DNA of 64,000 nt, from contig NZ_CP127294.1 of the NCBI RefSeq assembly GCF_030285625.1, forward strand, positions 4,040,001 to 4,104,000, read 5' to 3'. Within the stretch, counting starts at the first letter, position 1, and every line of letters starts with the position of its first letter. A program made the position numbers and the translations under genes. Below the pieces are notes generated by a model, which worked only from the letters and a program-made list of their open reading frames with translations, was not told the origin of the DNA and searched no databases. Of the stretch, positions 1 to 64,000 are shown in pieces. The DNA comes from Amycolatopsis sp. 2-15 (GTDB lineage: Bacteria; Actinomycetota; Actinomycetes; Mycobacteriales; Pseudonocardiaceae).

Positions 1-195
1 TCCGAAGCCCTCGCGACGGGGTTGCCGGTACTGACCTACCGCTGCCTGCCCGGCCACGGCCGCGCCAACGCCGCCGTGCTGGACCAGGAGGGCACGGTGC
101 CGTGGGTCCGGACGCCCGACGCGCTCGGCCCGGCCTTGCGTGCCGCACTGGCCCGTGAAGCCGCGCCGGCCCTGCCGATCGAGGTGGCCGGGTGA
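1..195 (+). CDS. Glycosyltransferase, MGDG-synthase-like, C-terminal fragment
   Basis: Only the last 64 codons are inside the window, open from base 1 in frame 1 and ending at TGA 193-195. The fragment has an EAL.TGLPVLTY stretch followed by PGHGRANAAVLD. That is the nucleotide-sugar-binding C-terminal signature of GT28/MurG-like enzymes related to monogalactosyldiacylglycerol synthase, which transfer a sugar to a membrane lipid. The next gene starts at GTG 192, overlapping the stop (GTGA), so the two are probably co-translated. A cell-envelope glycolipid role is inferred from family and neighbour; the acceptor cannot be told from this fragment. Confidence 0.75.
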   Translation, partial: SEALATGLPVLTYRCLPGHGRANAAVLDQEGTVPWVRTPDALGPALRAALAREAAPALPIEVAG

Positions 196-1028
196 TCCGC
201 GTCGCGGCGGCGGGTGCGCTCGTGGCGCACGCCGCCCCGGCCGCGTTGTTCCTGCCGCCCCTGCGTCCCGACGCGTTCGCCGGGGTGGGCGACCCCGGCC
301 ACGTCGCGCTCACCTTCGACGACGGCCCGCACCAGCGTTCGACCCCGCATTTCCTGGCCCTGTTGGCGAAAACCGGCACGCGGGCGACGTTTTTCGTCCT
401 CGGGCGGGAGCTCGCCCGGTGTCCGGAGCTCGGGCGCGAGATCGTCGCCGCCGGGCACGAGCTCGCGGTGCACGGCTGGGACCACCGCTGTTTCCTGCGC
501 CGGTTCCCGGCGGCTCTGCACGACGACCTCGCGCGGACGGTAGAGCTGATCACCGACGTCGCCGGCGAGGGGCCGCGGTGGTTGCGCGCGCCCTACGGGG
601 TGTTCTCGGCCGGTTCTCTGGTCGCGGCGCGGGAGCTGGGTTTGCGGCCGGTGCTGTGGACGGCCTGGGGGTTCGACTGGGCCGCCCGCGCGACTCCGGC
701 GTCGGTGGCCACGACAGTCCACAAGGGACTTCGCCCCGGTGGCACGATCCTGCTGCACGACTCGGACGTCGCTGCCTCCACCGTCGGTTCGTGGCGGTCA
801 GCGCTCGGCGCTCTTCCGGCGATCCTGGCCGGCTGCGCGGAACGCGGTCTCGCTGTGGGACCGCTGCGTGAGCACGGAGTGGGACGCGCACGAGGCCTGC
901 TGGGCGGCTTCGATGTCGGTGTGCAATGCGATCGCGGCCTGCGCCCCGGCGCCGGCGGACCAGCCGCAGCAGCCGAGTACCACGGCGACCGCGCTCGCGG
1001 TCAGTACGCCGCGCCGGCGCGGAGGTGA
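192..1028 (+). CDS. Polysaccharide deacetylase (NodB/CE4 family)
   Basis: The protein has 278 residues and a hydrophobic N-terminus (about 1-20) that may anchor or export it. The CE4 motifs are clear: LTFDDGPH near residue 40 (catalytic Asp and metal Asp), then HGWDH near residue 95 (metal His pair), RAPYG near 130, and LLHDSD near 185. The family removes N- or O-acetyl groups from cell-wall or secreted polysaccharides in a metal-dependent way. It is translationally coupled to the glycosyltransferase upstream. The conserved domain ends around residue 220. The rest is an unconserved tail that lies antisense to the 3' end of the M56 peptidase gene (231 bp overlap), so the natural stop may have been lost. 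Confidence 0.88.
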   Translation: MIRVAAAGALVAHAAPAALFLPPLRPDAFAGVGDPGHVALTFDDGPHQRSTPHFLALLAKTGTRATFFVLGRELARCPELGREIVAAGHELAVHGWDHRCFLRRFPAALHDDLARTVELITDVAGEGPRWLRAPYGVFSAGSLVAARELGLRPVLWTAWGFDWAARATPASVATTVHKGLRPGGTILLHDSDVAASTVGSWRSALGALPAILAGCAERGLAVGPLREHGVGRARGLLGGFDVGVQCDRGLRPGAGGPAAAAEYHGDRARGQYAAPARR

Positions 1029-1805
1029 CGCGGGGGTGTCGAGCAGCGCGCGCACCCGCTGCGGCACCGGCCCGCCTCCGGCGGCGAGCGCGTACGAGCC
1101 GCGGCCGCGGTCGGCCAGCGCGGCCTTGGCCACCGCCGTCGCGACCAGGCGCCGGTCACCGACTCCGGAAGCGGCGGTCTCGTCGGCCCAGCGCTCCATC
1201 GCGAACCTCGTGGCCGTCGTCAGCGGGCGCACGAGTGGGTTGAGCGCCGTGGCGAGAACGCCGACCGCGGCGTAGGCAGGGTGACGCAGCCGCAGGTGCG
1301 CTCGCTCGTGCTGCAGGAGTGCGGCCCGTTCACCGGGTTCGAGCGCGGCGAGCATCCCGGCGGACACGGCGATGCGCCCGCCCCGTCCGGCGATGGCGAA
1401 GGCCACGGGCTCCGCGCCCGGCAGGACCACCACCCCTCCTTCGCGGGAATGCTCGTCCAGCTCGGCGTGCACCCGCCGGTACCACCGCCAGTGGCTGTGG
1501 ATCGCGCGCACGGCCGCGAAGGCTGCGGCGATCAGCAGCGCGCAGCAGGCGATGGCCACCGGCGTCGGCACGGTGGCGGTGAACGTCGCGGGGGAGAAGT
1601 CGCCGAGCTCGGCGACCACCGGCACCAGCGACAGACCGGCGAGCGCGCCCACGGCCAACGCGCCGGTGCTGCCCACGGCGAACACCAGCGCGAAAAACGT
1701 CAGCAGCTGCGTCGCACCACGAGGTGACAAGCGCGGCGCGAGCCAGCGCCCCACCGGCCACGACGCCACCGGCAGGACGAGCGGAACGAGCAGGCCGATG
1801 CCCAC
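798..1805 (-). CDS. M56 family membrane metallopeptidase (BlaR1/MecR1-like)
   Basis: The protein has 335 residues. Several hydrophobic segments fill the first 110 residues. A zinc-protease motif HERAH (in LLQHERAHLRLRHP) lies near residue 185, and another hydrophobic segment follows near 265-290. M56 proteins sense an envelope signal and cleave the partner BlaI repressor, or act on it indirectly. The GTG start at 1803-1805 lies 4 nt after the blaI-like stop, so the two form an operon. The penicillin-binding sensor domain of BlaR1 is absent, as in most short actinobacterial members, so beta-lactam sensing cannot be claimed. The last 60 or so residues are low in conservation and overlap the convergent deacetylase gene. 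Confidence 0.88.
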   Translation of the reverse strand: MGIGLLVPLVLPVASWPVGRWLAPRLSPRGATQLLTFFALVFAVGSTGALAVGALAGLSLVPVVAELGDFSPATFTATVPTPVAIACCALLIAAAFAAVRAIHSHWRWYRRVHAELDEHSREGGVVVLPGAEPVAFAIAGRGGRIAVSAGMLAALEPGERAALLQHERAHLRLRHPAYAAVGVLATALNPLVRPLTTATRFAMERWADETAASGVGDRRLVATAVAKAALADRGRGSYALAAGGGPVPQRVRALLDTPASPPRRRGVLTASAVAVVLGCCGWSAGAGAQAAIALHTDIEAAQQASCASHSVLTQRSHSETAFRAAGQDRRKSAER

Positions 1806-1809
1806 GGTC

Positions 1810-2169
1810 TCAGTCGCCTGTGCGGTCGTGCCGGAGCAGTTGCAGCAGCGCTTGCTCGTCGTCGGCCGACAGGTTCGACACGAACCGGGCCAGCACGCTC
1901 TCGCGGTTGGCCTCCCCGTCGAGTACCGCGCGCATCCGCCGCGCCGCCAGGCCCGGGGCGTCTTCCGCCGGGCTGTAGACGAACATGCGGCCCTGCTTCT
2001 CCCGGGTGACGACGTCCTTCTCGTAGAGGCGGGACAGGATCGTCACGACGGTGGTGTAGGCGAGCGTGTCGTCGCCGAGCCGTTGCCGCACGTCCGCCGC
2101 GGAGGCCGCCCCGTGCTGCCAGAGCACGGCCAGCACCTCGGCCTCGAGCTCACCAGGTCCCCTGCGCAT
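1810..2169 (-). CDS. BlaI/MecI/CopY family winged-helix repressor
   Basis: The protein has 119 residues. The N-terminal winged helix runs LEAEVLAVLWQHG... DVRQRLGD...LAYTTVVTILSRLYEKDVV, the typical BlaI core, followed by a dimerisation helix ending LLQLLRHD. These proteins bind as dimers to CTAC/GTAG-type palindromes and are inactivated by proteolysis set off by an M56 partner. That partner is encoded 4 nt downstream. A candidate operator lies directly upstream (2178-2195), so autoregulation is likely. A second copy of the box at 5560-5577 suggests at least one more target. Confidence 0.92.
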   Translation of the reverse strand: MRRGPGELEAEVLAVLWQHGAASAADVRQRLGDDTLAYTTVVTILSRLYEKDVVTREKQGRMFVYSPAEDAPGLAARRMRAVLDGEANRESVLARFVSNLSADDEQALLQLLRHDRTGD

Positions 2170-2172
2170 GCT

Positions 2173-2195
2173 CTGAATCTACACCGGTGTCGTAG
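2173..2195 (-). promoter_or_regulatory. BlaI-type operator overlapping the blaI-like promoter
   Basis: Read on the minus strand, 2195 to 2178 is CTACGACACCGGTGTAGA, with CTAC and GTAG half-sites around a palindromic ACACCGGTGT core. It merges into TAGATT (2178-2173), a good -10 hexamer only 3 nt from the start codon at 2169, so the transcript could be leaderless or nearly so. A repressor bound here would block RNA polymerase. The sequence shares 13 of 18 positions with the box at 5560-5577. The regulatory role is inferred from the BlaI family. Confidence 0.6.
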
Positions 2196-2196
2196 T

Positions 2197-3387
2197 TCAC
2201 GGTGCGGTCGGCGGACGGGACCGGAGCGATGTGGCGAAGAAGTCACGCTGGTCGGCCTGCAGGTAGCGAGTGAGGTTGCCGGGCATGGTGGGCAGGAGCT
2301 TGTCCGGCCCGACGCCCGGCGCGTCGGGCCGGTAGCTGGTGAACGTGACCATCGGCGAGTGGATGTCGAGCTCCATGCCCTGTTGGATGCCGGCTTGGAC
2401 CATGGCGCCGGCGAGCGTGTGGAGGGTGAGCCCGGTGCCGCCGATGTAGAGGAGGTTGCCGGCGCGGTCGGTGCCGAGGCCCGAGCGCCAGGTGTACTGG
2501 AACTGGTTGGACGCGCTGCCCCAGTGGCCCGCCGGGTTGAGGTCGAGGCCGGGGACCGGGGCGCCGTGGTCGATCACGAGGTCGAGGTTCTGGCGCACGG
2601 CGGTGAGGTGCGGGTTCATCGTGGCATCGCGGCCCCATTGCGCCACGGAGACGCGTCCGGTGTCGTCGATCACCGCTGACGCCATGCCGTTGTGCAGGGG
2701 TGCCACGGTGGTTCCGTCGAGGTAGTAGTAGCCGCCGTTGCAGTCCTTCAGCTTGAAACCGGAATTGAATGCGGCCACCAGCGAGCCGCGCATTTCGGCG
2801 GGAATCGCGGCCGGGCCGGGCCCGCCCGGGTCTTTCGTGCCGGAAAACAATTGCGTGCGCACCAGCGACTGGTTCAGCCACGCGACTCCGGCCACGACAC
2901 TCGCGTGCGCGGGATCGGGCTGGATGAACGTCGTGTATTCGGCGACCTGGCCGCCGGCACTGCGCGCGCCCGGGAGCCATTCGCCCGCACCGGCCGCCGC
3001 CGACGGGCCGACGGGCAGGTTCCGCGGGCGCGGCCCGGCCCCGTTGCCGGCCGGCCCGCCCAGCGAGGGCAGGTCACCGGCCGACGGTGGCGCGCTCGAC
3101 GGCGGGTGCCGGGTGAACCACCAGTTCTCGACGGCGTTGACCACACCGCCGAGACCGATGTCCCGCAGCCAATCCACGGTCCGGACCGAGACGCTCGCGT
3201 CGCCGGGATAGGTCAGCGCGTAGCCGTAGGTGCCGACCGGGTAAGCCAGCAGGGCCGCGATCACCAGCGGCACGACCCGGCGCCGCCGGCGCTTCGGCCG
3301 CGGCGGCAGGGGTGGCTGCCGGGTCGCCTGTCGCGGGGGAACAGGCTGCGGCGGAACCGGGTGCGGGAAGAGCTGATCGGCGGACAT
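2197..3387 (-). CDS. Phosphodiester glycosidase family protein, membrane-anchored
   Basis: The protein has 396 residues. A Pro-rich cytoplasmic N-terminus and a basic RRRRR patch precede one membrane segment (about 38-58). A low-complexity Pro/Gly linker follows to about 135, and then an extracellular domain with AAFNSGFKLKDCNGGYYYLDG (about 210-230) and a C-terminal block with MELDIHSPMVTF. These motifs belong to the NAGPA/DUF2233 phosphodiester glycosidase fold, which hydrolyses sugar-phosphodiester bonds. The substrate in actinobacteria is unknown; a wall or lipid-linked polymer is plausible. The gene is a single unit, divergent from the response-regulator gene. Confidence 0.82.
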   Translation of the reverse strand: MSADQLFPHPVPPQPVPPRQATRQPPLPPRPKRRRRRVVPLVIAALLAYPVGTYGYALTYPGDASVSVRTVDWLRDIGLGGVVNAVENWWFTRHPPSSAPPSAGDLPSLGGPAGNGAGPRPRNLPVGPSAAAGAGEWLPGARSAGGQVAEYTTFIQPDPAHASVVAGVAWLNQSLVRTQLFSGTKDPGGPGPAAIPAEMRGSLVAAFNSGFKLKDCNGGYYYLDGTTVAPLHNGMASAVIDDTGRVSVAQWGRDATMNPHLTAVRQNLDLVIDHGAPVPGLDLNPAGHWGSASNQFQYTWRSGLGTDRAGNLLYIGGTGLTLHTLAGAMVQAGIQQGMELDIHSPMVTFTSYRPDAPGVGPDKLLPTMPGNLTRYLQADQRDFFATSLRSRPPTAP

Positions 3388-3577
3388 GCCCGCAAGCTAT
3401 TCCGGGCCCGGTGCGCGCCCGGAAAGCCGCGGGTTAGGGAGAGGAAAAAACGCATTCGCCGCTGAACACGAACCGATTTCACCGGGTGGGAAGCAAGAAA
3501 ACATTCCGCCCAGGTTAGCGGAAGGCAAAATGATCGTGGTGCGCACCGGAATCCGGGAATGCGGATATTGTCGGGGC

Positions 3578-4268
3578 ATGGCCCGAGTCCTCCTCGTCGA
3601 AGACGACCGCACCATCGGTGAGGTCCTGCACACGAGCCTGACCCAGCACGGGCACGACGTCGCGTGGCACACGCAGGGCCGCGCCGCCCTGCACGACGCC
3701 GCGAAGCAGCCGTGCGACCTGGTCCTGCTCGACCTCGGCCTGCCCGACCTCGACGGCACCGAGGTCTGCCGCGAACTGCGCGGCGCGCTGCCCGCGTGCG
3801 TGATCGTGATGCTCACCGCGCGCCGACGAAATGGACGTGGTGGTGGGCCTCGAAGCGGGGGCGGACGACTACCTCGTGAAGCCCGTGCCGCTCGGCGAGC
3901 TACACGCCCGGCTGCGGGCGCATCTGCGGCGCCATTCGACCGACCGGGCCCTGGGCGAGATCACCCTCGGCCGGCTGCGGATCGATCCGGCGGCGCGCCG
4001 GATCACTGTGGACGGTGCCGAGCTGGCCTTGCGGGCCAAGGAGTTCGAGCTCCTGCTGCGGCTGGCGCAGGAACCGGGCAACGCCGTGAGCCGCGAGACG
4101 CTGATGGCCGACGTCTGGGACGCGCATTGGTTCGGCTCGACCAAAACGCTCGACGTCCACATCGCCACGCTGCGGCGCAAGCTGGCCGACGCCCGCACGC
4201 CGGGTCCGATGCCCGAGATCGCCACCCTGCGCCGGCACGGCTACCGGCTCGAGGAACCGGAAGGGTGA
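3578..4268 (+). pseudogene. OmpR/PhoB-type response regulator, frameshifted
   Basis: The receiver domain starts at ATG 3578 (MARVLLVEDD) and keeps the phospho-acceptor Asp in LVLLDLGLPDLDG. Around 3820-3826 the frame breaks. The expected LTARADEMD reads LTARRRNG, and the correct reading resumes at 3831 in another frame (MDVVVGLEAGADDYLVKP with the conserved Lys). The full winged-helix output domain follows, ending in HGYRLEEPEG. Loss of two bases in a GCGCGC run explains it (the span is 691 nt, not 693). The stop is 4 nt before the kinase gene. Either the gene is inactivated or the assembly dropped a GC; all other family hallmarks are intact. Confidence 0.85.
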
Positions 4269-4272
4269 GCGC

Positions 4273-5553
4273 GTGCGTCGCCGCATCGTCCTGACGACGG
4301 TGCTCGCCGCGCTGGTCGCGATCGGGTTGTTCGGGGTCCCGCTGGCCGTCGCCGTGGCGCGATACTTCGTCACGGCCGAGCGCGCCGAACTGGAACGCGC
4401 CGCCGACTCCTACGCGCTCGACGTCTCGGGCGACATCCTGCGCCACCGCACCCCGGACCGGACGCCGAGCACCGAAGATCCCACCGCGGTCGCGGTGTAC
4501 AGCCCCCAAGGCGCGTTGCTCGCCGGCGCCGGTCCGGCCACGCTCGCCCAGGCCGGGGAAGCGGCGGGCGCGGACGGCGTCGTCGCCGCGGACACCGACG
4601 ACGACCTCGTGGTGATCGTGCCCCTCGACGACGACGGAACGGTCGTCGCGCTTGTCCGCGCCGCCACCACGCGCACCGAGGTCTACTGGCACACCGGCCT
4701 GACCTGGCTCGGCATGGCCGGTTTGGCCGTCGTCGCGCTGCTGTCGGCCTACCTGGTGGCCCGCCGGCAGGCGCGCCGGCTGGCCCGTCCGCTCGAGAAG
4801 CTGTCGGCGACCGCGCGGGACCTGGGCGACGGCGACTTCAGCATCCGCGCGGACCGGGCCGGGATCCCCGAGATCGACTCCGTCGGGGAGTCCCTCGACT
4901 CCACCGCCGTCCGGCTGGACGACCTGCTCGCCCGCGAACGCGCCTTCTCCGCCGACGCGTCCCACCAGCTGCGCACCCCGCTCGCCGGACTTCGCCTGCA
5001 GCTGGAGGCCGCGCTGGAGAACCCAAAGGCCGATCTGCGTGACGTGGTCAAGGCGGGCGTCGCGACCACCGGCCGGCTCGACCGGACCGTCACCGACCTG
5101 CTCGCCCTGGCCCGCGACACCCCGCCGGTCCGCGAGGCCACCGCAGCGGCCGACGAACTCGCCGCCATCGGACTGGAATGGGCGCCCGCACTGGCCGGCC
5201 ACGGGCGCGGGCTCGTGCTGACCGTGGAACCCGTCGTCGCGGGCGCGCAGCTGTCCGGCCCGGTGCTGCGGCAGATCATGACCGTCCTGCTGGACAACGC
5301 ACTGCGCCACGGCGCCGGCGCGGTCACGGTCACCGCCCGCGACGCCGGCGACGTGCTCGCCGTCGACGTCGCCGACGAAGGCGAGGGGATCACCCCGGAT
5401 ACCGACGTGTTCCACCGCCGTTCCCCGGGCGCTCGGGGAACGGGGATTGGCCTCGCGCTCGCCCGCCGCCTCGCCGAAGCCGAGGGCGGGCGGCTGCGCG
5501 TGACCCGCCCGCGGCCCCCCGTCTTCACTCTGCTGCTGCCACTCGAGCCCTGA
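4273..5553 (+). CDS. Sensor histidine kinase
   Basis: The protein has 426 residues, with membrane segments at about 5-30 and 140-165 framing an extracytoplasmic sensor region of about 105 residues. A HAMP-like linker follows, then HisKA with the phospho-accepting His in ADASHQLRTPL (about 235). The catalytic ATPase domain shows an N box (LLDNALRHG), a G1 box (DEGEGI) and a G2 box (GTGIGLALARRLAEAEGG). The GTG start at 4273 lies 4 nt after the response-regulator stop, a normal two-component operon. The kinase looks intact, so the frameshifted partner would leave it without its cognate regulator. Confidence 0.92.
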   Translation: MRRRIVLTTVLAALVAIGLFGVPLAVAVARYFVTAERAELERAADSYALDVSGDILRHRTPDRTPSTEDPTAVAVYSPQGALLAGAGPATLAQAGEAAGADGVVAADTDDDLVVIVPLDDDGTVVALVRAATTRTEVYWHTGLTWLGMAGLAVVALLSAYLVARRQARRLARPLEKLSATARDLGDGDFSIRADRAGIPEIDSVGESLDSTAVRLDDLLARERAFSADASHQLRTPLAGLRLQLEAALENPKADLRDVVKAGVATTGRLDRTVTDLLALARDTPPVREATAAADELAAIGLEWAPALAGHGRGLVLTVEPVVAGAQLSGPVLRQIMTVLLDNALRHGAGAVTVTARDAGDVLAVDVADEGEGITPDTDVFHRRSPGARGTGIGLALARRLAEAEGGRLRVTRPRPPVFTLLLPLEP

Positions 5554-5559
5554 GTTTGG

Positions 5560-5579
5560 CTACTACGTTCGTGTAGAAT
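5560..5579 (+). promoter_or_regulatory. Second BlaI-type box with overlapping -10
   Basis: CTACTACGTTCGTGTAGA (5560-5577) matches the box before the blaI-like gene at 13 of 18 positions, including both half-sites, and overlaps TAGAAT (5574-5579) in the same way the first box overlaps its -10. It faces the DUF1707 remnant beginning at 5621, which was probably the regulated gene. Confidence 0.5.
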
Positions 5580-5620
5580 TTCGGCGACAGCTTCGGACAC
5601 CACCTCGGCCGGGAGGGACC

Positions 5621-5923
5621 ATCACCGCAGACGAGCCCCGTACGGAGCAGTCGCCCGAGGGCATCCGCTGTTCCGACGCCGAGCGCGAAACCACGGCCAC
5701 GGCGCTGCACACAGCCGTCGGCGAAGGCCGGCTCTGCCCGCCCAGGCGGCGGCCGCGGCCCCGCGGTGGCGCCCGCTCGACCCCCGCGGTGCCCATATCG
5801 TGGCAACCCGGATGCTACTTCCGGCGTAGCAGCTACGCCGGAAGTAGCATCGAGGCTTACGTGCCGGCCAGCGCGCTACGGCCTGGGGTGTACCAAGGAT
5901 CTTGGACAGGGCCTCCTGTCTGA
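5621..5923 (+). pseudogene. DUF1707 protein remnant with ATC in place of a start codon
   Basis: A strong ribosome-binding site (GGGAGGG, 5611-5617) precedes ATC ACC GCA GAC GAG, where ATG would be expected. The next 40 codons include IRCSDAERE and LHTAVGEGRL, the SDAERE...GRL signature of DUF1707 (SHOCT-like) domains found at the N-termini of actinobacterial membrane proteins. After GRL the homology stops, giving way to Arg/Pro-rich sequence, a 19-bp hairpin, and finally the IS3 left end, which supplies the stop at 5921-5923. This is a promoter-proximal fragment of a lost gene. The rest of the gap from 5554 to 5884 shows no other gene. Confidence 0.55.
5811..5851. repeat. Perfect 19-bp inverted repeat (hairpin)
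   Basis: The arms at 5811-5829 (GATGCTACTTCCGGCGTAG) and 5833-5851 are exact reverse complements around a 3-nt loop. No T-run follows on either strand, so it is not a textbook intrinsic terminator, although actinobacterial terminators often lack one. It lies about 34 bp from the IS3 left end, inside the decayed DUF1707 region. Confidence 0.75.
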
Positions 5924-7149
5924 GAGGATGGGTGTATGCCCGAGCAGCGTCGGAGATTCAGCACTCAGTTCAAGGCCGAGGCTGTGCAGATGGTGATCGA
6001 GACCGGTAAACCTGTCGCCGAGGTCGCCCGGGATCTCGACATCAACGCCGGCACACTGGCCAACTGGGTCAATGCGTGGCGGCGCGAGAACCCTGGACCT
6101 GCGCGACCGGTGAGCCCGTCCGAGCATGCCCGGGTCGCGGAGATGGAAGACGAGATCCGCCGGCTGCGGATGGAAAACGAGTTCCTGAAAAAAGCCGCGG
6201 CGCTTCTTCGCGCGGACCTCGCAGTAGCCGAGCGCTGCGCGGTCATCGATGCGGAGAAGGCCCACTATCCGATCACCTGGATGTGCCGGTTACTACGGGT
6301 GCCGCGGTCGTCGTTTTACGCTTGGAGGCACCGGGTTTCCACCGAGACAGCCACCCAAGCCCGGCGCCGCCTACTGAGGGAACATGTGTCCCGGGTGTTC
6401 ACCGAGGGACGCGGTGCCTACGGCCGCCGACGGGTCAAGGCCCAGCTCAACCGCAAAGGCCACCCGTGCAGCGTCGGGCTGGTCGCCGATCTCATGCGCG
6501 AACTCGGGCTGGCCGGCTGCCAGCCCCGGGCATACAAACGCGCCTCCCTGCGTGGGGAACAACCCGTGCACAGTCCCGATCTGATCGGCCGTGAGTTCAC
6601 CGCGGACATGCCTGGTCAACGGCTGGTCGGCGACATCACCTACTTGAGAACCAGTGAGGGCTGGCTGTATCTCGCGACCGTGATCGATCTGGCCACCCGG
6701 ATGGTCGTCGGCTGGCAGCTGGCTGATCACATGCGAACATCGTTGATCACCGACGCCCTGGGCATGGCGATCACCCACGGCCATGTCAGCCCGGGCGCAG
6801 TGTTCCACTCCGACCGCGGAACGCAGTACACCTCGGCCGAGTTTTTCCGATTCTGCATGGACAATCAGGTTCGAACCAGTGTCGGGCGAACCGGGGTGTG
6901 TTGGGACAACGCAGCGGCCGAGTCGTTCTTCGCATCGCTGAAAACCGAGATGTATCACCGCGAAATGTTCCCGACCCGGGTCCGTGCGCGGTTCGCTGTC
7001 GCTGACTACATCGAAGTGTTTTACAACCGGAAACGACTCCACAGCGGCCTCGGCTACCGCACCCCGGTCGAGGCCTACCGTGATCACCTCACCGCGAGCG
7101 CGGCCTGAGGCAACCCACCGAGGACCGTCCAAGAACCTTGACACACCCC
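5885..7149 (+). mobile_element. IS3-family insertion sequence
   Basis: The element is about 1265 bp. The left end (GGGGTGTACCAAGGATCTTG from 5885) and the reverse complement of the right end (GGGGTGTGTCAAGGTTCTTG, ending at 7149) are imperfect inverted repeats of about 28 bp. One transposase ORF fills the interior. The flanking trinucleotides (CCT left, AAC right) do not match, so no target duplication is visible; either the insertion is old or one flank has been rearranged. On the right it abuts a fragment of a different IS (from 7161) almost directly. Confidence 0.85.
5936..7108 (+). CDS. IS3-family transposase, single fused ORF
   Basis: The protein has 390 residues. Residues 1-90 are the OrfA part: a helix-turn-helix (FKAEAVQMVIETGKPVAEVARDL) and a leucine-zipper-like helix ending ENEFLKKAAALL. 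The rest is the OrfB integrase core with GDITYL (first Asp), FHSDRGTQYTS (second Asp) and WDNAAAESFFASLKTE (catalytic Glu). Most IS3 elements make this fusion by a -1 frameshift at an A-run. Here OrfA reads straight into OrfB, with CTGAAAAAAGCC still present at the usual slippage site (about 6186). The product should therefore be made without recoding. ATG 5936 has GAGAGG upstream. Confidence 0.9.
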   Translation: MPEQRRRFSTQFKAEAVQMVIETGKPVAEVARDLDINAGTLANWVNAWRRENPGPARPVSPSEHARVAEMEDEIRRLRMENEFLKKAAALLRADLAVAERCAVIDAEKAHYPITWMCRLLRVPRSSFYAWRHRVSTETATQARRRLLREHVSRVFTEGRGAYGRRRVKAQLNRKGHPCSVGLVADLMRELGLAGCQPRAYKRASLRGEQPVHSPDLIGREFTADMPGQRLVGDITYLRTSEGWLYLATVIDLATRMVVGWQLADHMRTSLITDALGMAITHGHVSPGAVFHSDRGTQYTSAEFFRFCMDNQVRTSVGRTGVCWDNAAAESFFASLKTEMYHREMFPTRVRARFAVADYIEVFYNRKRLHSGLGYRTPVEAYRDHLTASAA

Positions 7150-7160
7150 AACGTTCGCTA

Positions 7161-7325
7161 AGGGATGTCTTGTAACCCGGTGTGGGCTTGGCCTGTCCGG
7201 TAGTTGATCATGGTGTGGTGCAGGTGATCTCGGCGTCGCGGTCGGAGTGGATTGCCCCGTTCACGGGGTTGGAACCAGGTCAGTTCCGCAAACTTGTGCG
7301 GGTCGTGGCGAAGCGAGGTGGCGGG
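7161..7325 (+). mobile_element. Left-end fragment of the IS5-type element
   Basis: From CTA-AGGGATGTCT at 7158-7170 the sequence follows the left end of the IS copies at 19416 and 21884 (terminal repeat, then the first 50 or so transposase codons including SASRSEWIAPFTGLEPGQFRKLVRVVAKRGG). It then loses similarity near 7325. The right two thirds and the right terminal repeat are absent. The fragment starts 11 bp after the IS3 right end, so IS3 insertion or a deletion next to it may have shaped the junction. Confidence 0.8.
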
Positions 7326-7555
7326 GGGAAGCCAGCATGAGGCGATCCCTATAACGGAATCTCTGCCGCTCAGTGGCAATGTCTCGACACCTTAGTGGTC
7401 ACAACAGGTGGTGCAAGGCGGATGCTGACGTTCGCACGAAAGCATGGGGCGAGCACTGGATGCCCCGTTGCGACGCGGGAGGCCGTAGCCTGCGCCGTGA
7501 CCGAGTTCGCGTTATATGTTTGGTCGGTCGGGGTAGGGGTGGCAGGCTTGGCGTC

Positions 7556-7850
7556 GTGGAACTGGTTTCGGCGCACGTCCGGCGCGCACTGGCATATCTC
7601 CGGTTGTTGAACGACAACGGCGTCGACCCGTCCTCGACGCAGCTCGACGCGATCGCGCGCGAGCAGGACCCGCAGGGGGCCGAGTATCAATCAGTGTTAT
7701 TCAAGACCAACATCGCCTATCTCCTGAGCTTGACGGAGCGGAAGGTCCGTGACGCAGACCGGGTTGCTGAGTATCTAGGAAAGGTGGACTGGGTCGATCT
7801 CTCCAATGGCCGGTTGCGGTTGCGAGCAGTTTCGCGGACGCACCCGGCGC
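7556..7850 (+). pseudogene. Unrecognised helical protein, N-terminal fragment
   Basis: From GTG 7556 about 95 codons look like real protein: an amphipathic helix (HVRRALAYLRLLNDNGVD), an acidic middle (QLDAIAREQDPQGAEYQ), then DADRVAEYLGKVDWVDLSNGRLRL. The last part resembles the winged end of small helix-turn-helix domains. After RLRLRAV the reading continues only as Arg/Pro-rich sequence without structure, so the gene seems to have lost its 3' part. I cannot assign a family. Confidence 0.35.
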
Positions 7851-7950
7851 GTGTACGTGGACGGATCGCGGGCTGTGCCCAGGTATCGGCCTTGCCTCGT
7901 TGCCACTTTGGCTGCACAAAACTCTCGTCCGCGTCGCCGGCGCCGAACCC

Positions 7951-7982
7951 CCGGCATTATGGCGTCGTCGCCATAATGCCGG
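7951..7982. repeat. Perfect 14-bp inverted repeat (hairpin)
   Basis: CCGGCATTATGGCG (7951-7964) and its exact reverse complement (7969-7982) flank a TCGT loop. The AT-rich core (ATTATGG) is unusual for this genome. No T-run follows and no intact gene ends here, so a terminator, a protein-binding site or a small palindromic repeat are all possible. Confidence 0.65.
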
Positions 7983-8772
7983 TCTCCGATTGGGCTCCAT
8001 TGCTCACAGAGCACCCGACACGCCGCGGCACTGCCCGGCATCAACGCCGACAAAAAATGCCGCCCGACCTGCACAGAATGGCCCTGGGTGACTCTATTGC
8101 GCCATCGGAATATTCCACCGATACTGATAACGGCAAGGTCTCCAGTCGCCGTTCCCAGCAGCGGCTTTAGCCACGTTTGGTGCCCGCTGAATTCTAGCGT
8201 GACGATCAGCAAAACGAGGGCTACTGCAAGTGACGCCACGTAGTACCTTTTTCCGGGCTGCGCACCCCTTTCAGTTTATTGGCGGAAAATTCTCTAAGGG
8301 GCTGGCAGTCCGTTGAGAAGTCCACCGGTGACACCGGCAAGCCATCAGTACTGACGTCTGATCGGCTGGCTCCCCCAACTTTGAACCCAACGGAGCAGTA
8401 GCACCGCCAACCAGTCCACCGGACGGCAGCTCCAGCGGCGCACTCGAGACCCGCCGTAGCTGGGCAAGATGCAGTAACGAGGGGTTGAGACCCGTTCAAC
8501 CACGAGAGCGCGTCGAAGTCATCGACTTGGTGGTCGCGATCCCGACGGGCACGCCAGCAGTCGGGTCAACGCGTCGGAAATATCCACTTCAGGGCTTTCA
8601 TGCTTTGGTATGTCGACCGGGTACTCGAACGTAAAGAAGTGGTAATTTCTGATTCCGTGCCTGCCGTTCCGAATATCACTCCAACGGCTGATGGGTAGAA
8701 GGAGGCGGGCGGTTTAGATTTCCCCGTGGCGCCCGGAATTCAGGTGGCCGCTCGTTCAGGGGAGGGTCTGCC

Positions 8773-11700
8773 GTGTCCGGTGGGGTCGTTCGTGGTCGAA
8801 GACTGTCCGGTTTCCGGATGGTGACGGTTCTGCTCAGCGTGCTCGCACTGCTGGGGGCGACCACCTCGGTGGTCGGTGCGGCCCCGAAGCCGGCTTTGCC
8901 CGCTCAATCCGCTGCGGCGCCGAAACCCGCCGATTTCGGTCCTGACGCGGCGAAATCCGCCGATGTCGCGCTTGACGGCTACGGCGATGCGCAGGGCTAT
9001 CACGTCGAGCTGGGCCGGGAGGTTGCCGGGTTCGCGTGGCAGGAGGTCGCGCTGATCCACCCGGCCGGGTTCGACGACGACTCGTGGACCGGCTACCAGT
9101 GTGTGTCCGGCGACGGGAAGTACGCCGCGGTCGCGATCCTGCCGGGCTCGGCGGTGAACACCCAGGCCGCGCGCGACCACGGCGCCTTCGCCTACTCGAT
9201 CGACCTGGGCACCGGCACTGTGCGCGCGCTGGCCGGTGGCGTCGGCCTCAAGTACTACTCGCCCGGCTGCGGCATCGGAGACGCCGCGACGTTCACCGTC
9301 GCCCTCGACGGGCAGACCCGGCTGCTCACCGCGAATCTGTCCACCGGCAAGATCGACGCGGACGTGACAGTCCCGGGGCAGATCACCTCATCCGTCCCGA
9401 CGGGCTCCGGCGTCGTCGGCGTCGCCGGCAATCGGCTGCTCTCCCTGTCCGTCAAGGGAAAACTCGCCGTGCTGGCCACGTTGCCCGGTGACGTCTACGA
9501 CGTGCGCCCAGCCGCCGATGGCGGTGTCAGCTTCCTGCACACCAAGCCGGGCACCCGGACCGCGACCGCCGCGCACGAGCACGCCGACACGGTCACCACA
9601 CTCGGCTCCGGCGACCTGACCCGGGTACAGCTCTTCCAAGGCCGCGCCGGACACGCTGTACTGTCCGGCGCCACCCCCACCGCGCCCAGCGGGCTGGGGG
9701 CGGCAGGCGTCCGCGATGTCGCCGACCGTGGTCTTGCACACGGCGCCGAATCGTCCTCTTTGGATGGTGACGCGCTCCTCGGGCCGGACGCCGACGGCCG
9801 CAAATCCGCACCCGTACTGCTGGCGACGAAGACCGGTAAGTTGCTCGCCCCCGCGGTACCCGCCGCCACCCGCGCTGCCACTACCGCCGTGCCCACCTAC
9901 TCCGCTGCGCCGAAGCCTGCCCAAGCCCCGCACCAGAACCGGCTGAGCCCGAAGGGAGACGCGGCCCCGACGGCCACCACAACGCCGAACGCCACCCAGG
10001 TACAGACGCCGAAGTGCGCCGTGCCGCCACTGAACGCGAACCGGCAGGTGATGCAGCCGAACCCGGCGCAGGTCAACTGGGCGGTGCAGATGGCTGAGCA
10101 GGATCTGCTGACCGGCAGTGCCTATACCCGACCGGCCGGGTTCGACAACCTGGGCCTGGTCGCTTACGCGCCGAACAGCGACTTCCCGCTGATCCCGCTG
10201 TCGCACCCTTCGGGTGGCACGAACACCGTGCCGCGCTCGATCTTCGAGGGCATCATGGCTCAGGAGTCGAACTGGTCGCAGGCTTCCTGGCACGCCCCGG
10301 CCGGTACGGCGGGTGACCCGTTGATCTCCAGCTACTACGGCGCAGGTGGCGACATCGTCTCGATCAACTATGCCGCTTCCGACTGCGGCTACGGCATCAG
10401 CCAGGTCACCGACGGCATGCACATCGGCGACCACTCGCTGTCCGAACACGGCCAGTGGAAGGTCGCCGTCGACTACCAGGAGAACATCGCCGCCGGCCTG
10501 CAGATCCTGGAGACGACCTGGAACCAGCTCTACGCCGCCGGTATCACCGCGAACAACGGCGACCCGCGCTACCTGGAGAACTGGTACTTCGCCGCCTGGG
10601 CCTACAACTCGGGCATCCAACCGAACGCGGCCAACGGCAACACCACTGGCTGCACCCCCGGCCCTTCCTGCACCAGCCCGCACGGAACGTGGGGCCTGGG
10701 CTGGACCAACAACCCGGCCAACCTGGACTACCCCCCGAACCGCGACCCGTACCTGCAGGACACCTACGCGGACGCGGCGCACCCGGCGAGCTGGCCGTAC
10801 CAGGAGCGCGTGCTGGGCTGGACCGCGAGCCCGCTGATCCGCTACGGCAGCCAGGCGTACGCGAAGCCGACCTACAACGGCGGGCAGCGCTGGGTGCAGC
10901 CCGCTCCGTTCACCGCGATGTGCTCGCTCGTGGGCAACCAGTGCGACCCCAACGCCACCAACACGTCCATCCCGGGCGCCAGCCACTGCATGCTCGATGA
11001 CTTCGAGTGCTGGTGGCACAACCCGGTGACGTGGATCCCCAGCTGTGCCACAACGTGTGCGACCAGTCCCTACGCGGTCTCGGGCGGGTCGGAACCGGCG
11101 AACCCGACCCAGAACCCGCCTACCTGCAGCCAGGACACATCGAAGGTGCCCGGCGGTTCGATCATCGTCGACGACGAACCGAACCGGCTGAACCTGCAGG
11201 GCTGCGGCGGCGCGAACTGGTCCAGCAACGGCACGTTCACCTACACCTACGGCACCAACTCCGCCGGTGACCCGATTGGCGCGATCGACACTCACCAGCT
11301 CGGCACCGGCCTCGGCGGCCGGGTCCTGTTCACCCACACCGAGGACGGCTCGAATCCTTCACTAATCAACACCGGCGTGTGGACGCCGAACCTGCCCTCA
11401 CTGCAGTACTACAAGGTCAAACTGCACCTGCCCGGCCTCGGCGCCGAAGCCACGAACGTCGTCTACAACATCAACCCCGGCGGGGGCGTCGCACCGTGGA
11501 AGATCCGGGTCAACCAGGCCTGGAACTCCGAGCAATGGGTCACTATCGGCACCTTCGCCATGCAGAACGGCGGCAACGTCACCCTCACCAACGACGGCAG
11601 CTCCCAGGACAACGGCGGCTACGGCTATTCGGACTTCGACGTCGCCTTCGACGCCGTCGCGTTCGTCCCCGAAGGCGGTACCCCCGGCCAGCCGATCGGC

Positions 11701-14700
11701 GGGCCGCCCGGCATCCAGGACGAACCCCGCGGCAGCAATCCGGCTTTCATCGCCTGTGGTTGCGCACGCCGCACTGCGGGCGATCCCGTCGACACCGCGA
11801 CGGGCTATTTCGGCGACGAATTCAATGATTTGACCACGCCTGGCCGCGGGATGCCGCTCACGTTCACCCGAAGCTACGCTGAGAGCATCGCCGATCCCAA
11901 CGGTCCCAACAAAACTCTCGCGGCCGACGGGCCATTCGGCTGGGGCTGGACGTACTCGTACAATCTGACCGCTGTCGACGACGCGGCTACCGGCCAGGTG
12001 ACGGTGCGACAGGAGGACGGTTCGGCAGTCGTTTTCAATGCCACCGGAAGCACCTTCACTCCGGTCGCACCGAGGTACGACGCGACACTGACGACGTCCG
12101 GATCGTCTTACCAATACACCCGGCGAGGCAAGGAAATCTTCACGTTCGACGCCGCGAGCGGACGCCTGACGGCGGAGACTGACCTGGCGGGAAGCAAAGC
12201 GTCCCCGCCCTACCAGACGACTTTGGCCTACGACGGCGCCGGTCACTTGTCGACGATCACCGACCCCGCAAACCGGAAATACACGCTCAGCTGGACGGGA
12301 AACCACATCATCGGCGTTTCCGACACTGCCGGCCGCCAGGTGACCTACGGATACGACACGAACGGCAATCTCACCGACGTCTACGGAATCGGGACCACCC
12401 GGACTCCCGCCCTCCAGGACGACGACCACACGCAGTACACCTACGACGGCAACCACCTGATGACATCAATGCGGTCCCCAGCTAACTTCGGCGGCCCTGC
12501 CACGGCGAAAACGTCGATGGTGTACGACAGCGCTGAACGGGTGCAAACGCAGACGGATGCCAACGGACACACGACGACGTTCACCTACGGTCCAGACGGC
12601 GGCCTCGCCGCCGGACAGACTGAGGTGACCGATCCCGCAGGCCACAAGAAACTGGACACCTACCAGAACGGGCTGCTGACCGCAGAGACCTTGGGGTACG
12701 GCACGGCCGACGCCGGCACCACGTCCTATACCTACGATCCGGTCACCCTGGGCGTGTCCGCACAGACCGACCCCGACGGCGGCCTGCAGACATACACCTA
12801 CGACGACCACGGCAACAAGACCTCCGAGTCCAACTCGCTCGGCTTTACGACCGATTATGTCTACGACGACGCCGCGAACCTTCTCGAGACCATCGACCCC
12901 GACGGCGTGGCGACGGTCAACCAGTACGACCAGGCGGGGCACGTCCCGGCGGGGACCGGCGGAGGGTTGGACTTAACCTCGAGAACGGTCACCCGCGCGA
13001 ACAACGTAGTGGAATCCGCGACCGGCAACTTCGGCCCGGCTCCGACCCGTACCGCCACGTTCTTCTATGACGACCCCGCCCACCCAGCCGATCTGACAAG
13101 AGCGGTCGATCCCAACGGCAAGACCACCAGCGTCGCATTCGACGCCTACGGCGATCAGATATCGGTGACCGACGCCGCCGGGGACAAGACCCAGTCAGGA
13201 TTCGACACCGCGACCGGCTGGCTTGTCGCGAGGGTAGACGGGAACGGGACGGCGGCGGGAGTCGTTCCCAGCTGCATCCCGCCGGCCAAGGGCTGCACCA
13301 CCTACGGGCACGACGCCTACGGAAACGTCACCCTCACCACGGATCCGCTTGGCCACGTCGCTTCCGCGCACTATGATGCCGATAGCCACCAGACGTCGGC
13401 CACTGACGCCAACCACCGGACGACGAGCACGACGTTCGATGCGGCGGGGCAACCGGTGAAGGTGACCCAGCCCGACAATTCCACACAGATCACCGACTAC
13501 AACCCGGATGGAACTGTGGCCGACACGATCGACGGCCTCGCTGAGAAGACGGTGTACGGCTACGACGGACAAGACCGAAAAACTTCTCGCACAGATCCTG
13601 CCGGCCGGAAATCGGCCCTGCATATCGACCCGGCGGGGCGCGTGCTGACCGCAACCGACCCGGGCGGCCGGGTGACCACCAACGGCTACGATCCGGCGGG
13701 GCAGCTCACCTCCATGACCTACTCGGACGGCGAGACGCCCATGGCCGCGTACAGCTACGACCCCGCGGGTCACCGGCTGTCGATGACAGACGGGACCGGC
13801 ACATCAACCTGGACTTACGACGCCTTCGGCGACGTCGTCTCGCAGACCCAGGGTTCGGGCGCGACCGTGGAGTACGGCTATGACGACAACGGCAACCAGA
13901 TCAGCATCACCTACCCGGACCACACCAACCCGGTGACCCGGACCTTCGACGACGCCGAGCGGCTCAAGACCGTGACTGACTGGTCCGGGAACAAGACCAC
14001 CTTCGGTTACGACGGCGACAGTGCCGTCAATACGACCCAGTATCCGAACGGCGCGACCATCACCAACGGCTACGACGACAGCGATCACCTGACCAGCACG
14101 TCCGCCGGCACCGGGAACATAACCGCGCTGTCCGCGAACTACGGCCGCGACCCGATCGGCCAGCTGTCGTCCAGGACGATCGGATCAGCCACCCAGACCT
14201 TCGGATACAACGCCAGGGAGCAGCTCAGCTCCGACGGCACGAACACCTACACCGTCGATGCGGCGGGCAATCCGGTACAGATCGCCGCCGCCACTCAGGC
14301 ATTCGACTCTGCGGGGCAGATCTGCTGGACGCTTCCGAGCGGCTCGGTCACCACCCCGAGTTGCGGCACCGTGCCGGCCGGTGCCACGGGCTACACTTTC
14401 AGCTCGTCCGGCGAGCGCAAGACGGGTGGTTCAGCCACCTACAGCTACGACCAAGCAAGTCGGCTGACCGCGTTCAGCCGAGGAGGTGTGTCAGCGACGT
14501 ACGGGTACAACGGGGACGGTATGCGGATGTCGAAGACATCCGGCGGGACGACAGCCACCTTCGTCTGGGATGCCGGCTCAACCCCGAACGTCCTCAACGA
14601 CTCCGTCAACGACTACCTGTACGGACCAGATGGCCTCCCCATCGAGCAGGTCGGACCTGACGGTTCGTTCTGGTACGTCCACGATCAGGTCGGCTCGACC

Positions 14701-15477
14701 ATCGCACTGCTCAATGGCGCAGGAGCCGTGGCGGGCAGCTACACCTACACGCCGTACGGGGCCGCAACTGCGTCGGGCTCCGCCGACACACCACTCCGTT
14801 TCACCGGACAGTACACGGACGCGGAATCCGGACTGGTCTATCTCCGCGCCCGGTTCTACGATCCGGCAACCGCCCTGTTCCTCACGGTAGATCCACAGGT
14901 CGACAGCACGCACAGCCCGTACGGCTACGTGATGGGCAATCCGGTCAACCTGACCGACTTGTCCGGGATGTGCTGGTCTGGGTTCGGTTGGGCCTGTGCC
15001 GCAGCGAACTTCGTCTGGGAGCACAAGACCGCCTTCGAGGTGGGACTCGCGGTCGCGTCGCTGGCCATTCCCGTGGTTGGCGAATTCGTAGGCGGCACCT
15101 TGCTCGCCGACACAGTGATCGGTGTAGGCGTCAGCGAAGGCGCGGCGATGCTCGGCAACGGCCTGTTCTACGCGGACACAGCGCTGTCCATCGCGGACGC
15201 CAGATACACGTGCCAGACAGGAAGCGCGGCCGGTTGCGCGGTCGGCGTGGCGAGCGTTGCGACGGGTGCCGCGGGGTATGCCTTCGGCGCCGGTGCGAGA
15301 GCGGCCGGAAAGCTGGCTGGCAGCGCCGGCTCGGCGATTGGCCGATGGGGTTACCGCCAGGCGTCACGCGGCCTCAACATCGGTGCCTGGCTGCAGAACA
15401 TCGCGTCGCTAGGCTATTCGATCGCGGGCGGCTGCAACCTTGACACCTCCCAGGACCCGAACCTGCTGAACCGTTAG
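8773..15477 (+). CDS. Secreted RHS-repeat protein with lysozyme-like domain and unknown C-terminal domain
   Basis: The protein has 2234 residues from GTG 8773 with a good ribosome-binding site. Order of parts: signal peptide (about 1-36); a beta-rich region (about 60-260); an Ala/Pro linker; a transglycosylase-like domain (about 470-650) with SIFEGIMAQESNWSQASWHA and CGYGISQVTDGM; a golvesin-like beta domain (about 790-980); DUF6531 starting DPVDTATGYFGDEF (about 1004); many YD/RHS repeats (about 1060-1990); the RHS core (about 2007-2065) ending NPVNLTDLSG. The last 165 residues match nothing I know and are rich in Gly/Ala hydrophobic stretches. This is a polymorphic-toxin layout: the RHS shell encloses a released C-terminal effector, here perhaps membrane-active. 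No nuclease motif is seen. Confidence 0.9.
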   Translation: MSGGVVRGRRLSGFRMVTVLLSVLALLGATTSVVGAAPKPALPAQSAAAPKPADFGPDAAKSADVALDGYGDAQGYHVELGREVAGFAWQEVALIHPAGFDDDSWTGYQCVSGDGKYAAVAILPGSAVNTQAARDHGAFAYSIDLGTGTVRALAGGVGLKYYSPGCGIGDAATFTVALDGQTRLLTANLSTGKIDADVTVPGQITSSVPTGSGVVGVAGNRLLSLSVKGKLAVLATLPGDVYDVRPAADGGVSFLHTKPGTRTATAAHEHADTVTTLGSGDLTRVQLFQGRAGHAVLSGATPTAPSGLGAAGVRDVADRGLAHGAESSSLDGDALLGPDADGRKSAPVLLATKTGKLLAPAVPAATRAATTAVPTYSAAPKPAQAPHQNRLSPKGDAAPTATTTPNATQVQTPKCAVPPLNANRQVMQPNPAQVNWAVQMAEQDLLTGSAYTRPAGFDNLGLVAYAPNSDFPLIPLSHPSGGTNTVPRSIFEGIMAQESNWSQASWHAPAGTAGDPLISSYYGAGGDIVSINYAASDCGYGISQVTDGMHIGDHSLSEHGQWKVAVDYQENIAAGLQILETTWNQLYAAGITANNGDPRYLENWYFAAWAYNSGIQPNAANGNTTGCTPGPSCTSPHGTWGLGWTNNPANLDYPPNRDPYLQDTYADAAHPASWPYQERVLGWTASPLIRYGSQAYAKPTYNGGQRWVQPAPFTAMCSLVGNQCDPNATNTSIPGASHCMLDDFECWWHNPVTWIPSCATTCATSPYAVSGGSEPANPTQNPPTCSQDTSKVPGGSIIVDDEPNRLNLQGCGGANWSSNGTFTYTYGTNSAGDPIGAIDTHQLGTGLGGRVLFTHTEDGSNPSLINTGVWTPNLPSLQYYKVKLHLPGLGAEATNVVYNINPGGGVAPWKIRVNQAWNSEQWVTIGTFAMQNGGNVTLTNDGSSQDNGGYGYSDFDVAFDAVAFVPEGGTPGQPIGGPPGIQDEPRGSNPAFIACGCARRTAGDPVDTATGYFGDEFNDLTTPGRGMPLTFTRSYAESIADPNGPNKTLAADGPFGWGWTYSYNLTAVDDAATGQVTVRQEDGSAVVFNATGSTFTPVAPRYDATLTTSGSSYQYTRRGKEIFTFDAASGRLTAETDLAGSKASPPYQTTLAYDGAGHLSTITDPANRKYTLSWTGNHIIGVSDTAGRQVTYGYDTNGNLTDVYGIGTTRTPALQDDDHTQYTYDGNHLMTSMRSPANFGGPATAKTSMVYDSAERVQTQTDANGHTTTFTYGPDGGLAAGQTEVTDPAGHKKLDTYQNGLLTAETLGYGTADAGTTSYTYDPVTLGVSAQTDPDGGLQTYTYDDHGNKTSESNSLGFTTDYVYDDAANLLETIDPDGVATVNQYDQAGHVPAGTGGGLDLTSRTVTRANNVVESATGNFGPAPTRTATFFYDDPAHPADLTRAVDPNGKTTSVAFDAYGDQISVTDAAGDKTQSGFDTATGWLVARVDGNGTAAGVVPSCIPPAKGCTTYGHDAYGNVTLTTDPLGHVASAHYDADSHQTSATDANHRTTSTTFDAAGQPVKVTQPDNSTQITDYNPDGTVADTIDGLAEKTVYGYDGQDRKTSRTDPAGRKSALHIDPAGRVLTATDPGGRVTTNGYDPAGQLTSMTYSDGETPMAAYSYDPAGHRLSMTDGTGTSTWTYDAFGDVVSQTQGSGATVEYGYDDNGNQISITYPDHTNPVTRTFDDAERLKTVTDWSGNKTTFGYDGDSAVNTTQYPNGATITNGYDDSDHLTSTSAGTGNITALSANYGRDPIGQLSSRTIGSATQTFGYNAREQLSSDGTNTYTVDAAGNPVQIAAATQAFDSAGQICWTLPSGSVTTPSCGTVPAGATGYTFSSSGERKTGGSATYSYDQASRLTAFSRGGVSATYGYNGDGMRMSKTSGGTTATFVWDAGSTPNVLNDSVNDYLYGPDGLPIEQVGPDGSFWYVHDQVGSTIALLNGAGAVAGSYTYTPYGAATASGSADTPLRFTGQYTDAESGLVYLRARFYDPATALFLTVDPQVDSTHSPYGYVMGNPVNLTDLSGMCWSGFGWACAAANFVWEHKTAFEVGLAVASLAIPVVGEFVGGTLLADTVIGVGVSEGAAMLGNGLFYADTALSIADARYTCQTGSAAGCAVGVASVATGAAGYAFGAGARAAGKLAGSAGSAIGRWGYRQASRGLNIGAWLQNIASLGYSIAGGCNLDTSQDPNLLNR

Positions 15478-15511
15478 GATCACACCGCAGCCGCCGAAGG
15501 AAGCGAACCGG

Positions 15512-15976
15512 ATGACCGACACCAGCGAGGCACGTCCTCTGGAGCCTCGGCAGCTCAAATGGAGTGCGCGCCGGAAACTGCGAAAAGCCCGCCGCGAAGG
15601 AAGAACCGGCATGCTGGCTTATGCGGTCATCCCGTCGAGCAACCGGAACGGCTATCGGTACCTTCGGTCGGTCTTCATCCGCGAGGGCCGACGCGAATTG
15701 TTCGTCGGAAACGTCGGCGACCGGTCGGTGCGCTGGGTCGATCTCGCTCCGGGAAGCCATCGCCTCAGCTTTGTGGTCAGCGACGCGGGCAAGGAGGTCG
15801 CCTTGATTCGAGAGGTGGCTCTCCAACCTCGGCAGATACTCGTGTCGTGGTGCTACACGACCTATTCCTTGAAGCCACTAGATCGTCATCCGCGGCCTAA
15901 TCGGTGGTATATCGGCATTCTGGACGGCGCTTCAGGGGAACAGATTATCGAACACGATCGGTCGGCCACGGACTGA
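15512..15976 (+). CDS. Small protein of unknown function, candidate immunity partner of the RHS protein
   Basis: The protein has 154 residues, with ATG 15512 behind GAAGGAAG and only 34 nt after the RHS stop on the same strand. The N-terminus is basic (ARRKLRKARREGR). The remainder looks all-beta, with VDLAPGSHRLSFVV resembling the PEGA-like repeat found in surface and regulatory proteins. It has no signal peptide and no membrane segment. Position directly after an RHS toxin-like gene is where immunity genes normally sit, which is the only basis for that suggestion. A soluble protein would be an unusual antidote to a membrane-active toxin. Confidence 0.6.
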   Translation: MTDTSEARPLEPRQLKWSARRKLRKARREGRTGMLAYAVIPSSNRNGYRYLRSVFIREGRRELFVGNVGDRSVRWVDLAPGSHRLSFVVSDAGKEVALIREVALQPRQILVSWCYTTYSLKPLDRHPRPNRWYIGILDGASGEQIIEHDRSATD

Positions 15977-16784
15977 GGCTGGCCGGTCGTGCCGGTCCTG
16001 CCCAAAACCATTGGCGTCGACTTTGGCGAACCGCTCCTCGAATCTTGCCAAGAAAGTGAACAAGTCGCCATATTCGGGTGGTGCAGCCGGATGCGCCGCA
16101 CGAGGTGCTGATGAGTGTGCTTGGTGGCATGAGCGTGTCGGAGTGGCGCCATGGTCGCCAAACGCAGGTTCGGAGTCGTCGACACACCGAGGTAGTTCGC
16201 ACGCGATGCCGATGACGTTCGCACGGAGTATCGCGCCCTGTGGACGCTGCGGGAGGAGGTCCAGCCGTTGTCGACCAGTCAGTTCTGGGTCGGGCGATAC
16301 GTGGGTGCCCGTGGTTCGGTGGTGCGAGTGACGGGCACTGCGCCGCCAACGCGTGCCGGAGCCTCGGGTGAAGGTTGACTAGGGCAGGGGCTGAGCGATC
16401 TCCGCTCAACAGTAGGGCAGGAACACCCGTTGCGGCGAGGTTTAGCTGAGATTCGCTTGTCTTGCGTCAACTCGGGTCGATGTGACGTGACCGGTTCGGT
16501 AGTGAATGACCGGTTAGGGAGCACTTGCAGCGACCGATCAGTTTGCCGGAGTTGGCGCTTCTGTCCGCGATCAGGCCCGAGCCTGCGTCACATGTCCGGT
16601 CCGCAGCTCGGGAAGCCTTCGTTCTGAAATCTCCTGGTAATCCCGTTGGCGGGTATGTCGTACTGTTTGTCAACCTGAGCGTGCCGTGTTGCTGCGCAGG
16701 CAAATCGGCTGGCATGGAGCGTGAACTCGACGCCGGGGTTGGGTGAATAGATATGGATAGGTTGGGGCCCGAAGGGGGTCGTCG
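15977..16784. other. Gene-free interval
   Basis: About 800 bp without a supportable gene. Open frames here have no ribosome-binding site and no family resemblance. GC content is lower than in the core regions. The last 40 bp hold the leader of the sigma-factor gene, with GAAGGGGG near 16770. Nothing else was recognised. Confidence 0.55.
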
Positions 16785-17390
16785 ATGGTTCAGGGGTTTC
16801 GGCAGACGGGATCGCAGGTGGTTGATGAGGTGGCCGATGACGGCGAGGTGATCGCTGCGTCGGCTGATCGCCCGGACCTGTTCGCCGTGATCTTTGATCG
16901 GCATGCGGCATCGGTCTACGGGTACCTAGCGAGTCGGCTGGGCCAGCAGATTGCCGACGATCTGCTGGCCGACACGTTCCTGGCGGCGTTCAGTGCGCGT
17001 CAACGTTATGACTCGGCCAGGGCCGGCGTACGTCCCTGGCTATTCGGCATCGCGACGAACATGATCGCGCGGCATCGGCGCGACGAGGTGCGGCGCCACC
17101 GGCTCACTTCTGCCGCGGCGCGCGACGACGACGGCGGGCATGACGATCGAGTCACGGCAGAGCTGGCTGCACAGGCGATGCGGCCGCTGCTGAGCGCGGC
17201 GTTGGCTGGCTTGTCGCAGGGCGATCGGGACGTTCTGTTGTTGATCGCATGGGAGCAGCTGAGCTACGAGGAGGTTGCCGCAGTGCTGGCGATTCCGTTA
17301 GGGACTGTCCGGTCCCGGCTCAACCGGGCACGTCGCAAGGTCCGTGCGATCTTGGCTGCGAATTCAGTAGTGACTGTTGATGAGGAGTGA
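16785..17390 (+). CDS. ECF-type RNA polymerase sigma factor
   Basis: The protein has 201 residues. Sigma region 2 lies at about 30-100 (LFAVIFDRHAASVYGYL, ADDLLADTFLAAF, VRPWLFGIATNMIARHRR), a variable linker follows, and region 4 at about 135-190 has SYEEVAAVLAIPLGTVRSRLNRARRKVR. It would direct RNA polymerase to a small stress or envelope regulon. A membrane protein gene follows 4 nt after the stop, a typical sigma/partner operon. No matching promoter consensus was found in the window. Confidence 0.9.
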   Translation: MVQGFRQTGSQVVDEVADDGEVIAASADRPDLFAVIFDRHAASVYGYLASRLGQQIADDLLADTFLAAFSARQRYDSARAGVRPWLFGIATNMIARHRRDEVRRHRLTSAAARDDDGGHDDRVTAELAAQAMRPLLSAALAGLSQGDRDVLLLIAWEQLSYEEVAAVLAIPLGTVRSRLNRARRKVRAILAANSVVTVDEE

Positions 17391-17394
17391 GATC

Positions 17395-18351
17395 ATGGAC
17401 GAGGTTGAAATGATCAAGGCCGGTCGGCCACCGCGACAACTGCCCGACGACGCCACGTTGACCGCTGCTCGTGCTCAGCTGATCACGGTCGCAACGCAGG
17501 AGTCGCGTGGCCGCAGGAATCCCAAGCCATCCCGATACTGGGTACTGACCGGCACCCTGGCGACGGCAGCTGCGGCTGCAGTCGTGGTCGGTGTGGTTTT
17601 TGCGCCCAGCCCCGCCGGGCGCGAGCCTGTCCCGTCGGCCGCCTCGCCGGCTGCGGTCTCGCCAGGCGTGGTCCGAGCTGTCGATGTGGTGAAGATCCTC
17701 AACACTGCCGCACAACGAGCGCTGGCACTACCGAACGTGCCGCCCCGTCCCGATCAGTACGTCTACACCCAATACACCGACGGACGGCAGGTGTGGCGAT
17801 CGGTCGATGGCGGGCACACGGGGTTAGTGCAGCGCAGCGACGGATCTCGGGACGTGACTCCCGGGTGCAGTGACGGCCAGGCCAGTGCCGTGGACAAGGC
17901 CGGCCAAGAGGTTCCGGGCACGACCACCCCGTGCTCCGCGGAAGGCGCAGCGTATAAGCCAGGATTACCGACGGACCCCGCCGCGTTGCTGACCTACCTC
18001 AACGGCAACGTACCCTACAGCGCGGATCGGCCCGGCGACGTGAACCGGGTGGCGAAGGGAACGATGGAGCTGTTCGACACCACCTACCTCACTCCGGCCA
18101 CCCGCGCCGCGCTCTTCAAGACCATTGCCACGTTGCCCGGCCTCCACCTCGACACGACCGCGTCAGACTCGCTGGGACGCCAAGGGATCGGCATCTCATG
18201 GACTTACGGAAGCACGAATCAGCTCGTCTTCGACCCCAGCACCTACACGTTCCTCGGCGTCACGACTAGCGCCGACAACGGGACCGAGGGTGCGTCATCG
18301 GTAGCCAGGGTCGCGATCGTCGACCAAGCGGGTCAGACGCCCTCCAACTAA
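17395..18351 (+). CDS. CU044_5270-family membrane protein, probable sigma-factor partner
   Basis: The protein has 318 residues from ATG 17395; AGGAG at 17383-17387 supports this start over an in-frame TTG at 17377 that would overlap the sigma gene. A cytoplasmic N-terminus of about 50 residues precedes one membrane segment (about 46-65). An extracytoplasmic domain follows with PDQYVYTQYTDGRQVWRSVDG, typical of the actinobacterial CU044_5270 family that accompanies ECF sigma genes. An anti-sigma role is inferred from position and topology; no zinc-binding HxxxCxxC motif is present. Confidence 0.78.
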   Translation: MDEVEMIKAGRPPRQLPDDATLTAARAQLITVATQESRGRRNPKPSRYWVLTGTLATAAAAAVVVGVVFAPSPAGREPVPSAASPAAVSPGVVRAVDVVKILNTAAQRALALPNVPPRPDQYVYTQYTDGRQVWRSVDGGHTGLVQRSDGSRDVTPGCSDGQASAVDKAGQEVPGTTTPCSAEGAAYKPGLPTDPAALLTYLNGNVPYSADRPGDVNRVAKGTMELFDTTYLTPATRAALFKTIATLPGLHLDTTASDSLGRQGIGISWTYGSTNQLVFDPSTYTFLGVTTSADNGTEGASSVARVAIVDQAGQTPSN

Positions 18352-18605
18352 CGGACATCTCGACACCCGGCGGTAGAAATAGCTTTAAGTGTCGACCGTG
18401 GGGCATTCTGTGCCCAACGCTGACAATCAGCCGATTCGTCACCAGCGCCCTAGCCGCGATACCACCCGAACGGCGCTCGTGCGGAAGCCTTGAGGAACAT
18501 ACGATTTTCAGGGTTCTTTCCCGCCGGCCACCGAATCGAGCATGCGCGGGCGGCCCAAAGAAGACGCACAGCGCCGCTATGTGGCGCTTATGGGGGGCTG
18601 AAGTG

Positions 18606-19430
18606 ATGATTCAAGCACAAAGACGCCACTTTGTATTGTGCATCGTGGCAGTCTGCGCGGTGGCGTGCGTCGTCGTTGCTGGGTACTCAGGCATAGGGGG
18701 AAGCGTCGCGCAAGCTTCTCATACCAATACAGGTTCTTCGGACCTGATTACGCCAGCAGACGAGGAGCTCGAAAACAACGCGGAGCAGCTTCTCGTCGAA
18801 AAATGTATGATTTACGCTGGTTTCCAAACCTGGCCTCGGGTCAAGTTGGCGGCAACTCCGCAGAATCTGTACCCATATGTGATCGATGATGTTCAGTGGG
18901 CGCGCCGGCATGGCTTCGGTAGTGACATTCAACAGTCCAACGCGCAGACTGCTGCGGCCGACCCAAACGTCCGCTATTTCTCGGGACTGTCCGACATTGA
19001 CAGGAAGCGTGCCACAACTGCCCTTAACGGGCCACTTTTGCTGTCATCTGATGCAAGCCGCGTAACAGTCGCGGTGCCGTCTGGCGGATCGATGTCACGG
19101 AGTACGCAAGGTTGTACTTCTGAATCCGAGCAGGAGCTCTACGGCAACTTGGCTGATTGGTTCCGTGTGGACGCCACTGGCGCTAGTCTGAATATGGTTC
19201 GCTACCGGATGGTGATCAACGATGCAACCTACGTCGCCACAGTCAAACGCTGGGCTTCCTGTATGGACAGGACTGGCTATCACCACGTCAGTCCGAGCGA
19301 GGCCATGGCGGCCTTCATTGGGCCTGCCGTTACTCCCACCCGACAAGTCGAGCAGCGGGCGCTCGAAATATCAACCGCGACGGCCGAGGCCTCCTGCTCC
19401 GAACAAACGAGCCTAAGGGATGTCTCGTAA
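18606..19430 (+). pseudogene. Secreted protein of unknown function, interrupted by the IS5-type element
   Basis: ATG 18606 (GGGGGGCTGAAGTG upstream) opens a protein with an N-terminal hydrophobic segment (about 10-35, signal peptide or anchor). The outside domain carries KCMIYAGFQTWP and KRWASCMDRTGYHHVSPSEA, Cys-Met-Gly patterns like those of a widespread actinobacterial secreted family of unknown role. The IS left end enters at 19416 and supplies the last codons and stop (19428-19430). If the IS and one TA duplication are removed, the frame continues for 45 codons to a stop at 20437-20439. The pre-insertion protein was then 314 residues, followed 25 nt later by the next secreted-protein gene. 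Confidence 0.75.
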
Positions 19431-20302
19431 CCCGGTGTGGGTCGGTTGTGGGTGTTGGTTGATCATGGTGTGGTGCAGGTGATCTCGGCGTCGCGGTCGG
19501 AGTGGATTGTTCCGTTCACGGGGTTGGAGCCGGGTCAGTTCCGGAAGTTGGTGCGGGTCGTGGCGAAGCGTGGTGGTGACGACATTGCTGATGGTCGTCC
19601 TGGTCGTCAGTGGCGTCTTGATCTGGCTGATCGTGTGTTGCTGGTGGCGACGTACTGGCGGACGAACCTGACGATGCGCCAGATCGGACCATTGTTCGGG
19701 GTGTCGCATTCCGCGGCGCACCGGGGGAAGCGACACGATTGGCCCGCTGCTGGCGCTGGCTCCGGTCCGCAAGCGGCGGATCGACTCGGTGGCGATCGTT
19801 GATGGCACCTTGGTGCCGACGCGGGATCACCGGCTGGCGGCGCCGTCGAAGAACTACCGGTACTCGGCGAACGTGCAGGTCGCGATCGACGTGGACACCC
19901 GGTTGGTGATCGCCACCGGGGACGCGCATCCGGGTAACCGCAATGACTGCACCGTCTACCACGACTCCGGTATCGAGCAGGAGTTGGCGGGGCGCCCGGT
20001 GATGGCCGACGGCGGCTACCAAGGCAACCCGGCCGTGATCATGCCCTACCGCAAACCCCATGACGGCAGCGATCTCCCAGACTGGAAAGAAGACCTCAAC
20101 GCCGGCCACCGCAAAATCCGTGCCCGCGTCGAACACGCCCTGGCCCGGATGAAGTGCTGGAAAATCCTGCGCGACTACCGCCGCGCCGCCAGCACCCTCA
20201 ACGACACAGTCTCCGGCATCGCCCACCTCCACAACATCCACCTCGCAGACTGATCCACAACACCAGCCCCACCAACCACACGGTCAGTTACGAGACATCC
20301 CT
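19416..20302 (+). mobile_element. IS5-family element (IS427-like), copy A
   Basis: The element is 887 bp with perfect terminal inverted repeats of at least 16 bp (AGGGATGTCTCGTAAC). It sits in a CTAG target with TA duplicated on both sides (19414-19415 and 20303-20304), which suits the IS427 subgroup of IS5. The transposase gene inside is frameshifted. It interrupts the secreted-protein gene starting at 18606. A second copy lies inverted about 0.7 kb to the right, and a fragment lies at 7161. Confidence 0.88.
19437..20253 (+). pseudogene. IS5-type DDE transposase, copy A, frameshifted
   Basis: The N-terminal half (from GTG 19437) carries SASRSEWIVPFTGLEPGQFRKL and LADRVLLVATYWRTNLTMRQIGPLFGVSHSAAHR. 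The frame is lost near 19722, where GTGATCGAC in copy B reads GGGGAAGCGAC, one base longer. The C-terminal half resumes in another frame with VAIVDGTLVPTRD (first Asp), ADGGYQGNPAVI (second Asp) and RARVEHALARMK (Glu). Both halves are otherwise complete. IS427-type elements often use two ORFs, but the altered bases here look like a lesion rather than a slippage site. Confidence 0.75.
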
Positions 20303-20304
20303 TA

Positions 20305-20439
20305 GGGACCACTGCTCGAGATCTCGATGCGAAGTATCGACAGATGCTAAATGTGCGGTATCGAAGCGTGCTTGCCCAGAAAGATCGAATGGAGGTGGCC
20401 GCACTTGGTCGGTCTCATGAAATCGTCAGGCGCGGCTAA
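20305..20439 (+). pseudogene. Cut-off 3' end of the interrupted secreted-protein gene
   Basis: Directly after the right TA duplication, codons starting GGG ACC ACT GCT run open for 45 codons to TAA 20437-20439, in the phase that would join the 18606 gene after precise excision of the IS. The peptide contains DAKYRQMLNVRYRSVLAQ and KDRMEVAALGRSHEIV, a charged helix with coiled-coil character. An open, sensible frame exactly in register is strong evidence that this is the displaced C-terminus. The next gene starts 25 nt later. Confidence 0.7.
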
Positions 20440-20464
20440 ATGAAGGCGGAGGAAGGCACTGATC

Positions 20465-20965
20465 ATGAGACGTCATATCGGATCCATGGCACTCTTCGCT
20501 TCACTCATCACGATATTTGTTTCAATGCCACCGGCTGCATTTGCAGCATCGCCGATAGTGGGTGCACCATCGCCCCTTGTTCGTCAGGGACAGTCTAGTC
20601 AGGCGGTCGCCACCCCCGATTCGGCAAACGGGTATTTCTATGCTGAGGCTGATCAAGGTTATCTTTGTTCATGGAGTGGAAATGGCGCGGACTGGAGTTA
20701 CTCCCAAAATGGAGCCAATTGTCTAAATAACGACATCTGGGTAGAGAACAACGGGTATTTTGAAACCTACGATTGCGTGGAAATCTTCTGGGGAACCAGC
20801 TATGGAGGTGCCGGCGCTTTCCTTGGTCAGGGGATAGCGTGGGACCTCACCACAGGTCGGTACACGTTCGATTATGAAGGGGACAATCCGGAGCCTGGCT
20901 ACCTGGAGAGCATGGAGAACAACGCTGCATCTCATGCGTGGACGCCGGCCAATCAATTTTGCTGA
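20465..20965 (+). CDS. Small secreted protein of unknown function
   Basis: The protein has 166 residues; ATG 20465 follows GGCGGAGGAAGG. A signal peptide (about 1-28) ends in AAFA-A. The mature protein is rich in Gly, Asn, Trp and Tyr, with four Cys and a pattern YLCSWSGNGADWSYSQNGANC and YGGAGAFLGQGIAWDL. This is loosely like crystallin-type or I36-type secreted inhibitors, but not enough to name a family. GC content is clearly below the chromosome average, suggesting transfer. It was probably the second gene of an operon with the interrupted 18606 gene, and now lies between two inverted IS copies, probably without its original promoter. Confidence 0.75.
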   Translation: MRRHIGSMALFASLITIFVSMPPAAFAASPIVGAPSPLVRQGQSSQAVATPDSANGYFYAEADQGYLCSWSGNGADWSYSQNGANCLNNDIWVENNGYFETYDCVEIFWGTSYGGAGAFLGQGIAWDLTTGRYTFDYEGDNPEPGYLESMENNAASHAWTPANQFC

Positions 20966-20999
20966 TCCATATCGGAAATGTTTAAATCTGCACCAGCTA

Positions 21000-21884
21000 A
21001 GGGATGTCTCGTAACTGGTGTTGTGGTTGGTGGGGTTGGTGTTGTGGATCAGGCGGTGAGGAGGATGTTGTGCAGGTGCGCGATTCCGGAGACGGTGTCG
21101 TTCAGGGTGCTGGCGGCGCGGCGGTAGTCGCGCAGGATTTTCCAGCACTTCATCCGGGCCAGCGCGTGCTCGACGCGGGCACGGATCTTGCGGTGGCCGG
21201 CATTGAGATCTTCCTGCCAATCTGGTAGATCGCGGCCGTCGCGGGGTTTGCGGTAGGGCATGATCACGGCCGGGTTGCCTTGGTAGCCGCCGTCGGCCAT
21301 GACCGGGCGCCCCGCCAACTCCTGCTCGATGCCGCAGGCGCGGTAGACGGTGCAGTCATTGCGGTTACCCGGATGCGCGTCCCCGGTGGCGATCACCAAC
21401 CGGGTGTCCGCGTCGATCGCGACCTGCACGTTCGCCGAGTACCGGTAGTTCTTCGACGGCGCCGCCAGCCGGTGATCCCGCGTCGGCACCAGCGTGCCGT
21501 CCACGATCGCAACCGAGTCGATCCGCCGCTTGCGGACCGGGCCAGCGCCAGCAGCGGCCCGATCGTGTCGATCACCCGGTGCGCCGCGGAATGCTACACC
21601 CCGAACAGAGGTCCGATCTGGCGCATCGTCAGGTTCGTCCGCCAATAGGTCGCCACCAGCAACACACGATCGGCCAAATCCAGGCGCCACTGACGACCAG
21701 GCCGGCCATCAGCGATCTCATCACCACCACGCTTCGCCACGACGCTCACCAACTTGCGGAACTGACCTGGCTCCAACCCCGTGAACGGGGCAATCCACTC
21801 CGACCGCGACGCCGAAATCACCTGCACCACACGATGATCAACCAACACCCCCAACCGACCCTCACCGGGTTACGAGACATCTCT
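21000..21884 (-). mobile_element. IS5-family element (IS427-like), copy B, inverted
   Basis: The element is 885 bp and closely similar to copy A but in opposite orientation. The left outer end is CTA|AGGGATGTCTCGTAAC (20997-21015); the right end carries one mismatch (CTCT for CCCT). It is flanked by TA on both sides inside a CTAG target. Length differs from copy A by 2 bp, which matches a +1 lesion in A and a -1 lesion in B relative to an 886-bp parent. With copy A it brackets the 20465 gene as a composite-transposon-like unit. Confidence 0.86.
21049..21854 (-). pseudogene. IS5-type DDE transposase, copy B, nonsense and frameshift
   Basis: The minus-strand gene starts near 21854 (VLVDHRVVQVISASRSEW). 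It meets TAG at about 21594, where copy A has TCG (Ser of GVSHSAAHR). Further on, GGCTCCGGTCC of copy A reads GGCCCGGTCC, a 1-nt loss, after which the C-terminal part (RKRRIDSVAIVDGTLVPTRD to HNILLTA) is open in the frame ending at 21049. The DDE residues are present. The lesions differ from those of copy A, so a mosaic of the two could give an intact gene. Confidence 0.78.
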
Positions 21885-22051
21885 TAGCGTGTCATGCGGG
21901 CGGTGCCGCGGCACTAGGCTGGCGCACGCTTCCGCCGATCGAGCGAACCTGACCTTGCCCGAGTTCAGGGGCAAGGGAGTGGCACAGCAAGCTGGCAAGG
22001 GCTTCTCCCGACGCTCGTGGCGATCTTGTCGTCACAGCGGAAGGAGCGGTC

Positions 22052-22927
22052 GTGGTTGCTCATCATCTTGCCAGTCCTGGTTCTTCGAGTCCGGTTTCGG
22101 TGCTGCAGCGAAGTCTTCGGCAGTCGTCGGTTGTCACGAGGTTTGATCTCGCGCTTCGAAACTGGTCTCGGGAAGATCCCGATCTCTCGGGCATCGAGAG
22201 TGCGCAGTGCTTATCCGCGGTGTTGGCCACCCGGGAGTACGCGCGCCACGACGAGGTGTTGTTCGCGTTGTTGCGCCGCGCGGCGACGTTGGGGAGCGAC
22301 GGTGTGACGGCGGCCGAGATTGTGCTGAACGCGATGTTGCCGGCGGTCCCGGGGATCACCGGCCGGGTGATCCGGGCGAGCCGTACGGCGGCGGGGGCGT
22401 TCGGGCCGCGTCGCGGAGTGACCGGGGGTGGAGTCTCCGCGTCGGAGGACAACGCGGACATCCAGGCGACGGTGATCGGTCACCTGTGGGAGCAAGTGCG
22501 CTGCTATCCGTTGCGTCGGTGCCACCATGTGGCGGCCAATCTGGTGCGGGAGACGCAGCGGGCGGCGCTGCGTGCGCTCGGTGTCGATTATGCGCAGGCG
22601 GTGGCCGACGTGGTGAGCATCGACGTGGACGACTTCCACGGCGGGGTGACCCAGTCAACGGCCGAGGTGGATGCTTCGGAGGAGTTGCTCGAGTTGCTGG
22701 CGTGGGCGGTGGAGCAGAAGCGTCTGGATGAACAGGCGAGCGCGATCCTGGTCGCGCGCTACTTCGGCGATCGGGTCGGTCGAGATGGGGTGGCGACGGA
22801 CCGGCAGGTGGGGGAGTTGTTCGGGGTGAGTCAGCCGACGGTGACGCGGCGGCGGAACCGGGCGGTCGAGCAGCTGGCCGAGGCGGCGCGGGAGTTCCCC
22901 GGCTGTGGGATCCGGTGGGCGAGCTGA
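22052..22927 (+). CDS. Sigma-factor-like helix-turn-helix regulator of the conjugative element
   Basis: The protein has 291 residues; GTG 22052 with AAGGAG at 22041-22046. The C-terminal 90 residues resemble sigma region 4: LEQ-like helices ending in TDRQVGELFGVSQPTVTRRRNRAVEQLAEAAREF. The middle part (HLWEQVRCYPLRRCHHVAANLVRETQRAAL) is like the helical domain of sigma-like proteins that lead the transfer region of actinobacterial ICEs. It is the first gene of the run that leads into tcpC. A role in switching on transfer genes is inferred from this position. Confidence 0.65.
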   Translation: MVAHHLASPGSSSPVSVLQRSLRQSSVVTRFDLALRNWSREDPDLSGIESAQCLSAVLATREYARHDEVLFALLRRAATLGSDGVTAAEIVLNAMLPAVPGITGRVIRASRTAAGAFGPRRGVTGGGVSASEDNADIQATVIGHLWEQVRCYPLRRCHHVAANLVRETQRAALRALGVDYAQAVADVVSIDVDDFHGGVTQSTAEVDASEELLELLAWAVEQKRLDEQASAILVARYFGDRVGRDGVATDRQVGELFGVSQPTVTRRRNRAVEQLAEAAREFPGCGIRWAS

Positions 22928-22994
22928 ATCAAACCCAACCGGCTGTCCCGTGTCTGGGGCTGTCCGCTCGCCGTTTCTGCAGGTTGGAGCACCT

Positions 22995-23252
22995 GTGACT
23001 GGATTTCACGCTGCCCTTGACCCGGGTGAGGCAACGATCGCGCGGGCCCGGATCCGTGCCCGCCTGCTGGCCAACCGGCTGAGTTCGACGCTGGTCGACC
23101 GCGCCCTGTACGTCGAGCTGCAGCAGTTCCTCGACGACGTCGGGTTCCGGGCCTGCGATGCGCTGGAGGAACTCAGCGAACGCTCCGACCCCGCCTTGCG
23201 CCACCGTCTGCACTTGGTCCTGGGCATCGGCTCCGCCGAGGACTGCTCGTGA
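22995..23252 (+). CDS. Small helical protein of the conjugative element, unknown function
   Basis: The protein has 85 residues from GTG 22995, with TTGGAG 5 nt upstream. It is predicted almost entirely helical (ATIARARIRARLLANRLSSTL, then ALYVELQQFLDDVGF and CDALEELSERS). Its stop overlaps the GTG of the TcpC-like gene by 4 nt, so it is translated with the transfer operon. No family recognised. Confidence 0.6.
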   Translation: MTGFHAALDPGEATIARARIRARLLANRLSSTLVDRALYVELQQFLDDVGFRACDALEELSERSDPALRHRLHLVLGIGSAEDCS

Positions 23253-24217
23253 GCCGGCGCGAGGGCCGGGCCGGGTTGCTGAAGAGGCTGTTGCCGGACG
23301 CTCCGGTCGAGCCGGCGCTCCCTTCCGCGACGCATCGCGGCGGGCGGATTCTGGCGTGGTGCGTCGTGGTGGCGAGCCCGCTAGTGACGCTCGGCGGGCT
23401 GATTGTGCTCCGTCCGACGCCACCGGTCTCGTCGCCGAGCGCTCACGTCGAGACCGAGCAGCGAGATCCGCGTGGTTGGACCGAGATGTACGTGCGCTCG
23501 TGGCTCGCAGCCAGCCGAGACGACCCGGCAGGGCTGGCCGCGTTCTATCCGGACGGGATGGCGTCGCAGCGCGACGTCGGCACGCAGATCCCGGTGGACA
23601 CCGCGGTGGTCTCGGTGGTCTCGCCGGCGCCCGGGACCTGGTCGGTTGTGGTCGCGGTGAACCTGCTGACCGAGCAGCCCGACGGCAGCCATCCGTCGAA
23701 GATCACGTGTGAGCAGGTCAGCCTTGTCGGGGGCCGCGATGCGTACGTCGCGACCGAGTTGCCGTCGCCGGTGGCCTGCCCTGGCACGCTGGCGCCGGTC
23801 GAGCTCGCCTATGACCAGTCCGCGGATCTGACCGGGCCGATCGGGCAGTCGGTCGGCGGGTTCCTGACCGCCTACCTGGTGGGGCAAGGGCAGCTCGACC
23901 GGTACACCAGCCCCGGGGCAAGCCTTGCCCCGGTCGTGCCAGCGCCCTACATGTCGGTGCAGCTGCAGCAGCTGCGCACGCACGAGGATTTCGAGCCGGG
24001 GCAGGCCGCACGGCCGCTCGACGGCACCCAGACTCACGTCCTGACCCGCGCGCTCGGCTATGACGCCACTGGTCAGAACACCGCGGTCGACTACGCGCTG
24101 ACCCTCACCGCTCGTGCCGGGCGTTGGGAAGTCAGCAGCGTCGATGCGAGCCCGCTGCTGGTCACTCCGTCCGTCGCTTCGCCGGTCCCCAGCAGTGTGA
24201 CCCGAGGAGGCTCGTGA
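23249..24217 (+). CDS. tcpC: TcpC-like conjugal transfer protein
   Basis: The protein has 322 residues. A short basic cytoplasmic part precedes one membrane segment (about 34-55) and an extracytoplasmic region made of two NTF2-like halves (about 75-190 and 195-305), ending with the WEVSSVDASPLL strand. This is the layout of TcpC/VirB8-like scaffold proteins that place the transfer channel in Gram-positive conjugation. The GTG start overlaps the preceding stop; the stop overlaps the next ATG (TGATG). Confidence 0.82.
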   Translation: MSRREGRAGLLKRLLPDAPVEPALPSATHRGGRILAWCVVVASPLVTLGGLIVLRPTPPVSSPSAHVETEQRDPRGWTEMYVRSWLAASRDDPAGLAAFYPDGMASQRDVGTQIPVDTAVVSVVSPAPGTWSVVVAVNLLTEQPDGSHPSKITCEQVSLVGGRDAYVATELPSPVACPGTLAPVELAYDQSADLTGPIGQSVGGFLTAYLVGQGQLDRYTSPGASLAPVVPAPYMSVQLQQLRTHEDFEPGQAARPLDGTQTHVLTRALGYDATGQNTAVDYALTLTARAGRWEVSSVDASPLLVTPSVASPVPSSVTRGGS

Positions 24218-24459
24218 TGACGATCGTGCTCGCCGCGGACGTGAAGTCGTGGATCGACACCAACTTGTCGTGGGGTGATCAGACGGTGCGCCGGCTGATA
24301 TTGCTGGCGGCGGTCGTGGGTGGGATCGGGTTGTTGATCGGCACGCGGGGGAACTTCACGCGGTCGATCAAGTACGGCGTGATCGCCGCGATCTTCCTCG
24401 GGATTCTGCTGAATCTCGATGCGGTGTCGGGGATGTTCGGCGCCTGGTTCACGCACTGA
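24217..24459 (+). CDS. Small two-segment membrane protein (TcpD-like)
   Basis: The protein has 80 residues from ATG 24217, overlapping the previous stop by one base. A short extracytoplasmic start (WIDTNLSWGDQTVRR) is followed by two membrane segments (about 24-42 and 52-72). Position between the tcpC- and tcpE-like genes and this size fit the TcpD type of channel subunit. The assignment rests on synteny and topology, because such short proteins carry little sequence signal. Confidence 0.7.
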   Translation: MTIVLAADVKSWIDTNLSWGDQTVRRLILLAAVVGGIGLLIGTRGNFTRSIKYGVIAAIFLGILLNLDAVSGMFGAWFTH

Positions 24460-24920
24460 TGGCCGGGCAGAAGTCGGGCGATGGTGTCCTGATCGGACGG
24501 TCCTACACGCGGTCTCGCCGGTTTCCGCGGATGTTCGGGCGGATGCCGGGCCGCGACGGCGGCTATCTGCCGGGCGGCCCGTACACGTTGACGCAGGGCG
24601 TGCTCTTCCTCGGGCTGCTGGTGATCGTCTGGAAGGTGTCGGCGTTCGACTGGCTGGGGCCGGCGCGGTGGGGGCTGCCGCTCGGGGCGATTTTCGTGCG
24701 CCGCGCGCGTATCGAGTCGCGGACGCCGTTGGGCTGGCTCGCCGGTCTGGTGATGTGCCTGCTTGCCCCGGCCACGGGCTTGCTCGGGAATCGGCCCTAC
24801 CGTGCACCACGTCCACAGTGGAGCAAGCAGCAGATCCATCTGCACCTTGTCCAGGATCGTGCCAACGCGGCACCTTTGGAGCGCATCCTCGCGGGTGCCG
24901 GCAAGCGGGGGAGTGCCTGA
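24459..24920 (+). CDS. tcpE: TcpE family conjugal transfer membrane protein
   Basis: The protein has 153 residues from ATG 24459 (TGATG overlap). The N-terminal region has the RSYTRSRRFPRMFGRMPG patch seen in TcpE/PrgI-like proteins, then two membrane segments (about 48-70 and 85-112), and a basic C-terminal tail after GLLGNRPYRAPRPQW. It is expected in the inner-membrane part of the mating channel next to the ATPase encoded directly downstream (again a TGATG overlap). Confidence 0.8.
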   Translation: MAGQKSGDGVLIGRSYTRSRRFPRMFGRMPGRDGGYLPGGPYTLTQGVLFLGLLVIVWKVSAFDWLGPARWGLPLGAIFVRRARIESRTPLGWLAGLVMCLLAPATGLLGNRPYRAPRPQWSKQQIHLHLVQDRANAAPLERILAGAGKRGSA

Positions 24921-27493
24921 TGGACCGACAGATCCTGGACATCGCCGGCAACGTGCTGTTCTGCGCGGACGGTTCGACGTGGGGCGTGTGGCGGGTGTTC
25001 CCGCGGGAGAGTGCGCGCTCGACCGGGAAGCAGTTGCGCCAGCTCTACGAGCGCACGGTGACGTTGATGAAGTCGCTGCGTGGGGAGGTGATGATCGCGT
25101 CGCTGTGTGAGCAGGTGCAGCCGCACGCGATCGTGCGCCGGTGTCTCGACGGTGTCGACCTCGATGCCAATCCGCATTGGGCCGAGACCGTGCACAATGC
25201 CTGGGATCAGCTCGAGACCTTGGACGTGCTGGGTCGCAGTTACTGGATTGCCAAGCCGTTGGATGGTGAGGGTTGGCGCGAGAGTACGCAGGGGTTGTTG
25301 CGTGCGACCGGGGCGGCTCTCGCGGCCAGTCTCGGTCTGTCGGCGCGCCCTGCGACGGCGAGCGCGATCGCCGTGGCGCGCGAGCGTGTCCGGGTCGCGG
25401 GCCAGGACTTGGACGGGTCGATCCCGATCCGGCCGGCGAGCGAGGCGGAGCTGCTGTGGTGGTTGTGTCGGGCGCCGGTCCGTGGGGTTGACGAGCCTCA
25501 GCTCGAGACCAGCGAGACCGTCCACAACACCGGGATCTCGGTCTCGCGCAGCGGCCGGGCCAGTCTCGCCACGCTCCGCGGCAGCGTTCTCGACGAAGGC
25601 GGACGAACTGATCGCGCCGGCGGTCTGCTGGGTCCGCCGGCGACGCTGAACCGGCGCTTCCTCAAATGCGTGACCCCCCGTGACGACGTGCTGGTCACCA
25701 GCTACCAGGCCTACCTTGTGTTGGCGGAGATGCCGCGCGCGTTCACCTTTCCCGGTCACGAGATTCTGGCGCGTCTGGCTGACATCGGGTTCGGCGTGGA
25801 CTACGCGCTGCGGATCACCGCGACGACCAACGAAGAAGCGCGCGCGAGCAACCGGCGCCGGACCCGTGACCTGATGAGCCAGGACGAGGAGCACGGCGGG
25901 GACGCGGCCGGTGTGCCGGCGGATGTGCATTCGGCGCAGGAGGAGATCCAGCACAAGAACGCCCGGCTCGGCGCCAGCTCCACTGAACTGGACCTCGAGG
26001 TCGGGGTGGTCGCGTGTGTGTGGGGCGAAACCGCCGACGAGTGCGACGCCCGCGCCAAGGTCCTGCGACGGGCGTTCCTGGGCGGTGAGTACAAGTGGGA
26101 GCGTCCGCTCGGCGGGCAGCGCCACCTGTACCAGGCGCTGCTGCCTGGGTATCGGACGCCGTTGGTGTTGCGGGAGTGCAGCCAGAACCTGCTGGCCACC
26201 GACGCGGCGATGTTGCTGCCGGTGTCCGCGACCGAGTTCGGAGATCCGACCGGTGCGTTGTTCGGGATGGTGCTCGACGGCGGCGCGATCGCGCCCTACC
26301 TGCTCGACCCGACCTACGGCCCGACGCACGACTCGTCCGGCGGTCTGGCGGTGATTGGCGAGCTCGGCGCCGGCAAGTCCGTCGTGCTAAAGAACGTCGC
26401 CGCGGTCGTTCGGCTGATGCTCGACGGCCGGGTGATTGCCGTCGATCGCACCCGCAGCCGGGAATGGGTCCCCGTCGCCGGGGCGCTGCCAGGCAACAGC
26501 CAGGTCGTGGACGTCGTCGACCCGACCCTGGACAGTGAGCGCGCGAACTCCGCGGAGCTGCGGTACTCGTGCGATCCGCTGCGGGTGTTCGGCGGCAACG
26601 CGAAGACCAGCACCGGTATTGCCGAGATCTTCTTCGCCGCGTGGCTCGACCTTGAGTCCAACTCCGCCGAACGCGACGCGCTGGGCCGCGGGCTGGACGC
26701 CGTGAGCGGAACCGCCGGCGCCTCAAGCAACGCCCTCGTCGACATGCTCGCCCGGCAAGGCAAGCACGATCCCGCCGCCCGGGCTCTCGCCACGCGGCTG
26801 CAGCGGTTGCGGCGGGACCCGATCACCCGCCCGATCTTCGACCCGGACTTGCCGCCGGTGGACCTGTTCGACGCGGACATGGTCGTGTTCTGCACTCACG
26901 AGATCCCGCTGCCGAGCGCCTTGGAGATGAGCAGCGAGCGCATGGCCGCGCGCGTGCCGCCCCGCAAGCTGTTCGGGCGAGCCTTCCACCTGCTGATCGC
27001 GGCGATCGCGAAGGAGATCTGCTTCGGCACCGACCGGTGGGGCGAGTTCATCTGCGACGAGGCCTACAACGTCACCGGCACCCCCGAGGGCCAGCAGATC
27101 GCGCTCGAGTTCGTGCGCGATGGCCGCAAGCACGGTGCCGACGCCGCATTCGGTTCCCACGCGGCGAAGGACCTCGGCGACGACGTCCTGCGTGGACTGA
27201 TCGCCGTCAGGTTCCTCGGCCGCCACCGCGACGACGCCCTCGCGCGGCAAGGCCTCGCCTGGCTAGGCATCGACCCATCCGACAGCCACTACCACGAGAT
27301 CGTCACCCGCGAGCTCTCCCCGCTGAACCCGGCCGGGGGAGAGGCGGAGCGCCGCGCCCGCGCGGGCGAATTCGTGGTCCGCGACCATGCGGGCCGCGTC
27401 GGACGGGTCAAAGTGATGACCCAGCCCTACCGGACCTTGCCCAAATCCGTGCTCACCACACCGAGAATCGACCGCGGCGGCACCAGGCGGTGA
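24920..27493 (+). CDS. VirB4/TcpF-type conjugation ATPase
   Basis: The protein has 857 residues from ATG 24920, which overlaps the tcpE stop. The N-terminal half is the VirB4-like membrane-interaction region. The C-terminal half is an ATPase with Walker A GELGAGKSVV (about 480), conserved VDRTRSREW after it, and Walker B FICDEAYN (about 710), then GSHAAKDLGDD. It would power substrate or pilus movement through the channel. It appears intact. The relaxase and coupling ATPase (TcpA/FtsK-like) that normally accompany it are not in the window. Confidence 0.88.
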   Translation: MDRQILDIAGNVLFCADGSTWGVWRVFPRESARSTGKQLRQLYERTVTLMKSLRGEVMIASLCEQVQPHAIVRRCLDGVDLDANPHWAETVHNAWDQLETLDVLGRSYWIAKPLDGEGWRESTQGLLRATGAALAASLGLSARPATASAIAVARERVRVAGQDLDGSIPIRPASEAELLWWLCRAPVRGVDEPQLETSETVHNTGISVSRSGRASLATLRGSVLDEGGRTDRAGGLLGPPATLNRRFLKCVTPRDDVLVTSYQAYLVLAEMPRAFTFPGHEILARLADIGFGVDYALRITATTNEEARASNRRRTRDLMSQDEEHGGDAAGVPADVHSAQEEIQHKNARLGASSTELDLEVGVVACVWGETADECDARAKVLRRAFLGGEYKWERPLGGQRHLYQALLPGYRTPLVLRECSQNLLATDAAMLLPVSATEFGDPTGALFGMVLDGGAIAPYLLDPTYGPTHDSSGGLAVIGELGAGKSVVLKNVAAVVRLMLDGRVIAVDRTRSREWVPVAGALPGNSQVVDVVDPTLDSERANSAELRYSCDPLRVFGGNAKTSTGIAEIFFAAWLDLESNSAERDALGRGLDAVSGTAGASSNALVDMLARQGKHDPAARALATRLQRLRRDPITRPIFDPDLPPVDLFDADMVVFCTHEIPLPSALEMSSERMAARVPPRKLFGRAFHLLIAAIAKEICFGTDRWGEFICDEAYNVTGTPEGQQIALEFVRDGRKHGADAAFGSHAAKDLGDDVLRGLIAVRFLGRHRDDALARQGLAWLGIDPSDSHYHEIVTRELSPLNPAGGEAERRARAGEFVVRDHAGRVGRVKVMTQPYRTLPKSVLTTPRIDRGGTRR

Positions 27494-29553
27494 CCGGCGC
27501 ATCAAGCGAGTGCGTGGGTGGGCGTGTCTGGAGAATGCAGGGTGCGTTCCGGCGGCTGTCCAGCACCGTCGTCCTCATCGCCGGCCTCGGCCTGACGATC
27601 GTGTGCGCGAACCCGGCGGCAGCGCAGACCCCGCCGACACCGCACTCCTGCGAGCCGTATCCGATGTGCGTGACCCTGCCGCTGCCCCTGGTTCCCCCTT
27701 CGACCCCGCCACCGTCGCTGGACAAACCAGACCCCGCCACCAGCCCACCACCCTTGCCGCTGCAGGACGATCAAGGGCACCAAACGCACGCGGACGGCCT
27801 GTTCGACATCGACGACGGCTACGGCCGCGACCTCCACAACTACGACCTCTTCGCGAACACGCCGTGGCTGCTGGACGACCCCATGCCCACGATCTGGCTC
27901 TGGCTGGGCAACATGGGCTTCACCGTCGGCAAATACGCGCTCGGGTTCTCCGTCTGGTTCACCGAATGGTCGATGAGCACCAACGTCATCTCCTGGGTCA
28001 AGGCGCCGGCCGAAAGCCTCGAGCAGGTGTGGCAGACCTCGGTCATCGGCGGTCTGCACCTGCGCGAGATCGCGCTGCTCATCGCCACCTGCTACCTCGG
28101 CCTACTGTTCCTCCGCGGCCTGACCACGCGGGCGTGGCGCGAGACGATGTCGACCATCGCGATCAACGTCCTGGCCATCGCCGTCGTCACCCACCCCGTC
28201 GCATTCCTCGTCGGCGACGGCGGTGTGCTCAGCCTCAGCCGCGACTTCGGCGCCGACGTCAGCAGCGTGGTCATGGGCCAGAAACCCGGCGGCACCGGCA
28301 ATCCCGCCGCGCCGATCGGACAAGGACTGATCGACAACCTGCTCATCACCCCGTGGGAGATCCTCAACTACGGCACCCCGATCACCGGGGCGAAGGATGT
28401 CAGCGGCACCTGCCAGTACTCGGTGAAGCAGGTCCTCGACGCCGGCCCGTGGTCCACTCAGGACGACAGCACCAAAGCCCGTGAGCTCGACGGCTGTCCG
28501 GGCGACTACGGGAAGTACAACGAGGTCGCCGACGGAGACCGCGCGTTCGGAGCTTGGGGCTACGCAGTGGCCATGGTGCTGTTCGCGATCCTCACCGTCT
28601 GCCTTAACGCCATCCAGGTTCTCGCGCCCTACCTGCTTCTGTTCGAAGGCCTCTTGCTCGGCCTGGCCCTGGTGGCCGCGATCGTGCCGGCCTGGCAGCA
28701 CCAGCTCGCGTTCCGGATCAGCTCGGTCGCAGCCACCGTGGCGCGGCTGATGATGGGGATGCTGTTCGTCGCGATCATGACGGTGCTGCTGCGGTCTTTG
28801 ATGACCGCCGACCTCGGCCCGCAGCTGGTGCGGTTCGCGGTGATCGACCTCGTGGTGTTCTCCGGGTTCCTGTTCCGCAAGCGGCTGGGCACCAGCCTGC
28901 AGCGGGTGCGGTCGCAGGTGAGTGGCGGGCTGCAGCGCTTCGCCCGGCCACGCGGCGCGGCGAAGTCGCTGCCGCCGCCGATCGTTCCGCCGGGGCCGAA
29001 CCGGATCGGCCGCACCATCCAGGCGGGCGCCAGCGCGTTCACCGAGTCGCTTGCACCGGCCAAGGAGCTCAAGGACCGGCTCGTCACGGCCGGCAAGATC
29101 GGGGCACGGGCCGGCGGCAAGGTCCTCAAGTACACCGCCGGCGCCCCGGTGTCGTGGCCGGCCGCCGCCGGCCGCGCTACCACCGCCCTGACTGAGAAGA
29201 GCAAGGCCGCGAAGCTTGCACTCGGCCAGCGCGCCGCGGCCGCGAAGAACTACGGGGCCGATTACCTCGGCGCGCTCGGTACCGCCACCGGTGCGACGCC
29301 CATGTGGAAAGCCGTCACGACCGCCGCGGCCGCGCTCCAAGCACGGAAGGGCGCCGCGAAGCCGGATCTGCACCTCGCACCGCACGTCGCCGCGCGCACA
29401 CCACGACGCGCCGCGGCCCCTCCGAAGTTCACCGGCACGGACCTCGCCGCAGACGTGAAGCCCGCTTCGCCGTTGCCGCCCGGGATGCTGGCGCCGCCGG
29501 CCGCCTGGAGCAAGCGCTTGCGTGAGCGCATCACGAAGAACCGAGGAGCCTGA
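27490..29553 (+). CDS. Polytopic conjugal transfer channel protein (TcpH/VirB6-like)
   Basis: The protein has 687 residues if the GTG at 27490, overlapping the ATPase stop, is used; ATG 27535 gives a cleaner signal peptide (RRLSSTVVLIAGLGLTIV, then AAA-Q). Next come a Pro-rich outside segment, about six membrane segments (between about 140 and 470) and a long basic Ala-rich cytoplasmic tail from about 480. This is the usual architecture of TcpH/VirB6-type channel proteins. The tail has Lys/Ala-rich low complexity and could touch DNA; that is inference. Confidence 0.75.
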   Translation: MTGASSECVGGRVWRMQGAFRRLSSTVVLIAGLGLTIVCANPAAAQTPPTPHSCEPYPMCVTLPLPLVPPSTPPPSLDKPDPATSPPPLPLQDDQGHQTHADGLFDIDDGYGRDLHNYDLFANTPWLLDDPMPTIWLWLGNMGFTVGKYALGFSVWFTEWSMSTNVISWVKAPAESLEQVWQTSVIGGLHLREIALLIATCYLGLLFLRGLTTRAWRETMSTIAINVLAIAVVTHPVAFLVGDGGVLSLSRDFGADVSSVVMGQKPGGTGNPAAPIGQGLIDNLLITPWEILNYGTPITGAKDVSGTCQYSVKQVLDAGPWSTQDDSTKARELDGCPGDYGKYNEVADGDRAFGAWGYAVAMVLFAILTVCLNAIQVLAPYLLLFEGLLLGLALVAAIVPAWQHQLAFRISSVAATVARLMMGMLFVAIMTVLLRSLMTADLGPQLVRFAVIDLVVFSGFLFRKRLGTSLQRVRSQVSGGLQRFARPRGAAKSLPPPIVPPGPNRIGRTIQAGASAFTESLAPAKELKDRLVTAGKIGARAGGKVLKYTAGAPVSWPAAAGRATTALTEKSKAAKLALGQRAAAAKNYGADYLGALGTATGATPMWKAVTTAAAALQARKGAAKPDLHLAPHVAARTPRRAAAPPKFTGTDLAADVKPASPLPPGMLAPPAAWSKRLRERITKNRGA

Positions 29554-29554
29554 C

Positions 29555-29806
29555 GTGAACCCGTTGCTGCTGCTCAACCTCGCCGGCGCCATCCGCGACG
29601 ACATGCGCAAACACCCACTGCGCTGGAAACTGTTCGTCGTGGCGCCGCTGCTCGTTGTCGTGTTCGGTTGCGTGATGGTGCTCGGCGGCGCGCTGATCGT
29701 GACGCTGAGCTGGGGCTCGGGCGGAGACTCGGCGACGCCCTCGCACGTGGCCGGGATTCCCGGACTACGGGGTGATCGGCCAGTTCGGTGGAGAGACTTC
29801 CGTTGA
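29555..29806 (+). pseudogene. Conjugal cell-wall hydrolase (TcpG-like), truncated after the membrane anchor
   Basis: GTG 29555, 1 nt after the previous stop, begins MNPLLLLNLAGAIRDDMRKH, a membrane segment (about 28-52) and SATPSHVAGIP. In related ICEs this leads into a lytic transglycosylase/NlpC-P60 hydrolase of several hundred residues. Here homology ends at GIP (about 29757), and the frame continues for 15 unrelated codons. A deletion has removed all catalytic domains and joined the stub to a DNA methyltransferase gene. The wall-opening enzyme for conjugation is therefore lost. Confidence 0.75.
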
Positions 29807-30458
29807 CGATTACGCGACTAGTCTCGCGGTGGTGTTCGACGAAGTCGCGCGCGTGTTGGCTCCGCGGGGCACGGTCTGGATCAACCTCGGCGACAGCTTC
29901 GGTGGCTCCTGGGGCAACTACGTGGCAACCGGCTCCAATGCCGCGACCTCGTTAACGCGCCTCGCCCAAGGACACGGGGTACACCGGCCACCGCAGTCGA
30001 GTCACCGGCAGAAAGACCTGGTCGGCGCTCCGTGGCGGACTGTGTTCGCGATGCAGAGTCGCGGCTGGTTCCTGCGGCGCGCCGTGGTCTGGCATAAACC
30101 GAACGCCCGGCCGGAGAGCGTCAGAGACCGGTTTGCCCAGCGGTATGAGTGGGTGTTCCTGCTCGCCCGCCGCTGCGATCATTGGTCGTTCGTTCGTGAG
30201 GATCTTGCATCGGACGTCTGGCGCGTCAGCGGGGACCGCGGAAGCACAGGCCATCCCGCGGTCGGCACAGTGGAGATCGCTCGGCGTTGCATCTGCCTCA
30301 GCTGCCCGCCCGGCGGCGTGGTGCTCGATCCCTTCTCCGGGAGCGGGACGACGGGTGTGGCAGCTCTGGAGTCCGGACGCGGCTACGTGGGCATCGACGT
30401 CGATCCCCAGTGGGAACGCGTGGCGTCAGCGCGTCTCGCGAAGGCGAGACTGCGATGA
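29763..30458 (+). pseudogene. Beta-class DNA methyltransferase (N4-C/N6-A), N-terminally truncated
   Basis: The frame is recognisable from DYGVIGQFGGE at 29763 (first possible start GTG 29772). It keeps VLAPRGTVWINLGDSFGGSW, RTVFAMQSRGWFLRRAVVWHKPN, the target region, and the SAM-binding motif DPFSGSGTTGVAALESGRGYVGID. In this class the catalytic motif IV (S/DPPYW) sits directly before DYG, and it is exactly what the deletion removed. Without it no methylation is expected. The stop overlaps the start of the excisionase-like gene, so the reading frame may persist only as a leader. Confidence 0.82.
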
Positions 30459-30688
30459 CGGCCCATCGAGAACAGGCCGAGACCCTCACTCTCGCCGAGG
30501 TCGCGGCCCTGCCCGCTGTAGTGGATCTGAAGACGGCGGCGCGTGCGCTGGGGATCAAACGCACGACGGCATACATGCTGGCGCGGACGGAGTCGTTCCC
30601 GTGTCCCGTTCTGCGCGTGGGTGGGTCATACCGGATACCGACGGTTGAGATCCTCCGTGTCCTCGGTCTCGATCATCACATCGGGTGA
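30455..30688 (+). CDS. Excisionase-like helix-turn-helix protein
   Basis: The protein has 77 residues from ATG 30455, overlapping the methyltransferase stop (ATGA). It has a MerR/excisionase-type HTH: DLKTAARALGIKRTTAYMLARTESFP followed by the wing VLRVGGSYRIPTVEILRVL. Position just before the integrase gene is typical of ICE excisionases, which bend DNA and turn the integrase towards excision. It looks intact. Confidence 0.78.
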   Translation: MTAHREQAETLTLAEVAALPAVVDLKTAARALGIKRTTAYMLARTESFPCPVLRVGGSYRIPTVEILRVLGLDHHIG

Positions 30689-30786
30689 GATGTGGGTGTC
30701 TCGGGCTTCCCTTGTGCCTGGTCGCGGCGCGAGCATGCGGGTCCCCAGCGAAACCGCTGGTTCCACGAATGGAAGGAAACCCAGGC

Positions 30787-32421
30787 ATGGCCCTAGGAAG
30801 CACGTACCGGCGATGCTCGTGCCGGGATGAAGCGGGGCGGGAGCTTGGGGCAGCCTGCCCCAAGCTGAAGAACAGCCGACACGGGCAATGGGCCTTCCGG
30901 ATCGAGCTGCCTCCGGATGAGAACGGTACCCGCCGACCGCGTCGTCGCGCCGGATTCGAAAGCGCCACCAAGGCGCAGGACCAGCTGGACCAGGTTCGTG
31001 ATCTTCTGGCGATTCCTGAAGAGGACGACGATGAGACTCGCCGGAAGATCGGTGACTTGATCGCCGAGGCGATCGCGAGGAAGGCCAAGCTGCCGGATGT
31101 CGAAGAGACGAGGCGGTTGGTCAAGGTCGGTGCCGACGTCGCCGACGATCCGCTCATGGCGGAGGTTCTGGTGGCGTTCCTGGCGGCGAAGTAGACGGCC
31201 GTGAGTCTCGGCAAGTTGGCGCGGAACACCTACAGGTCCTACGAGTCGCACGACCGGCTTTACCTACGTCCGCATTTGGGCCGGATCAGGCATCGCAAAT
31301 TGCGGGTAAGGCATTTGGATTCGATGTACGAAGCGATTCTGGAGCACAACGAGCGGATCGCCGAGTTCCGGCAGAGCGGTGATCCGGCGAAGATCGCAGC
31401 GGTGAAGTGGCAGCGGCCGGTGGGGCCGACGTCGATCAACAAGATCAACGGGACGTTGAAGACGGTGCTGAGTCCCGCGGTCAAGGAAGGCCTGCTGCTG
31501 GTGAATGTGGCCAAGCTTGTCGAGCTGCCGGCGTTGGTGCGGCCGAAGCCGTTGGTGTGGACTCCCGAGCGGGTTGAGCTGTGGCGTCGCACCGGGCGGA
31601 AGCCCGGGCCGGTGATGGTGTGGACACCGGAGCAGACCGGGCGGTTCCTGGACTCCGCGATGAACCATCCGCTGTATCCCCTGTTCCACGTGATTGCGCA
31701 CGTCGGGCTTCGGCGCGGTGAGGCGTGTGGGCAGCGGCGCTCGGAGACCGACCTGGCGGCAGGCACCCTGAATGTGACGAATCAGATTGTGCAGTGGGGC
31801 TGGGAGACGGCTCAGACGAAGCCGAAGACGACGAGTTCCGAGGGCGTCGTCGCGCTGGATGCGGACTCGGTGCTGGTGCTTCGGCGGCACTTGGCGATCC
31901 AGGATGCGGACAAGGTGCGGTTGGGGAGTGACTGGCACGAGCACGACCTCACGTTCACTCGACCGGATGGCAGTCCGTTGCACCCGGCGGAGGTGACCGA
32001 GGCCTTCTACGAACTCGTCGCACGAGGCGGGCTGCCACCAATCCGCCTGCATGATCTCCGGCACGGCGCGGCGACGCTGGCCCTGGCTGCGGGCGTGGAA
32101 ATGAAGGTTGTCCAGCACATGCTTCGGCACTCGTCGATCACCGTGACCTCCGACACCTATACGAGCGTGCTGCCACAGGTGGCGTTCGCTGCGGCCGAAG
32201 CGACGGCCGCGATCATCCCTCGACAGTCGGCGCGCAGTCTCGGGCTCGCCTCGGGCTCGCAACAGGCCACAAAGGACGATGGGCAAGTGGAAGAAATGCG
32301 GCCACATAACACAAATCCCCAGGCCGGAAGTGATCCGAACCTGGGGAGTGAGGGTGCGCCATCAGGGACTCGAACCCCGAACCCGCTGGTTAAGAGCCAG
32401 CTGCTCTGCCAATTGAGCTAA
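30787..32421 (+). pseudogene. int: Tyrosine site-specific integrase of the ICE, one in-frame amber codon
   Basis: ATG 30787 follows GGAAGGAAA. The N-terminal part (to AFLAAK) and the rest (TAVSLGKLARNTYRSYESH) lie in one frame, separated by a single TAG at 31192-31194, where a Lys codon (AAG) is most likely expected. The remainder has the core-binding domain and the catalytic set: Arg in HVGLRRGEACG, HDLRHG, HSSITVTSDTY with His and Tyr. Otherwise 544 codons are open. The last codons (GTRTPNPLVKSQLLCQL) are encoded by the tRNA-Lys gene on the other strand, which marks the attachment site. A downstream start such as GTG 31201 would lack the arm-binding domain. Confidence 0.85.
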
Positions 32422-32427
32422 TGGCGC
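32355..32427 (-). tRNA. tRNA-Lys (anticodon CTT), ICE attachment site
   Basis: On the minus strand a 73-nt cloverleaf begins GCGCCAT and ends ATGGCGC-A. The D-arm is AGCTC...GAGC, the anticodon arm is GCTGG-CTCTTAA-CCAGC (CTT, reading AAG), and the T-arm has GGTTCGAGTCC. CCA is not encoded. The integrase gene runs into its 3' end and stops inside it, as in many actinobacterial integrative elements. A matching duplicate of the tRNA 3' end at the far left of the element was not found by eye. Confidence 0.93.
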
Positions 32428-32625
32428 TTGGTGTTGCTCGCCGCTTTGGTTTCCCTCGGCGACGTGGAAAAGATTAGCAGGCTGTTCAAGCCGCGTTTCA
32501 GGGGGGTCCCCATAGCTGCGCGCGGATAGTCGCCGCGGCGGCTGGAGGGCTCCTAGCTGCGCGTTCCCGCCCAGTCTGACAGATCGGGGGCTGTTGTGGG
32601 GCCCGCCGAGGTGATGAACCGGCCG

Positions 32626-32675
32626 TTGACAACTGTACGAAGTACAGGTAACTCTGGTCTCATGTACGACGTACA
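32626..32675 (+). promoter_or_regulatory. Promoter with two TGTACGNNGTACA-type operators
   Basis: TTGACA (32626-32631) and a weaker TAACTC (32649-32654) are 17 bp apart. Between them lies the palindrome CTGTACGAAGTACAG (32633-32647). A second, TGTACGACGTACA (32663-32675), overlaps the start codon at 32662. A dimeric repressor (TetR or MarR type) bound here would shut the promoter. The -10 is only about 7 nt from the ATG and there is no Shine-Dalgarno, so the mRNA is probably leaderless. No regulator gene is adjacent. Confidence 0.7.
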
Positions 32676-33903
32676 GGAGAATATCCTCGCCACCCCCCTC
32701 ACGCTGCCCAACGGCGCCGTCCTGGCCAATCGGCTTGCGAAGGCTGCGACCAGTGAGCACCTGGCCGACCGGCGCGGCGCGCCGACGCGGCAGCTCGCGG
32801 AGGCCTACCGACGGCTCGCGCACTCCGGTGCAGGGCTGCTGATCAGCGGAAACGTCATGGTCGACGGCTCGGCGCTGGAGGCTCAGCGCAACGTGGTGAT
32901 CGAAGACTTCCGCCACCTGCCCGAGCTGCGCCGCTGGGCGGCCGCGACCGTCGGCACCGACAGCAAGCTGCTCCTGCAGCTCTCGCACGCCGGCCGGCAG
33001 TCGATGCGCGGTCTCAAGCTCGCCGGGCGGCAGCAAGATGTCGTCGCGCCCTCGGCTGTGCCGTTGGGCCTGGGCAAGTGGCTCTTCCGGCAGCCGCGTG
33101 CGTTGTCCGACGTGGAAGTCGTCACGCTCGTCCAGCGCTTCGCCACCGCCGCGTACGTCGCCGCCGAAGCGGGCTTCGCGGGCGTCCAGCTCCACGCGGC
33201 CCACGGCTACCTGCTCAACCAGTTCCTGTCCCCGCTCGTCAACCGCCGTGACGACCGCTGGGGCGGTCCGCTGGAGAACCGGATGCGCTTCCTGCTGGAC
33301 GTCGTGCGCGCCATCCGCGCCGGCACGCCGCCGTCGTTCATCCTGTCGGTCAAGCTCAACTCCGCCGACTTCCAACGCGGCGGCTTCGCCCCCGAAGACG
33401 CCCTCGTGGTCGCCAAAGCTCTCGAGCTGGAAGGTGTCGACCTCCTCGAGGTCTCCGGCGGCACCTACGAAAGCATCGCCGTCGTCGACGGCACTCCCGA
33501 GCGTGCCTCAACCCGCGCCCGCGAGGCCTACTTCCTCGACTTCGCCGATCAGTTCGCCCGCGAGCTCACGATTCCCCTCATGCTCACCGGCGGCTTCCGC
33601 TCCCACGCCGCCATGGCCGAAGCCCTCACCTCCGGCTCCGTCGACCTCATCGGCCTGGCCCGCCCCATCACCCACGACCCGACCTTCCCCCACCGTCTTC
33701 TGGCTGACCCCACCGCCCGAAGCACTGCCCCCACCCCCAAAATCGGCCACAAACTCCTCGACGACCTGCTCAACTCCTCCTGGCACCAACAACAACTCTC
33801 CCGCCTGGGCCGCGACGCCTCTCCCCGCCCACGCCGCCACCCCACCACCGCCCTCCTCATCGCGGCCCTCACCATCCTCCGCGACGCCCTCCTCCACTCC
33901 TAA
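32662..33903 (+). CDS. NADH:flavin oxidoreductase, old yellow enzyme family
   Basis: The protein has 413 residues from ATG 32662. It has an FMN-binding TIM barrel: PLTLPNGAVLANRLAKAATSEHLAD at the start, LLQLSHAGRQS, then the active-site stretch FAGVQLHAAHGYLLNQFLSP and NRRDDRWGGPLENRMRFLLDVVRAIR, and a C-terminal phosphate site around LMLTGGFRS and DLIGLARP. These enzymes reduce activated C=C or nitro compounds with NAD(P)H. The single-barrel size argues against the larger 2,4-dienoyl-CoA reductase type. The twin operators suggest induction by an electrophile, which is inference. Confidence 0.9.
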   Translation: MYDVQENILATPLTLPNGAVLANRLAKAATSEHLADRRGAPTRQLAEAYRRLAHSGAGLLISGNVMVDGSALEAQRNVVIEDFRHLPELRRWAAATVGTDSKLLLQLSHAGRQSMRGLKLAGRQQDVVAPSAVPLGLGKWLFRQPRALSDVEVVTLVQRFATAAYVAAEAGFAGVQLHAAHGYLLNQFLSPLVNRRDDRWGGPLENRMRFLLDVVRAIRAGTPPSFILSVKLNSADFQRGGFAPEDALVVAKALELEGVDLLEVSGGTYESIAVVDGTPERASTRAREAYFLDFADQFARELTIPLMLTGGFRSHAAMAEALTSGSVDLIGLARPITHDPTFPHRLLADPTARSTAPTPKIGHKLLDDLLNSSWHQQQLSRLGRDASPRPRRHPTTALLIAALTILRDALLHS

Positions 33904-33965
33904 CCCTCCACAAAGGACCCCACCCGACACCAGATCGAGGCGCCACCCCACCCCACCGCTACGAG

Positions 33966-34120
33966 GCGACCACATGGGTGAGGGCCCAGGCGGCCACGCC
34001 CCTGGGCCACCACACGGGATAGGAATCCGGGCGCCTACACACCCACGGCCCCAGGGTCACCACGGGATAGGAATCCGGGCGCCCACACCCCTCGGCCCAA
34101 GGCGACCACGCGGGATGGGG
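33966..34120. repeat. Degenerate tandem repeat, about 48-nt period, four units
   Basis: CACGGGATAGGAATCCGGGCGCC occurs exactly at 34013-34035 and 34061-34083. Weaker copies begin near 33969 (CCACATGGGTGAGGGCCC) and 34106 (CCACGCGGGATGGGGGTCC). Each unit is followed by a GGCC-containing stretch. It lies between the oxidoreductase gene and tRNA-His and encodes nothing recognisable on either strand. Confidence 0.7.
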
Positions 34121-34122
34121 GT

Positions 34123-34224
34123 CCAGGGGGCTCGCCCCCTGGCGGGGGTCTGGGGGTTCGACCCCCAGGAAAAGGCGAAACCCCAGTTCGGGAAAGGTCC
34201 CGCCAGGGACCGACCGAACTGGGG
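34123..34224. terminator. Three consecutive hairpins after tRNA-His
   Basis: Hairpin 1: CCAGGGGG (34123-34130) pairs with 34135-34142. Hairpin 2: CTGGGGGT (34150-34157) pairs with 34161-34168. Hairpin 3: CCCCAGTTCGG (34181-34191) pairs with 34214-34224, with GTCCC/GGGAC inside. Hairpin 3 is 6 nt past the tRNA-His 3' end and is its likely terminator. The others may end transcription coming from the oxidoreductase side. None has a T-run, as is common in high-GC actinobacteria. Confidence 0.65.
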
Positions 34225-34230
34225 TATTGG

Positions 34231-34303
34231 GGTGAGCGACGGGTTTCGAACCCGCGACCTCCTGGACCACAACCAGGTGCTCTACCAGCTGAGCTACGCC
34301 CAC
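34231..34303 (-). tRNA. tRNA-His (anticodon GTG)
   Basis: The minus-strand cloverleaf starts GTGGGCGTAGCTC and ends CGCTCAC-C. The anticodon arm is CCTGG-TTGTGGT-CCAGG (GTG), and the T-arm has GGTTCGAAACC. It is 73 nt and CCA is not encoded. The discriminator C is the normal identity element of bacterial tRNA-His. Confidence 0.95.
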
Positions 34304-34377
34304 CATCTGCGAGGGATCGTTGCGATCACCTTGCTACGGGATATCGTAGCGTGCCCTCGCGAGGGGTTTTCACCGGG

Positions 34378-34986
34378 TCAGCTTCGGTGGCGTTCCTGCA
34401 CTTCGGCGGCCGCGGCTTTGGCTTGTTCGCTGGTCGGCCCGGGTTGGGGGACGAAGGCGACGTTGCGGTAGTAGTCGAGTTCGCCGATGGATTCCTTGAT
34501 GTCGGCGAGCGCGCGGTGGGCGAGGCCCTTCTCCGGCTTTGCGTAGTAGATCCGCGGGTACCAGCGCCGGACCAGTTCCTTGACCGACGACACGTCGACC
34601 ATGCGGTAGTGCAGGTGGCTGTCGAGGGCCGGCATGTCGCGGGAGATGAAGCCGCGGTCGGTGGCGATGGAGTTGCCCGCCAGGGGGGCCGTGCCGGGGT
34701 CGGGGACGTGCTCGCGGATGTAGTCGAGCACGCGCTGCTCGGCTTCGGCGAGCGTCACCGCGGAGGCGCGGACTTCTTCGGTGAGCCCGGACTTGGCGTG
34801 CATGTCGTGGACCACCTGCGGCATGCCGTCGAGCGTGGTGTCGTCGGTGTGGATGACGATGTCGACTCCCTCGCCGAGGACGTTGAGGTCGGCGTCGGTC
34901 ACGAGGGCGGCTATTTCGATCAACGCGTCTTTGCCGAGGTCGAGCCCCGTCATCTCGCAGTCGATCCAGACTAGGTGGTCGGTCAC
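34378..34986 (-). CDS. orn: Oligoribonuclease
   Basis: The protein has 202 residues from GTG 34984-34986. It is a DEDDh 3'-5' exonuclease: [10 protein letters not shown] (Asp, Glu), [11 protein letters not shown] (Asp), and [11 protein letters not shown] (His, Asp). It degrades the 2-5 nt RNAs and linear dinucleotides, including pGpG, left by other nucleases. This start gives [14 protein letters not shown], the usual N-terminus; upstream codons in frame are unrelated. The essential role in actinobacteria is general knowledge of the family. Confidence 0.95.
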
Positions 34987-35094
34987 CCGGACAAGCCTAA
35001 CCCGACACGGGGATGTCAGCCGGGTTACCTGCGCATTCGGCGCGTTACGCTCGGGCAGCCAGGTGAATGAGTGTGATTTCGGACTCGGAACGGG

Positions 35095-36644
35095 GTGCGG
35101 CCAGTGGCCGAGCAGGGGTCGGGGCCTGCGGCGGAGATCGCGCGGGGTTACGTGAGTGAGGGCGCCGCGGTGGAGCTGGGCGCCGTGGTGATCGACGGGC
35201 AGGCCGAGGCGACTTCGGCCGTGCGGCTGCCGCTGGCCACGTTGAACCGCCACGGTCGGGTGGCGGGCGCGACCGGCACCGGCAAGACGAAGACGTTGCA
35301 GCTGATCTCGGAGCAGCTTTCCGCCGCCGGTGTGCCGGTGGTGCTGGCCGACGTGAAGGGCGACCTTTCGGGTTTGTCGGCCGCAGGCGAGGCGAACGAC
35401 AAGCTCACGAAACGCGCGCAGGAGCTGGGTGACGACTGGACGCCGGCCGCGAGCCCGGTGCAGTTCCTGTCGCTGGGCACGGGCGGCAAGGGCTCGCCGA
35501 TCCGCGCCACGATCACGAGCTTCGGCCCGGTGCTGCTGGCCAAGGTGCTGGGCCTGAACGAGACGCAGGAGTCCACACTCGGCCTGATCTTCCACTGGGC
35601 CGACCAGCGCGGGCTGGCACTGCTCGACACGAAGGACCTGCGGTCGGTGATCACGCACCTGACCAGCGACGAGGGCAGGGCCGACCTCAAGGGCATCGGC
35701 GGCGTCTCCGCGGCGACGCCGGGGTGATCCTGCGCGCACTGTCCAATCTGGAGGCCCAGGGCGGCGAGGACTTCTTCGGCGAACCCGAGCTGGACGTGCA
35801 CGACCTCATGCGACAGGTCGACGGCAAAGGCGTGGTGACGCTGCTGGAGCTGGACAACCTGCAGTCGAAACCGGCGTTGTTCTCGACGTTCCTGATGTGG
35901 CTGCTGGCCGAGCTGTTCGAGGAGCTGCCCGAGGAGGGTGACCTCGACAAGCCGAAGCTCGTGTTTTTCCTCGACGAGGCGCACCTGCTCTTCGCCGACG
36001 CGTCGAAGGTGTTCCTGGAGCGCATCGAGCAGACGGTGAAGCTGATCCGGTCGAAGGGCGTCGGCGTGTTCTTCTGCACGCAGCTGCCCACGGACATCCC
36101 GAACGCCGTGCTGTCGCAGCTGGGCGCGCGGGTGCAGCACGCGCTGCGGGCGTTCACGCCGGATGACCAGAAAGCCCTGGCCAGGACGGCGAAGACGTAT
36201 CCGAAGACACCTCACTACGACCTCGAGACGGCGCTGACGTCGCTCGGGATCGGCGAGGCGGTCGTCACGGTGCTGTCGGAGCGGGGTGCGCCGACGCCGG
36301 TCGCGTGGACGCGGCTGCGGGCGCCGCGGTCGAAGATGGGCTCGATCGGGGACGAGGCGGTGGCCGCGGCGGTCGCGTTGTCCGACCTGCACACGAAGTA
36401 CTCGGAGACGATCGACCGGGAGTCGGCGTACGAGAAGCTGGCAGCTCGGGTCGCGGCGCCGGCCGACGCGCCGCCTCCGGCCGGGGCCCCGGCTCCGGCT
36501 CAGGCGGGGAAGGCCGAGAAGAAGGATCCCGGGCTGATCTCGCAGGCGATGAGCAACCCGGCGGTGAAGTCGTTCATGCGCTCGGCCGCGTCCGCGTTGG
36601 GGCGGGAGATCACGCGGGGGCTGTTCGGCAACCGCCGGCGGTGA
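35095..36644 (+). pseudogene. HerA-like helicase/ATPase (DUF853), single-base frameshift
   Basis: Part one (GTG 35095, or GTG 35104) has [16 protein letters not shown] (Walker A) and [14 protein letters not shown], and runs to GIGGVSAAT, where it terminates at 35725-35727. Part two is open in another frame from about 35724 ([14 protein letters not shown]...FFGEPELDV). It contains PKLVFFLDEAHLLF (Walker B) and the C-terminal DUF853 tail to GLFGNRRR. The family reads [12 protein letters not shown]; here ACGGCCGGGGTG appears as ACGCCGGGGTG, one G short (about 35717). Everything else is intact, so this is either a recent mutation or an assembly error. Confidence 0.88.
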
Positions 36645-36712
36645 GAAATACCTGACACGAGTTGGCAGGTATGGCGGGCAGGCTGAGGGCATCCGATCGA
36701 AAGGGACGAGTC

Positions 36713-37099
36713 ATGACCAGCACCGCGACCGCCACGTTCGAGCTGGACAAGTGGGAGCCGCAGGCCCAGGACGAAACCGGTGGCACCGAGTTCGCGCGGG
36801 TGGCCATCGCGAAGACGTTCACGGGTGCGGTGGAGGGCGCCAGCACCGTCGAGATGCTGACGGCGTCGAATCCCACTTCGCGCGCGTACGTCGCCTTCGA
36901 ACGCCTGTCGGTGTCCGTCGACGGGCGCAAGGGTTCGTTCGTGCTGCGGCACACCGCGGGTGACGAAGGCCTGTCGCTGCTGATCCTCGCGGGCTCCGGA
37001 TCAGGAGAGCTGACCGGCATTTCCGGCTCCGCCGCCATCACACAGGACGAGGCCGGCAACCACACGTTCACGCTGACCTACGAGCTCCCGGCAGTGTGA
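36713..37099 (+). CDS. DUF3224 family protein
   Basis: The protein has 128 residues; ATG 36713 follows AAGGGACGAG. It is an all-beta protein with TATFELDKWEPQ at the start, AKTFTGAVEGASTVEML, AYVAFERLSVSVDGRKGSFVLRH and AGSGSGELTGISGSAAIT. This is the DUF3224 signature, related in fold to allene-oxide-cyclase-like barrels. No biochemical role is established. It stands alone and is closed by a strong terminator that begins at its stop codon. Confidence 0.88.
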   Translation: MTSTATATFELDKWEPQAQDETGGTEFARVAIAKTFTGAVEGASTVEMLTASNPTSRAYVAFERLSVSVDGRKGSFVLRHTAGDEGLSLLILAGSGSGELTGISGSAAITQDEAGNHTFTLTYELPAV

Positions 37100-37143
37100 A
37101 AGCCGCTCTCTCAGGGCCCCGAAACCCTGGGAGAGCGGCTTTC
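37098..37143 (+). terminator. Rho-independent-type hairpin after the DUF3224 gene
   Basis: GAAAGCCGCTCTC (37098-37110) pairs exactly with GAGAGCGGCTTTC (37131-37143), with an inner CAGGG/CCCTG stem. It begins within the stop codon. It can work in both directions and may also end any transcript arriving from the right. Confidence 0.88.
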
Positions 37144-37223
37144 ACCGTGATTTCCCCGTCACCCCGATTACGAGCGAGGAAAGTCGGACGGGCCGCCCCG
37201 ACCGCGGTCCGTCCGCGACCGGG

Positions 37224-38285
37224 TCAGCCGTTGACGATCTGGTTCACGATCGTCTTGGCGTCGTTGACCGGGATCGCGAAGCCGATCCCGACGCTGCCCG
37301 CGGAGCCTCCTGCCGAGGCCGACGGGCTGTAGAGGGCGGAGTTGATGCCGATGACCTGGCCCTGGGCGTCGACGAGCGCGCCGCCGGAGTTGCCCTGGTT
37401 GATCGAGGCGTCGGTCTGGATCGCGGTGTAGCTGGGGCCGTTGTCCGCCTGGCTCGACGTGCGGCTGAACGGCGACTGCTGCTGCTCGCCCCCGCCGACG
37501 TCGGACAGCGGCCGGTTCAGCGCGCTGACGATGCCGGTGGTCACGGTGTTCTGCAGCCCGCCCGGCGAGCCGATGGCGATCACTTCCTGGCCGACCACGA
37601 GCTTGCTCGAGTCGCCGAGGGTGGCGGCGGTGAGGCCGCTGGCGTCCTTGGCCTGCAGCACCGCGATGTCGCCCTTGGTGTCGGCGCCGACCACGCTGGC
37701 CTGGTACTTCTTGCCGTCGGCCGTCGTGATCGTGACGTCGCCGACCGCGCCGTCGACCACGTGGGCGTTGGTGAGGACCCGGCCGTCGGAGGTCAGGATG
37801 ACGCCCGAGCCGATGGCTTCGCCCTGGCCGGTGTCGACGTTGACCTGCACGACGCTCGGCAGGACCTTCGCCGCGACCGTGCTGACGTCGCCGGTGGAGG
37901 TCGTGTTGCTGACCGTCTGCCCGGCGATCGCGGAGGACGACGCGGGCGAGGCCACCGACGTGGTGGTCAGCCCGACGATCGCCGCACCGGCGCCCCCGCC
38001 GACGAGCGCCGCGGCCAGCGCGGTCGCGCCGACGACGGCGGCGAGCTTGCCGCCCCGTCGCTTCGGCTGCGTCGCCTGCTGGGCCTGCGGCTGCTGCGTG
38101 AAGAGCGGGTTCGGCGCGGCCTGGTGCTGGTGGCCGTACTGCCCGTACTGCCCGTGCTGGGCGTACGGGCCGTACTGCGGCTGGGTGTGTTGCTGGGCGT
38201 TCTGCTGAGCAGCGATCGGGTGGGTCTGGTGCGGCTGGTGCCCACCGGGTGAGGCGGGGCCGGGCCGACTCGCGTTCTCGGTCAT
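37224..38285 (-). CDS. HtrA-like serine protease without a PDZ domain
   Basis: The protein has 353 residues. A Gln/His/Tyr-rich cytoplasmic N-terminus (1-75) and a basic stop PKRRGGK precede one membrane segment (about 80-105) and an extracytoplasmic S1C protease domain. Catalytic residues: His in LTNAHVV, Asp in GDIAVLQ, Ser in INQGNSGGALVD. The protein ends at AIPVNDAKTIVNQIVNG, just where most HtrA proteins continue into a PDZ domain. Substrate recognition must therefore differ from PDZ-bearing homologues. It probably acts in envelope protein quality control. Confidence 0.9.
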   Translation of the reverse strand: MTENASRPGPASPGGHQPHQTHPIAAQQNAQQHTQPQYGPYAQHGQYGQYGHQHQAAPNPLFTQQPQAQQATQPKRRGGKLAAVVGATALAAALVGGGAGAAIVGLTTTSVASPASSSAIAGQTVSNTTSTGDVSTVAAKVLPSVVQVNVDTGQGEAIGSGVILTSDGRVLTNAHVVDGAVGDVTITTADGKKYQASVVGADTKGDIAVLQAKDASGLTAATLGDSSKLVVGQEVIAIGSPGGLQNTVTTGIVSALNRPLSDVGGGEQQQSPFSRTSSQADNGPSYTAIQTDASINQGNSGGALVDAQGQVIGINSALYSPSASAGGSAGSVGIGFAIPVNDAKTIVNQIVNG

Positions 38286-38396
38286 GACACCAGGTTCGCG
38301 GCCGTGGTTGTGAGAACCCTGTGGAAATCCCTTCGGCTTTGCTGAGAATAATCAGCTGAGAATCCTCAGGCCTTCCTCAGCCTGGGCTGGTGGCTT

Positions 38397-39719
<1,323 letters not shown>

Positions 39720-39754
39720 GCGGGGATGCTATCCCCGGGCACCGACAAAGTGGA

Positions 39755-40531
39755 TCAGTTCGCCCCGGCCAGCTCGCCGGCGACGATCTGGGTGACGCCC
39801 GCGAACCGCTCGGCGACGATGCGGAAACCCCGGGCGCGCAAGGCGGCCGCGATCTCGCCGCGGTCGAACATCCGCTGTCCGCTGAGGATCCCGCCCGCCG
39901 TGTCGACGACTCGCGCGGGTTGCCAGTCGCGGCGAGCACTCGTGAGCAGCACGACGCGACCGCCGGGGCGCAGGATCCGCGCGAACGAGTCCAGTGCGCG
40001 TTCGGGCTCGGCGAACATGTGCAGGGCGGCGAAGCAGCAGATGGCGTCCACTGTGGAGGGTGGGAAGGGTGGTTCGACGGCGTCGGCGCGGAGGTAGGCG
40101 ACTCCGTCTTCGTGGGTTCCTGTTGTTTCGGTGACAGCTCGGGCGAGCATCGAGGGCGCGCCGTCGAGGCCGATGGCCAGGCCGTGGTTTCCTGTTGCCG
40201 CACCGAAAGTGCGGGTGAACCGGCCGGTGCCGCAGGCGACGTCGAGCACGATCCGACCCGGTTCGAGTGCGAGGAGTTCCGTGGCGCGGCGGATTTCGCC
40301 GGCCATGCCGGGGCCGAACGGGCCCTTGAACAGCCGGCCGAACGCGGGGCGCCAGAAGCGTTCGTAGACCTGGGGGAGCAGTGTCGTGCGCATCACGCGC
40401 TGGGTGATTCCCGTGGTGGGACCGGCTTGCGGTGCGTCACCGAGGACGTCGAGGTAGCCGGCGCCCGTGGTCTTGGCCGGCGCGTCGAGCAGCTCGGCGA
40501 GACGGTCCTGGGCTGTCGGGTGCTCGACCAC
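39755..40531 (-). CDS. Class I SAM-dependent methyltransferase
   Basis: The protein has 258 residues from GTG 40529-40531. The SAM-binding motif I is IVLDVACGTGRFTRTF (about 95-110), motif II is GLAIGLDGAPSML, and ADAVEPPFPPSTVDAICCFAALHMF corresponds to the motif II-III region. It ends with LRARGFRIVAERFAGV. It belongs to the Methyltransf_11/25 type. The substrate is not predictable. It is possibly co-transcribed with the M20 gene downstream. Confidence 0.88.
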   Translation of the reverse strand: MVEHPTAQDRLAELLDAPAKTTGAGYLDVLGDAPQAGPTTGITQRVMRTTLLPQVYERFWRPAFGRLFKGPFGPGMAGEIRRATELLALEPGRIVLDVACGTGRFTRTFGAATGNHGLAIGLDGAPSMLARAVTETTGTHEDGVAYLRADAVEPPFPPSTVDAICCFAALHMFAEPERALDSFARILRPGGRVVLLTSARRDWQPARVVDTAGGILSGQRMFDRGEIAAALRARGFRIVAERFAGVTQIVAGELAGAN

Positions 40532-40701
40532 CGGTTTTCTCCCCCTTCAGGTCTACCGGCAGTATGCCAAAGCTCCGTCTTCCACGATCGGGTGAAGATC
40601 TCGCCGATCACGCGTTCGAGGCCCCGGATTGTCGGCCCCCCTTCCTAACGTCGCTGCCACGGTTCTCCGACCCGCGGAGTCCGTAGAGGAGGGACATCCC
40701 G

Positions 40702-41676
40702 ATGACCGCACCGATCCTGCTGCCCATCGACGTGCCGACCGGCGAGATCGCCGTGCGCGGACCGTTCGACCTGTCCGCCGCGAGCCGTTACCTGGCCGGC
40801 TTCGGCCCCGCCGCGCGGCCCGACGCCGCCTCGGAGCCGGGCGTGCTGCGCCTCGCTTTTCCCGTGGACGGAGTGTGGACCCACGCCGGCGCCGCCATCC
40901 GGCAGAGATCGCCCGGCACGGTGGAAGTCGAGGTCTGCGCACCGGTCGAGCTCGCCGCGCGCGTGATGGGGCAGGTGAGCCGCATGCTGTCCCTCGACGT
41001 CGATGCCTCGGGTCTGCCCGACATCGACCTGCGCGACTCCGCCGCCGCCCGCTTGCGTGCCGAGCACCCGGGATTGCGCCCCGTGCTCTTTTCCTCGCCC
41101 TACGAAGCCGCCTGCTGGTCGGCGCTCTCCCAAGGCATGCGCTTCACCACGGCCGTGCGGCGGCGCCGCCTGCTCGCCGAACGCCACGGCGCCATCATCG
41201 ACGTCGGCGAGTACCAAGTGGTCTCGTTCCCCGCCCCCGCGGTTCTCGCCGAACTGGCGTCGGAAGACGGCCTCGCCGACTTCCGCGTCGCCCGCCTCCG
41301 GGCCATCGCCCAAGCCGCCGCCGACGGCCGCCTCGACCCGATGGCACTCCGTGCCCTCCCCATCCCCGACGCCCTCGCGCACCTCCGCACCATCCCCGGC
41401 ATCGGCGCCTTCACCGCCGAACAAATCCTCCTGCGCGGCGCCGGCCACCCCGACCTCTTCCCCCTCGCCGACGGCCGCCTCCACCAATCCATGCGCGAGG
41501 CCTACTCCCTCCCCGCCACCACCCCCGCCTCCGAACTTATCCCCCTGGCCGACGACTGGCGCCCCTACCGCAGCTGGATCGCCTTGCTGTTCCGCGCCAC
41601 CCTCGACGCCGTCTCACTTGACCCCGACGCGGCTTCCCTGGCCGAGGAGGTGGTCACGGCTGCGGCCGCACAGTGA
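40702..41676 (+). CDS. DNA-3-methyladenine glycosylase, AlkA/HhH-GPD type
   Basis: The protein has 324 residues; ATG 40702 has GAGGAGGGA upstream. An N-terminal AlkA-like beta region is followed by the HhH-GPD domain: PYEAACWSALSQGMRFTTAVRRRRLL, then the hairpin LRTIPGIGAFTAEQILLRGAGHPDLFPLAD, in which the final Asp is the expected catalytic residue. These enzymes excise alkylated purines to start base-excision repair. It is divergent from the methyltransferase gene. No Ada box or other regulator is seen nearby. Confidence 0.87.
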   Translation: MTAPILLPIDVPTGEIAVRGPFDLSAASRYLAGFGPAARPDAASEPGVLRLAFPVDGVWTHAGAAIRQRSPGTVEVEVCAPVELAARVMGQVSRMLSLDVDASGLPDIDLRDSAAARLRAEHPGLRPVLFSSPYEAACWSALSQGMRFTTAVRRRRLLAERHGAIIDVGEYQVVSFPAPAVLAELASEDGLADFRVARLRAIAQAAADGRLDPMALRALPIPDALAHLRTIPGIGAFTAEQILLRGAGHPDLFPLADGRLHQSMREAYSLPATTPASELIPLADDWRPYRSWIALLFRATLDAVSLDPDAASLAEEVVTAAAAQ

Positions 41677-42783
41677 CGCCGGCCCGATCCGACGCCGCAC
41701 GTGCCCGGCTGCCTGCGGCTCGCGACGTCGAACGCGTGGATGCGGCGATCCGGCTGTGGCTGGGCCATTTGGCGGGGGAGGTGACTGGCGGCTCGGGTGT
41801 CGGCCGAGGCCTGGCCGTGCTGGTGCTGCGACGCTGTGCCGCTGGATGTCGAGGCTGCTTCGATTGAGGGGTGACGCCTGGCTGTGCGTGCCCAGTGGGC
41901 TGCGGCCTCGCGGAGTGTGCCGCTCCAGCGGGGTTGCTGTCTGGCGACGAGGTGGCTGTCGGCTCGGGCGCTGAGCGACGGCTGGCTGCGATGGTGCTGC
42001 AACGCCGAGCGAATGGATGTCGAGGCTTTCGGCTGAGGTGTGACGCCTGGCTGTGCGTGCCCGACGGACGTGGCGCGCGCGGAAATGCGGCTTCGGCGGC
42101 TGTGCCGATCTGCCCGGAGGTCGGCCACGGCTCGGCCACGGAATGGCGCCTGGCGGTGGTGGTGCCGTGCTGCTCGGCGGAGGGCGATCTGCGGGGGGGT
42201 TCGTGTGGCCGTTCCTTTACAGCTGTGCGGCCCGGCGTGCAGGCGTTTCCTGGCTCCGCACCGGAGCCGGGTTTGGGCTTGGTCTTGCCGCAATCGCTTT
42301 CGCTTTCGGCCCGGACGTAAGGGGACCGGTGCTCGCTGGTGGCTTGCCAGGGCGCCGCGAATGCGCTCGGAAGGGAGGTAGTCGCCGAGCTGGCCCCTGG
42401 TGGCGGCCTGGCTCATTGCAGTCAGCCACGTTCAGTCGGTTGCGGGGTCCAACGGCGCGCCCTGCGCCGGAGGATAGGCAGCCCCGCTGGCGTAGGGGTC
42501 GTCTGCCGGCGTGCTCTGTGGGCCAGGCCGTGTCGCGGCCGGTGCCGGGCCGGGCCGGCCGCGGCGGGCGGCGTAGCCGGAGCCGCAAGCCCGTTCAGTC
42601 CTCGCCGTGCAGTGGCGGCCAAGTGAAGGAGGTGGTCAACGGCGGCCAACAGCGCCGCGTCCCATGCAACAGATACTGAAGACGAAGAAAGGAGATCCCA
42701 TGAACTGACCCCGCCATACCGACCCCAACCACTTCACCCAGCAACGGGCACTAACAGTGGCCAGATGTCGCTTGTGGTGAGGT
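41677..42783. other. Gene-free interval with tandem repeats
   Basis: About 1.1 kb with no credible gene. Long open frames on both strands reflect high GC and internal repetition. The left half holds the roughly 170-bp repeat described separately. The right half (42.2-42.75 kb) shows no recognisable motif. GAAGAAAGGAG near 42690 looks like a ribosome-binding site before ATG 42700, but that frame closes after two codons. Confidence 0.6.
41713..42180. repeat. Degenerate tandem repeat, about 170-bp period
   Basis: GTGACGCCTGGCTGTGCGTG occurs in two long matching blocks starting near 41847 and 42018 (each TGTCGAGGCT..., then GACGCCTGGCTGTGCGTGCC). The preceding halves (GTCGGCTCGGGC..., GCTGGTGCTG/GATGGTGCTG) also repeat at the same spacing. 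A third, weaker unit starts around 42130. Units differ by many substitutions and small indels, so frames are not kept between them and coding is unlikely. Confidence 0.6.
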
Positions 42784-43575
42784 GTGCGCGTGATTTCGCG
42801 TGTGTTCGACGTCTCGTCCGTGGTCGCCGGCCAAGCCGTGGCTGGTGGGTGGGGGCGTGCGGTCGGCGCGCCCGGGAGTGTCGAGGTGGCGCTCACGCAG
42901 GCGAACACGCCGGCGGCGATCACGTTGGTCACCGGGGGCGTGGCGTTGCTGGTGGTGTTGGTGGGCGGCGCGCCGTGGCGGTTCGCGCGCAACGTGGTGA
43001 CCATCGTGCACGAGGCGGGCCACGCGCTGGCCGCGGTGCTGGTCGGGCGGCGGTTGCGGTCGATCAAGCTGCACTCGGACACCTCGGGCGTCACCGTGTC
43101 GCGCGGGAAGCCGGAGGGGCCGGGCATGGCGTTCACGGCGCTGGCGGGCTATGTCGCGCCGTCGGTGCTGGGGCTGCTGTTCGCGGGCCTGGTCGGGCAG
43201 GACCTGATCACGGCGGTGCTGGTGCTGGTGGCGTTGCTGTTGCTGGGCGTGCTGATCATGGTGCGCAACGTGTATGGCGTGTTCACCGTGGTCGCGAGCG
43301 CGGTCGTGCTGGGGCTGGTGGCGCTGGTCGCGCCGCCGGTGGTGCAGGCGCCGTTCGCGTACCTGTTGACGTGGTTCCTGTTGTTCGGGGGTGTCCGGCC
43401 GGTGGTGGAGCTGCAGGTCAAGCGCCACCGTGGCCAGGCGCGCGATTCCGACGCCGACCAGCTCAGCCGGCTGACCGCGGTGCCCGCCGTGCTGTGGGTG
43501 CTGGTGTTCGTGGTGCTCACGGTGAGCTGCCTGCTGGCCGGTGCGCTGTGGCTGCTGGAGCCGGTTGTCGCCTGA
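42784..43575 (+). CDS. M50-type membrane metallopeptidase
   Basis: The protein has 263 residues from GTG 42784 (GTG 42790 also possible). A first membrane segment (about 42-62) is followed by VTIVHEAGHALAAVLVGRRL, the HEAGH zinc site, then RGKPEGPGMAFTALAGYVAPSVLGLLFAGL and four more membrane segments up to the C-terminus. The size and five to six segments fit the actinobacterial M50B-like family rather than RseP (no PDZ domain is seen). The substrate is unknown. Confidence 0.82.
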   Translation: MRVISRVFDVSSVVAGQAVAGGWGRAVGAPGSVEVALTQANTPAAITLVTGGVALLVVLVGGAPWRFARNVVTIVHEAGHALAAVLVGRRLRSIKLHSDTSGVTVSRGKPEGPGMAFTALAGYVAPSVLGLLFAGLVGQDLITAVLVLVALLLLGVLIMVRNVYGVFTVVASAVVLGLVALVAPPVVQAPFAYLLTWFLLFGGVRPVVELQVKRHRGQARDSDADQLSRLTAVPAVLWVLVFVVLTVSCLLAGALWLLEPVVA

Positions 43576-43693
43576 GCGCCCTGGGGATGGGCCGCGGGTG
43601 TGTGACGGGCGTCCCGAGGGGTGAGCCCGCCGTCCTCCGATGTGGGCGGTGCGGCAAACTGGTCCTCTGCCGAACGCGCGGAGGGAGACGACG

Positions 43694-44926
43694 ATGGACG
43701 AGGTCGCGAAGGCCGTCGAGGAGTGCGCGCGAGCGGCGAAGCTGGCCGCGCCGTCGCTGGCCAGGGCCACCGAGGAGGCCGTGGACGCGGCGCTGCTGGG
43801 CATGGCCGAGCGCCTGCAGACGCACCGCGAGGAGGTGCTCGACGCCAACCGGGCCGACGTCGCCAAGGCGCGCGCGGACGGGATGAGCGCGGGCCTGCTC
43901 GACCGGCTCACCATCACGCCCGAGCGCCTCGACGGCATGGCCGAGCAGCTGCGGCTGCTGGCCGGCGCGCCGCATCAGGAGCGGTCCGTTGAGGTGTCCA
44001 CATTGGACGGTGGGCTGCGGCTGATCGAGCGGCGCCGTCCCGTGGGTGTCATCGGCGCGAACTACGAGGCGCGGCCGAACGTGACCGTCGACGTCGCCTC
44101 TCAGCTGGTGAAGTCGCGCAACGCCGGGGTGCTGCGCACCGGATCGGCCGCACTGGGCTCGGCCCAGCGGCTGCGCAACACGGTGATCGCGCCGGCGCTG
44201 GCCGAGGCCGGGATCGACCCGGATGTGGTGCAGCTGGTGCCGCGCGTGGAGCGGGAGGCCGCGTCGGCGCTGGTGCGCCTGCCGGGGCTCGTGCCGCTGG
44301 TGATCCTGCGCGGCAGCGGCGACAGCACGCGCGCGCTGGCCACCGAGGCGGCCGTGCACGGCGTGCGCACGCTGGCGCACGCAGATGGTGGCGGCGTGCT
44401 GTACGTCGACGCGGCGGCCGACGCCGGCAAGGTGCGCGACCTCGTGTCCGCGAGCCTCGACCGCCTCGGCGTGTGCAACCGGCTCAACCTGCTGCTCATC
44501 CACGACGACGTGCACGACGCAGTGTGGCCGTCGATCACCGCCGCGCTGGCCGAGCGCGGGGTCACGGCGTCGCTGGCGCCGCACGAGCACGCCATCGGCT
44601 ACGAGTGGGCGCTGGACTCCGACCGCGAGGCGACCGTCACGGTCGAGCGCGTGAGCGGGCTCGACGAGGCCGTGGAGATCGCGAACGAGCGGACCTCGGG
44701 CCTCGCGGCGGGCATCGCCACCGAGGACGAGGCGGCGGCCGGCGCGTTCTTCGACGGCTACACCGGCACGGGCGTCTTCTGGAACGCGCCGACGCGGCTG
44801 CTCGACGGCTTCAAGCTGCTCGCCGTGCCCGAGACCGGGATCAACCTCGACCGCGTGCCGGGGCCGCGCGGGCCGGTGACCTACACCGACCTGTATGTGC
44901 GCCAGTACGCGGTCCAACCCGCATGA
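43694..44926 (+). CDS. proA: Glutamate-5-semialdehyde dehydrogenase
   Basis: The protein has 410 residues; ATG 43694 follows GGAGGGAGA. It reduces gamma-glutamyl phosphate to the semialdehyde in proline synthesis. Visible hallmarks: ERRRPVGVIGANYEARPNVTVD, the substrate loop LRTGSAALGSA, the nucleophile Cys in LGVCNRLNLLLIH, and the C-terminal GVFWNAPTRLLDGF and LPVPETG-like block. Length is normal. proB is not adjacent. The stop overlaps the next gene's ATG (ATGA). Confidence 0.95.
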   Translation: MDEVAKAVEECARAAKLAAPSLARATEEAVDAALLGMAERLQTHREEVLDANRADVAKARADGMSAGLLDRLTITPERLDGMAEQLRLLAGAPHQERSVEVSTLDGGLRLIERRRPVGVIGANYEARPNVTVDVASQLVKSRNAGVLRTGSAALGSAQRLRNTVIAPALAEAGIDPDVVQLVPRVEREAASALVRLPGLVPLVILRGSGDSTRALATEAAVHGVRTLAHADGGGVLYVDAAADAGKVRDLVSASLDRLGVCNRLNLLLIHDDVHDAVWPSITAALAERGVTASLAPHEHAIGYEWALDSDREATVTVERVSGLDEAVEIANERTSGLAAGIATEDEAAAGAFFDGYTGTGVFWNAPTRLLDGFKLLAVPETGINLDRVPGPRGPVTYTDLYVRQYAVQPA

Positions 44927-46029
44927 GCAGCCGTCCCCACGTTGTGTTGTCCGCCGCCCAGTCGCTGGACGGCTATCTCGACGACGCGAGCACCACCCGG
45001 CTGATCCTGTCCAATGAGGACGATTTCGCCGAGGTCGACCGCCTGCGCGCCGACGCCGACGCGATCCTCGTCGGCGCCAACACGGTGCGTGCGGACAACC
45101 CGCGGCTGCTCGTGCGCTCGGCGGACCTGCGCAGCGAGCGCGTCGCCGCCGGGCGGCCGGAGCAGCCGATCAAGGTGACTGTGACGAGCAGCGGCAAGCT
45201 GGATCCGGCTTCGCGCTTCTTCACAGTCGGCGAAGCGCCGAAGCTCGTCTACGCGCCGCCGGTCGCGGTCGACGGCCTGCGCGACGTCGCGACGATCATC
45301 GACGCCGGCACCCCGCCCCGGCTCGAGCGCATCCTCGACGACCTCGGCGAACGCGGCGTCCGCCAGCTCCTCGTCGAGGGCGGCGGCGCCGTCCACACGC
45401 AGTTCCTCGAAGCCGGCCTCGCCGACGAGCTGCGCCTCGCCATCGCGCCCCTGGTGGTCGGCGACCCGCGCGCGCCGCGCTTCCTCGGCCCCGGCGCGTT
45501 CCCGCGGCCGCTGGAGCTGGCCGAACTGCGCCAGCTCGGCGACGTCGCCGTCCTCCACTACCGCGCGGCCGCCGAGCCCACGCCGATCGACGTCCTGCGC
45601 CTGCGCCAGGCGATCGCGCTGGCGGACGAATGCCCGCCCAGCTCGACGTTCCGCGTCGGCGCCGTCATCGCCGCGCCCGACGGCACGGTGCTCGCCACCG
45701 GCCACTCCGGCGAGGGCGAGCCGCACAACCACGCCGAGGAAGCCGCCCTGGCCAAGCTCCGCGCGGACGACCCGCGCCTGGCCACCGCGACGATGTACAG
45801 CTCACTCGAGCCGTGCAGCTCCCGCGCGTCGCACCCGAAGAGCTGCACGCAGCTGATCCTCGAAACGCCCATCCCGCGCGTTGTCATCGCCTGGCGTGAG
45901 CCTTCCCTTTTCGTCGAGGCCGAGGGCGTCGAACTCCTCGCCGCCGCGGGCCGCAAGGTCGTCGAGGTGCCCGCGCTGGCCGCTGAGGTCCGCCGCGCCA
46001 ACACCCACCTGCCCGGCATCCGCCCCTGA
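44923..46029 (+). CDS. Fused reductase-deaminase, RibD-like with reversed domain order
   Basis: The protein has 368 residues from ATG 44923, overlapping proA by 4 nt. The N-terminal half is a RibD-C/DHFR-like reductase (LSAAQSLDGYLDD, DAILVGANTVRADNPRL, QLLVEGGGAVHTQFLE). The C-terminal half is a cytidine-deaminase-fold domain with zinc ligands in HNHAEEAAL and SLEPCSSRASHPKSC. Classical RibD is deaminase first, reductase second; here the order is inverted. It may serve riboflavin synthesis (pyrimidine deamination and reduction) or a related pteridine-like route. Its coupling to proA is unexplained. Confidence 0.85.
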   Translation: MSSRPHVVLSAAQSLDGYLDDASTTRLILSNEDDFAEVDRLRADADAILVGANTVRADNPRLLVRSADLRSERVAAGRPEQPIKVTVTSSGKLDPASRFFTVGEAPKLVYAPPVAVDGLRDVATIIDAGTPPRLERILDDLGERGVRQLLVEGGGAVHTQFLEAGLADELRLAIAPLVVGDPRAPRFLGPGAFPRPLELAELRQLGDVAVLHYRAAAEPTPIDVLRLRQAIALADECPPSSTFRVGAVIAAPDGTVLATGHSGEGEPHNHAEEAALAKLRADDPRLATATMYSSLEPCSSRASHPKSCTQLILETPIPRVVIAWREPSLFVEAEGVELLAAAGRKVVEVPALAAEVRRANTHLPGIRP

Positions 46030-46106
46030 CCCCACCACCGAACGTGGAACACCGGATGGTCCACAGTGGATTCACCGTGGACCACCCGGCGGCAGAGGGA
46101 ACGCGG

Positions 46107-47312
46107 TCAGCAGGGGCCGTTGTCGGACCAGACCCCGTCGGGGCCGGTCGTGCCCGGTTCTTCGCCCTGGGTCCACCACTTGGCGGTCCACTTGTGGGCG
46201 TTGTGGGAGACGGAGTTGCCGCTGACGTAGACCGATGCTTTTTGCCACTCGGGCGCGGTGCAGGTGCCCGGCGGGTTGGTGGGCGGGCTCGTCGGCGGGC
46301 CGGTCTGGGGAGGCGTCGCGCCGGCGAAGCGGGTGGTGAACTTGGTGAAGTCCCAGTCGTTCTGGGTCACGTTGGAGCACACCGCGTTGTCGGTCGTGGT
46401 GGTGCAGGGGCGGTCGCGGTTGACGGCCCAGTACGTGAAGCGGCCGAGGTGGTGGCCGGTCGCGTAGTCGTAGACGGTCTGGAAGTCGGCGAGGGTGAAG
46501 ATCTCCGCGTTGTCGGAGCGGCCGTTCATGCCGGAGAAGCCCTCGTGCGAGTACGCGGTGGCGCTGTCCCAGCCGAGGTGGCTTTCCAACAGGCCGTGGA
46601 AGTTCTCGAGCGCGGAGACCTGCGCCGAGGAGCCGTTGAAGCCGCCGTCGAAGGGCATGATCGAGAAGTTGTCGGGCGTGAAGCCGATGGACTTGGCCTG
46701 GTCGAGCAGCTGCGTGCCGAACCAGCCGGTGCCGGCGGAGGTGCCGGGCATCGTGACGGACACGAACAGGCCCGGGTTGTCGGCTTGCAGCTTCTTCGCG
46801 GCGCCGAGCTCGTTGGCGACCGCCGCGGTGTTCTCGTACTCGGGTTCTTCGAGGTCGAAGTCTATGGCCTTGAGGCCGTACTTGGTCACCACCTGCTGGT
46901 AGGCGGCGGCTGTCGCGTCGACGGTGCCGCACGTCTGGCCCAGCTTCGTGCCGCCGTAGCCGCCGACGGACACCGAGACATCACCACCGTTGCCCCGGAA
47001 GCGGTTCACGACGCCGGCGACCGCGGTGTCGGACGACACGGCCGACTTGCCGTCCCACGTCGGGCTGCAGCCACCGCTGTCGGGGGCGAGGATGAAGGCC
47101 AGCTGGAACGCCTTCTGCCCTGTCGCGTTCATCACCGTGACCGGGTCGGGCGGGTTGTTGCTCACGGGCATGAGGTACGGCGCCGAGGCGTACCAGTTGT
47201 TGCTCAGGGCCGCGGCGGCCGCGGGCTGGGCGTCGGCCGTGGCGGCCAGGGTCGCGGCTGTCCCGAGCACGGCGGCGGCGAGCCCGACGGCGGCCAGTCT
47301 GCTTCGTTGCAT
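46107..47312 (-). CDS. Secreted GH18 chitinase with C-terminal chitin-binding module
   Basis: The protein has 401 residues from ATG 47310-47312 with GGAGGAC upstream. A signal peptide (about 1-35, ending AAAA) leads to a GH18 domain. The catalytic stretch is AIDFDLEEPEYE with the DxDxE acid, preceded by VSVGGYGGTK and followed by SIMPFDGG and YWAVNRD. After a Pro/Thr linker (TPPQTGPPTSPPTNPP) comes a CBM5/12 module (WQKASVYVSGNSVSHNAHKW...WSDNGPC). It degrades chitin outside the cell. The DasR-type site upstream suggests control by N-acetylglucosamine. Confidence 0.92.
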   Translation of the reverse strand: MQRSRLAAVGLAAAVLGTAATLAATADAQPAAAAALSNNWYASAPYLMPVSNNPPDPVTVMNATGQKAFQLAFILAPDSGGCSPTWDGKSAVSSDTAVAGVVNRFRGNGGDVSVSVGGYGGTKLGQTCGTVDATAAAYQQVVTKYGLKAIDFDLEEPEYENTAAVANELGAAKKLQADNPGLFVSVTMPGTSAGTGWFGTQLLDQAKSIGFTPDNFSIMPFDGGFNGSSAQVSALENFHGLLESHLGWDSATAYSHEGFSGMNGRSDNAEIFTLADFQTVYDYATGHHLGRFTYWAVNRDRPCTTTTDNAVCSNVTQNDWDFTKFTTRFAGATPPQTGPPTSPPTNPPGTCTAPEWQKASVYVSGNSVSHNAHKWTAKWWTQGEEPGTTGPDGVWSDNGPC

Positions 47313-47345
47313 CTGTCCTCCAGCTGACGAGCGGGGTGCGCTCAG

Positions 47346-47363
47346 CATTGGACTAGACCAATG
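47346..47363 (-). promoter_or_regulatory. DasR-type (dre) operator upstream of the chitinase
   Basis: On the minus strand the site reads CATTGGTCTAGTCCAATG, close to the dre consensus known from Streptomyces (ACTGGTCTAGACCAGT); only one central base breaks the symmetry of the inner 14 bp. It lies about 34-51 nt before the chitinase start. DasR (GntR family) represses chitin and N-acetylglucosamine genes until glucosamine phosphates accumulate. dasR itself is not in the window. Confidence 0.72.
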
Positions 47364-47404
47364 CGTAGTCAAGTCACCACCCGACGATCGGCGGGCCACT
47401 ACGG

Positions 47405-47880
47405 GCGAAATGCCGGGATCGGCCGCCAGTGTTCACCCTGGCGGCCCAACGCGCCCACCCCGACCGGACGCGGACCAACCGCCCCGCTGGTCCACTGCGG
47501 ACAGCGCGCACCATTCCGAGGTGGCGCGCCTTGGGCACGCGGGTGCGACGGAGGCGCCTGCCCGGCGGGAAGACCGCGACGCACGGCGAGCAAGATCGCG
47601 AACGCCAAGGCGGACTGGGAAGTGGAGTGCGGGGCTTGGTTGCGCGACACGGTGAAGCGCGAACTGCCGGCAATCGAGCGGGGTCATGATCGACGCGGTC
47701 CGGGGCCAGGCGCGGAGGATGCGCGAGTCAGGTGATCGGCCTGGCCAGGAATGACGGCGGTCCGGCCAGGCGCGGAGGATGGGCGAGTTGGGTGATCGGC
47801 CGCCGGGAATGACGGCGGTCCGGCCAGACCCGACGGAGCGGTAGGTGAGGGCCGCACCGTCGGGGCCGCGGTGGAGCGGG
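47405..47880. repeat. Intergenic stretch with two and a half tandem units of about 60 bp
   Basis: Units starting GCGGTCCGG at 47695, 47757 and 47815 share CCAGGCGCGGAGGATG, GCGAGT, GGTGATCGGCC and GGAATGACG; the last is cut after GGCCAGACC. The rest of the interval between the chitinase promoter and the cobN stop shows no gene. The repeat could be the source of deletion or expansion, but no function is visible. Confidence 0.6.
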
Positions 47881-50800
47881 TTACTGGCTTTCGAGGTCGC
47901 CTTCCAGAGTGAGGTAGACGTCGCGCAGTTGGGCCAGCAGGGCGGGGTCGGGCTCGGACCAGAGGCCGCGGTCGGCGGCTTCGGTGAGGCGCTCGATGAT
48001 GCCGCGCAGGGCCCACGGGTTGGCCTGACGCAGGAACTCCTGGTTCTCCGCATCCAGCACGTACGACTCGGACAGCTTCTCGTACATCCAGTCGCCCACG
48101 ACGCCGGCGGTGGCGTCGAAGCCGAAGAGATAGTCCACCGTGGCGGCGAGTTCGAAGGCGCCCTTGTAGCCGTGGCGGCGCATGGCCGAGAGCCAGCGCG
48201 GGTTGACCACGCGGGCGCGGAACACGCGGGCCGTCTCTTCGCCCAGGGTGCGGGTGCGCACGGCGTCCGGGGTGGTGCTGTCGCCGATGTACGACGCGGG
48301 CGCGGAGCCTGTCAGCGCGCGAACGGTGGCGATCATGCCGCCGTGGTACTGGAAGTAGTCGTCGGAGTCGGCGATGTCGTGTTCGCGCGTGTCGGTGTTC
48401 TTGGCGGCCACGACGATGCGCTTGTAGGAACTCTCCATGTCCTCGCGTGCGGGGCGGCCGTCGAGGTCGCGGCCGTAGGCGAAGCCGCCCCACACCGCAT
48501 ACACCTCGGCCAGGTCCTTGTCGTCGCGCCAGTTGCCGGAGTCCATCAGCGGCAGCAGGCCGGCGCCGTAGGCACCCGGTTTGGAGCCGAAGATGCGAGT
48601 GGTCGCGCGGCGAGCGTCACCGTGCGTGGCCAAGTCCGCCGCCACATGGGCCCGGACGAAGTTCTGGTCCGAAGGCTCGTCCAAGGCAGCCACCAGGCGG
48701 ACGGCGTCGTCCAGCAAAGTGATCACGTGGGGGAAAGCGTCGCGGAAGAAGCCGCTGATGCGCACGGTGACGTCGATGCGCGGACGCCCCAGCTCGGCCA
48801 GCGGAATGGCTTCCAGCCCGGTGACGCGCCGCGAAGCCTCGTCCCACACCGGCTGCACGCCCAGCAGCGCCAGCACTTCCGCGGCGTCGTCGCCGGAGGT
48901 GCGCATCGCCGAGGTGCCCCACACCGAAAGGCCCACCGACGTCGGCCACGAGCCGGTGTCCTCGCGGTAGCGGCGCAGCAGCGAGTCGGCCAGCGCCTGG
49001 CCGGTCTCCCACGCCAGGCGGCTCGGGATGGCCTTCGGGTCGACGGTGTAGAAGTTCCGTCCGGTCGGCAGCACGTTCACCAGGCCCCGCAACGGCGAAC
49101 CGCTCGGACCGGCGGGAATGTAACCGCCGTCGAGCGCGTGCAGCACCGCGGAAATCTCACCCGAGGTACCCGCCAGCCGGGGGACGATCTCGGAAGCCGC
49201 GAAGGTCAGCACCCGCGAGACTTCCGCGTCCGCAGCGCCCAGCACCTCGGAAACCACGGCAGGCACGGCCGAAACAGCCCAGGAACGCGTCTCCATCGCG
49301 GAGACCAGCAAACGCGCGGAAGCCTCGATCGCGTCCACTTCGGACATCGGGGCGTCGGAGTTCTCCTTCAGCCCCAACGCCGAACGCAACCCCGGCACCG
49401 CGCCCTGCTTGCCACCCCACATCTGCTGGGCGCGCAGCATCGCCAGCACGAGGTTCACGCGCGCCTCGCCGACGGGGGCCTCGCCGAGGATGTGCAGCCC
49501 GTCGCGGATCTGCGCGTCCTTGACCTCGCAGAGCCAGCCGTCGATGTGCAGCAGGAAGTCGTCGAACTCCGCGTCGTGCGGACGCTGGGCGACACCCAGG
49601 TCGTGGTCGAGCTTCGCCGCCTGGATGAGGGTCCAGATCTGGGCGCGGATGGCCGGCAGCTTGGCCGGGTCCATCGCGGCGATGTTCGCGTGCTCGTCCA
49701 TGAGCTGCTCGAGCCGCGCGAGGTCGCCGTAGGACTCGGCGCGCGCCATCGGCGGGATGAGGTGGTCGACGATCGTGGCGTGCGCCCGCCGTTTCGCCTG
49801 CGCGCCCTCGCCCGGGTCGTTGATGAGGAACGGGTAGATCAGCGGCAGGTTGCCCAGCACGGCGTCGGGCGCGCACGACGCGGACAGGCCCGCCGTCTTG
49901 CCCGGCAGCCACTCCAGCGAGCCGTGTTTGCCCAGGTGCACCACGGCGTGCGCGCCGAACTCCTCCTCCAGCCAGCGGTACGCGGCGAGGTAGTGGTGGC
50001 TCGGCGGCAGATCGGGATTGTGGTAGATCGCCACGGGATTCTCGCCGAAGCCGCGCGGCGGCTGGATCATGATCACGACGTTGCCCGACTGCAGTGACGC
50101 CAGCACGATGTCGCCCTCGGGATTTGCCGATGTGTCGACATACAGCGAACCCGGCGCCGGCCCCCAGTGCTCCTCCATCGCCTCGCGCAGCTCCGCGGGC
50201 AACGCGGCGAACCACGCGCGGTACCGCGCCGCGGGGACGCGGATCGGGTTGCCCGACAGCTGTTCCTCCGTCAGCCACTCCGGGTCCTGCCCGCCGGCGG
50301 CGATCAGCGCGTGGATCAACGCGTCGCCGTCCGGCTGGTCGGTGCCCGTCGGCTCGACGCCGGGGAACGCGTCGGCGCCCAGGTCGTAACCCTGCGAACG
50401 CATCAGCCGCAACAGCTTGATCGCCGACGCCGGCGTGTCCAGCCCCACGGCGTTGCCCACCCGCGAGTGCTTCGTCGGGTACGCCGAGAGCATCAACGCG
50501 ATGCGCCGCGACGCAGGGGGCGTGTGGCGCAGCCGCGCGTGCGCCAGCGCGATCCCGGCCACCCGCGAGGCGCGCTCGGCGTCCGCGACGTACCGGGGCA
50601 GGCCGTCTTCGTCGAACTCCTTGAAGGAGAACGGCACCGTGATCAGCCGGCCGTCGAACTCAGGTACGGCCATCTGGTTGCCGGCGTCCAGCGGCGACAG
50701 GCCGTCGTCGCTCGCCGACCACGTCGCGCGGTCGCTGGTGAGGCACAGTGCCTGCAGGATCGGGATGTCGAGCCCGGCCATCTCGGCGACGTCCCAGGCC

Positions 50801-51489
50801 TCGTCGTCGCCACCGGCCCCGGCTTCCGACGGGCGGGTGCCACCCGCGGCCAGCACGGTGACCAACAGCGCGTCGGCGCGGCCCAGCTCGGCCATCATCT
50901 CCGGCTCGCGGTTGCGCAGCGACGCGCAGTGGATCGGCAGCGCCCGCCCGCCCGCGGCCTCGATCGCGTCGCCCAGCGCGTGGACGAACGCGGTGTTCCC
51001 GGACAGGTGGTGCGCGCGGTAGTAGAGGATCCCGACCACCGGCCCGTCGGCGGTACCCGAAGAAGCACGCTCCAGGACTCCCCACGACGGCAGCTGCGCG
51101 GGCGGCTCGAAGCTGTCGCCGGTCAGCAGCAGCGTGTCGGACAGGAACCGGTGCAGCTGCGTGAGGTTCTCCGGCCCGCCCTGCGCGAGGTACGCGTGCG
51201 CCTCGGCCGCGATACCCGCCGGCACGGTGGAGAGCTTCATCAGCTCCGCGTCCGGCGTCTGCTCGCCGCCCAGCACCACCACGTGCGAGCCCGACGCGCG
51301 CAGCGTGTCCAGGCCCTCCTGCCACGACCGCGGCGTGCCCAGGATCCGGACCACCACGATCGGCGCGCCGTCCAGCAACCCCGGCAGGTCCGCGACGTCG
51401 AGCCGGGCCGGGTTCGCGAGCCGGAACTCACCCTGTGACGCGCGGGCGCTGAGCAGATCGGTGTCCGAAGTGGACAGCAGCAGGATCAC
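47881..51489 (-). CDS. cobN: Cobaltochelatase subunit CobN
   Basis: The protein has 1202 residues from GTG 51487-51489 (MILLLSTSDTDLLSARAS, the usual start; GTG 51499-51501 is also possible). CobN is the large subunit that inserts cobalt into hydrogenobyrinate a,c-diamide with CobS and CobT-type partners. Recognisable blocks: ALMLSAYPTKHSRVGNAVGLDTPAS, HHYLAAYRWLEEEFGAHAVVHLGKHGSLEWLPGK, PGEGAQAKRRAHATIVDHLIPPM, and the end DVYLTLEGDLESQ. A cobalamin riboswitch precedes it, giving feedback control by coenzyme B12. The partner subunits are outside the window. Confidence 0.95.
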   Translation of the reverse strand: MILLLSTSDTDLLSARASQGEFRLANPARLDVADLPGLLDGAPIVVVRILGTPRSWQEGLDTLRASGSHVVVLGGEQTPDAELMKLSTVPAGIAAEAHAYLAQGGPENLTQLHRFLSDTLLLTGDSFEPPAQLPSWGVLERASSGTADGPVVGILYYRAHHLSGNTAFVHALGDAIEAAGGRALPIHCASLRNREPEMMAELGRADALLVTVLAAGGTRPSEAGAGGDDEAWDVAEMAGLDIPILQALCLTSDRATWSASDDGLSPLDAGNQMAVPEFDGRLITVPFSFKEFDEDGLPRYVADAERASRVAGIALAHARLRHTPPASRRIALMLSAYPTKHSRVGNAVGLDTPASAIKLLRLMRSQGYDLGADAFPGVEPTGTDQPDGDALIHALIAAGGQDPEWLTEEQLSGNPIRVPAARYRAWFAALPAELREAMEEHWGPAPGSLYVDTSANPEGDIVLASLQSGNVVIMIQPPRGFGENPVAIYHNPDLPPSHHYLAAYRWLEEEFGAHAVVHLGKHGSLEWLPGKTAGLSASCAPDAVLGNLPLIYPFLINDPGEGAQAKRRAHATIVDHLIPPMARAESYGDLARLEQLMDEHANIAAMDPAKLPAIRAQIWTLIQAAKLDHDLGVAQRPHDAEFDDFLLHIDGWLCEVKDAQIRDGLHILGEAPVGEARVNLVLAMLRAQQMWGGKQGAVPGLRSALGLKENSDAPMSEVDAIEASARLLVSAMETRSWAVSAVPAVVSEVLGAADAEVSRVLTFAASEIVPRLAGTSGEISAVLHALDGGYIPAGPSGSPLRGLVNVLPTGRNFYTVDPKAIPSRLAWETGQALADSLLRRYREDTGSWPTSVGLSVWGTSAMRTSGDDAAEVLALLGVQPVWDEASRRVTGLEAIPLAELGRPRIDVTVRISGFFRDAFPHVITLLDDAVRLVAALDEPSDQNFVRAHVAADLATHGDARRATTRIFGSKPGAYGAGLLPLMDSGNWRDDKDLAEVYAVWGGFAYGRDLDGRPAREDMESSYKRIVVAAKNTDTREHDIADSDDYFQYHGGMIATVRALTGSAPASYIGDSTTPDAVRTRTLGEETARVFRARVVNPRWLSAMRRHGYKGAFELAATVDYLFGFDATAGVVGDWMYEKLSESYVLDAENQEFLRQANPWALRGIIERLTEAADRGLWSEPDPALLAQLRDVYLTLEGDLESQ

Positions 51490-51504
51490 GGCGTTCCTCA
51501 CTCG

Positions 51505-51640
51505 GGGTGTCCGCGCCCCGGGTCGTCGGTCGCGCCGGCGGGAGTTCCTGGCTCCCCGGATCACTCCGGGTCACAGTGGCGGGACCGTCCCGGACTCTCA
51601 CCGGGTTCCTCCACCTGCCGACGCGTGGTTCGTCACTCAC
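51505..51640 (-). promoter_or_regulatory. Cobalamin riboswitch controlling cobN
   Basis: Read on the minus strand, the leader contains GGTGAGAGTCCGGGACGG, then TCCCGCCACTGTGA and later GGGAGCCAGGAACTCC. These are the conserved L4/P4 core and the B12-box region of AdoCbl riboswitches. The expression platform (CCCGGGGCGCGG and neighbouring C-runs) lies between it and the start codon 15-20 nt away, so it could hide the ribosome-binding site. High cobalamin should lower cobN expression. No such element was seen before cobG or cobM-bluB within the window. Confidence 0.9.
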
Positions 51641-51676
51641 TCTCACGGGCGCGCGAGCCCGCGTCAAGGTGACGTC

Positions 51677-52294
51677 TCAGACCACGCGCACGGCCACGAT
51701 CGGCCGCTCGGTCACAGGGTAGGACCGCTGGGCCGTGACGCTCCACGCGTAACCCGCGAACCCACCCGTTTCCGCCGAGGCGTGGAAAACCAGGTGGCCG
51801 TAGCCGGCGCCCTGACCTGCGGGGGAGCGGCTGTCGGGGAACTCGGGTGACTTGCCGTGCGGATCGGCCGTGCAGTCGGCGACCGGCACGACGTAGGACT
51901 TGTCCTCGTCCACGACGGGCGTGCCCCGCACCAGGGCGATGTGCCCGGTGTTCGTCGGCCGGCGGTGCCCGTAGTCGACGACCACGAGATCACCCGGCCG
52001 CAGGTCGGCGACGGTGTCCACCCGCGCGAAGTGCGGCACCTGCCGCTGCTCGAAGACCCACCGGTACGTGCGCGAAGGCGGGCTCACCGAGCGGAAGTGC
52101 CTGGTGAAGAAGTCGTCGTCGGCCCAGTCGTAGACGTGCTTGAGCAGCTGGGTCTGGAACGAGGCGCACTGCGAGTGGTTGCGCCACGGCCGCGTCCAGC
52201 TCACGACGTCGGGCTCGCCGGAGGCCTTGTAGCGGTTGGCCTCCGGCGAGAGGTGGTCGATGAGGTCCTCGGCGGCGCGCAGGTGGGCGGTCAC
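51677..52294 (-). CDS. Papain-like fold protein (CHAP/amidase-like), unknown function
   Basis: The protein has 205 residues from GTG 52292-52294. HSQCASFQTQLLKHVYDW near residue 42 offers a nucleophile Cys at the start of a helix, and PTNTGHIALVRGTPVV near 115 offers the His on a strand after DLVVVDYGHR. This Cys...His order is that of CHAP/NlpC-P60-type amidases or peptidases. There is no signal peptide, so it acts in the cytoplasm or needs another route out. It is the last gene of a run with an ABC exporter and an Xre regulator; 10 nt separate it from the regulator gene. Confidence 0.6.
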   Translation of the reverse strand: MTAHLRAAEDLIDHLSPEANRYKASGEPDVVSWTRPWRNHSQCASFQTQLLKHVYDWADDDFFTRHFRSVSPPSRTYRWVFEQRQVPHFARVDTVADLRPGDLVVVDYGHRRPTNTGHIALVRGTPVVDEDKSYVVPVADCTADPHGKSPEFPDSRSPAGQGAGYGHLVFHASAETGGFAGYAWSVTAQRSYPVTERPIVAVRVV

Positions 52295-52304
52295 CCCATC
52301 CGTT

Positions 52305-52538
52305 CTACGCCGACCGGTCGCCGATCCGCGGGAACGGCTCGGTGGAGAAGAGCACCTCCACGGCCACCTCGAAGAACTCCGCGATCCGCAGCGCCAGGTA
52401 GAGGCTCGGGCTGTACTCGCCGCGTTCCAGATAGCCGATCGTCTGGTAGTGCACGCCGAGCGCGCCGGCCAGCTGCCGGCGCGAGATCCCGCGCTCGGCG
52501 CGCAGCACCGCGATGCGGTTGTAGACGTTCTCGCTCAC
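52305..52538 (-). CDS. Small Xre-family transcriptional regulator
   Basis: The protein has 77 residues. The HTH is NRIAVLRAERGISRRQLAGALGVHYQTIGYLERGEYSPSL, followed by LALRIAEFFEVAVEVLFST. It belongs to the short YozG-like group often found next to drug or peptide ABC exporters. The gene lies 6 nt after the permease stop. It probably regulates this operon; the TGTAG/CTACA palindrome near 54366 in the divergent promoter region is a candidate site. Confidence 0.85.
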   Translation of the reverse strand: MSENVYNRIAVLRAERGISRRQLAGALGVHYQTIGYLERGEYSPSLYLALRIAEFFEVAVEVLFSTEPFPRIGDRSA

Positions 52539-52544
52539 CGCGGA

Positions 52545-53426
52545 TCACACACGCTGCAGCGCCCTCTCCCGTCGTTCGGCCACCGACGACCCGGACTCGC
52601 GCCGCGCCATGCGCCGCAGCAGGACCGGGGCCAGCGCCAATCCGATCACGGACCACACGACCAGCACGCCGAGGGTCCACCAGGGCCGCCACGACTGCCC
52701 GATCTCCACCACCACCGCCGAATCGGGCAGCAGCGCCGAGCGCATGCCGAGGCCGAGCCAGTACATCGGGAACACCTGGGCCACGTCCTGCACCCACACC
52801 GGTAGGGCCGTGATCGGGTAGAAGATGCCGGAGATCGCGGTCAGGCCCGTGACCGGCAGCATGACCAGGGCCATCGCCCGCGGGTCGCGGATCAGCGAGC
52901 CGATCGGGGCGCCCAGCGGCAGCGTCGCCAGCAGCCCGAGCACCAGGACCCAGAGCAGGTTCAGCCACGACCACACGCCGTCGGAGGCCAGCCCGGAGAA
53001 CAGGAACAGGCACGGCACCAGCACCACGACCAGGCCGGCCACCTGCATGAGCGAGAGCGACACGATCTTGCCGAGGAGGTAGCCGAGCATGCCGTTGGGC
53101 GTGGCCTTGGCCCGCAGCAGCGTGCCGTCCTCGCGGTCGATCACGAGCTGGCCGGCCGCGCCCGAGAGGCCGTTGAACACGATCCCGGCGCCGAGCACAC
53201 TCGGCACGGTCGCGGTGCCCAGCGAGAACGACGTGCCGGGCAGGTGCGCGTCGCGCATGAAGAAGAGCGTGGTCAGGATCAGGACCAGCCAGACCACCTG
53301 GCCGAGCACGTCGTCCCGGTTGGTCCACTGCTGGCGGAACTCGGTCAGCCCGCGGCGCACCCCGGTGCGCAGGGCCCTTCGCTTCGCGGCCGCGGCGAAC
53401 GCCATCGGCGTGGTCATCGCAGTCAT
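52545..53426 (-). CDS. ABC-2 type transporter permease
   Basis: The protein has 293 residues from ATG 53424-53426, which overlaps the ATPase stop (TGATG). Six membrane segments start near residue 45. The signature stretch is IDREDGTLLRAKATPNGMLGYLLGKI, and the later ISGIFYPITALPVWVQDVAQVFPMYW is typical of DrrB/NodJ-like export permeases. It works with the ATPase encoded upstream, probably as a dimer exporting a drug, lipid or peptide. Confidence 0.88.
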   Translation of the reverse strand: MTAMTTPMAFAAAAKRRALRTGVRRGLTEFRQQWTNRDDVLGQVVWLVLILTTLFFMRDAHLPGTSFSLGTATVPSVLGAGIVFNGLSGAAGQLVIDREDGTLLRAKATPNGMLGYLLGKIVSLSLMQVAGLVVVLVPCLFLFSGLASDGVWSWLNLLWVLVLGLLATLPLGAPIGSLIRDPRAMALVMLPVTGLTAISGIFYPITALPVWVQDVAQVFPMYWLGLGMRSALLPDSAVVVEIGQSWRPWWTLGVLVVWSVIGLALAPVLLRRMARRESGSSVAERRERALQRV

Positions 53427-54346
53427 CACACACCCGCTTCCACGAGTCCGGCCTCGGCGCGGTGCACCAGGGTCATGTAGGTGTCCTCCAGCGACGCGCG
53501 GCGGACCTCCAGGTCGGCCACGGCCTCACCGTGCTGCTTGAAGAGCTCGAACACGTACTTCGTGGCCTCCGTGGTGGAGTGCACGAAGTACTGCCCGTCG
53601 ACGGACCAGCGCACCTCGGCTTCGCCGGAGATCCGGCGGCTGAGCTCGTCGGCCGAACCGTCGGCGACGATCCGGCCGCCGTTGAGGATGAGGATCCGGT
53701 CGGCCAGCTTCTCGGCCTCGTCGAGGTCGTGGGTGGTGAGCAGGATCGTGGTGTCCTCGTCGTCGGTCAGGCGGTGCACGAGGTCGTGGAACTCGCGCCG
53801 CGCTTCCGGGTCGAAGCCCGCCGTCGGCTCGTCGAGGAAGAGCAGCTCGGGCCGGCCGACGATGCCGATCGCGACGTCGAGCCGGCGCCGCTGCCCACCG
53901 GAGAGCTGCCGGATCTTCTTGTCCGCGTGCGGTGTGAGCCCGACCGCGTCGATCAGCTCGCGGGTGTCCCACGGCCGGCGGATCGTGGCGGTGGAGTAGG
54001 GCGCGTAGTACTCGCCGAGGTGTGCCAGCAGCTCGCGCACCCGCCATTTCCCGTGGTCACGCCAGGACTGGAGCACGACCCCCAGCCGCGCCCGCCAGTC
54101 CTCACCACCGCGTGCGGGATCAGTGCCGAGCACCTCGACTTCGCCGGCCGAACGCATCCGGAAGCCCTCGAGGATCTCGATCGTGGTCGTCTTGCCCGCG
54201 CCGTTCGGCCCGAGCAGGCAGAGCACTTCGCCGCGATAGGCCTTGAAGTCGACGCCGTGGAGCACGTCGTTGGTGCCATATCTCATGCGCAGGTCCGCGA
54301 CCCGCAGCACGACTTCCTCTGGATTCCTCACCGAATCCACCCCCAT
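53426..54346 (-). CDS. ABC exporter ATP-binding protein
   Basis: The protein has 306 residues from ATG 54344-54346. Walker A is LLGPNGAGKTTTIEIL, the signature is IRQLSGGQRRRLDVAIGI, Walker B is LLFLDEPTAGFD, and the switch His is in LLTTHDLDEAEKLADR. The C-terminal extension (about 225-306) is of the DrrA type. It faces cobG; the two starts are 82 bp apart and share a promoter region holding TGTAGCACACCTACTACA (54366-54383). Confidence 0.9.
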   Translation of the reverse strand: MGVDSVRNPEEVVLRVADLRMRYGTNDVLHGVDFKAYRGEVLCLLGPNGAGKTTTIEILEGFRMRSAGEVEVLGTDPARGGEDWRARLGVVLQSWRDHGKWRVRELLAHLGEYYAPYSTATIRRPWDTRELIDAVGLTPHADKKIRQLSGGQRRRLDVAIGIVGRPELLFLDEPTAGFDPEARREFHDLVHRLTDDEDTTILLTTHDLDEAEKLADRILILNGGRIVADGSADELSRRISGEAEVRWSVDGQYFVHSTTEATKYVFELFKQHGEAVADLEVRRASLEDTYMTLVHRAEAGLVEAGV

Positions 54347-54428
54347 CGTTTGTGTGCGACGAAATGTAGCACACCTACTACATACGATCGCAAGGCTGCT
54401 GAATCTGCCGCCAGCTACAGTGAGCGGC

Positions 54429-55565
54429 ATGTCCAGCCCTGCCCGCGTACGCGCCGACGCCTGTCCCGGGGTCTTCGCCACGCACGACGCAGCGGACGGA
54501 CCGCTCGCTCGCGTTCGCCTGCCCGGCGGGGTCGTGTCCGCGGAGCGGTTGCGGGTGCTGGCTTCCTGCGCCGAAGACCTCGGTGACGGCGACGTGCACC
54601 TCACCTCACGCGGCAACGTCCAGCTGCGTGGCGTGACGCGGCCCGGTCTCGCGTCGAGGCTCATGGCCGCCGGGTTGTTGCCTTCGCCGACGCACGAGCG
54701 CGTGCGCAACGTGCTGGCCTCGCCGTTGAGCGGAGTGCACGGCGGGACCGCCGACGTCCGCGGGCTGGCGGGGGAGCTGGACGTGGCTTTGTGCGCCGCG
54801 CCGGAGCTGGCCGAGCTGCCGGGGCGGTTCCTGTTCGCGTTCGACGACGGCCGGGGTGACGTCGCGGGTGAAGGCGCCGATGTGTGCTGGCGCGCGGTGA
54901 CGTCCGACGCGGGCACGGTGCTGCTAGCGGGCGTGGAGACCGGCTGGTTCGTGCCGCGCGGCGAGGCTGTGGCCGCGTTGCTGACTGTCGCGCGTGAGTT
55001 CGCCGCCCGGCGGGGGACGGCTTGGCGGATCGCGGAGCTCCCCGATCCCACCGCGTTGCTGCCCCGGGGACCGCGGTCGGAACCGGTTGAGCGCCCGGCG
55101 CGCGTGGACCTGACGGTCGGGCCGCTCGGCGACCACGGCGTCGGCTTCGCGCCCCGGTTCGGGCAGCTCACGGCCGCGCAGCTGCGGGCTCTCGCCGACC
55201 ACACCGGCCTCGCCGGCCATGCCGTCGTCACGCCGTGGCGGTCGATCGTGCTGCCGGACGCCACGCCGGACGCCGTCGCGCGCCTGAACACGGCCGGCCT
55301 GAGCACCGACCCCGCCGCGCTGGAGATCACCGCCTGCATCGGCCGTCCCGGCTGCGCGAAGTCGCTGGCCGACGTGCGCGCCGACGCCGCGCGCCTGGTC
55401 CCGGCCGGGGTTCGCGCGCACGTGGCGGGCTGTGCACGGCGCTGCGGGCGGCCATCGGCCCCCCACCTCGACGTGGTCGCCGAAGCCGGCGGCTACCGTG
55501 TCGGCGGACGCCTGCTGGCGGCGTCCCGCCTGGCGGAATCCTTGGTGAGGAAGGAAAACCCGTGA
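54429..55565 (+). CDS. cobG: Precorrin-3B synthase
   Basis: The protein has 378 residues from ATG 54429. It is a two-repeat nitrite/sulfite reductase-like protein: an N-terminal ferredoxin-like half with [16 protein letters not shown], a second half, then the Fe-S/siroheme-type Cys motif [10 protein letters not shown] and [12 protein letters not shown]. CobG hydroxylates precorrin-3A with O2 in the aerobic cobalamin route, so this organism uses the late-cobalt-insertion pathway, which agrees with cobN. The stop overlaps the cobH GTG. Confidence 0.93.
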
Positions 55566-56185
55566 TCGACTACCTGGCCGACGGTGCCGAGATCTACCGG
55601 CACTCGTTCGCCACGATCCGCGAGGAGGCGGACCTGGCGATCCTGCCGGACGACGTCGCCGGCGTCGCGGTGCGGATGATCCACTCCTGCGGCATGGTCG
55701 ACCTGGTCGACGACCTGCGCTACTCGCTCGACGTCGTCGAGGCGGGCCGCGCGGCGCTCGAGGCGGGCGCGCCGGTGCTGTGCGACGCGAAGATGATCGC
55801 CAGCGGCATCACGCGCAAGCGGCTGCCCGCGGCCAACGACATCGTGTGCACGCTCGACGACCCGAGCGTGCCGGGGCTCGCCGAGCGCATGGGCACCACG
55901 CGGTCGGCCGCGGCGCTGGAGCTGTGGCGCGACCGGCTGCCGGGTTCGGTGGTGGCGATCGGCAACGCGCCCACCGCGTTGTTCCGCCTGCTGGAGCTGC
56001 TCGAAGAGGGCGTCGGGGCACCGGCGGCGATCATCGGCGTGCCGGTGGGTTTCGTGGGCGCGGCGGAGTCCAAAGTGGAGCTGGTGAAGCGCGCGCCGGC
56101 GCCGTACCTCGTGGTGCAGGGGCGCCGGGGTGGCAGCGCGATAGCCGTGGCGGCCGTCAACGCGATCGCGAGCGTGGTCGAATGA
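55562..56185 (+). CDS. cobH: Precorrin-8X methylmutase
   Basis: The protein has 207 residues from GTG 55562 (GTGA overlap). The catalytic His is in [16 protein letters not shown]. The second block [22 protein letters not shown] ([18 protein letters not shown]) and [17 protein letters not shown] followed by [13 protein letters not shown] are all family hallmarks. It moves the C11 methyl to C12, giving hydrogenobyrinic acid. The stop overlaps the cobIJ ATG. Confidence 0.95.
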
Positions 56186-57702
56186 CCGGCCGCCTCTACG
56201 GCGTCGGGCTCGGCCCCGGCGACCCGGAACTGATGACGGTGAAGGCCGCGCGGCTGATCGGCGAGGCCGATGTGATCGCCTACCACAGCGCGCGCCACGG
56301 CCGCAGCATCGCGCGCTCGGTGGCCGCGCCGTACCTGCGCGAGGGCCAGCTGGAGGAGCCGCTGGTCTACCCGGTCACCACGGAGACCACCGACCACCCG
56401 GGTGGCTACGAGGGTGCGATCGCCGATTTCTACGAGCTGAGCGCGAAGAAGCTGGCCGAACACCTCGACGCGGGGCGCGACGTCGTCGTGCTGTGCGAGG
56501 GCGACCCGTTCTTCTACGGCTCCTACATGTACATGCACGAGCGGCTCGCCGGCCGCTTCGAGGCCGAGGTCGTGCCCGGGGTGACGTCGGTGAGCGCGGC
56601 GTCGTCGGTGCTCGGCCGCCCGCTGGTGCAGCGCGACGAGGTGCTCACGGTGCTGCCGGGCACGTTGCCGGCGCCCGAGCTGGCGCGCCGGCTGGCCGAC
56701 ACGCAGGCCGCGGCCGTGCTGAAGCTGGGCCGCACCTTCGGTTCCGTCCGCGAAGCCTTCGCCGAGGCGGGCAAGCTGGAGGACGCGTGGTTCGTCGAGC
56801 GCGCGACGTGGGGCGAGCAGCGGATCGAACCCCTGGCCGACGTCGATCCTTCGACGGTGCCGTACTTCTCCCTGGCGTTGCTGCCGAGCCCGGCTTATGC
56901 GTCCCGTGTGGACGGTGAGCCGGCGGTGGTCGCTCCCGTCGCCGCCGCGGTTCCTGAAGGCGGCGAGGTCGTGGTCGTCGGCCTCGGCCCGGCCGGTCCG
57001 GAGTGGCTGACGCCCGAAGCGTCGGCAGAACTGGCCGCGGCCGAGCACATCGTGGGTTATGGGCCGTACGTCGCCCGCGTACCCCAGCGCGCCGGCCAGG
57101 AGCGGCACGCGTCGGGCAACCGGGTCGAGGCCGATCGTGCGGTGGAAGCCCTGGAGCTGGCGGCCGCGGGCAGCCGGGTCGCCGTGGTTTCCTCGGGCGA
57201 CCCGGGTGTCTTCGCGATGGCCTCCGCGGTGCTCGAACAGGTCGCCGCCGGCCGCGGCGCCGGGGTGCGCGTGCGCATCGTCCCCGGCGTGACGGCCGCG
57301 CAGGCCGCAGCCTCCCGCGTCGGCGCCCCGCTCGGTCACGACTACTGTGTGCTGTCCCTTTCGGACCGCCTCAAGCCGTGGGACGTCATCGAACGCCGCC
57401 TCGACGCCGCGGGCGCAGCGGATCTGGTGCTGGCGCTGTACAACCCGGCTTCGCGCACCCGCACGACCCAGCTCGCCACCACGCGGGAAGTGCTGCTGCG
57501 CCACCGCGAACCGGCCACCCCGGTCGTCGTGGCGCGTGACGTGGGCGGGCCGGAGGAACGGATCACGGTGACCACGCTGGGCGAGCTGGACCCGTCCACT
57601 GTGGACATGCGGTGCCTGCTCATCGTGGGCTCGTCGAAAACGGTGGCGCAACAGGGCCCGGACGGCACCTCGGTCGTCTGGACTCCGCGCACCTACGCCT
57701 GA
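56182..57702 (+). CDS. cobIJ: Fused precorrin-2 C20- and precorrin-3B C17-methyltransferase
   Basis: The protein has 506 residues from ATG 56182. The first half (1-245) is Cob[55 protein letters not shown] short linker leads to the second half (about 255-506), Cob[64 protein letters not shown]. Two tetrapyrrole methylases in one chain are common in actinobacteria. The 3' end overlaps the convergent GlcG-like gene by 10 bp. Confidence 0.95.
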
Positions 57703-58118
57703 GCCGCCCGGCGTTCGACGGCGGCGCGGACGGCTTCTTCGTCTTGCGCGCTCTGCGCACCCGATGCACCGATGGCACCGACGACCACGTCGCCGTCGGT
57801 GATCGGGATGCCGCCGGCGCGCGCGACGAAGTCGCCGCCGTAGGAGTGCTGGAGCGGGCCGACGACCTCGCCGGGCAGGGTGACTTCGCCGGACGGCATG
57901 AGCATGCGCAGCGCGGTGCGGGCCTTGGCTACGGCGACGCGGCTGGTCACGGGCTTGCCGCCGTCGGCGCGCTTCAGCGCGATCACCTCGCCGGTGACGT
58001 CGAGGACGGCCACCGCCAGCGGCGCGAACCCTCGCTCGGCGGCGACGGCGTGGGCCGTGTTCACCAGCTGGTCCGCTTCGGCCAACGACAACCCGGGCAG
58101 TCGGGGGGTATCAGACAC
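57693..58118 (-). CDS. GlcG/HbpS family protein
   Basis: The protein has 141 residues from GTG 58116-58118. The fold markers are LAEADQLVNTAHAVAAERGFAPLAVAVLDVTGEVIALKR, SRVAVAKARTALRM, and GGIPITDGDVVVGAIGASGAQSAQDEEAVRAAV. The family includes HbpS (heme binding) and GlcG. A role near cobalamin genes, for example binding a tetrapyrrole or protecting an intermediate, is only a guess from position. Confidence 0.85.
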   Translation of the reverse strand: MSDTPRLPGLSLAEADQLVNTAHAVAAERGFAPLAVAVLDVTGEVIALKRADGGKPVTSRVAVAKARTALRMLMPSGEVTLPGEVVGPLQHSYGGDFVARAGGIPITDGDVVVGAIGASGAQSAQDEEAVRAAVERRAAQA

Positions 58119-58154
58119 GCTTGCGAACCTAGCCACGGCGGTCACCTTCGTCAA

Positions 58155-58241
58155 AGCGCCCCCATGCGGCGTTGGGTGCGTTGAGCGCACCGAATGCCGC
58201 ATGGGGTGCGTTGGGCGCACCGAACGCCACATTGGGGCGCT
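58155..58241. repeat. Nested palindromic repeat
   Basis: AGCGCCCC (58155-58162) pairs with GGGGCGCT (58234-58241). Inside, 58160-58180 (CCCCATGCGGCGTTGGGTGCG) is the reverse complement of 58186-58206 except at two positions, giving a 21-bp stem with a 5-nt loop. A third related arm (GCACCGAACGCCACATTGGGG) follows. It looks like a mobile or amplified palindromic unit and lies between the GlcG-like gene start and the Emb stop. Other copies were not found in this window. Confidence 0.7.
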
Positions 58242-58272
58242 CTTGCTCCACCCACCCGCGGGCCGAGGAGCC

Positions 58273-61200
58273 TCAGCGCGTGGGGTCCTTGCCGTTCGGC
58301 TGCCCCGGCCCGGGACCCGGTGACCACCAGCCCCACACCGTCTTGCGGCCGTGCTGCACCGTGGGCGCAATACCTTCGCTGAAGGGTTCCACCTGCAGCA
58401 GCTGGCCCCACGACTGGCTCGGCTGCCCGATCAGGTAGCTGGGCACCTCGGGTTCCTTCGCTACCTCCTCGAGCCAGCCGATCGGGCCGCCGTTGGTGCT
58501 GGAGGCCCACTGGGCCTCGTCGGCCAGCGCGCCGGCCGTGATGCGGTAGTCGGGGACCTGCGAGATGCCGTCGTGGGAGGTCACGGGGTTCGCGCACGGG
58601 TAGACGAACGACGCGGGCCAGTCGATGTACACGGACTTGCCCACGAGCTTGTCCGTCAGCGTCGTGAAGGTCGGCACGCGCGGAGCGGACGCGGCGATCC
58701 AGCCGTCCTCGGTGAGGTCGTTGTCGACTATGTCCACGCGCACCGACGTGGCCTGCGGCGGCAGGTCGCGCAGGTTGATGCGGGTGTCGTTCCAGCCGCC
58801 GGTGCCCGCGCCGGGCGGGAGGGCGAACTGGCTGCGCAGCACCTTCACGCCCTGCGCTGTCACCACGCCGTAGTCGAGGCTCACCGACGCCGGGCGGCGG
58901 GGCTGGCCCGCCGTCGCGATCACGATCTGGCCGTCGGCCGGTTTCTCGGCCAGCGCGTACCACTCGCTGCGCAGCCGGCCCGCGCGGTTCTGCTCGAAGT
59001 AGCTGCTCCACATCGGCACGGTGTCGGGCGTGAAGCCGTGCGGGGGCTCGGCGAGCGGGTCGTCCTCTTCGACGGGACGGGGGTGAAAACCGGTCTGCAC
59101 CTGGCCGTTGTCCGGGTCCGGGTTGGGCAGGGGCGATTCCTCCTGTTTCGCCGGCACCGTCCGTTGCTCGGGCTGCGGGTGCAGGACGCTCTTGGCGGCG
59201 TCGGTCTCCACCATCACGTGGTCGGAGAGGTTGCAGCTCTTGCCGAACAGGTGCCCGACGTTCGCGGCGCCCAGGCTGTAGCTGCCCCGCTGGATGTAGA
59301 TCGCCGCCGCCATCGTGTAGAACTCGCCGGCCGCGACCAGGCCGCACACGACCACGAGCGACAGCGAACCCAGCCGCAGCGACCGGCCCCGTTTTTCCTG
59401 CGGCGCGGGCGCACCCGGCCGGTGGGCGCGGATGTTCTCCACGAACGCGTAGATCCCCGCGACCGCCGCGGCCACGAGCAGGATCGTCGACAGCGAGATC
59501 CCGGCGATCGACGGCGCCAGCCCGGTCCACGGCACGCCCAGGCGCGAGACGAACCAGTACGTGTTCGGCCCCGTCGCGGCCAGTGCTCCCACCACGAGCA
59601 GCCCCGCGAGGAACGTGGCCCGGTTGCGGTTCGACCGCAACACTGTCGAACTCGTCGCCAATGCCGTGAGCGCGGCCATCGACGCGCCGACGGCCGCGAA
59701 CGCGCCGAAGTGGTGCGTCCACTTCGTCGGCGTGAGCGCCAGCAACAGGAAGAACAACGCGGTGGTGCCGATCAGCCGGCGGCTCGGCCCGAGCGCCGCG
59801 CCCGGGATCCGGCCCCGCCGCAGCAACACGACCAGGCACGTGACCGTGCACAGCACCACGAGCAGCACCGGGAACCGCCGTGGCGCCGACCCGTCGGGCA
59901 GGTTCTCGAACAGCAGCTGGTAGCGCGCGAGCTCCTGGAACCACGACAGGTTCGGCCCCACCTGCGTGCGGATGCGCGTGGCCTCCTGCACGGTCGCGAA
60001 CGTCTGGTCCGCGAACACGACCACGAGCACCAGCAGCCCGGACGCGAGGATCGGCGCCAGGATCGGCAGCCAGCCACCGGCCGCGCGCTGGCGCACCAGC
60101 TTGAACAACGGCCGCGCGGCGACCAGGAACGGCGCCACCGCGATCAGCCCCGTCGGCGTCGCGGCGAGGGTGAACGCGGCGGCGGTGAGGCCGAGGCACA
60201 GCGGCAGCAGCCGGCGCGTCACCAGAGCCCGCTCCACCGCGCAGATCGCGAGCAGCGAACCCAGCGCGGCCACGGGCTCGGGCCGCACGCCGTTGTTGTA
60301 GGGCATCCACCAGACGAGGAACACGGCCGCCGCGGCCCAGCCCGCCGCGCGGCTGCCGCGGACCTGCGTGCCCAGCCGGGGCATCACCTCGCGGCTGATG
60401 AGCAGCCAGCTGATCACGCCCACCAGGTACGAGGGCAGCCGGATCCACGGCGGCACCGTGCTGACGTGCGTCATCAGCTCGTAGAGGTGGTAGAACCAGC
60501 CGAACGGCGCCTCCGCGACGCCGAACCAGCGGTGGTAGTTGGTCAGGAACCCCGTGGACTCGGTGACTCTGGCCATCGTGAGGATGTATCCGTCGTCCGA
60601 GGTCACCGGCCCGATGAACACCCACGCGCCGAGCGCGAGGATCACCGTGGCGTCGCGGCCGGTCAGGCGCCACCAGCCCACCGGAGCCCAGCGCGGCGCG
60701 CGGCGGGCGAACCCGGAGTCCATGCGCCACACCGCGATGAGGCAGGCGAGGAACGCGAGCGCGCCGAGGATGCCGACGCCGAGCTTCAACGCCGTGGGCG
60801 AAGTCTGGTAGCGGGTGTCCGGCACCATCGTCACGTGCAGGCCCGTGATCGGGTCCTTCGCGGAGCTGATCGACGAGTAGAGGCCGACCACGCGGGGGCG
60901 GACGTCGCCGGTCGTGTGGAACACCGTCGTGCCCGCGACGGCGAGCGTCATCTGCGTGGCGTCGGACTTCAGCGTCACCGTGCAGCCGGCCGGCGGCAGC
61001 GGCTGCTGCGCGATCTGCTGGCCCTGGCTGGAGGCGAGCAGCACTCCGTTGTCCACGCTCAGCTGCAGGCCGACGCCGTTGCCCGCGCGCGGGTCCGTGC
61101 GCCCGTCCGGCACCGTCGCGAACAGCAGCGCGGGACCGTTCGCGCGCGCGTCGAGCGACTTGATCGTGGCGCACGGGATCTCGGCCTCGAGGTCCTGGGC

Positions 61201-61350
61201 CCAGTAGCCGGTCAAGGGCGCGTTGACGGACCGGGTGTCGGAGCCGGTCGGCCAGCCGACCTGCGCGGTGTCCTGCACGACGGGCAGGAACGGATAAGCC
61301 AGGGCGCATAGCGCCGAAAGCAACCCCAGCGCTACGGCAATCGGACGCAT
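58273..61350 (-). CDS. Cell-wall arabinosyltransferase (Emb family, GT53)
   Basis: The protein has 1025 residues from ATG 61348-61350. A first membrane segment is followed by an outside N-terminal domain (about 30-190). Then come about a dozen membrane segments with the conserved loop VTSDDGYILTMARV (catalytic Asp pair) and FGWFYHLYELMTHVSTVPPW. A C-terminal carbohydrate-binding outside domain (from about 655) ends near WGWWSPGPGPGQPNG. Emb proteins add arabinofuranose from decaprenyl-phospho-arabinose to the wall arabinan and are the ethambutol target in mycobacteria. Only one emb gene is in the window, so EmbA/B/C type is not assigned. Confidence 0.93.
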   Translation of the reverse strand: MRPIAVALGLLSALCALAYPFLPVVQDTAQVGWPTGSDTRSVNAPLTGYWAQDLEAEIPCATIKSLDARANGPALLFATVPDGRTDPRAGNGVGLQLSVDNGVLLASSQGQQIAQQPLPPAGCTVTLKSDATQMTLAVAGTTVFHTTGDVRPRVVGLYSSISSAKDPITGLHVTMVPDTRYQTSPTALKLGVGILGALAFLACLIAVWRMDSGFARRAPRWAPVGWWRLTGRDATVILALGAWVFIGPVTSDDGYILTMARVTESTGFLTNYHRWFGVAEAPFGWFYHLYELMTHVSTVPPWIRLPSYLVGVISWLLISREVMPRLGTQVRGSRAAGWAAAAVFLVWWMPYNNGVRPEPVAALGSLLAICAVERALVTRRLLPLCLGLTAAAFTLAATPTGLIAVAPFLVAARPLFKLVRQRAAGGWLPILAPILASGLLVLVVVFADQTFATVQEATRIRTQVGPNLSWFQELARYQLLFENLPDGSAPRRFPVLLVVLCTVTCLVVLLRRGRIPGAALGPSRRLIGTTALFFLLLALTPTKWTHHFGAFAAVGASMAALTALATSSTVLRSNRNRATFLAGLLVVGALAATGPNTYWFVSRLGVPWTGLAPSIAGISLSTILLVAAAVAGIYAFVENIRAHRPGAPAPQEKRGRSLRLGSLSLVVVCGLVAAGEFYTMAAAIYIQRGSYSLGAANVGHLFGKSCNLSDHVMVETDAAKSVLHPQPEQRTVPAKQEESPLPNPDPDNGQVQTGFHPRPVEEDDPLAEPPHGFTPDTVPMWSSYFEQNRAGRLRSEWYALAEKPADGQIVIATAGQPRRPASVSLDYGVVTAQGVKVLRSQFALPPGAGTGGWNDTRINLRDLPPQATSVRVDIVDNDLTEDGWIAASAPRVPTFTTLTDKLVGKSVYIDWPASFVYPCANPVTSHDGISQVPDYRITAGALADEAQWASSTNGGPIGWLEEVAKEPEVPSYLIGQPSQSWGQLLQVEPFSEGIAPTVQHGRKTVWGWWSPGPGPGQPNGKDPTR

Positions 61351-61380
61351 CCGGGAAAGCTATCCGGTCGGCCGAAGGGG

Positions 61381-62025
61381 CTAGGCAGGGCCCTCGCCCC
61401 GAGGCGTGAACCGTTCGTGGTGCACGGCGTTCGTCAACGGCGCGCGAGTGCGCCAGCCGTGCCGTTCGAGGTCCGGAACCTCGGCCAGTGCAGTTACCGG
61501 GCCAACGCAGAGCCAGGCCACGGGCCGGACGCCTCCGGGGATTCCCAGCAGGTCCGCGAGGAACGGCTCGCGGTAGAAGCTCACCCAGCCGACACCGAGG
61601 CCCTCGGCGGTCGCGGCGAGCCACAGGTTCTGGATGGCGAGGCAGACGGAGTACAGCCCGGCGTCGGCGATCGCGTGGCGGCCCAGCACGGCGGGCGCGC
61701 CGCGTTCGGCGTCATAGGTGACGACGATGCCGAGGGTCGACTCACGGATGCCCTCGATCTTGATACGGGAGAACGTGTCAGCGCGTTCGCCTGCCAGCTC
61801 GGCGGCGAACACGTCGCGTTCGTCGTGCACGTGCCGGGCGAACGCCTCGCGGGTGGCGGGATCGCGCACGAGCACGAAGTCCCACGGCTGGCTCAGTCCC
61901 ACGCTCGGCGCGGCGTGCGCGGCTTCGAGCACGCGGGTGAGCACGGCGTCGTCGATCGGCTCGCCGGTGAACTCGCCGCGGACGTCGCGGCGGCGGCGAA
62001 GTACCTCGTAGAACTCTTCGATCAT
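61381..62025 (-). CDS. bluB: 5,6-dimethylbenzimidazole synthase
   Basis: The protein has 214 residues from ATG 62023-62025, overlapping the cobK stop. It is a nitroreductase-fold flavin enzyme with FYEVLRRRRDVRGEF, AAHAAPSVGLSQPWDFVLV, and GLGVGWVSFYREPFLADLLGIP, the BluB-specific blocks. It turns reduced FMN and O2 into the lower ligand of B12. With the aerobic corrin genes this indicates a complete cobalamin route including the native lower base. Confidence 0.93.
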   Translation of the reverse strand: MIEEFYEVLRRRRDVRGEFTGEPIDDAVLTRVLEAAHAAPSVGLSQPWDFVLVRDPATREAFARHVHDERDVFAAELAGERADTFSRIKIEGIRESTLGIVVTYDAERGAPAVLGRHAIADAGLYSVCLAIQNLWLAATAEGLGVGWVSFYREPFLADLLGIPGGVRPVAWLCVGPVTALAEVPDLERHGWRTRAPLTNAVHHERFTPRGEGPA

Positions 62026-62750
62026 CGGTGCAGCACCCAATCCACGGCTTCGGTGACCGCCGCGACCTCGGCGGTGGCCGGGCGCGGCGGGCGGCGCACG
62101 ACGACCACCGGCAGGCCCAGCTCGCGGGCGGCGGTGAGCTTCGCGGCGGTCATCGAGCCGCCGCTGTCCTTGGTGACGAGGACGTCGATGCGGTGCCCGG
62201 CCAGCAGCGCGCGCTCTCCGTCCACTTCGTACGGTCCGCGGTTCAGCAGGACCTCGTGTTGCCTCGGCAACGGCGGCTCGGGCGGGTCGACGCAGCGGAT
62301 GAGGAACCACAACGTGTCGAGCCCGGCGAAGGCGGCGAGGCCTTGTCGTCCGCTGGTCAGGAAAACGCGGGAGCCGAGGCCGGGCAGCAGCTCGGCGGCG
62401 GCTTCGAGGTCGTCGGCCCAGTGCCAGCGGTCGCCTTCGCCTGGCTGCCAGCCGGGCCGGGCGAGCCGCAGCAGGGGCACACCGGCGGCCGAGGTGGCGG
62501 CGAAAGCGTTGGCACCGATGCGTTCCGCGAACGGATGGGTCGCGTCGACGACCGCGTCCACCTCGTGCTCCCGCAGCCACGCCGAGAGCCCTTCGACCCC
62601 ACCGAAACCCCCGACGCGCACCTCACCGGCCGGCAGCCGCGGCCGCGCGACCCGCCCGGCGAGCGACGACACCACGGCGACCCCGCGCGCGTGCAGTTCG
62701 GCCGCGAGCGCCCGCGCCTCGGCCGTGCCGCCGAGGACCAGCACGGTCAT
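62022..62750 (-). CDS. cobK: Precorrin-6A reductase
   Basis: The protein has 242 residues from ATG 62748-62750. The NAD(P)-binding start is VLVLGGTAEARALAAEL. DAVVDATHPFAERIGANA and VFLTSGRQGLAAFAGL follow, then LVTKDSGGSMTAAKLTAARELGLPVVVVRRPP, all typical of CobK/CbiJ. It reduces the ring between C18 and C19. Its start overlaps the stop of the upstream oxidoreductase gene and its stop overlaps bluB, so the genes are translated as one unit. Confidence 0.94.
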   Translation of the reverse strand: MTVLVLGGTAEARALAAELHARGVAVVSSLAGRVARPRLPAGEVRVGGFGGVEGLSAWLREHEVDAVVDATHPFAERIGANAFAATSAAGVPLLRLARPGWQPGEGDRWHWADDLEAAAELLPGLGSRVFLTSGRQGLAAFAGLDTLWFLIRCVDPPEPPLPRQHEVLLNRGPYEVDGERALLAGHRIDVLVTKDSGGSMTAAKLTAARELGLPVVVVRRPPRPATAEVAAVTEAVDWVLHR

Positions 62751-63757
62751 CCGCCGTAGCCCACGGCCGCGCGCCAGCGGTCGAGCGTGCGCATGTTCGC
62801 GATCGTCTCGGCCCAGGTCAGCTCGGGTACCTGCCGGTCGTCCACGTGCGCGGCGACGTGGTCTGCCTCGCGCGCGAACACGCTCTGCGTCGCCTCGATC
62901 TCGATCACCTCGGGCTCGCCGCCCGACGGCGTCAGCACGATCTGCGACGATGTCGCGCGCCGCATCTGCGGCAGCCACGCGGGTTGCGGCACGTGCAATT
63001 GGCCGGTGGTGCCGTAGACGCGGATGTGGTCGTCCTGCGTGAGCCGGTAGCCGCACGACAGCTGCGCGATGATGTCGCCCGGCAGGCGCAGCAGGCCCAT
63101 CGCGAACTCGTCGACGCCGCGGTCGGTCAGCCGCGCCATCCCCGTCACGGTGGTGGGTTCCACGACCTCGGTACCGGTCGCCGCCTGCGAAACGAGCCGC
63201 GCGAGCGACGTGCAGTAGCAGCCGACGTCGAGAATCCCGCCGCCGCCGAGCGCCGGGTCGGCCAGGCGTGGGGCGTCGTTGGCGCCGGTGTCGAAGCTGA
63301 ACGAGACGTCGACGGCGCGGACCTCACCGATCGCCCCGCACGAGATCAGCTCGACGAGCCGGCGCGTCTGCGGGTGCAGCCGGTACATGAACGCCTCCAT
63401 GAGGAAGACGTCGTGGCGGCGCGCCGCGTCGATCACCTTCTCGGCCTCGGCGGCCGTGACTGTGAGCGGTTTCTCGCACAGCACGTGCTTCCCGGCCTCG
63501 GCGGCGCGGATCGCCCACTGGGCGTGCATCGGGTGCGGCGTGGCGATGTAGACGGCGTCGACATCCGGGTCGGCGAGCAGGTCTTCGTAGGCGCCGTAGG
63601 CCTTCGGGATGTCGAAGCGGGTGGCGAACTCGCGGGCGCGGTCGGCCGAGCGGGCGGCGACGGCCTCCAGCGTGCCGTGCTTGCTGCGTTCGACGCCGGC
63701 TGCGAAATCGGCGGCGATCGATCCGGCGGCCAGCAGGCCCCAGCGTAGGTCGGTCAC
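62747..63757 (-). CDS. Gfo/Idh/MocA family oxidoreductase
   Basis: The protein has 336 residues from GTG 63755-63757. The Rossmann start is LRWGLLAAGSIAADFAAGV. The family signature AGKHVLCEKPLTVTAAEAEK carries the catalytic Lys of EKP, and LMEAFMYRLHPQ and GGILDVGCYCTSLARLV follow. It is probably an NAD(P)-dependent dehydrogenase of a sugar or similar polyol. It lies between cobM and cobK with 4-nt overlaps on both sides, an unusual place for this family. No cobalamin step is known to need it. Confidence 0.88.
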   Translation of the reverse strand: MTDLRWGLLAAGSIAADFAAGVERSKHGTLEAVAARSADRAREFATRFDIPKAYGAYEDLLADPDVDAVYIATPHPMHAQWAIRAAEAGKHVLCEKPLTVTAAEAEKVIDAARRHDVFLMEAFMYRLHPQTRRLVELISCGAIGEVRAVDVSFSFDTGANDAPRLADPALGGGGILDVGCYCTSLARLVSQAATGTEVVEPTTVTGMARLTDRGVDEFAMGLLRLPGDIIAQLSCGYRLTQDDHIRVYGTTGQLHVPQPAWLPQMRRATSSQIVLTPSGGEPEVIEIEATQSVFAREADHVAAHVDDRQVPELTWAETIANMRTLDRWRAAVGYGG

Positions 63758-64000
63758 AGTGACTCCGGTTGGCTCGCGCGGTCTCGGGTGCTCGAATACA
63801 GGAAGCTGTCGGGGAATCCTCCGGCGGCGAGCACCCGGCCGACGAAGATGGTGGCCGCGCGCGTCATCCCGGCTTCGCGGGCTTGCGCGGCGATGTCGGT
63901 GAGCGTGCCGCGCACGACGGTCTCGCCTGGCTGGCTCGCCAGCGCGACGACGGCGGCGGGGCAGTCGGCGCCGTAGAACGGCACGAGCTCCTCGGTGACG
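63754..64000 (-). CDS. cobM: Precorrin-4 C11-methyltransferase, C-terminal part
   Basis: The window holds the last 80 or so residues: VTEELVPFYGADCPAAVVALASQPGETVVRGTLTDIA and AATIFVGRVLAAGGFPDSFLYSSTRDR, the standard end of CobM/CbiF. The gene continues beyond base 64000. Its TGA (63754-63756) overlaps the GTG of the oxidoreductase gene. CobM methylates C11 between the CobJ and CobK steps. Confidence 0.9.
   Translation of the reverse strand, partial: VTEELVPFYGADCPAAVVALASQPGETVVRGTLTDIAAQAREAGMTRAATIFVGRVLAAGGFPDSFLYSSTRDRASQPESL

Follow-up and report, generated by a model that had tools for sequence, protein, structure and literature searches.

The locus described here raises a simple question: do two neighboring genes for secreted proteins, the first of them broken by an insertion sequence (IS), belong together, and what might they do outside the cell? 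The locus lies in a window of 64,000 nucleotides from Amycolatopsis sp. 2-15 (NZ_CP127294.1, positions 4,040,001 to 4,104,000), whose genome is a single contig of 10.05 Mb. Coordinates are those of the window unless given as genome positions, and the loci and genomes used for comparison carry L and G numbers.

The insertion in gene 1

Gene 1 is interrupted by an IS5-type insertion sequence at positions 19416–20302 (plus strand), which was identified by its domains, its ends, and its copies in the genome. The element has identical 16-bp inverted repeats at its ends, AGGGATGTCTCGTAAC, with a TA on each side; the left copy of this duplicated target is at 19414–19415 and the right copy at 20303–20304 (flanks CTA and TAG). 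Two overlapping transposase frames carry the Pfam domains HTH_Tnp_4 (19437–19802; 49.7 bits, cut-off 27) and DDE_Tnp_4 (19789–20253; 62 bits, cut-off 24.8). Against the NCBIfam model IS5_4, the frames score 15.9 and 56.9 bits, below its full-length cut-off of 140. Both domains, the short inverted ends, and the TA duplication are shared with the IS5 family, and nothing about the element is unusual. We take its subgroup to be IS427-like. With the ends, the target duplication, and both transposase domains in place, the initial annotation of an IS5-type insertion splitting a secreted-protein gene is upheld, including its coordinates. The genome contains 12 matches to the IS, this copy counted, and the copy at genome position 4517817 is 99% identical to it. 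An inverted copy of the same type, 92% identical and also flanked by TA, lies directly 3′ of gene 2 at 21000–21884 (minus strand). Elsewhere in the window, an IS remnant of 161 bases at 7161–7321 (genome 4047161–4047321) is 87% identical to one IS end.

The first part of gene 1 (18606–19415, plus strand) encodes an anchored secreted protein, 270 residues long up to the insertion point. The second part (20305–20439, plus strand), recognized through a profile match in the organism's own genome, encodes 44 helical C-terminal residues followed by the stop codon at 20437–20439. The IS and one TA together make 889 nt, and therefore the phase of gene 1 resumes at 20305, the next codon after 19413–19415. 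We compared the two pieces separately and did not build the joined sequence. The profile used to search the genome had 13 gene-1 rows; one was the window's first piece, whose contribution to the C-terminal columns is nil. The first piece matched at model positions 5–251 with an E value of 1.4e-92 (genome 4058624–4059424), and the second gave a separate match at 245–291 with an E value of 2.6e-5 (genome 4060293–4060433). As the phase is continuous and both pieces match one profile at consecutive positions, the proposal that removing the IS restores a 314-residue frame holds. The proposed start is less certain, as the ATG at 18603 may replace 18606; a database protein (P0001) starts one residue earlier.

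Relatives of gene 1 do not end at the insertion point. All 54 other aligned relatives (a set from which L080 and L118 are absent) extend 43–69 residues beyond it. Likewise, 78 of 80 named gene-1 loci match to model position 288 or further, the exceptions being L080, truncated by a contig end, and L118, which matches only to 244. Judged by these matches, the C-terminus missing from gene 1 is 20305–20439. In the alignment, residue 270 of the window protein, the last before the IS, corresponds to residue 258 of relative L047. The L047 model (pLDDT 88.8) places the insertion point between a helix of residues 236–256 and a helix of residues 258–276, and, mapped onto this model, the IS cuts off the final two main helices of the gene-1 protein. 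Therefore, the putative surface partner encoded by gene 1 is probably inactive in this genome, with gene 2 intact. The insertion is probably a recent event, because no stop codon interrupts the second piece and a sister copy of the IS is 99% identical to it.

Adjacency of the two genes across genomes

Gene 2 (20465–20965, plus strand) encodes a secreted, I36-like protein of 166 residues. It starts 25 nt after the gene-1 stop codon, and its ribosome-binding site, GGAGGAAGG, was read from the sequence at 20448–20456 (plus strand), 8 nt 5′ of the ATG. We scanned named genomes with a gene-1 alignment, a search pattern derived from gene 1 alone, and kept the best 80 of 88 relatives, some of which share a genome. 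A gene-2 relative, detected with a gene-2 profile, adjoins gene 1 in 77 of these 80 actinobacterial loci, so the adjacent pair proposed in the initial annotation recurs well beyond this window. Of the other three loci, L080 lies at a contig edge, and L052 and L109 were blank even in an unfiltered search. Tandem copies of gene 2 are present in L048, L049, and L086, and in L118 the gene-2 match overlaps the end of the gene-1 frame. Named Amycolatopsis loci with gene 1 include those of A. keratiniphila (L099), A. kentuckyensis (L077), A. vastitatis (L094), and A. anabasis (L125).

Within the genus, a strong gene-1 match was found in 7 of 59 genomes, and a direct search with the window's gene 2 found the two genes side by side in five genomes of the genus (G007, G008, G034, G044, and G050). 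In an order-wide sample at E 0.001, gene 1 occurs in 66 and gene 2 in 75 of 397 genomes. Adjacency in this sample was checked between the 66 best gene-1 rows and 42 gene-2 rows of longer tables. The strongest gene-1 places, the window included, adjoin gene 2 in 18 of 22 cases, and a refined profile adds gene 2 at three more of these 22 (L156–L158). At the sensitivity of the first check, 3 of 43 weaker gene-1 places adjoin gene 2; improved profiles applied to these weaker loci revealed the mixture of arrangements classified below. Of the 21 gene-2 matches that reached E 1e-10 in the order sample, 4 lie apart from gene 1. A phylum-wide sample had gene 1 at E 1e-10 in 12 of 396 genomes, the window's genome included, and in a plasmid collection, each of the four records containing gene 1 has an I36 gene next to it. 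Searches of the organism's own genome with gene 1 gave no strong second copy.

At 56.9% for gene 1 and 52.5% for gene 2, GC is low in both genes compared with the window as a whole (69.2%), and each of the 77 paired relatives has higher values. However, gene 2 also lies under the GC average of its locus in 70 of the 77, by 3 points on average, and therefore the low GC is peculiar to this genome only in part. From this composition, the pair was probably acquired from elsewhere. Could the two genes simply travel together, through shared regulation or mobility, with each acting alone? Horizontal transfer is suggested by the patchy distribution within the genus and by the low GC. We nonetheless consider linkage of this kind very unlikely, as the adjacency is kept in both gene orders and among differing flanking genes, and as the low GC is partly a trait of the family.

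The surroundings of the pair are mixed. Behind the second IS, conjugation-type genes extend over 22052–29553, with a sigma-like gene before them. They include a TcpC-like gene (23249–24217), a TcpF/VirB4-like ATPase gene (24419–27493), and a frame at 27037–29553 whose CD3337/EF1877-type match falls below cut-off. An integrative element may adjoin the pair. On the other side, 16785–18351 contains a gene for an ECF sigma factor and then one for a CU044_5270-family protein; neither gene recurs next to the pair across the 80 named loci, apart from one ECF match in L125. Further upstream, 8773–15477 encodes a 2234-residue RHS-repeat protein with DUF6531, Golvesin_C, and a lytic-transglycosylase match below cut-off.

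Predicted folds and family relationships

Gene 1 has no family match in Pfam or NCBIfam, where one NCBIfam match was at chance level (E 0.44), and no relative was found in the PDB by sequence or by fold. Its database relatives, of which 120 of 235 were listed, go by the names “hypothetical protein,” “secreted protein,” “lipoprotein,” and “uncharacterized protein.” The structure alignments of gene 1 and gene 2 each comprised 53 of the 80 loci, with L080 and L118 omitted from that of gene 1. The predicted fold of gene 1 is mostly helical, with a pair of short strands. Four cysteines, all in the first window piece (residues 67, 170, 219, and 264), are invariant across the larger gene-1 alignment. 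By a simple pattern that misses some cases, 38 of 80 relatives have a lipobox-like motif ahead of their first conserved cysteine. Another 25 relatives that we printed have a hydrophobic N-terminal segment, some with a possible lipobox missed by the pattern. The window protein has a hydrophobic start, and AVAC at residues 18–21 could serve as a lipobox. These segments suggest that gene-1 proteins are held at the membrane by lipid in some relatives and by an N-terminal hydrophobic segment in others.

The gene-2 product appears to be secreted by a Sec-type route, braced by disulfides, and kin to the I36 peptidase inhibitors. Its model has a mean pLDDT above 90 in each ten-residue block of residues 61–160, and the Foldseek and VIA rows listed for it are filled by crystallins; the predicted fold is that of a beta-gamma-crystallin. 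The likeness to spherulin 3a, clostrillin, and the lens gamma-crystallins comes from model comparison and weak profile matches, whereas sequence identity in the VIA rows is about 7–17%. The window's gene 2 retains the most conserved residues of its family but has no Pfam match to Inhibitor_I36 (PF03995) at E 1 and falls below the curated cut-off. Among the 54 members of the gene-2 alignment, 25 match Inhibitor_I36 at E 0.01, and relatives in L028, L029, L030, L035, L157, L160, L161, L165, and L175 reach the PF03995 cut-off. The statement in the initial annotation that neither protein belongs to a namable family thus stands for gene 1 and fails for gene 2, given its crystallin fold and the I36 matches of its relatives. 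In 14 control genomes, the I36 model gave matches of some kind in 8 and above cut-off in 2, and therefore I36 membership alone is not specific.

The type protein of family I36 is SMPI (PDB 1bhu), which is small and secreted, with a crystallin-type fold like that of gene 2; a title cited in PMC4229192 describes its structure as crystallin-type. Like SMPI, the gene-2 protein could act as an inhibitor of an extracellular protease, with gene 1 docking it at the membrane and thereby guarding the envelope or restraining the cell's own proteases. The I36 matches in the gene-2 alignment agree with this, as does the weak appearance of 1bhu in the gene-2 profile search (E 0.17). However, that alignment covers only residues 3–48 of the chain, its first half, leaving the reactive site outside the comparison, and the window's own gene 2 has no PF03995 match. 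We regard a surface-docked inhibitor as rather unlikely. In the literature searched, we found no description of I36 that mentions an anchored partner. Nor did we find a paper on the pair, searching from the side of I36, SMPI, and crystallins since gene 1 is nameless, so the initial suggestion of an undescribed extracellular system fits.

Locus variants and a putative surface module

We took 64 loci from match lists, a selection that is not random, and classified 59; the other five had no gene 1 at threshold (four orphan gene-2 places and one weak). Gene 1 was the search handle and is constant by design, and I36 was called at E 0.01, with weak matches in L197, L206, and one of two in L187. An I36 gene without a transporter was found in 28 loci, a transporter without I36 in 16, and both in four; in 10 gene 1 stands alone, and in the remaining locus two copies of gene 1 accompany an ABC ATPase. 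Gene 1 therefore keeps two kinds of company, an I36 gene and a transporter. The transporter genes, for an adaptor, an ABC ATPase, and a MacB_PCD/FtsX permease in one series, are present in 20 of the 59 loci and absent beside the window's pair. In more distant loci, the gene order is reversed (I36, then gene 1), and in L035, L164, L165, and L166 an I36 gene is followed by gene 1, adaptor, ABC ATPase, and MacB/FtsX permease, with the domains PG_binding_1 (adaptor), ABC_tran, and MacB_PCD plus FtsX in L035. The three I36 profile matches of L166 lie in overlapping frames and may not be three genes. Two I36 genes accompany a single gene 1 in L048, L049, L086, L033, L213, and L214.

Three further loci differ in layout. 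L169 (1298–4371), counted as gene 1 alone, has gene 1 divergent from what by eye are adaptor-like and ABC ATPase-like genes. In L033 (6904–9524), the two I36-like genes are upstream of gene 1, and a secreted gene downstream has a bulb-lectin match below cut-off. L207 and L208 have, at about 3640–4660 on the minus strand, an I36-like domain C-terminal in a longer frame, with no gene 1 in the stretch.

By analogy, YknWXYZ and MacAB would be the nearest worked examples for the transporter-bearing loci. According to PMC4887032, YknWXYZ acts on the peptide toxin SDP, and MacAB on macrolides and an enterotoxin. Like L035, L164, L165, and L166, YknWXYZ forms a single series of an accessory membrane-associated protein, an adaptor, an ATPase, and a MacB/FtsX permease. 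However, YknW is a Yip1-family protein (same source), whereas the gene-1 product is helical, anchored, and extracytoplasmic. The L035 adaptor also differs, carrying a peptidoglycan-binding domain, and the window's pair has no adjoining transporter gene.

The analogy also invites a bacteriocin and immunity reading, where the gene-2 protein would kill or inhibit competitors and gene 1, together with the ABC transporter in loci that have one, would protect the producer by binding or expelling it. A small, secreted disulfide protein does adjoin an anchored one, related loci have the MacB-type transporter, and YknWXYZ acts as an efflux pump for SDP in Bacillus (PMC4887032). Furthermore, gene 2 averages 36% identity against 41% for gene 1, and gene 1 is higher in 80% of locus pairs. 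However, of the 24 pairs whose gene-1 identity exceeds 60%, 9 show a better-conserved gene 2. The pace of change of gene 2 is thus mixed and gives no consistent indication of an arms race, which may or may not be at work. In several loci, moreover, a single gene 1 is accompanied by two I36 genes. Neither gene has a PADLOC match, which says little, as that library covers only anti-phage systems. We consider a bacteriocin function unlikely.

Our preferred, still tentative, reading is that the product of gene 1 acts at the surface as partner of the gene-2 protein, capturing or presenting it. This reading starts from features seen in sequence or model, namely the conserved adjacency, the segments for secretion or anchoring, the crystallin fold predicted for gene 2, and the IS insertion. 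The locus would be a two-gene extracytoplasmic module, in which the mostly helical, membrane-held gene-1 protein would bind the product of gene 2 on the cell surface, holding, presenting, or releasing it. What the secreted protein binds in turn could be a protease, a polymer of the wall, or a competitor. Contact at the membrane surface is argued by the adjacency in both orders, the matching locations, and the correlated divergence of the two genes (r of 0.65, against at most 0.20 in 1,000 shuffles). Against contact, co-inherited neighbors yield correlated trees without touching, and the loci with gene 1 alone, or with two gene-1 copies and an ABC ATPase, have no I36 partner. I36-type proteins also occur without gene 1, including three above cut-off in the organism's own genome, and besides the loci with two I36 genes per gene 1, no natural fusion of gene 1 and gene 2 was seen among the loci examined. 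In relatives with the adaptor and MacB-type transporter, gene 1 might hand the gene-2 protein to the pump or work with it, and these loci suggest, by analogy, that the complex can be driven by ATP. In Amycolatopsis sp. 2-15, the module would lack a working partner, having lost the two C-terminal main helices of the gene-1 protein while keeping gene 2.

A protein group named after one inhibitor therefore has a conserved, unnamed neighbor across a wide range of Actinomycetota, and this neighbor is a protein family with no structural relative detected in this analysis. The pair, which occurs in either gene order and in some loci with a transporter, offers a testable handle on the role of crystallin-like secreted proteins, and the IS insertion offers a natural break in one half of it. 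A broader view, possible but doubtful, is that crystallin-fold secreted proteins of the I36 group act through a dedicated membrane-anchored helical receptor of new fold, coupled in larger loci to a peptidoglycan-spanning MacB-type transporter, as an unrecognized envelope system of actinobacteria. If true, many stand-alone annotations of “peptidase inhibitor family I36” would describe one half of a receptor-ligand or effector-immunity machine.
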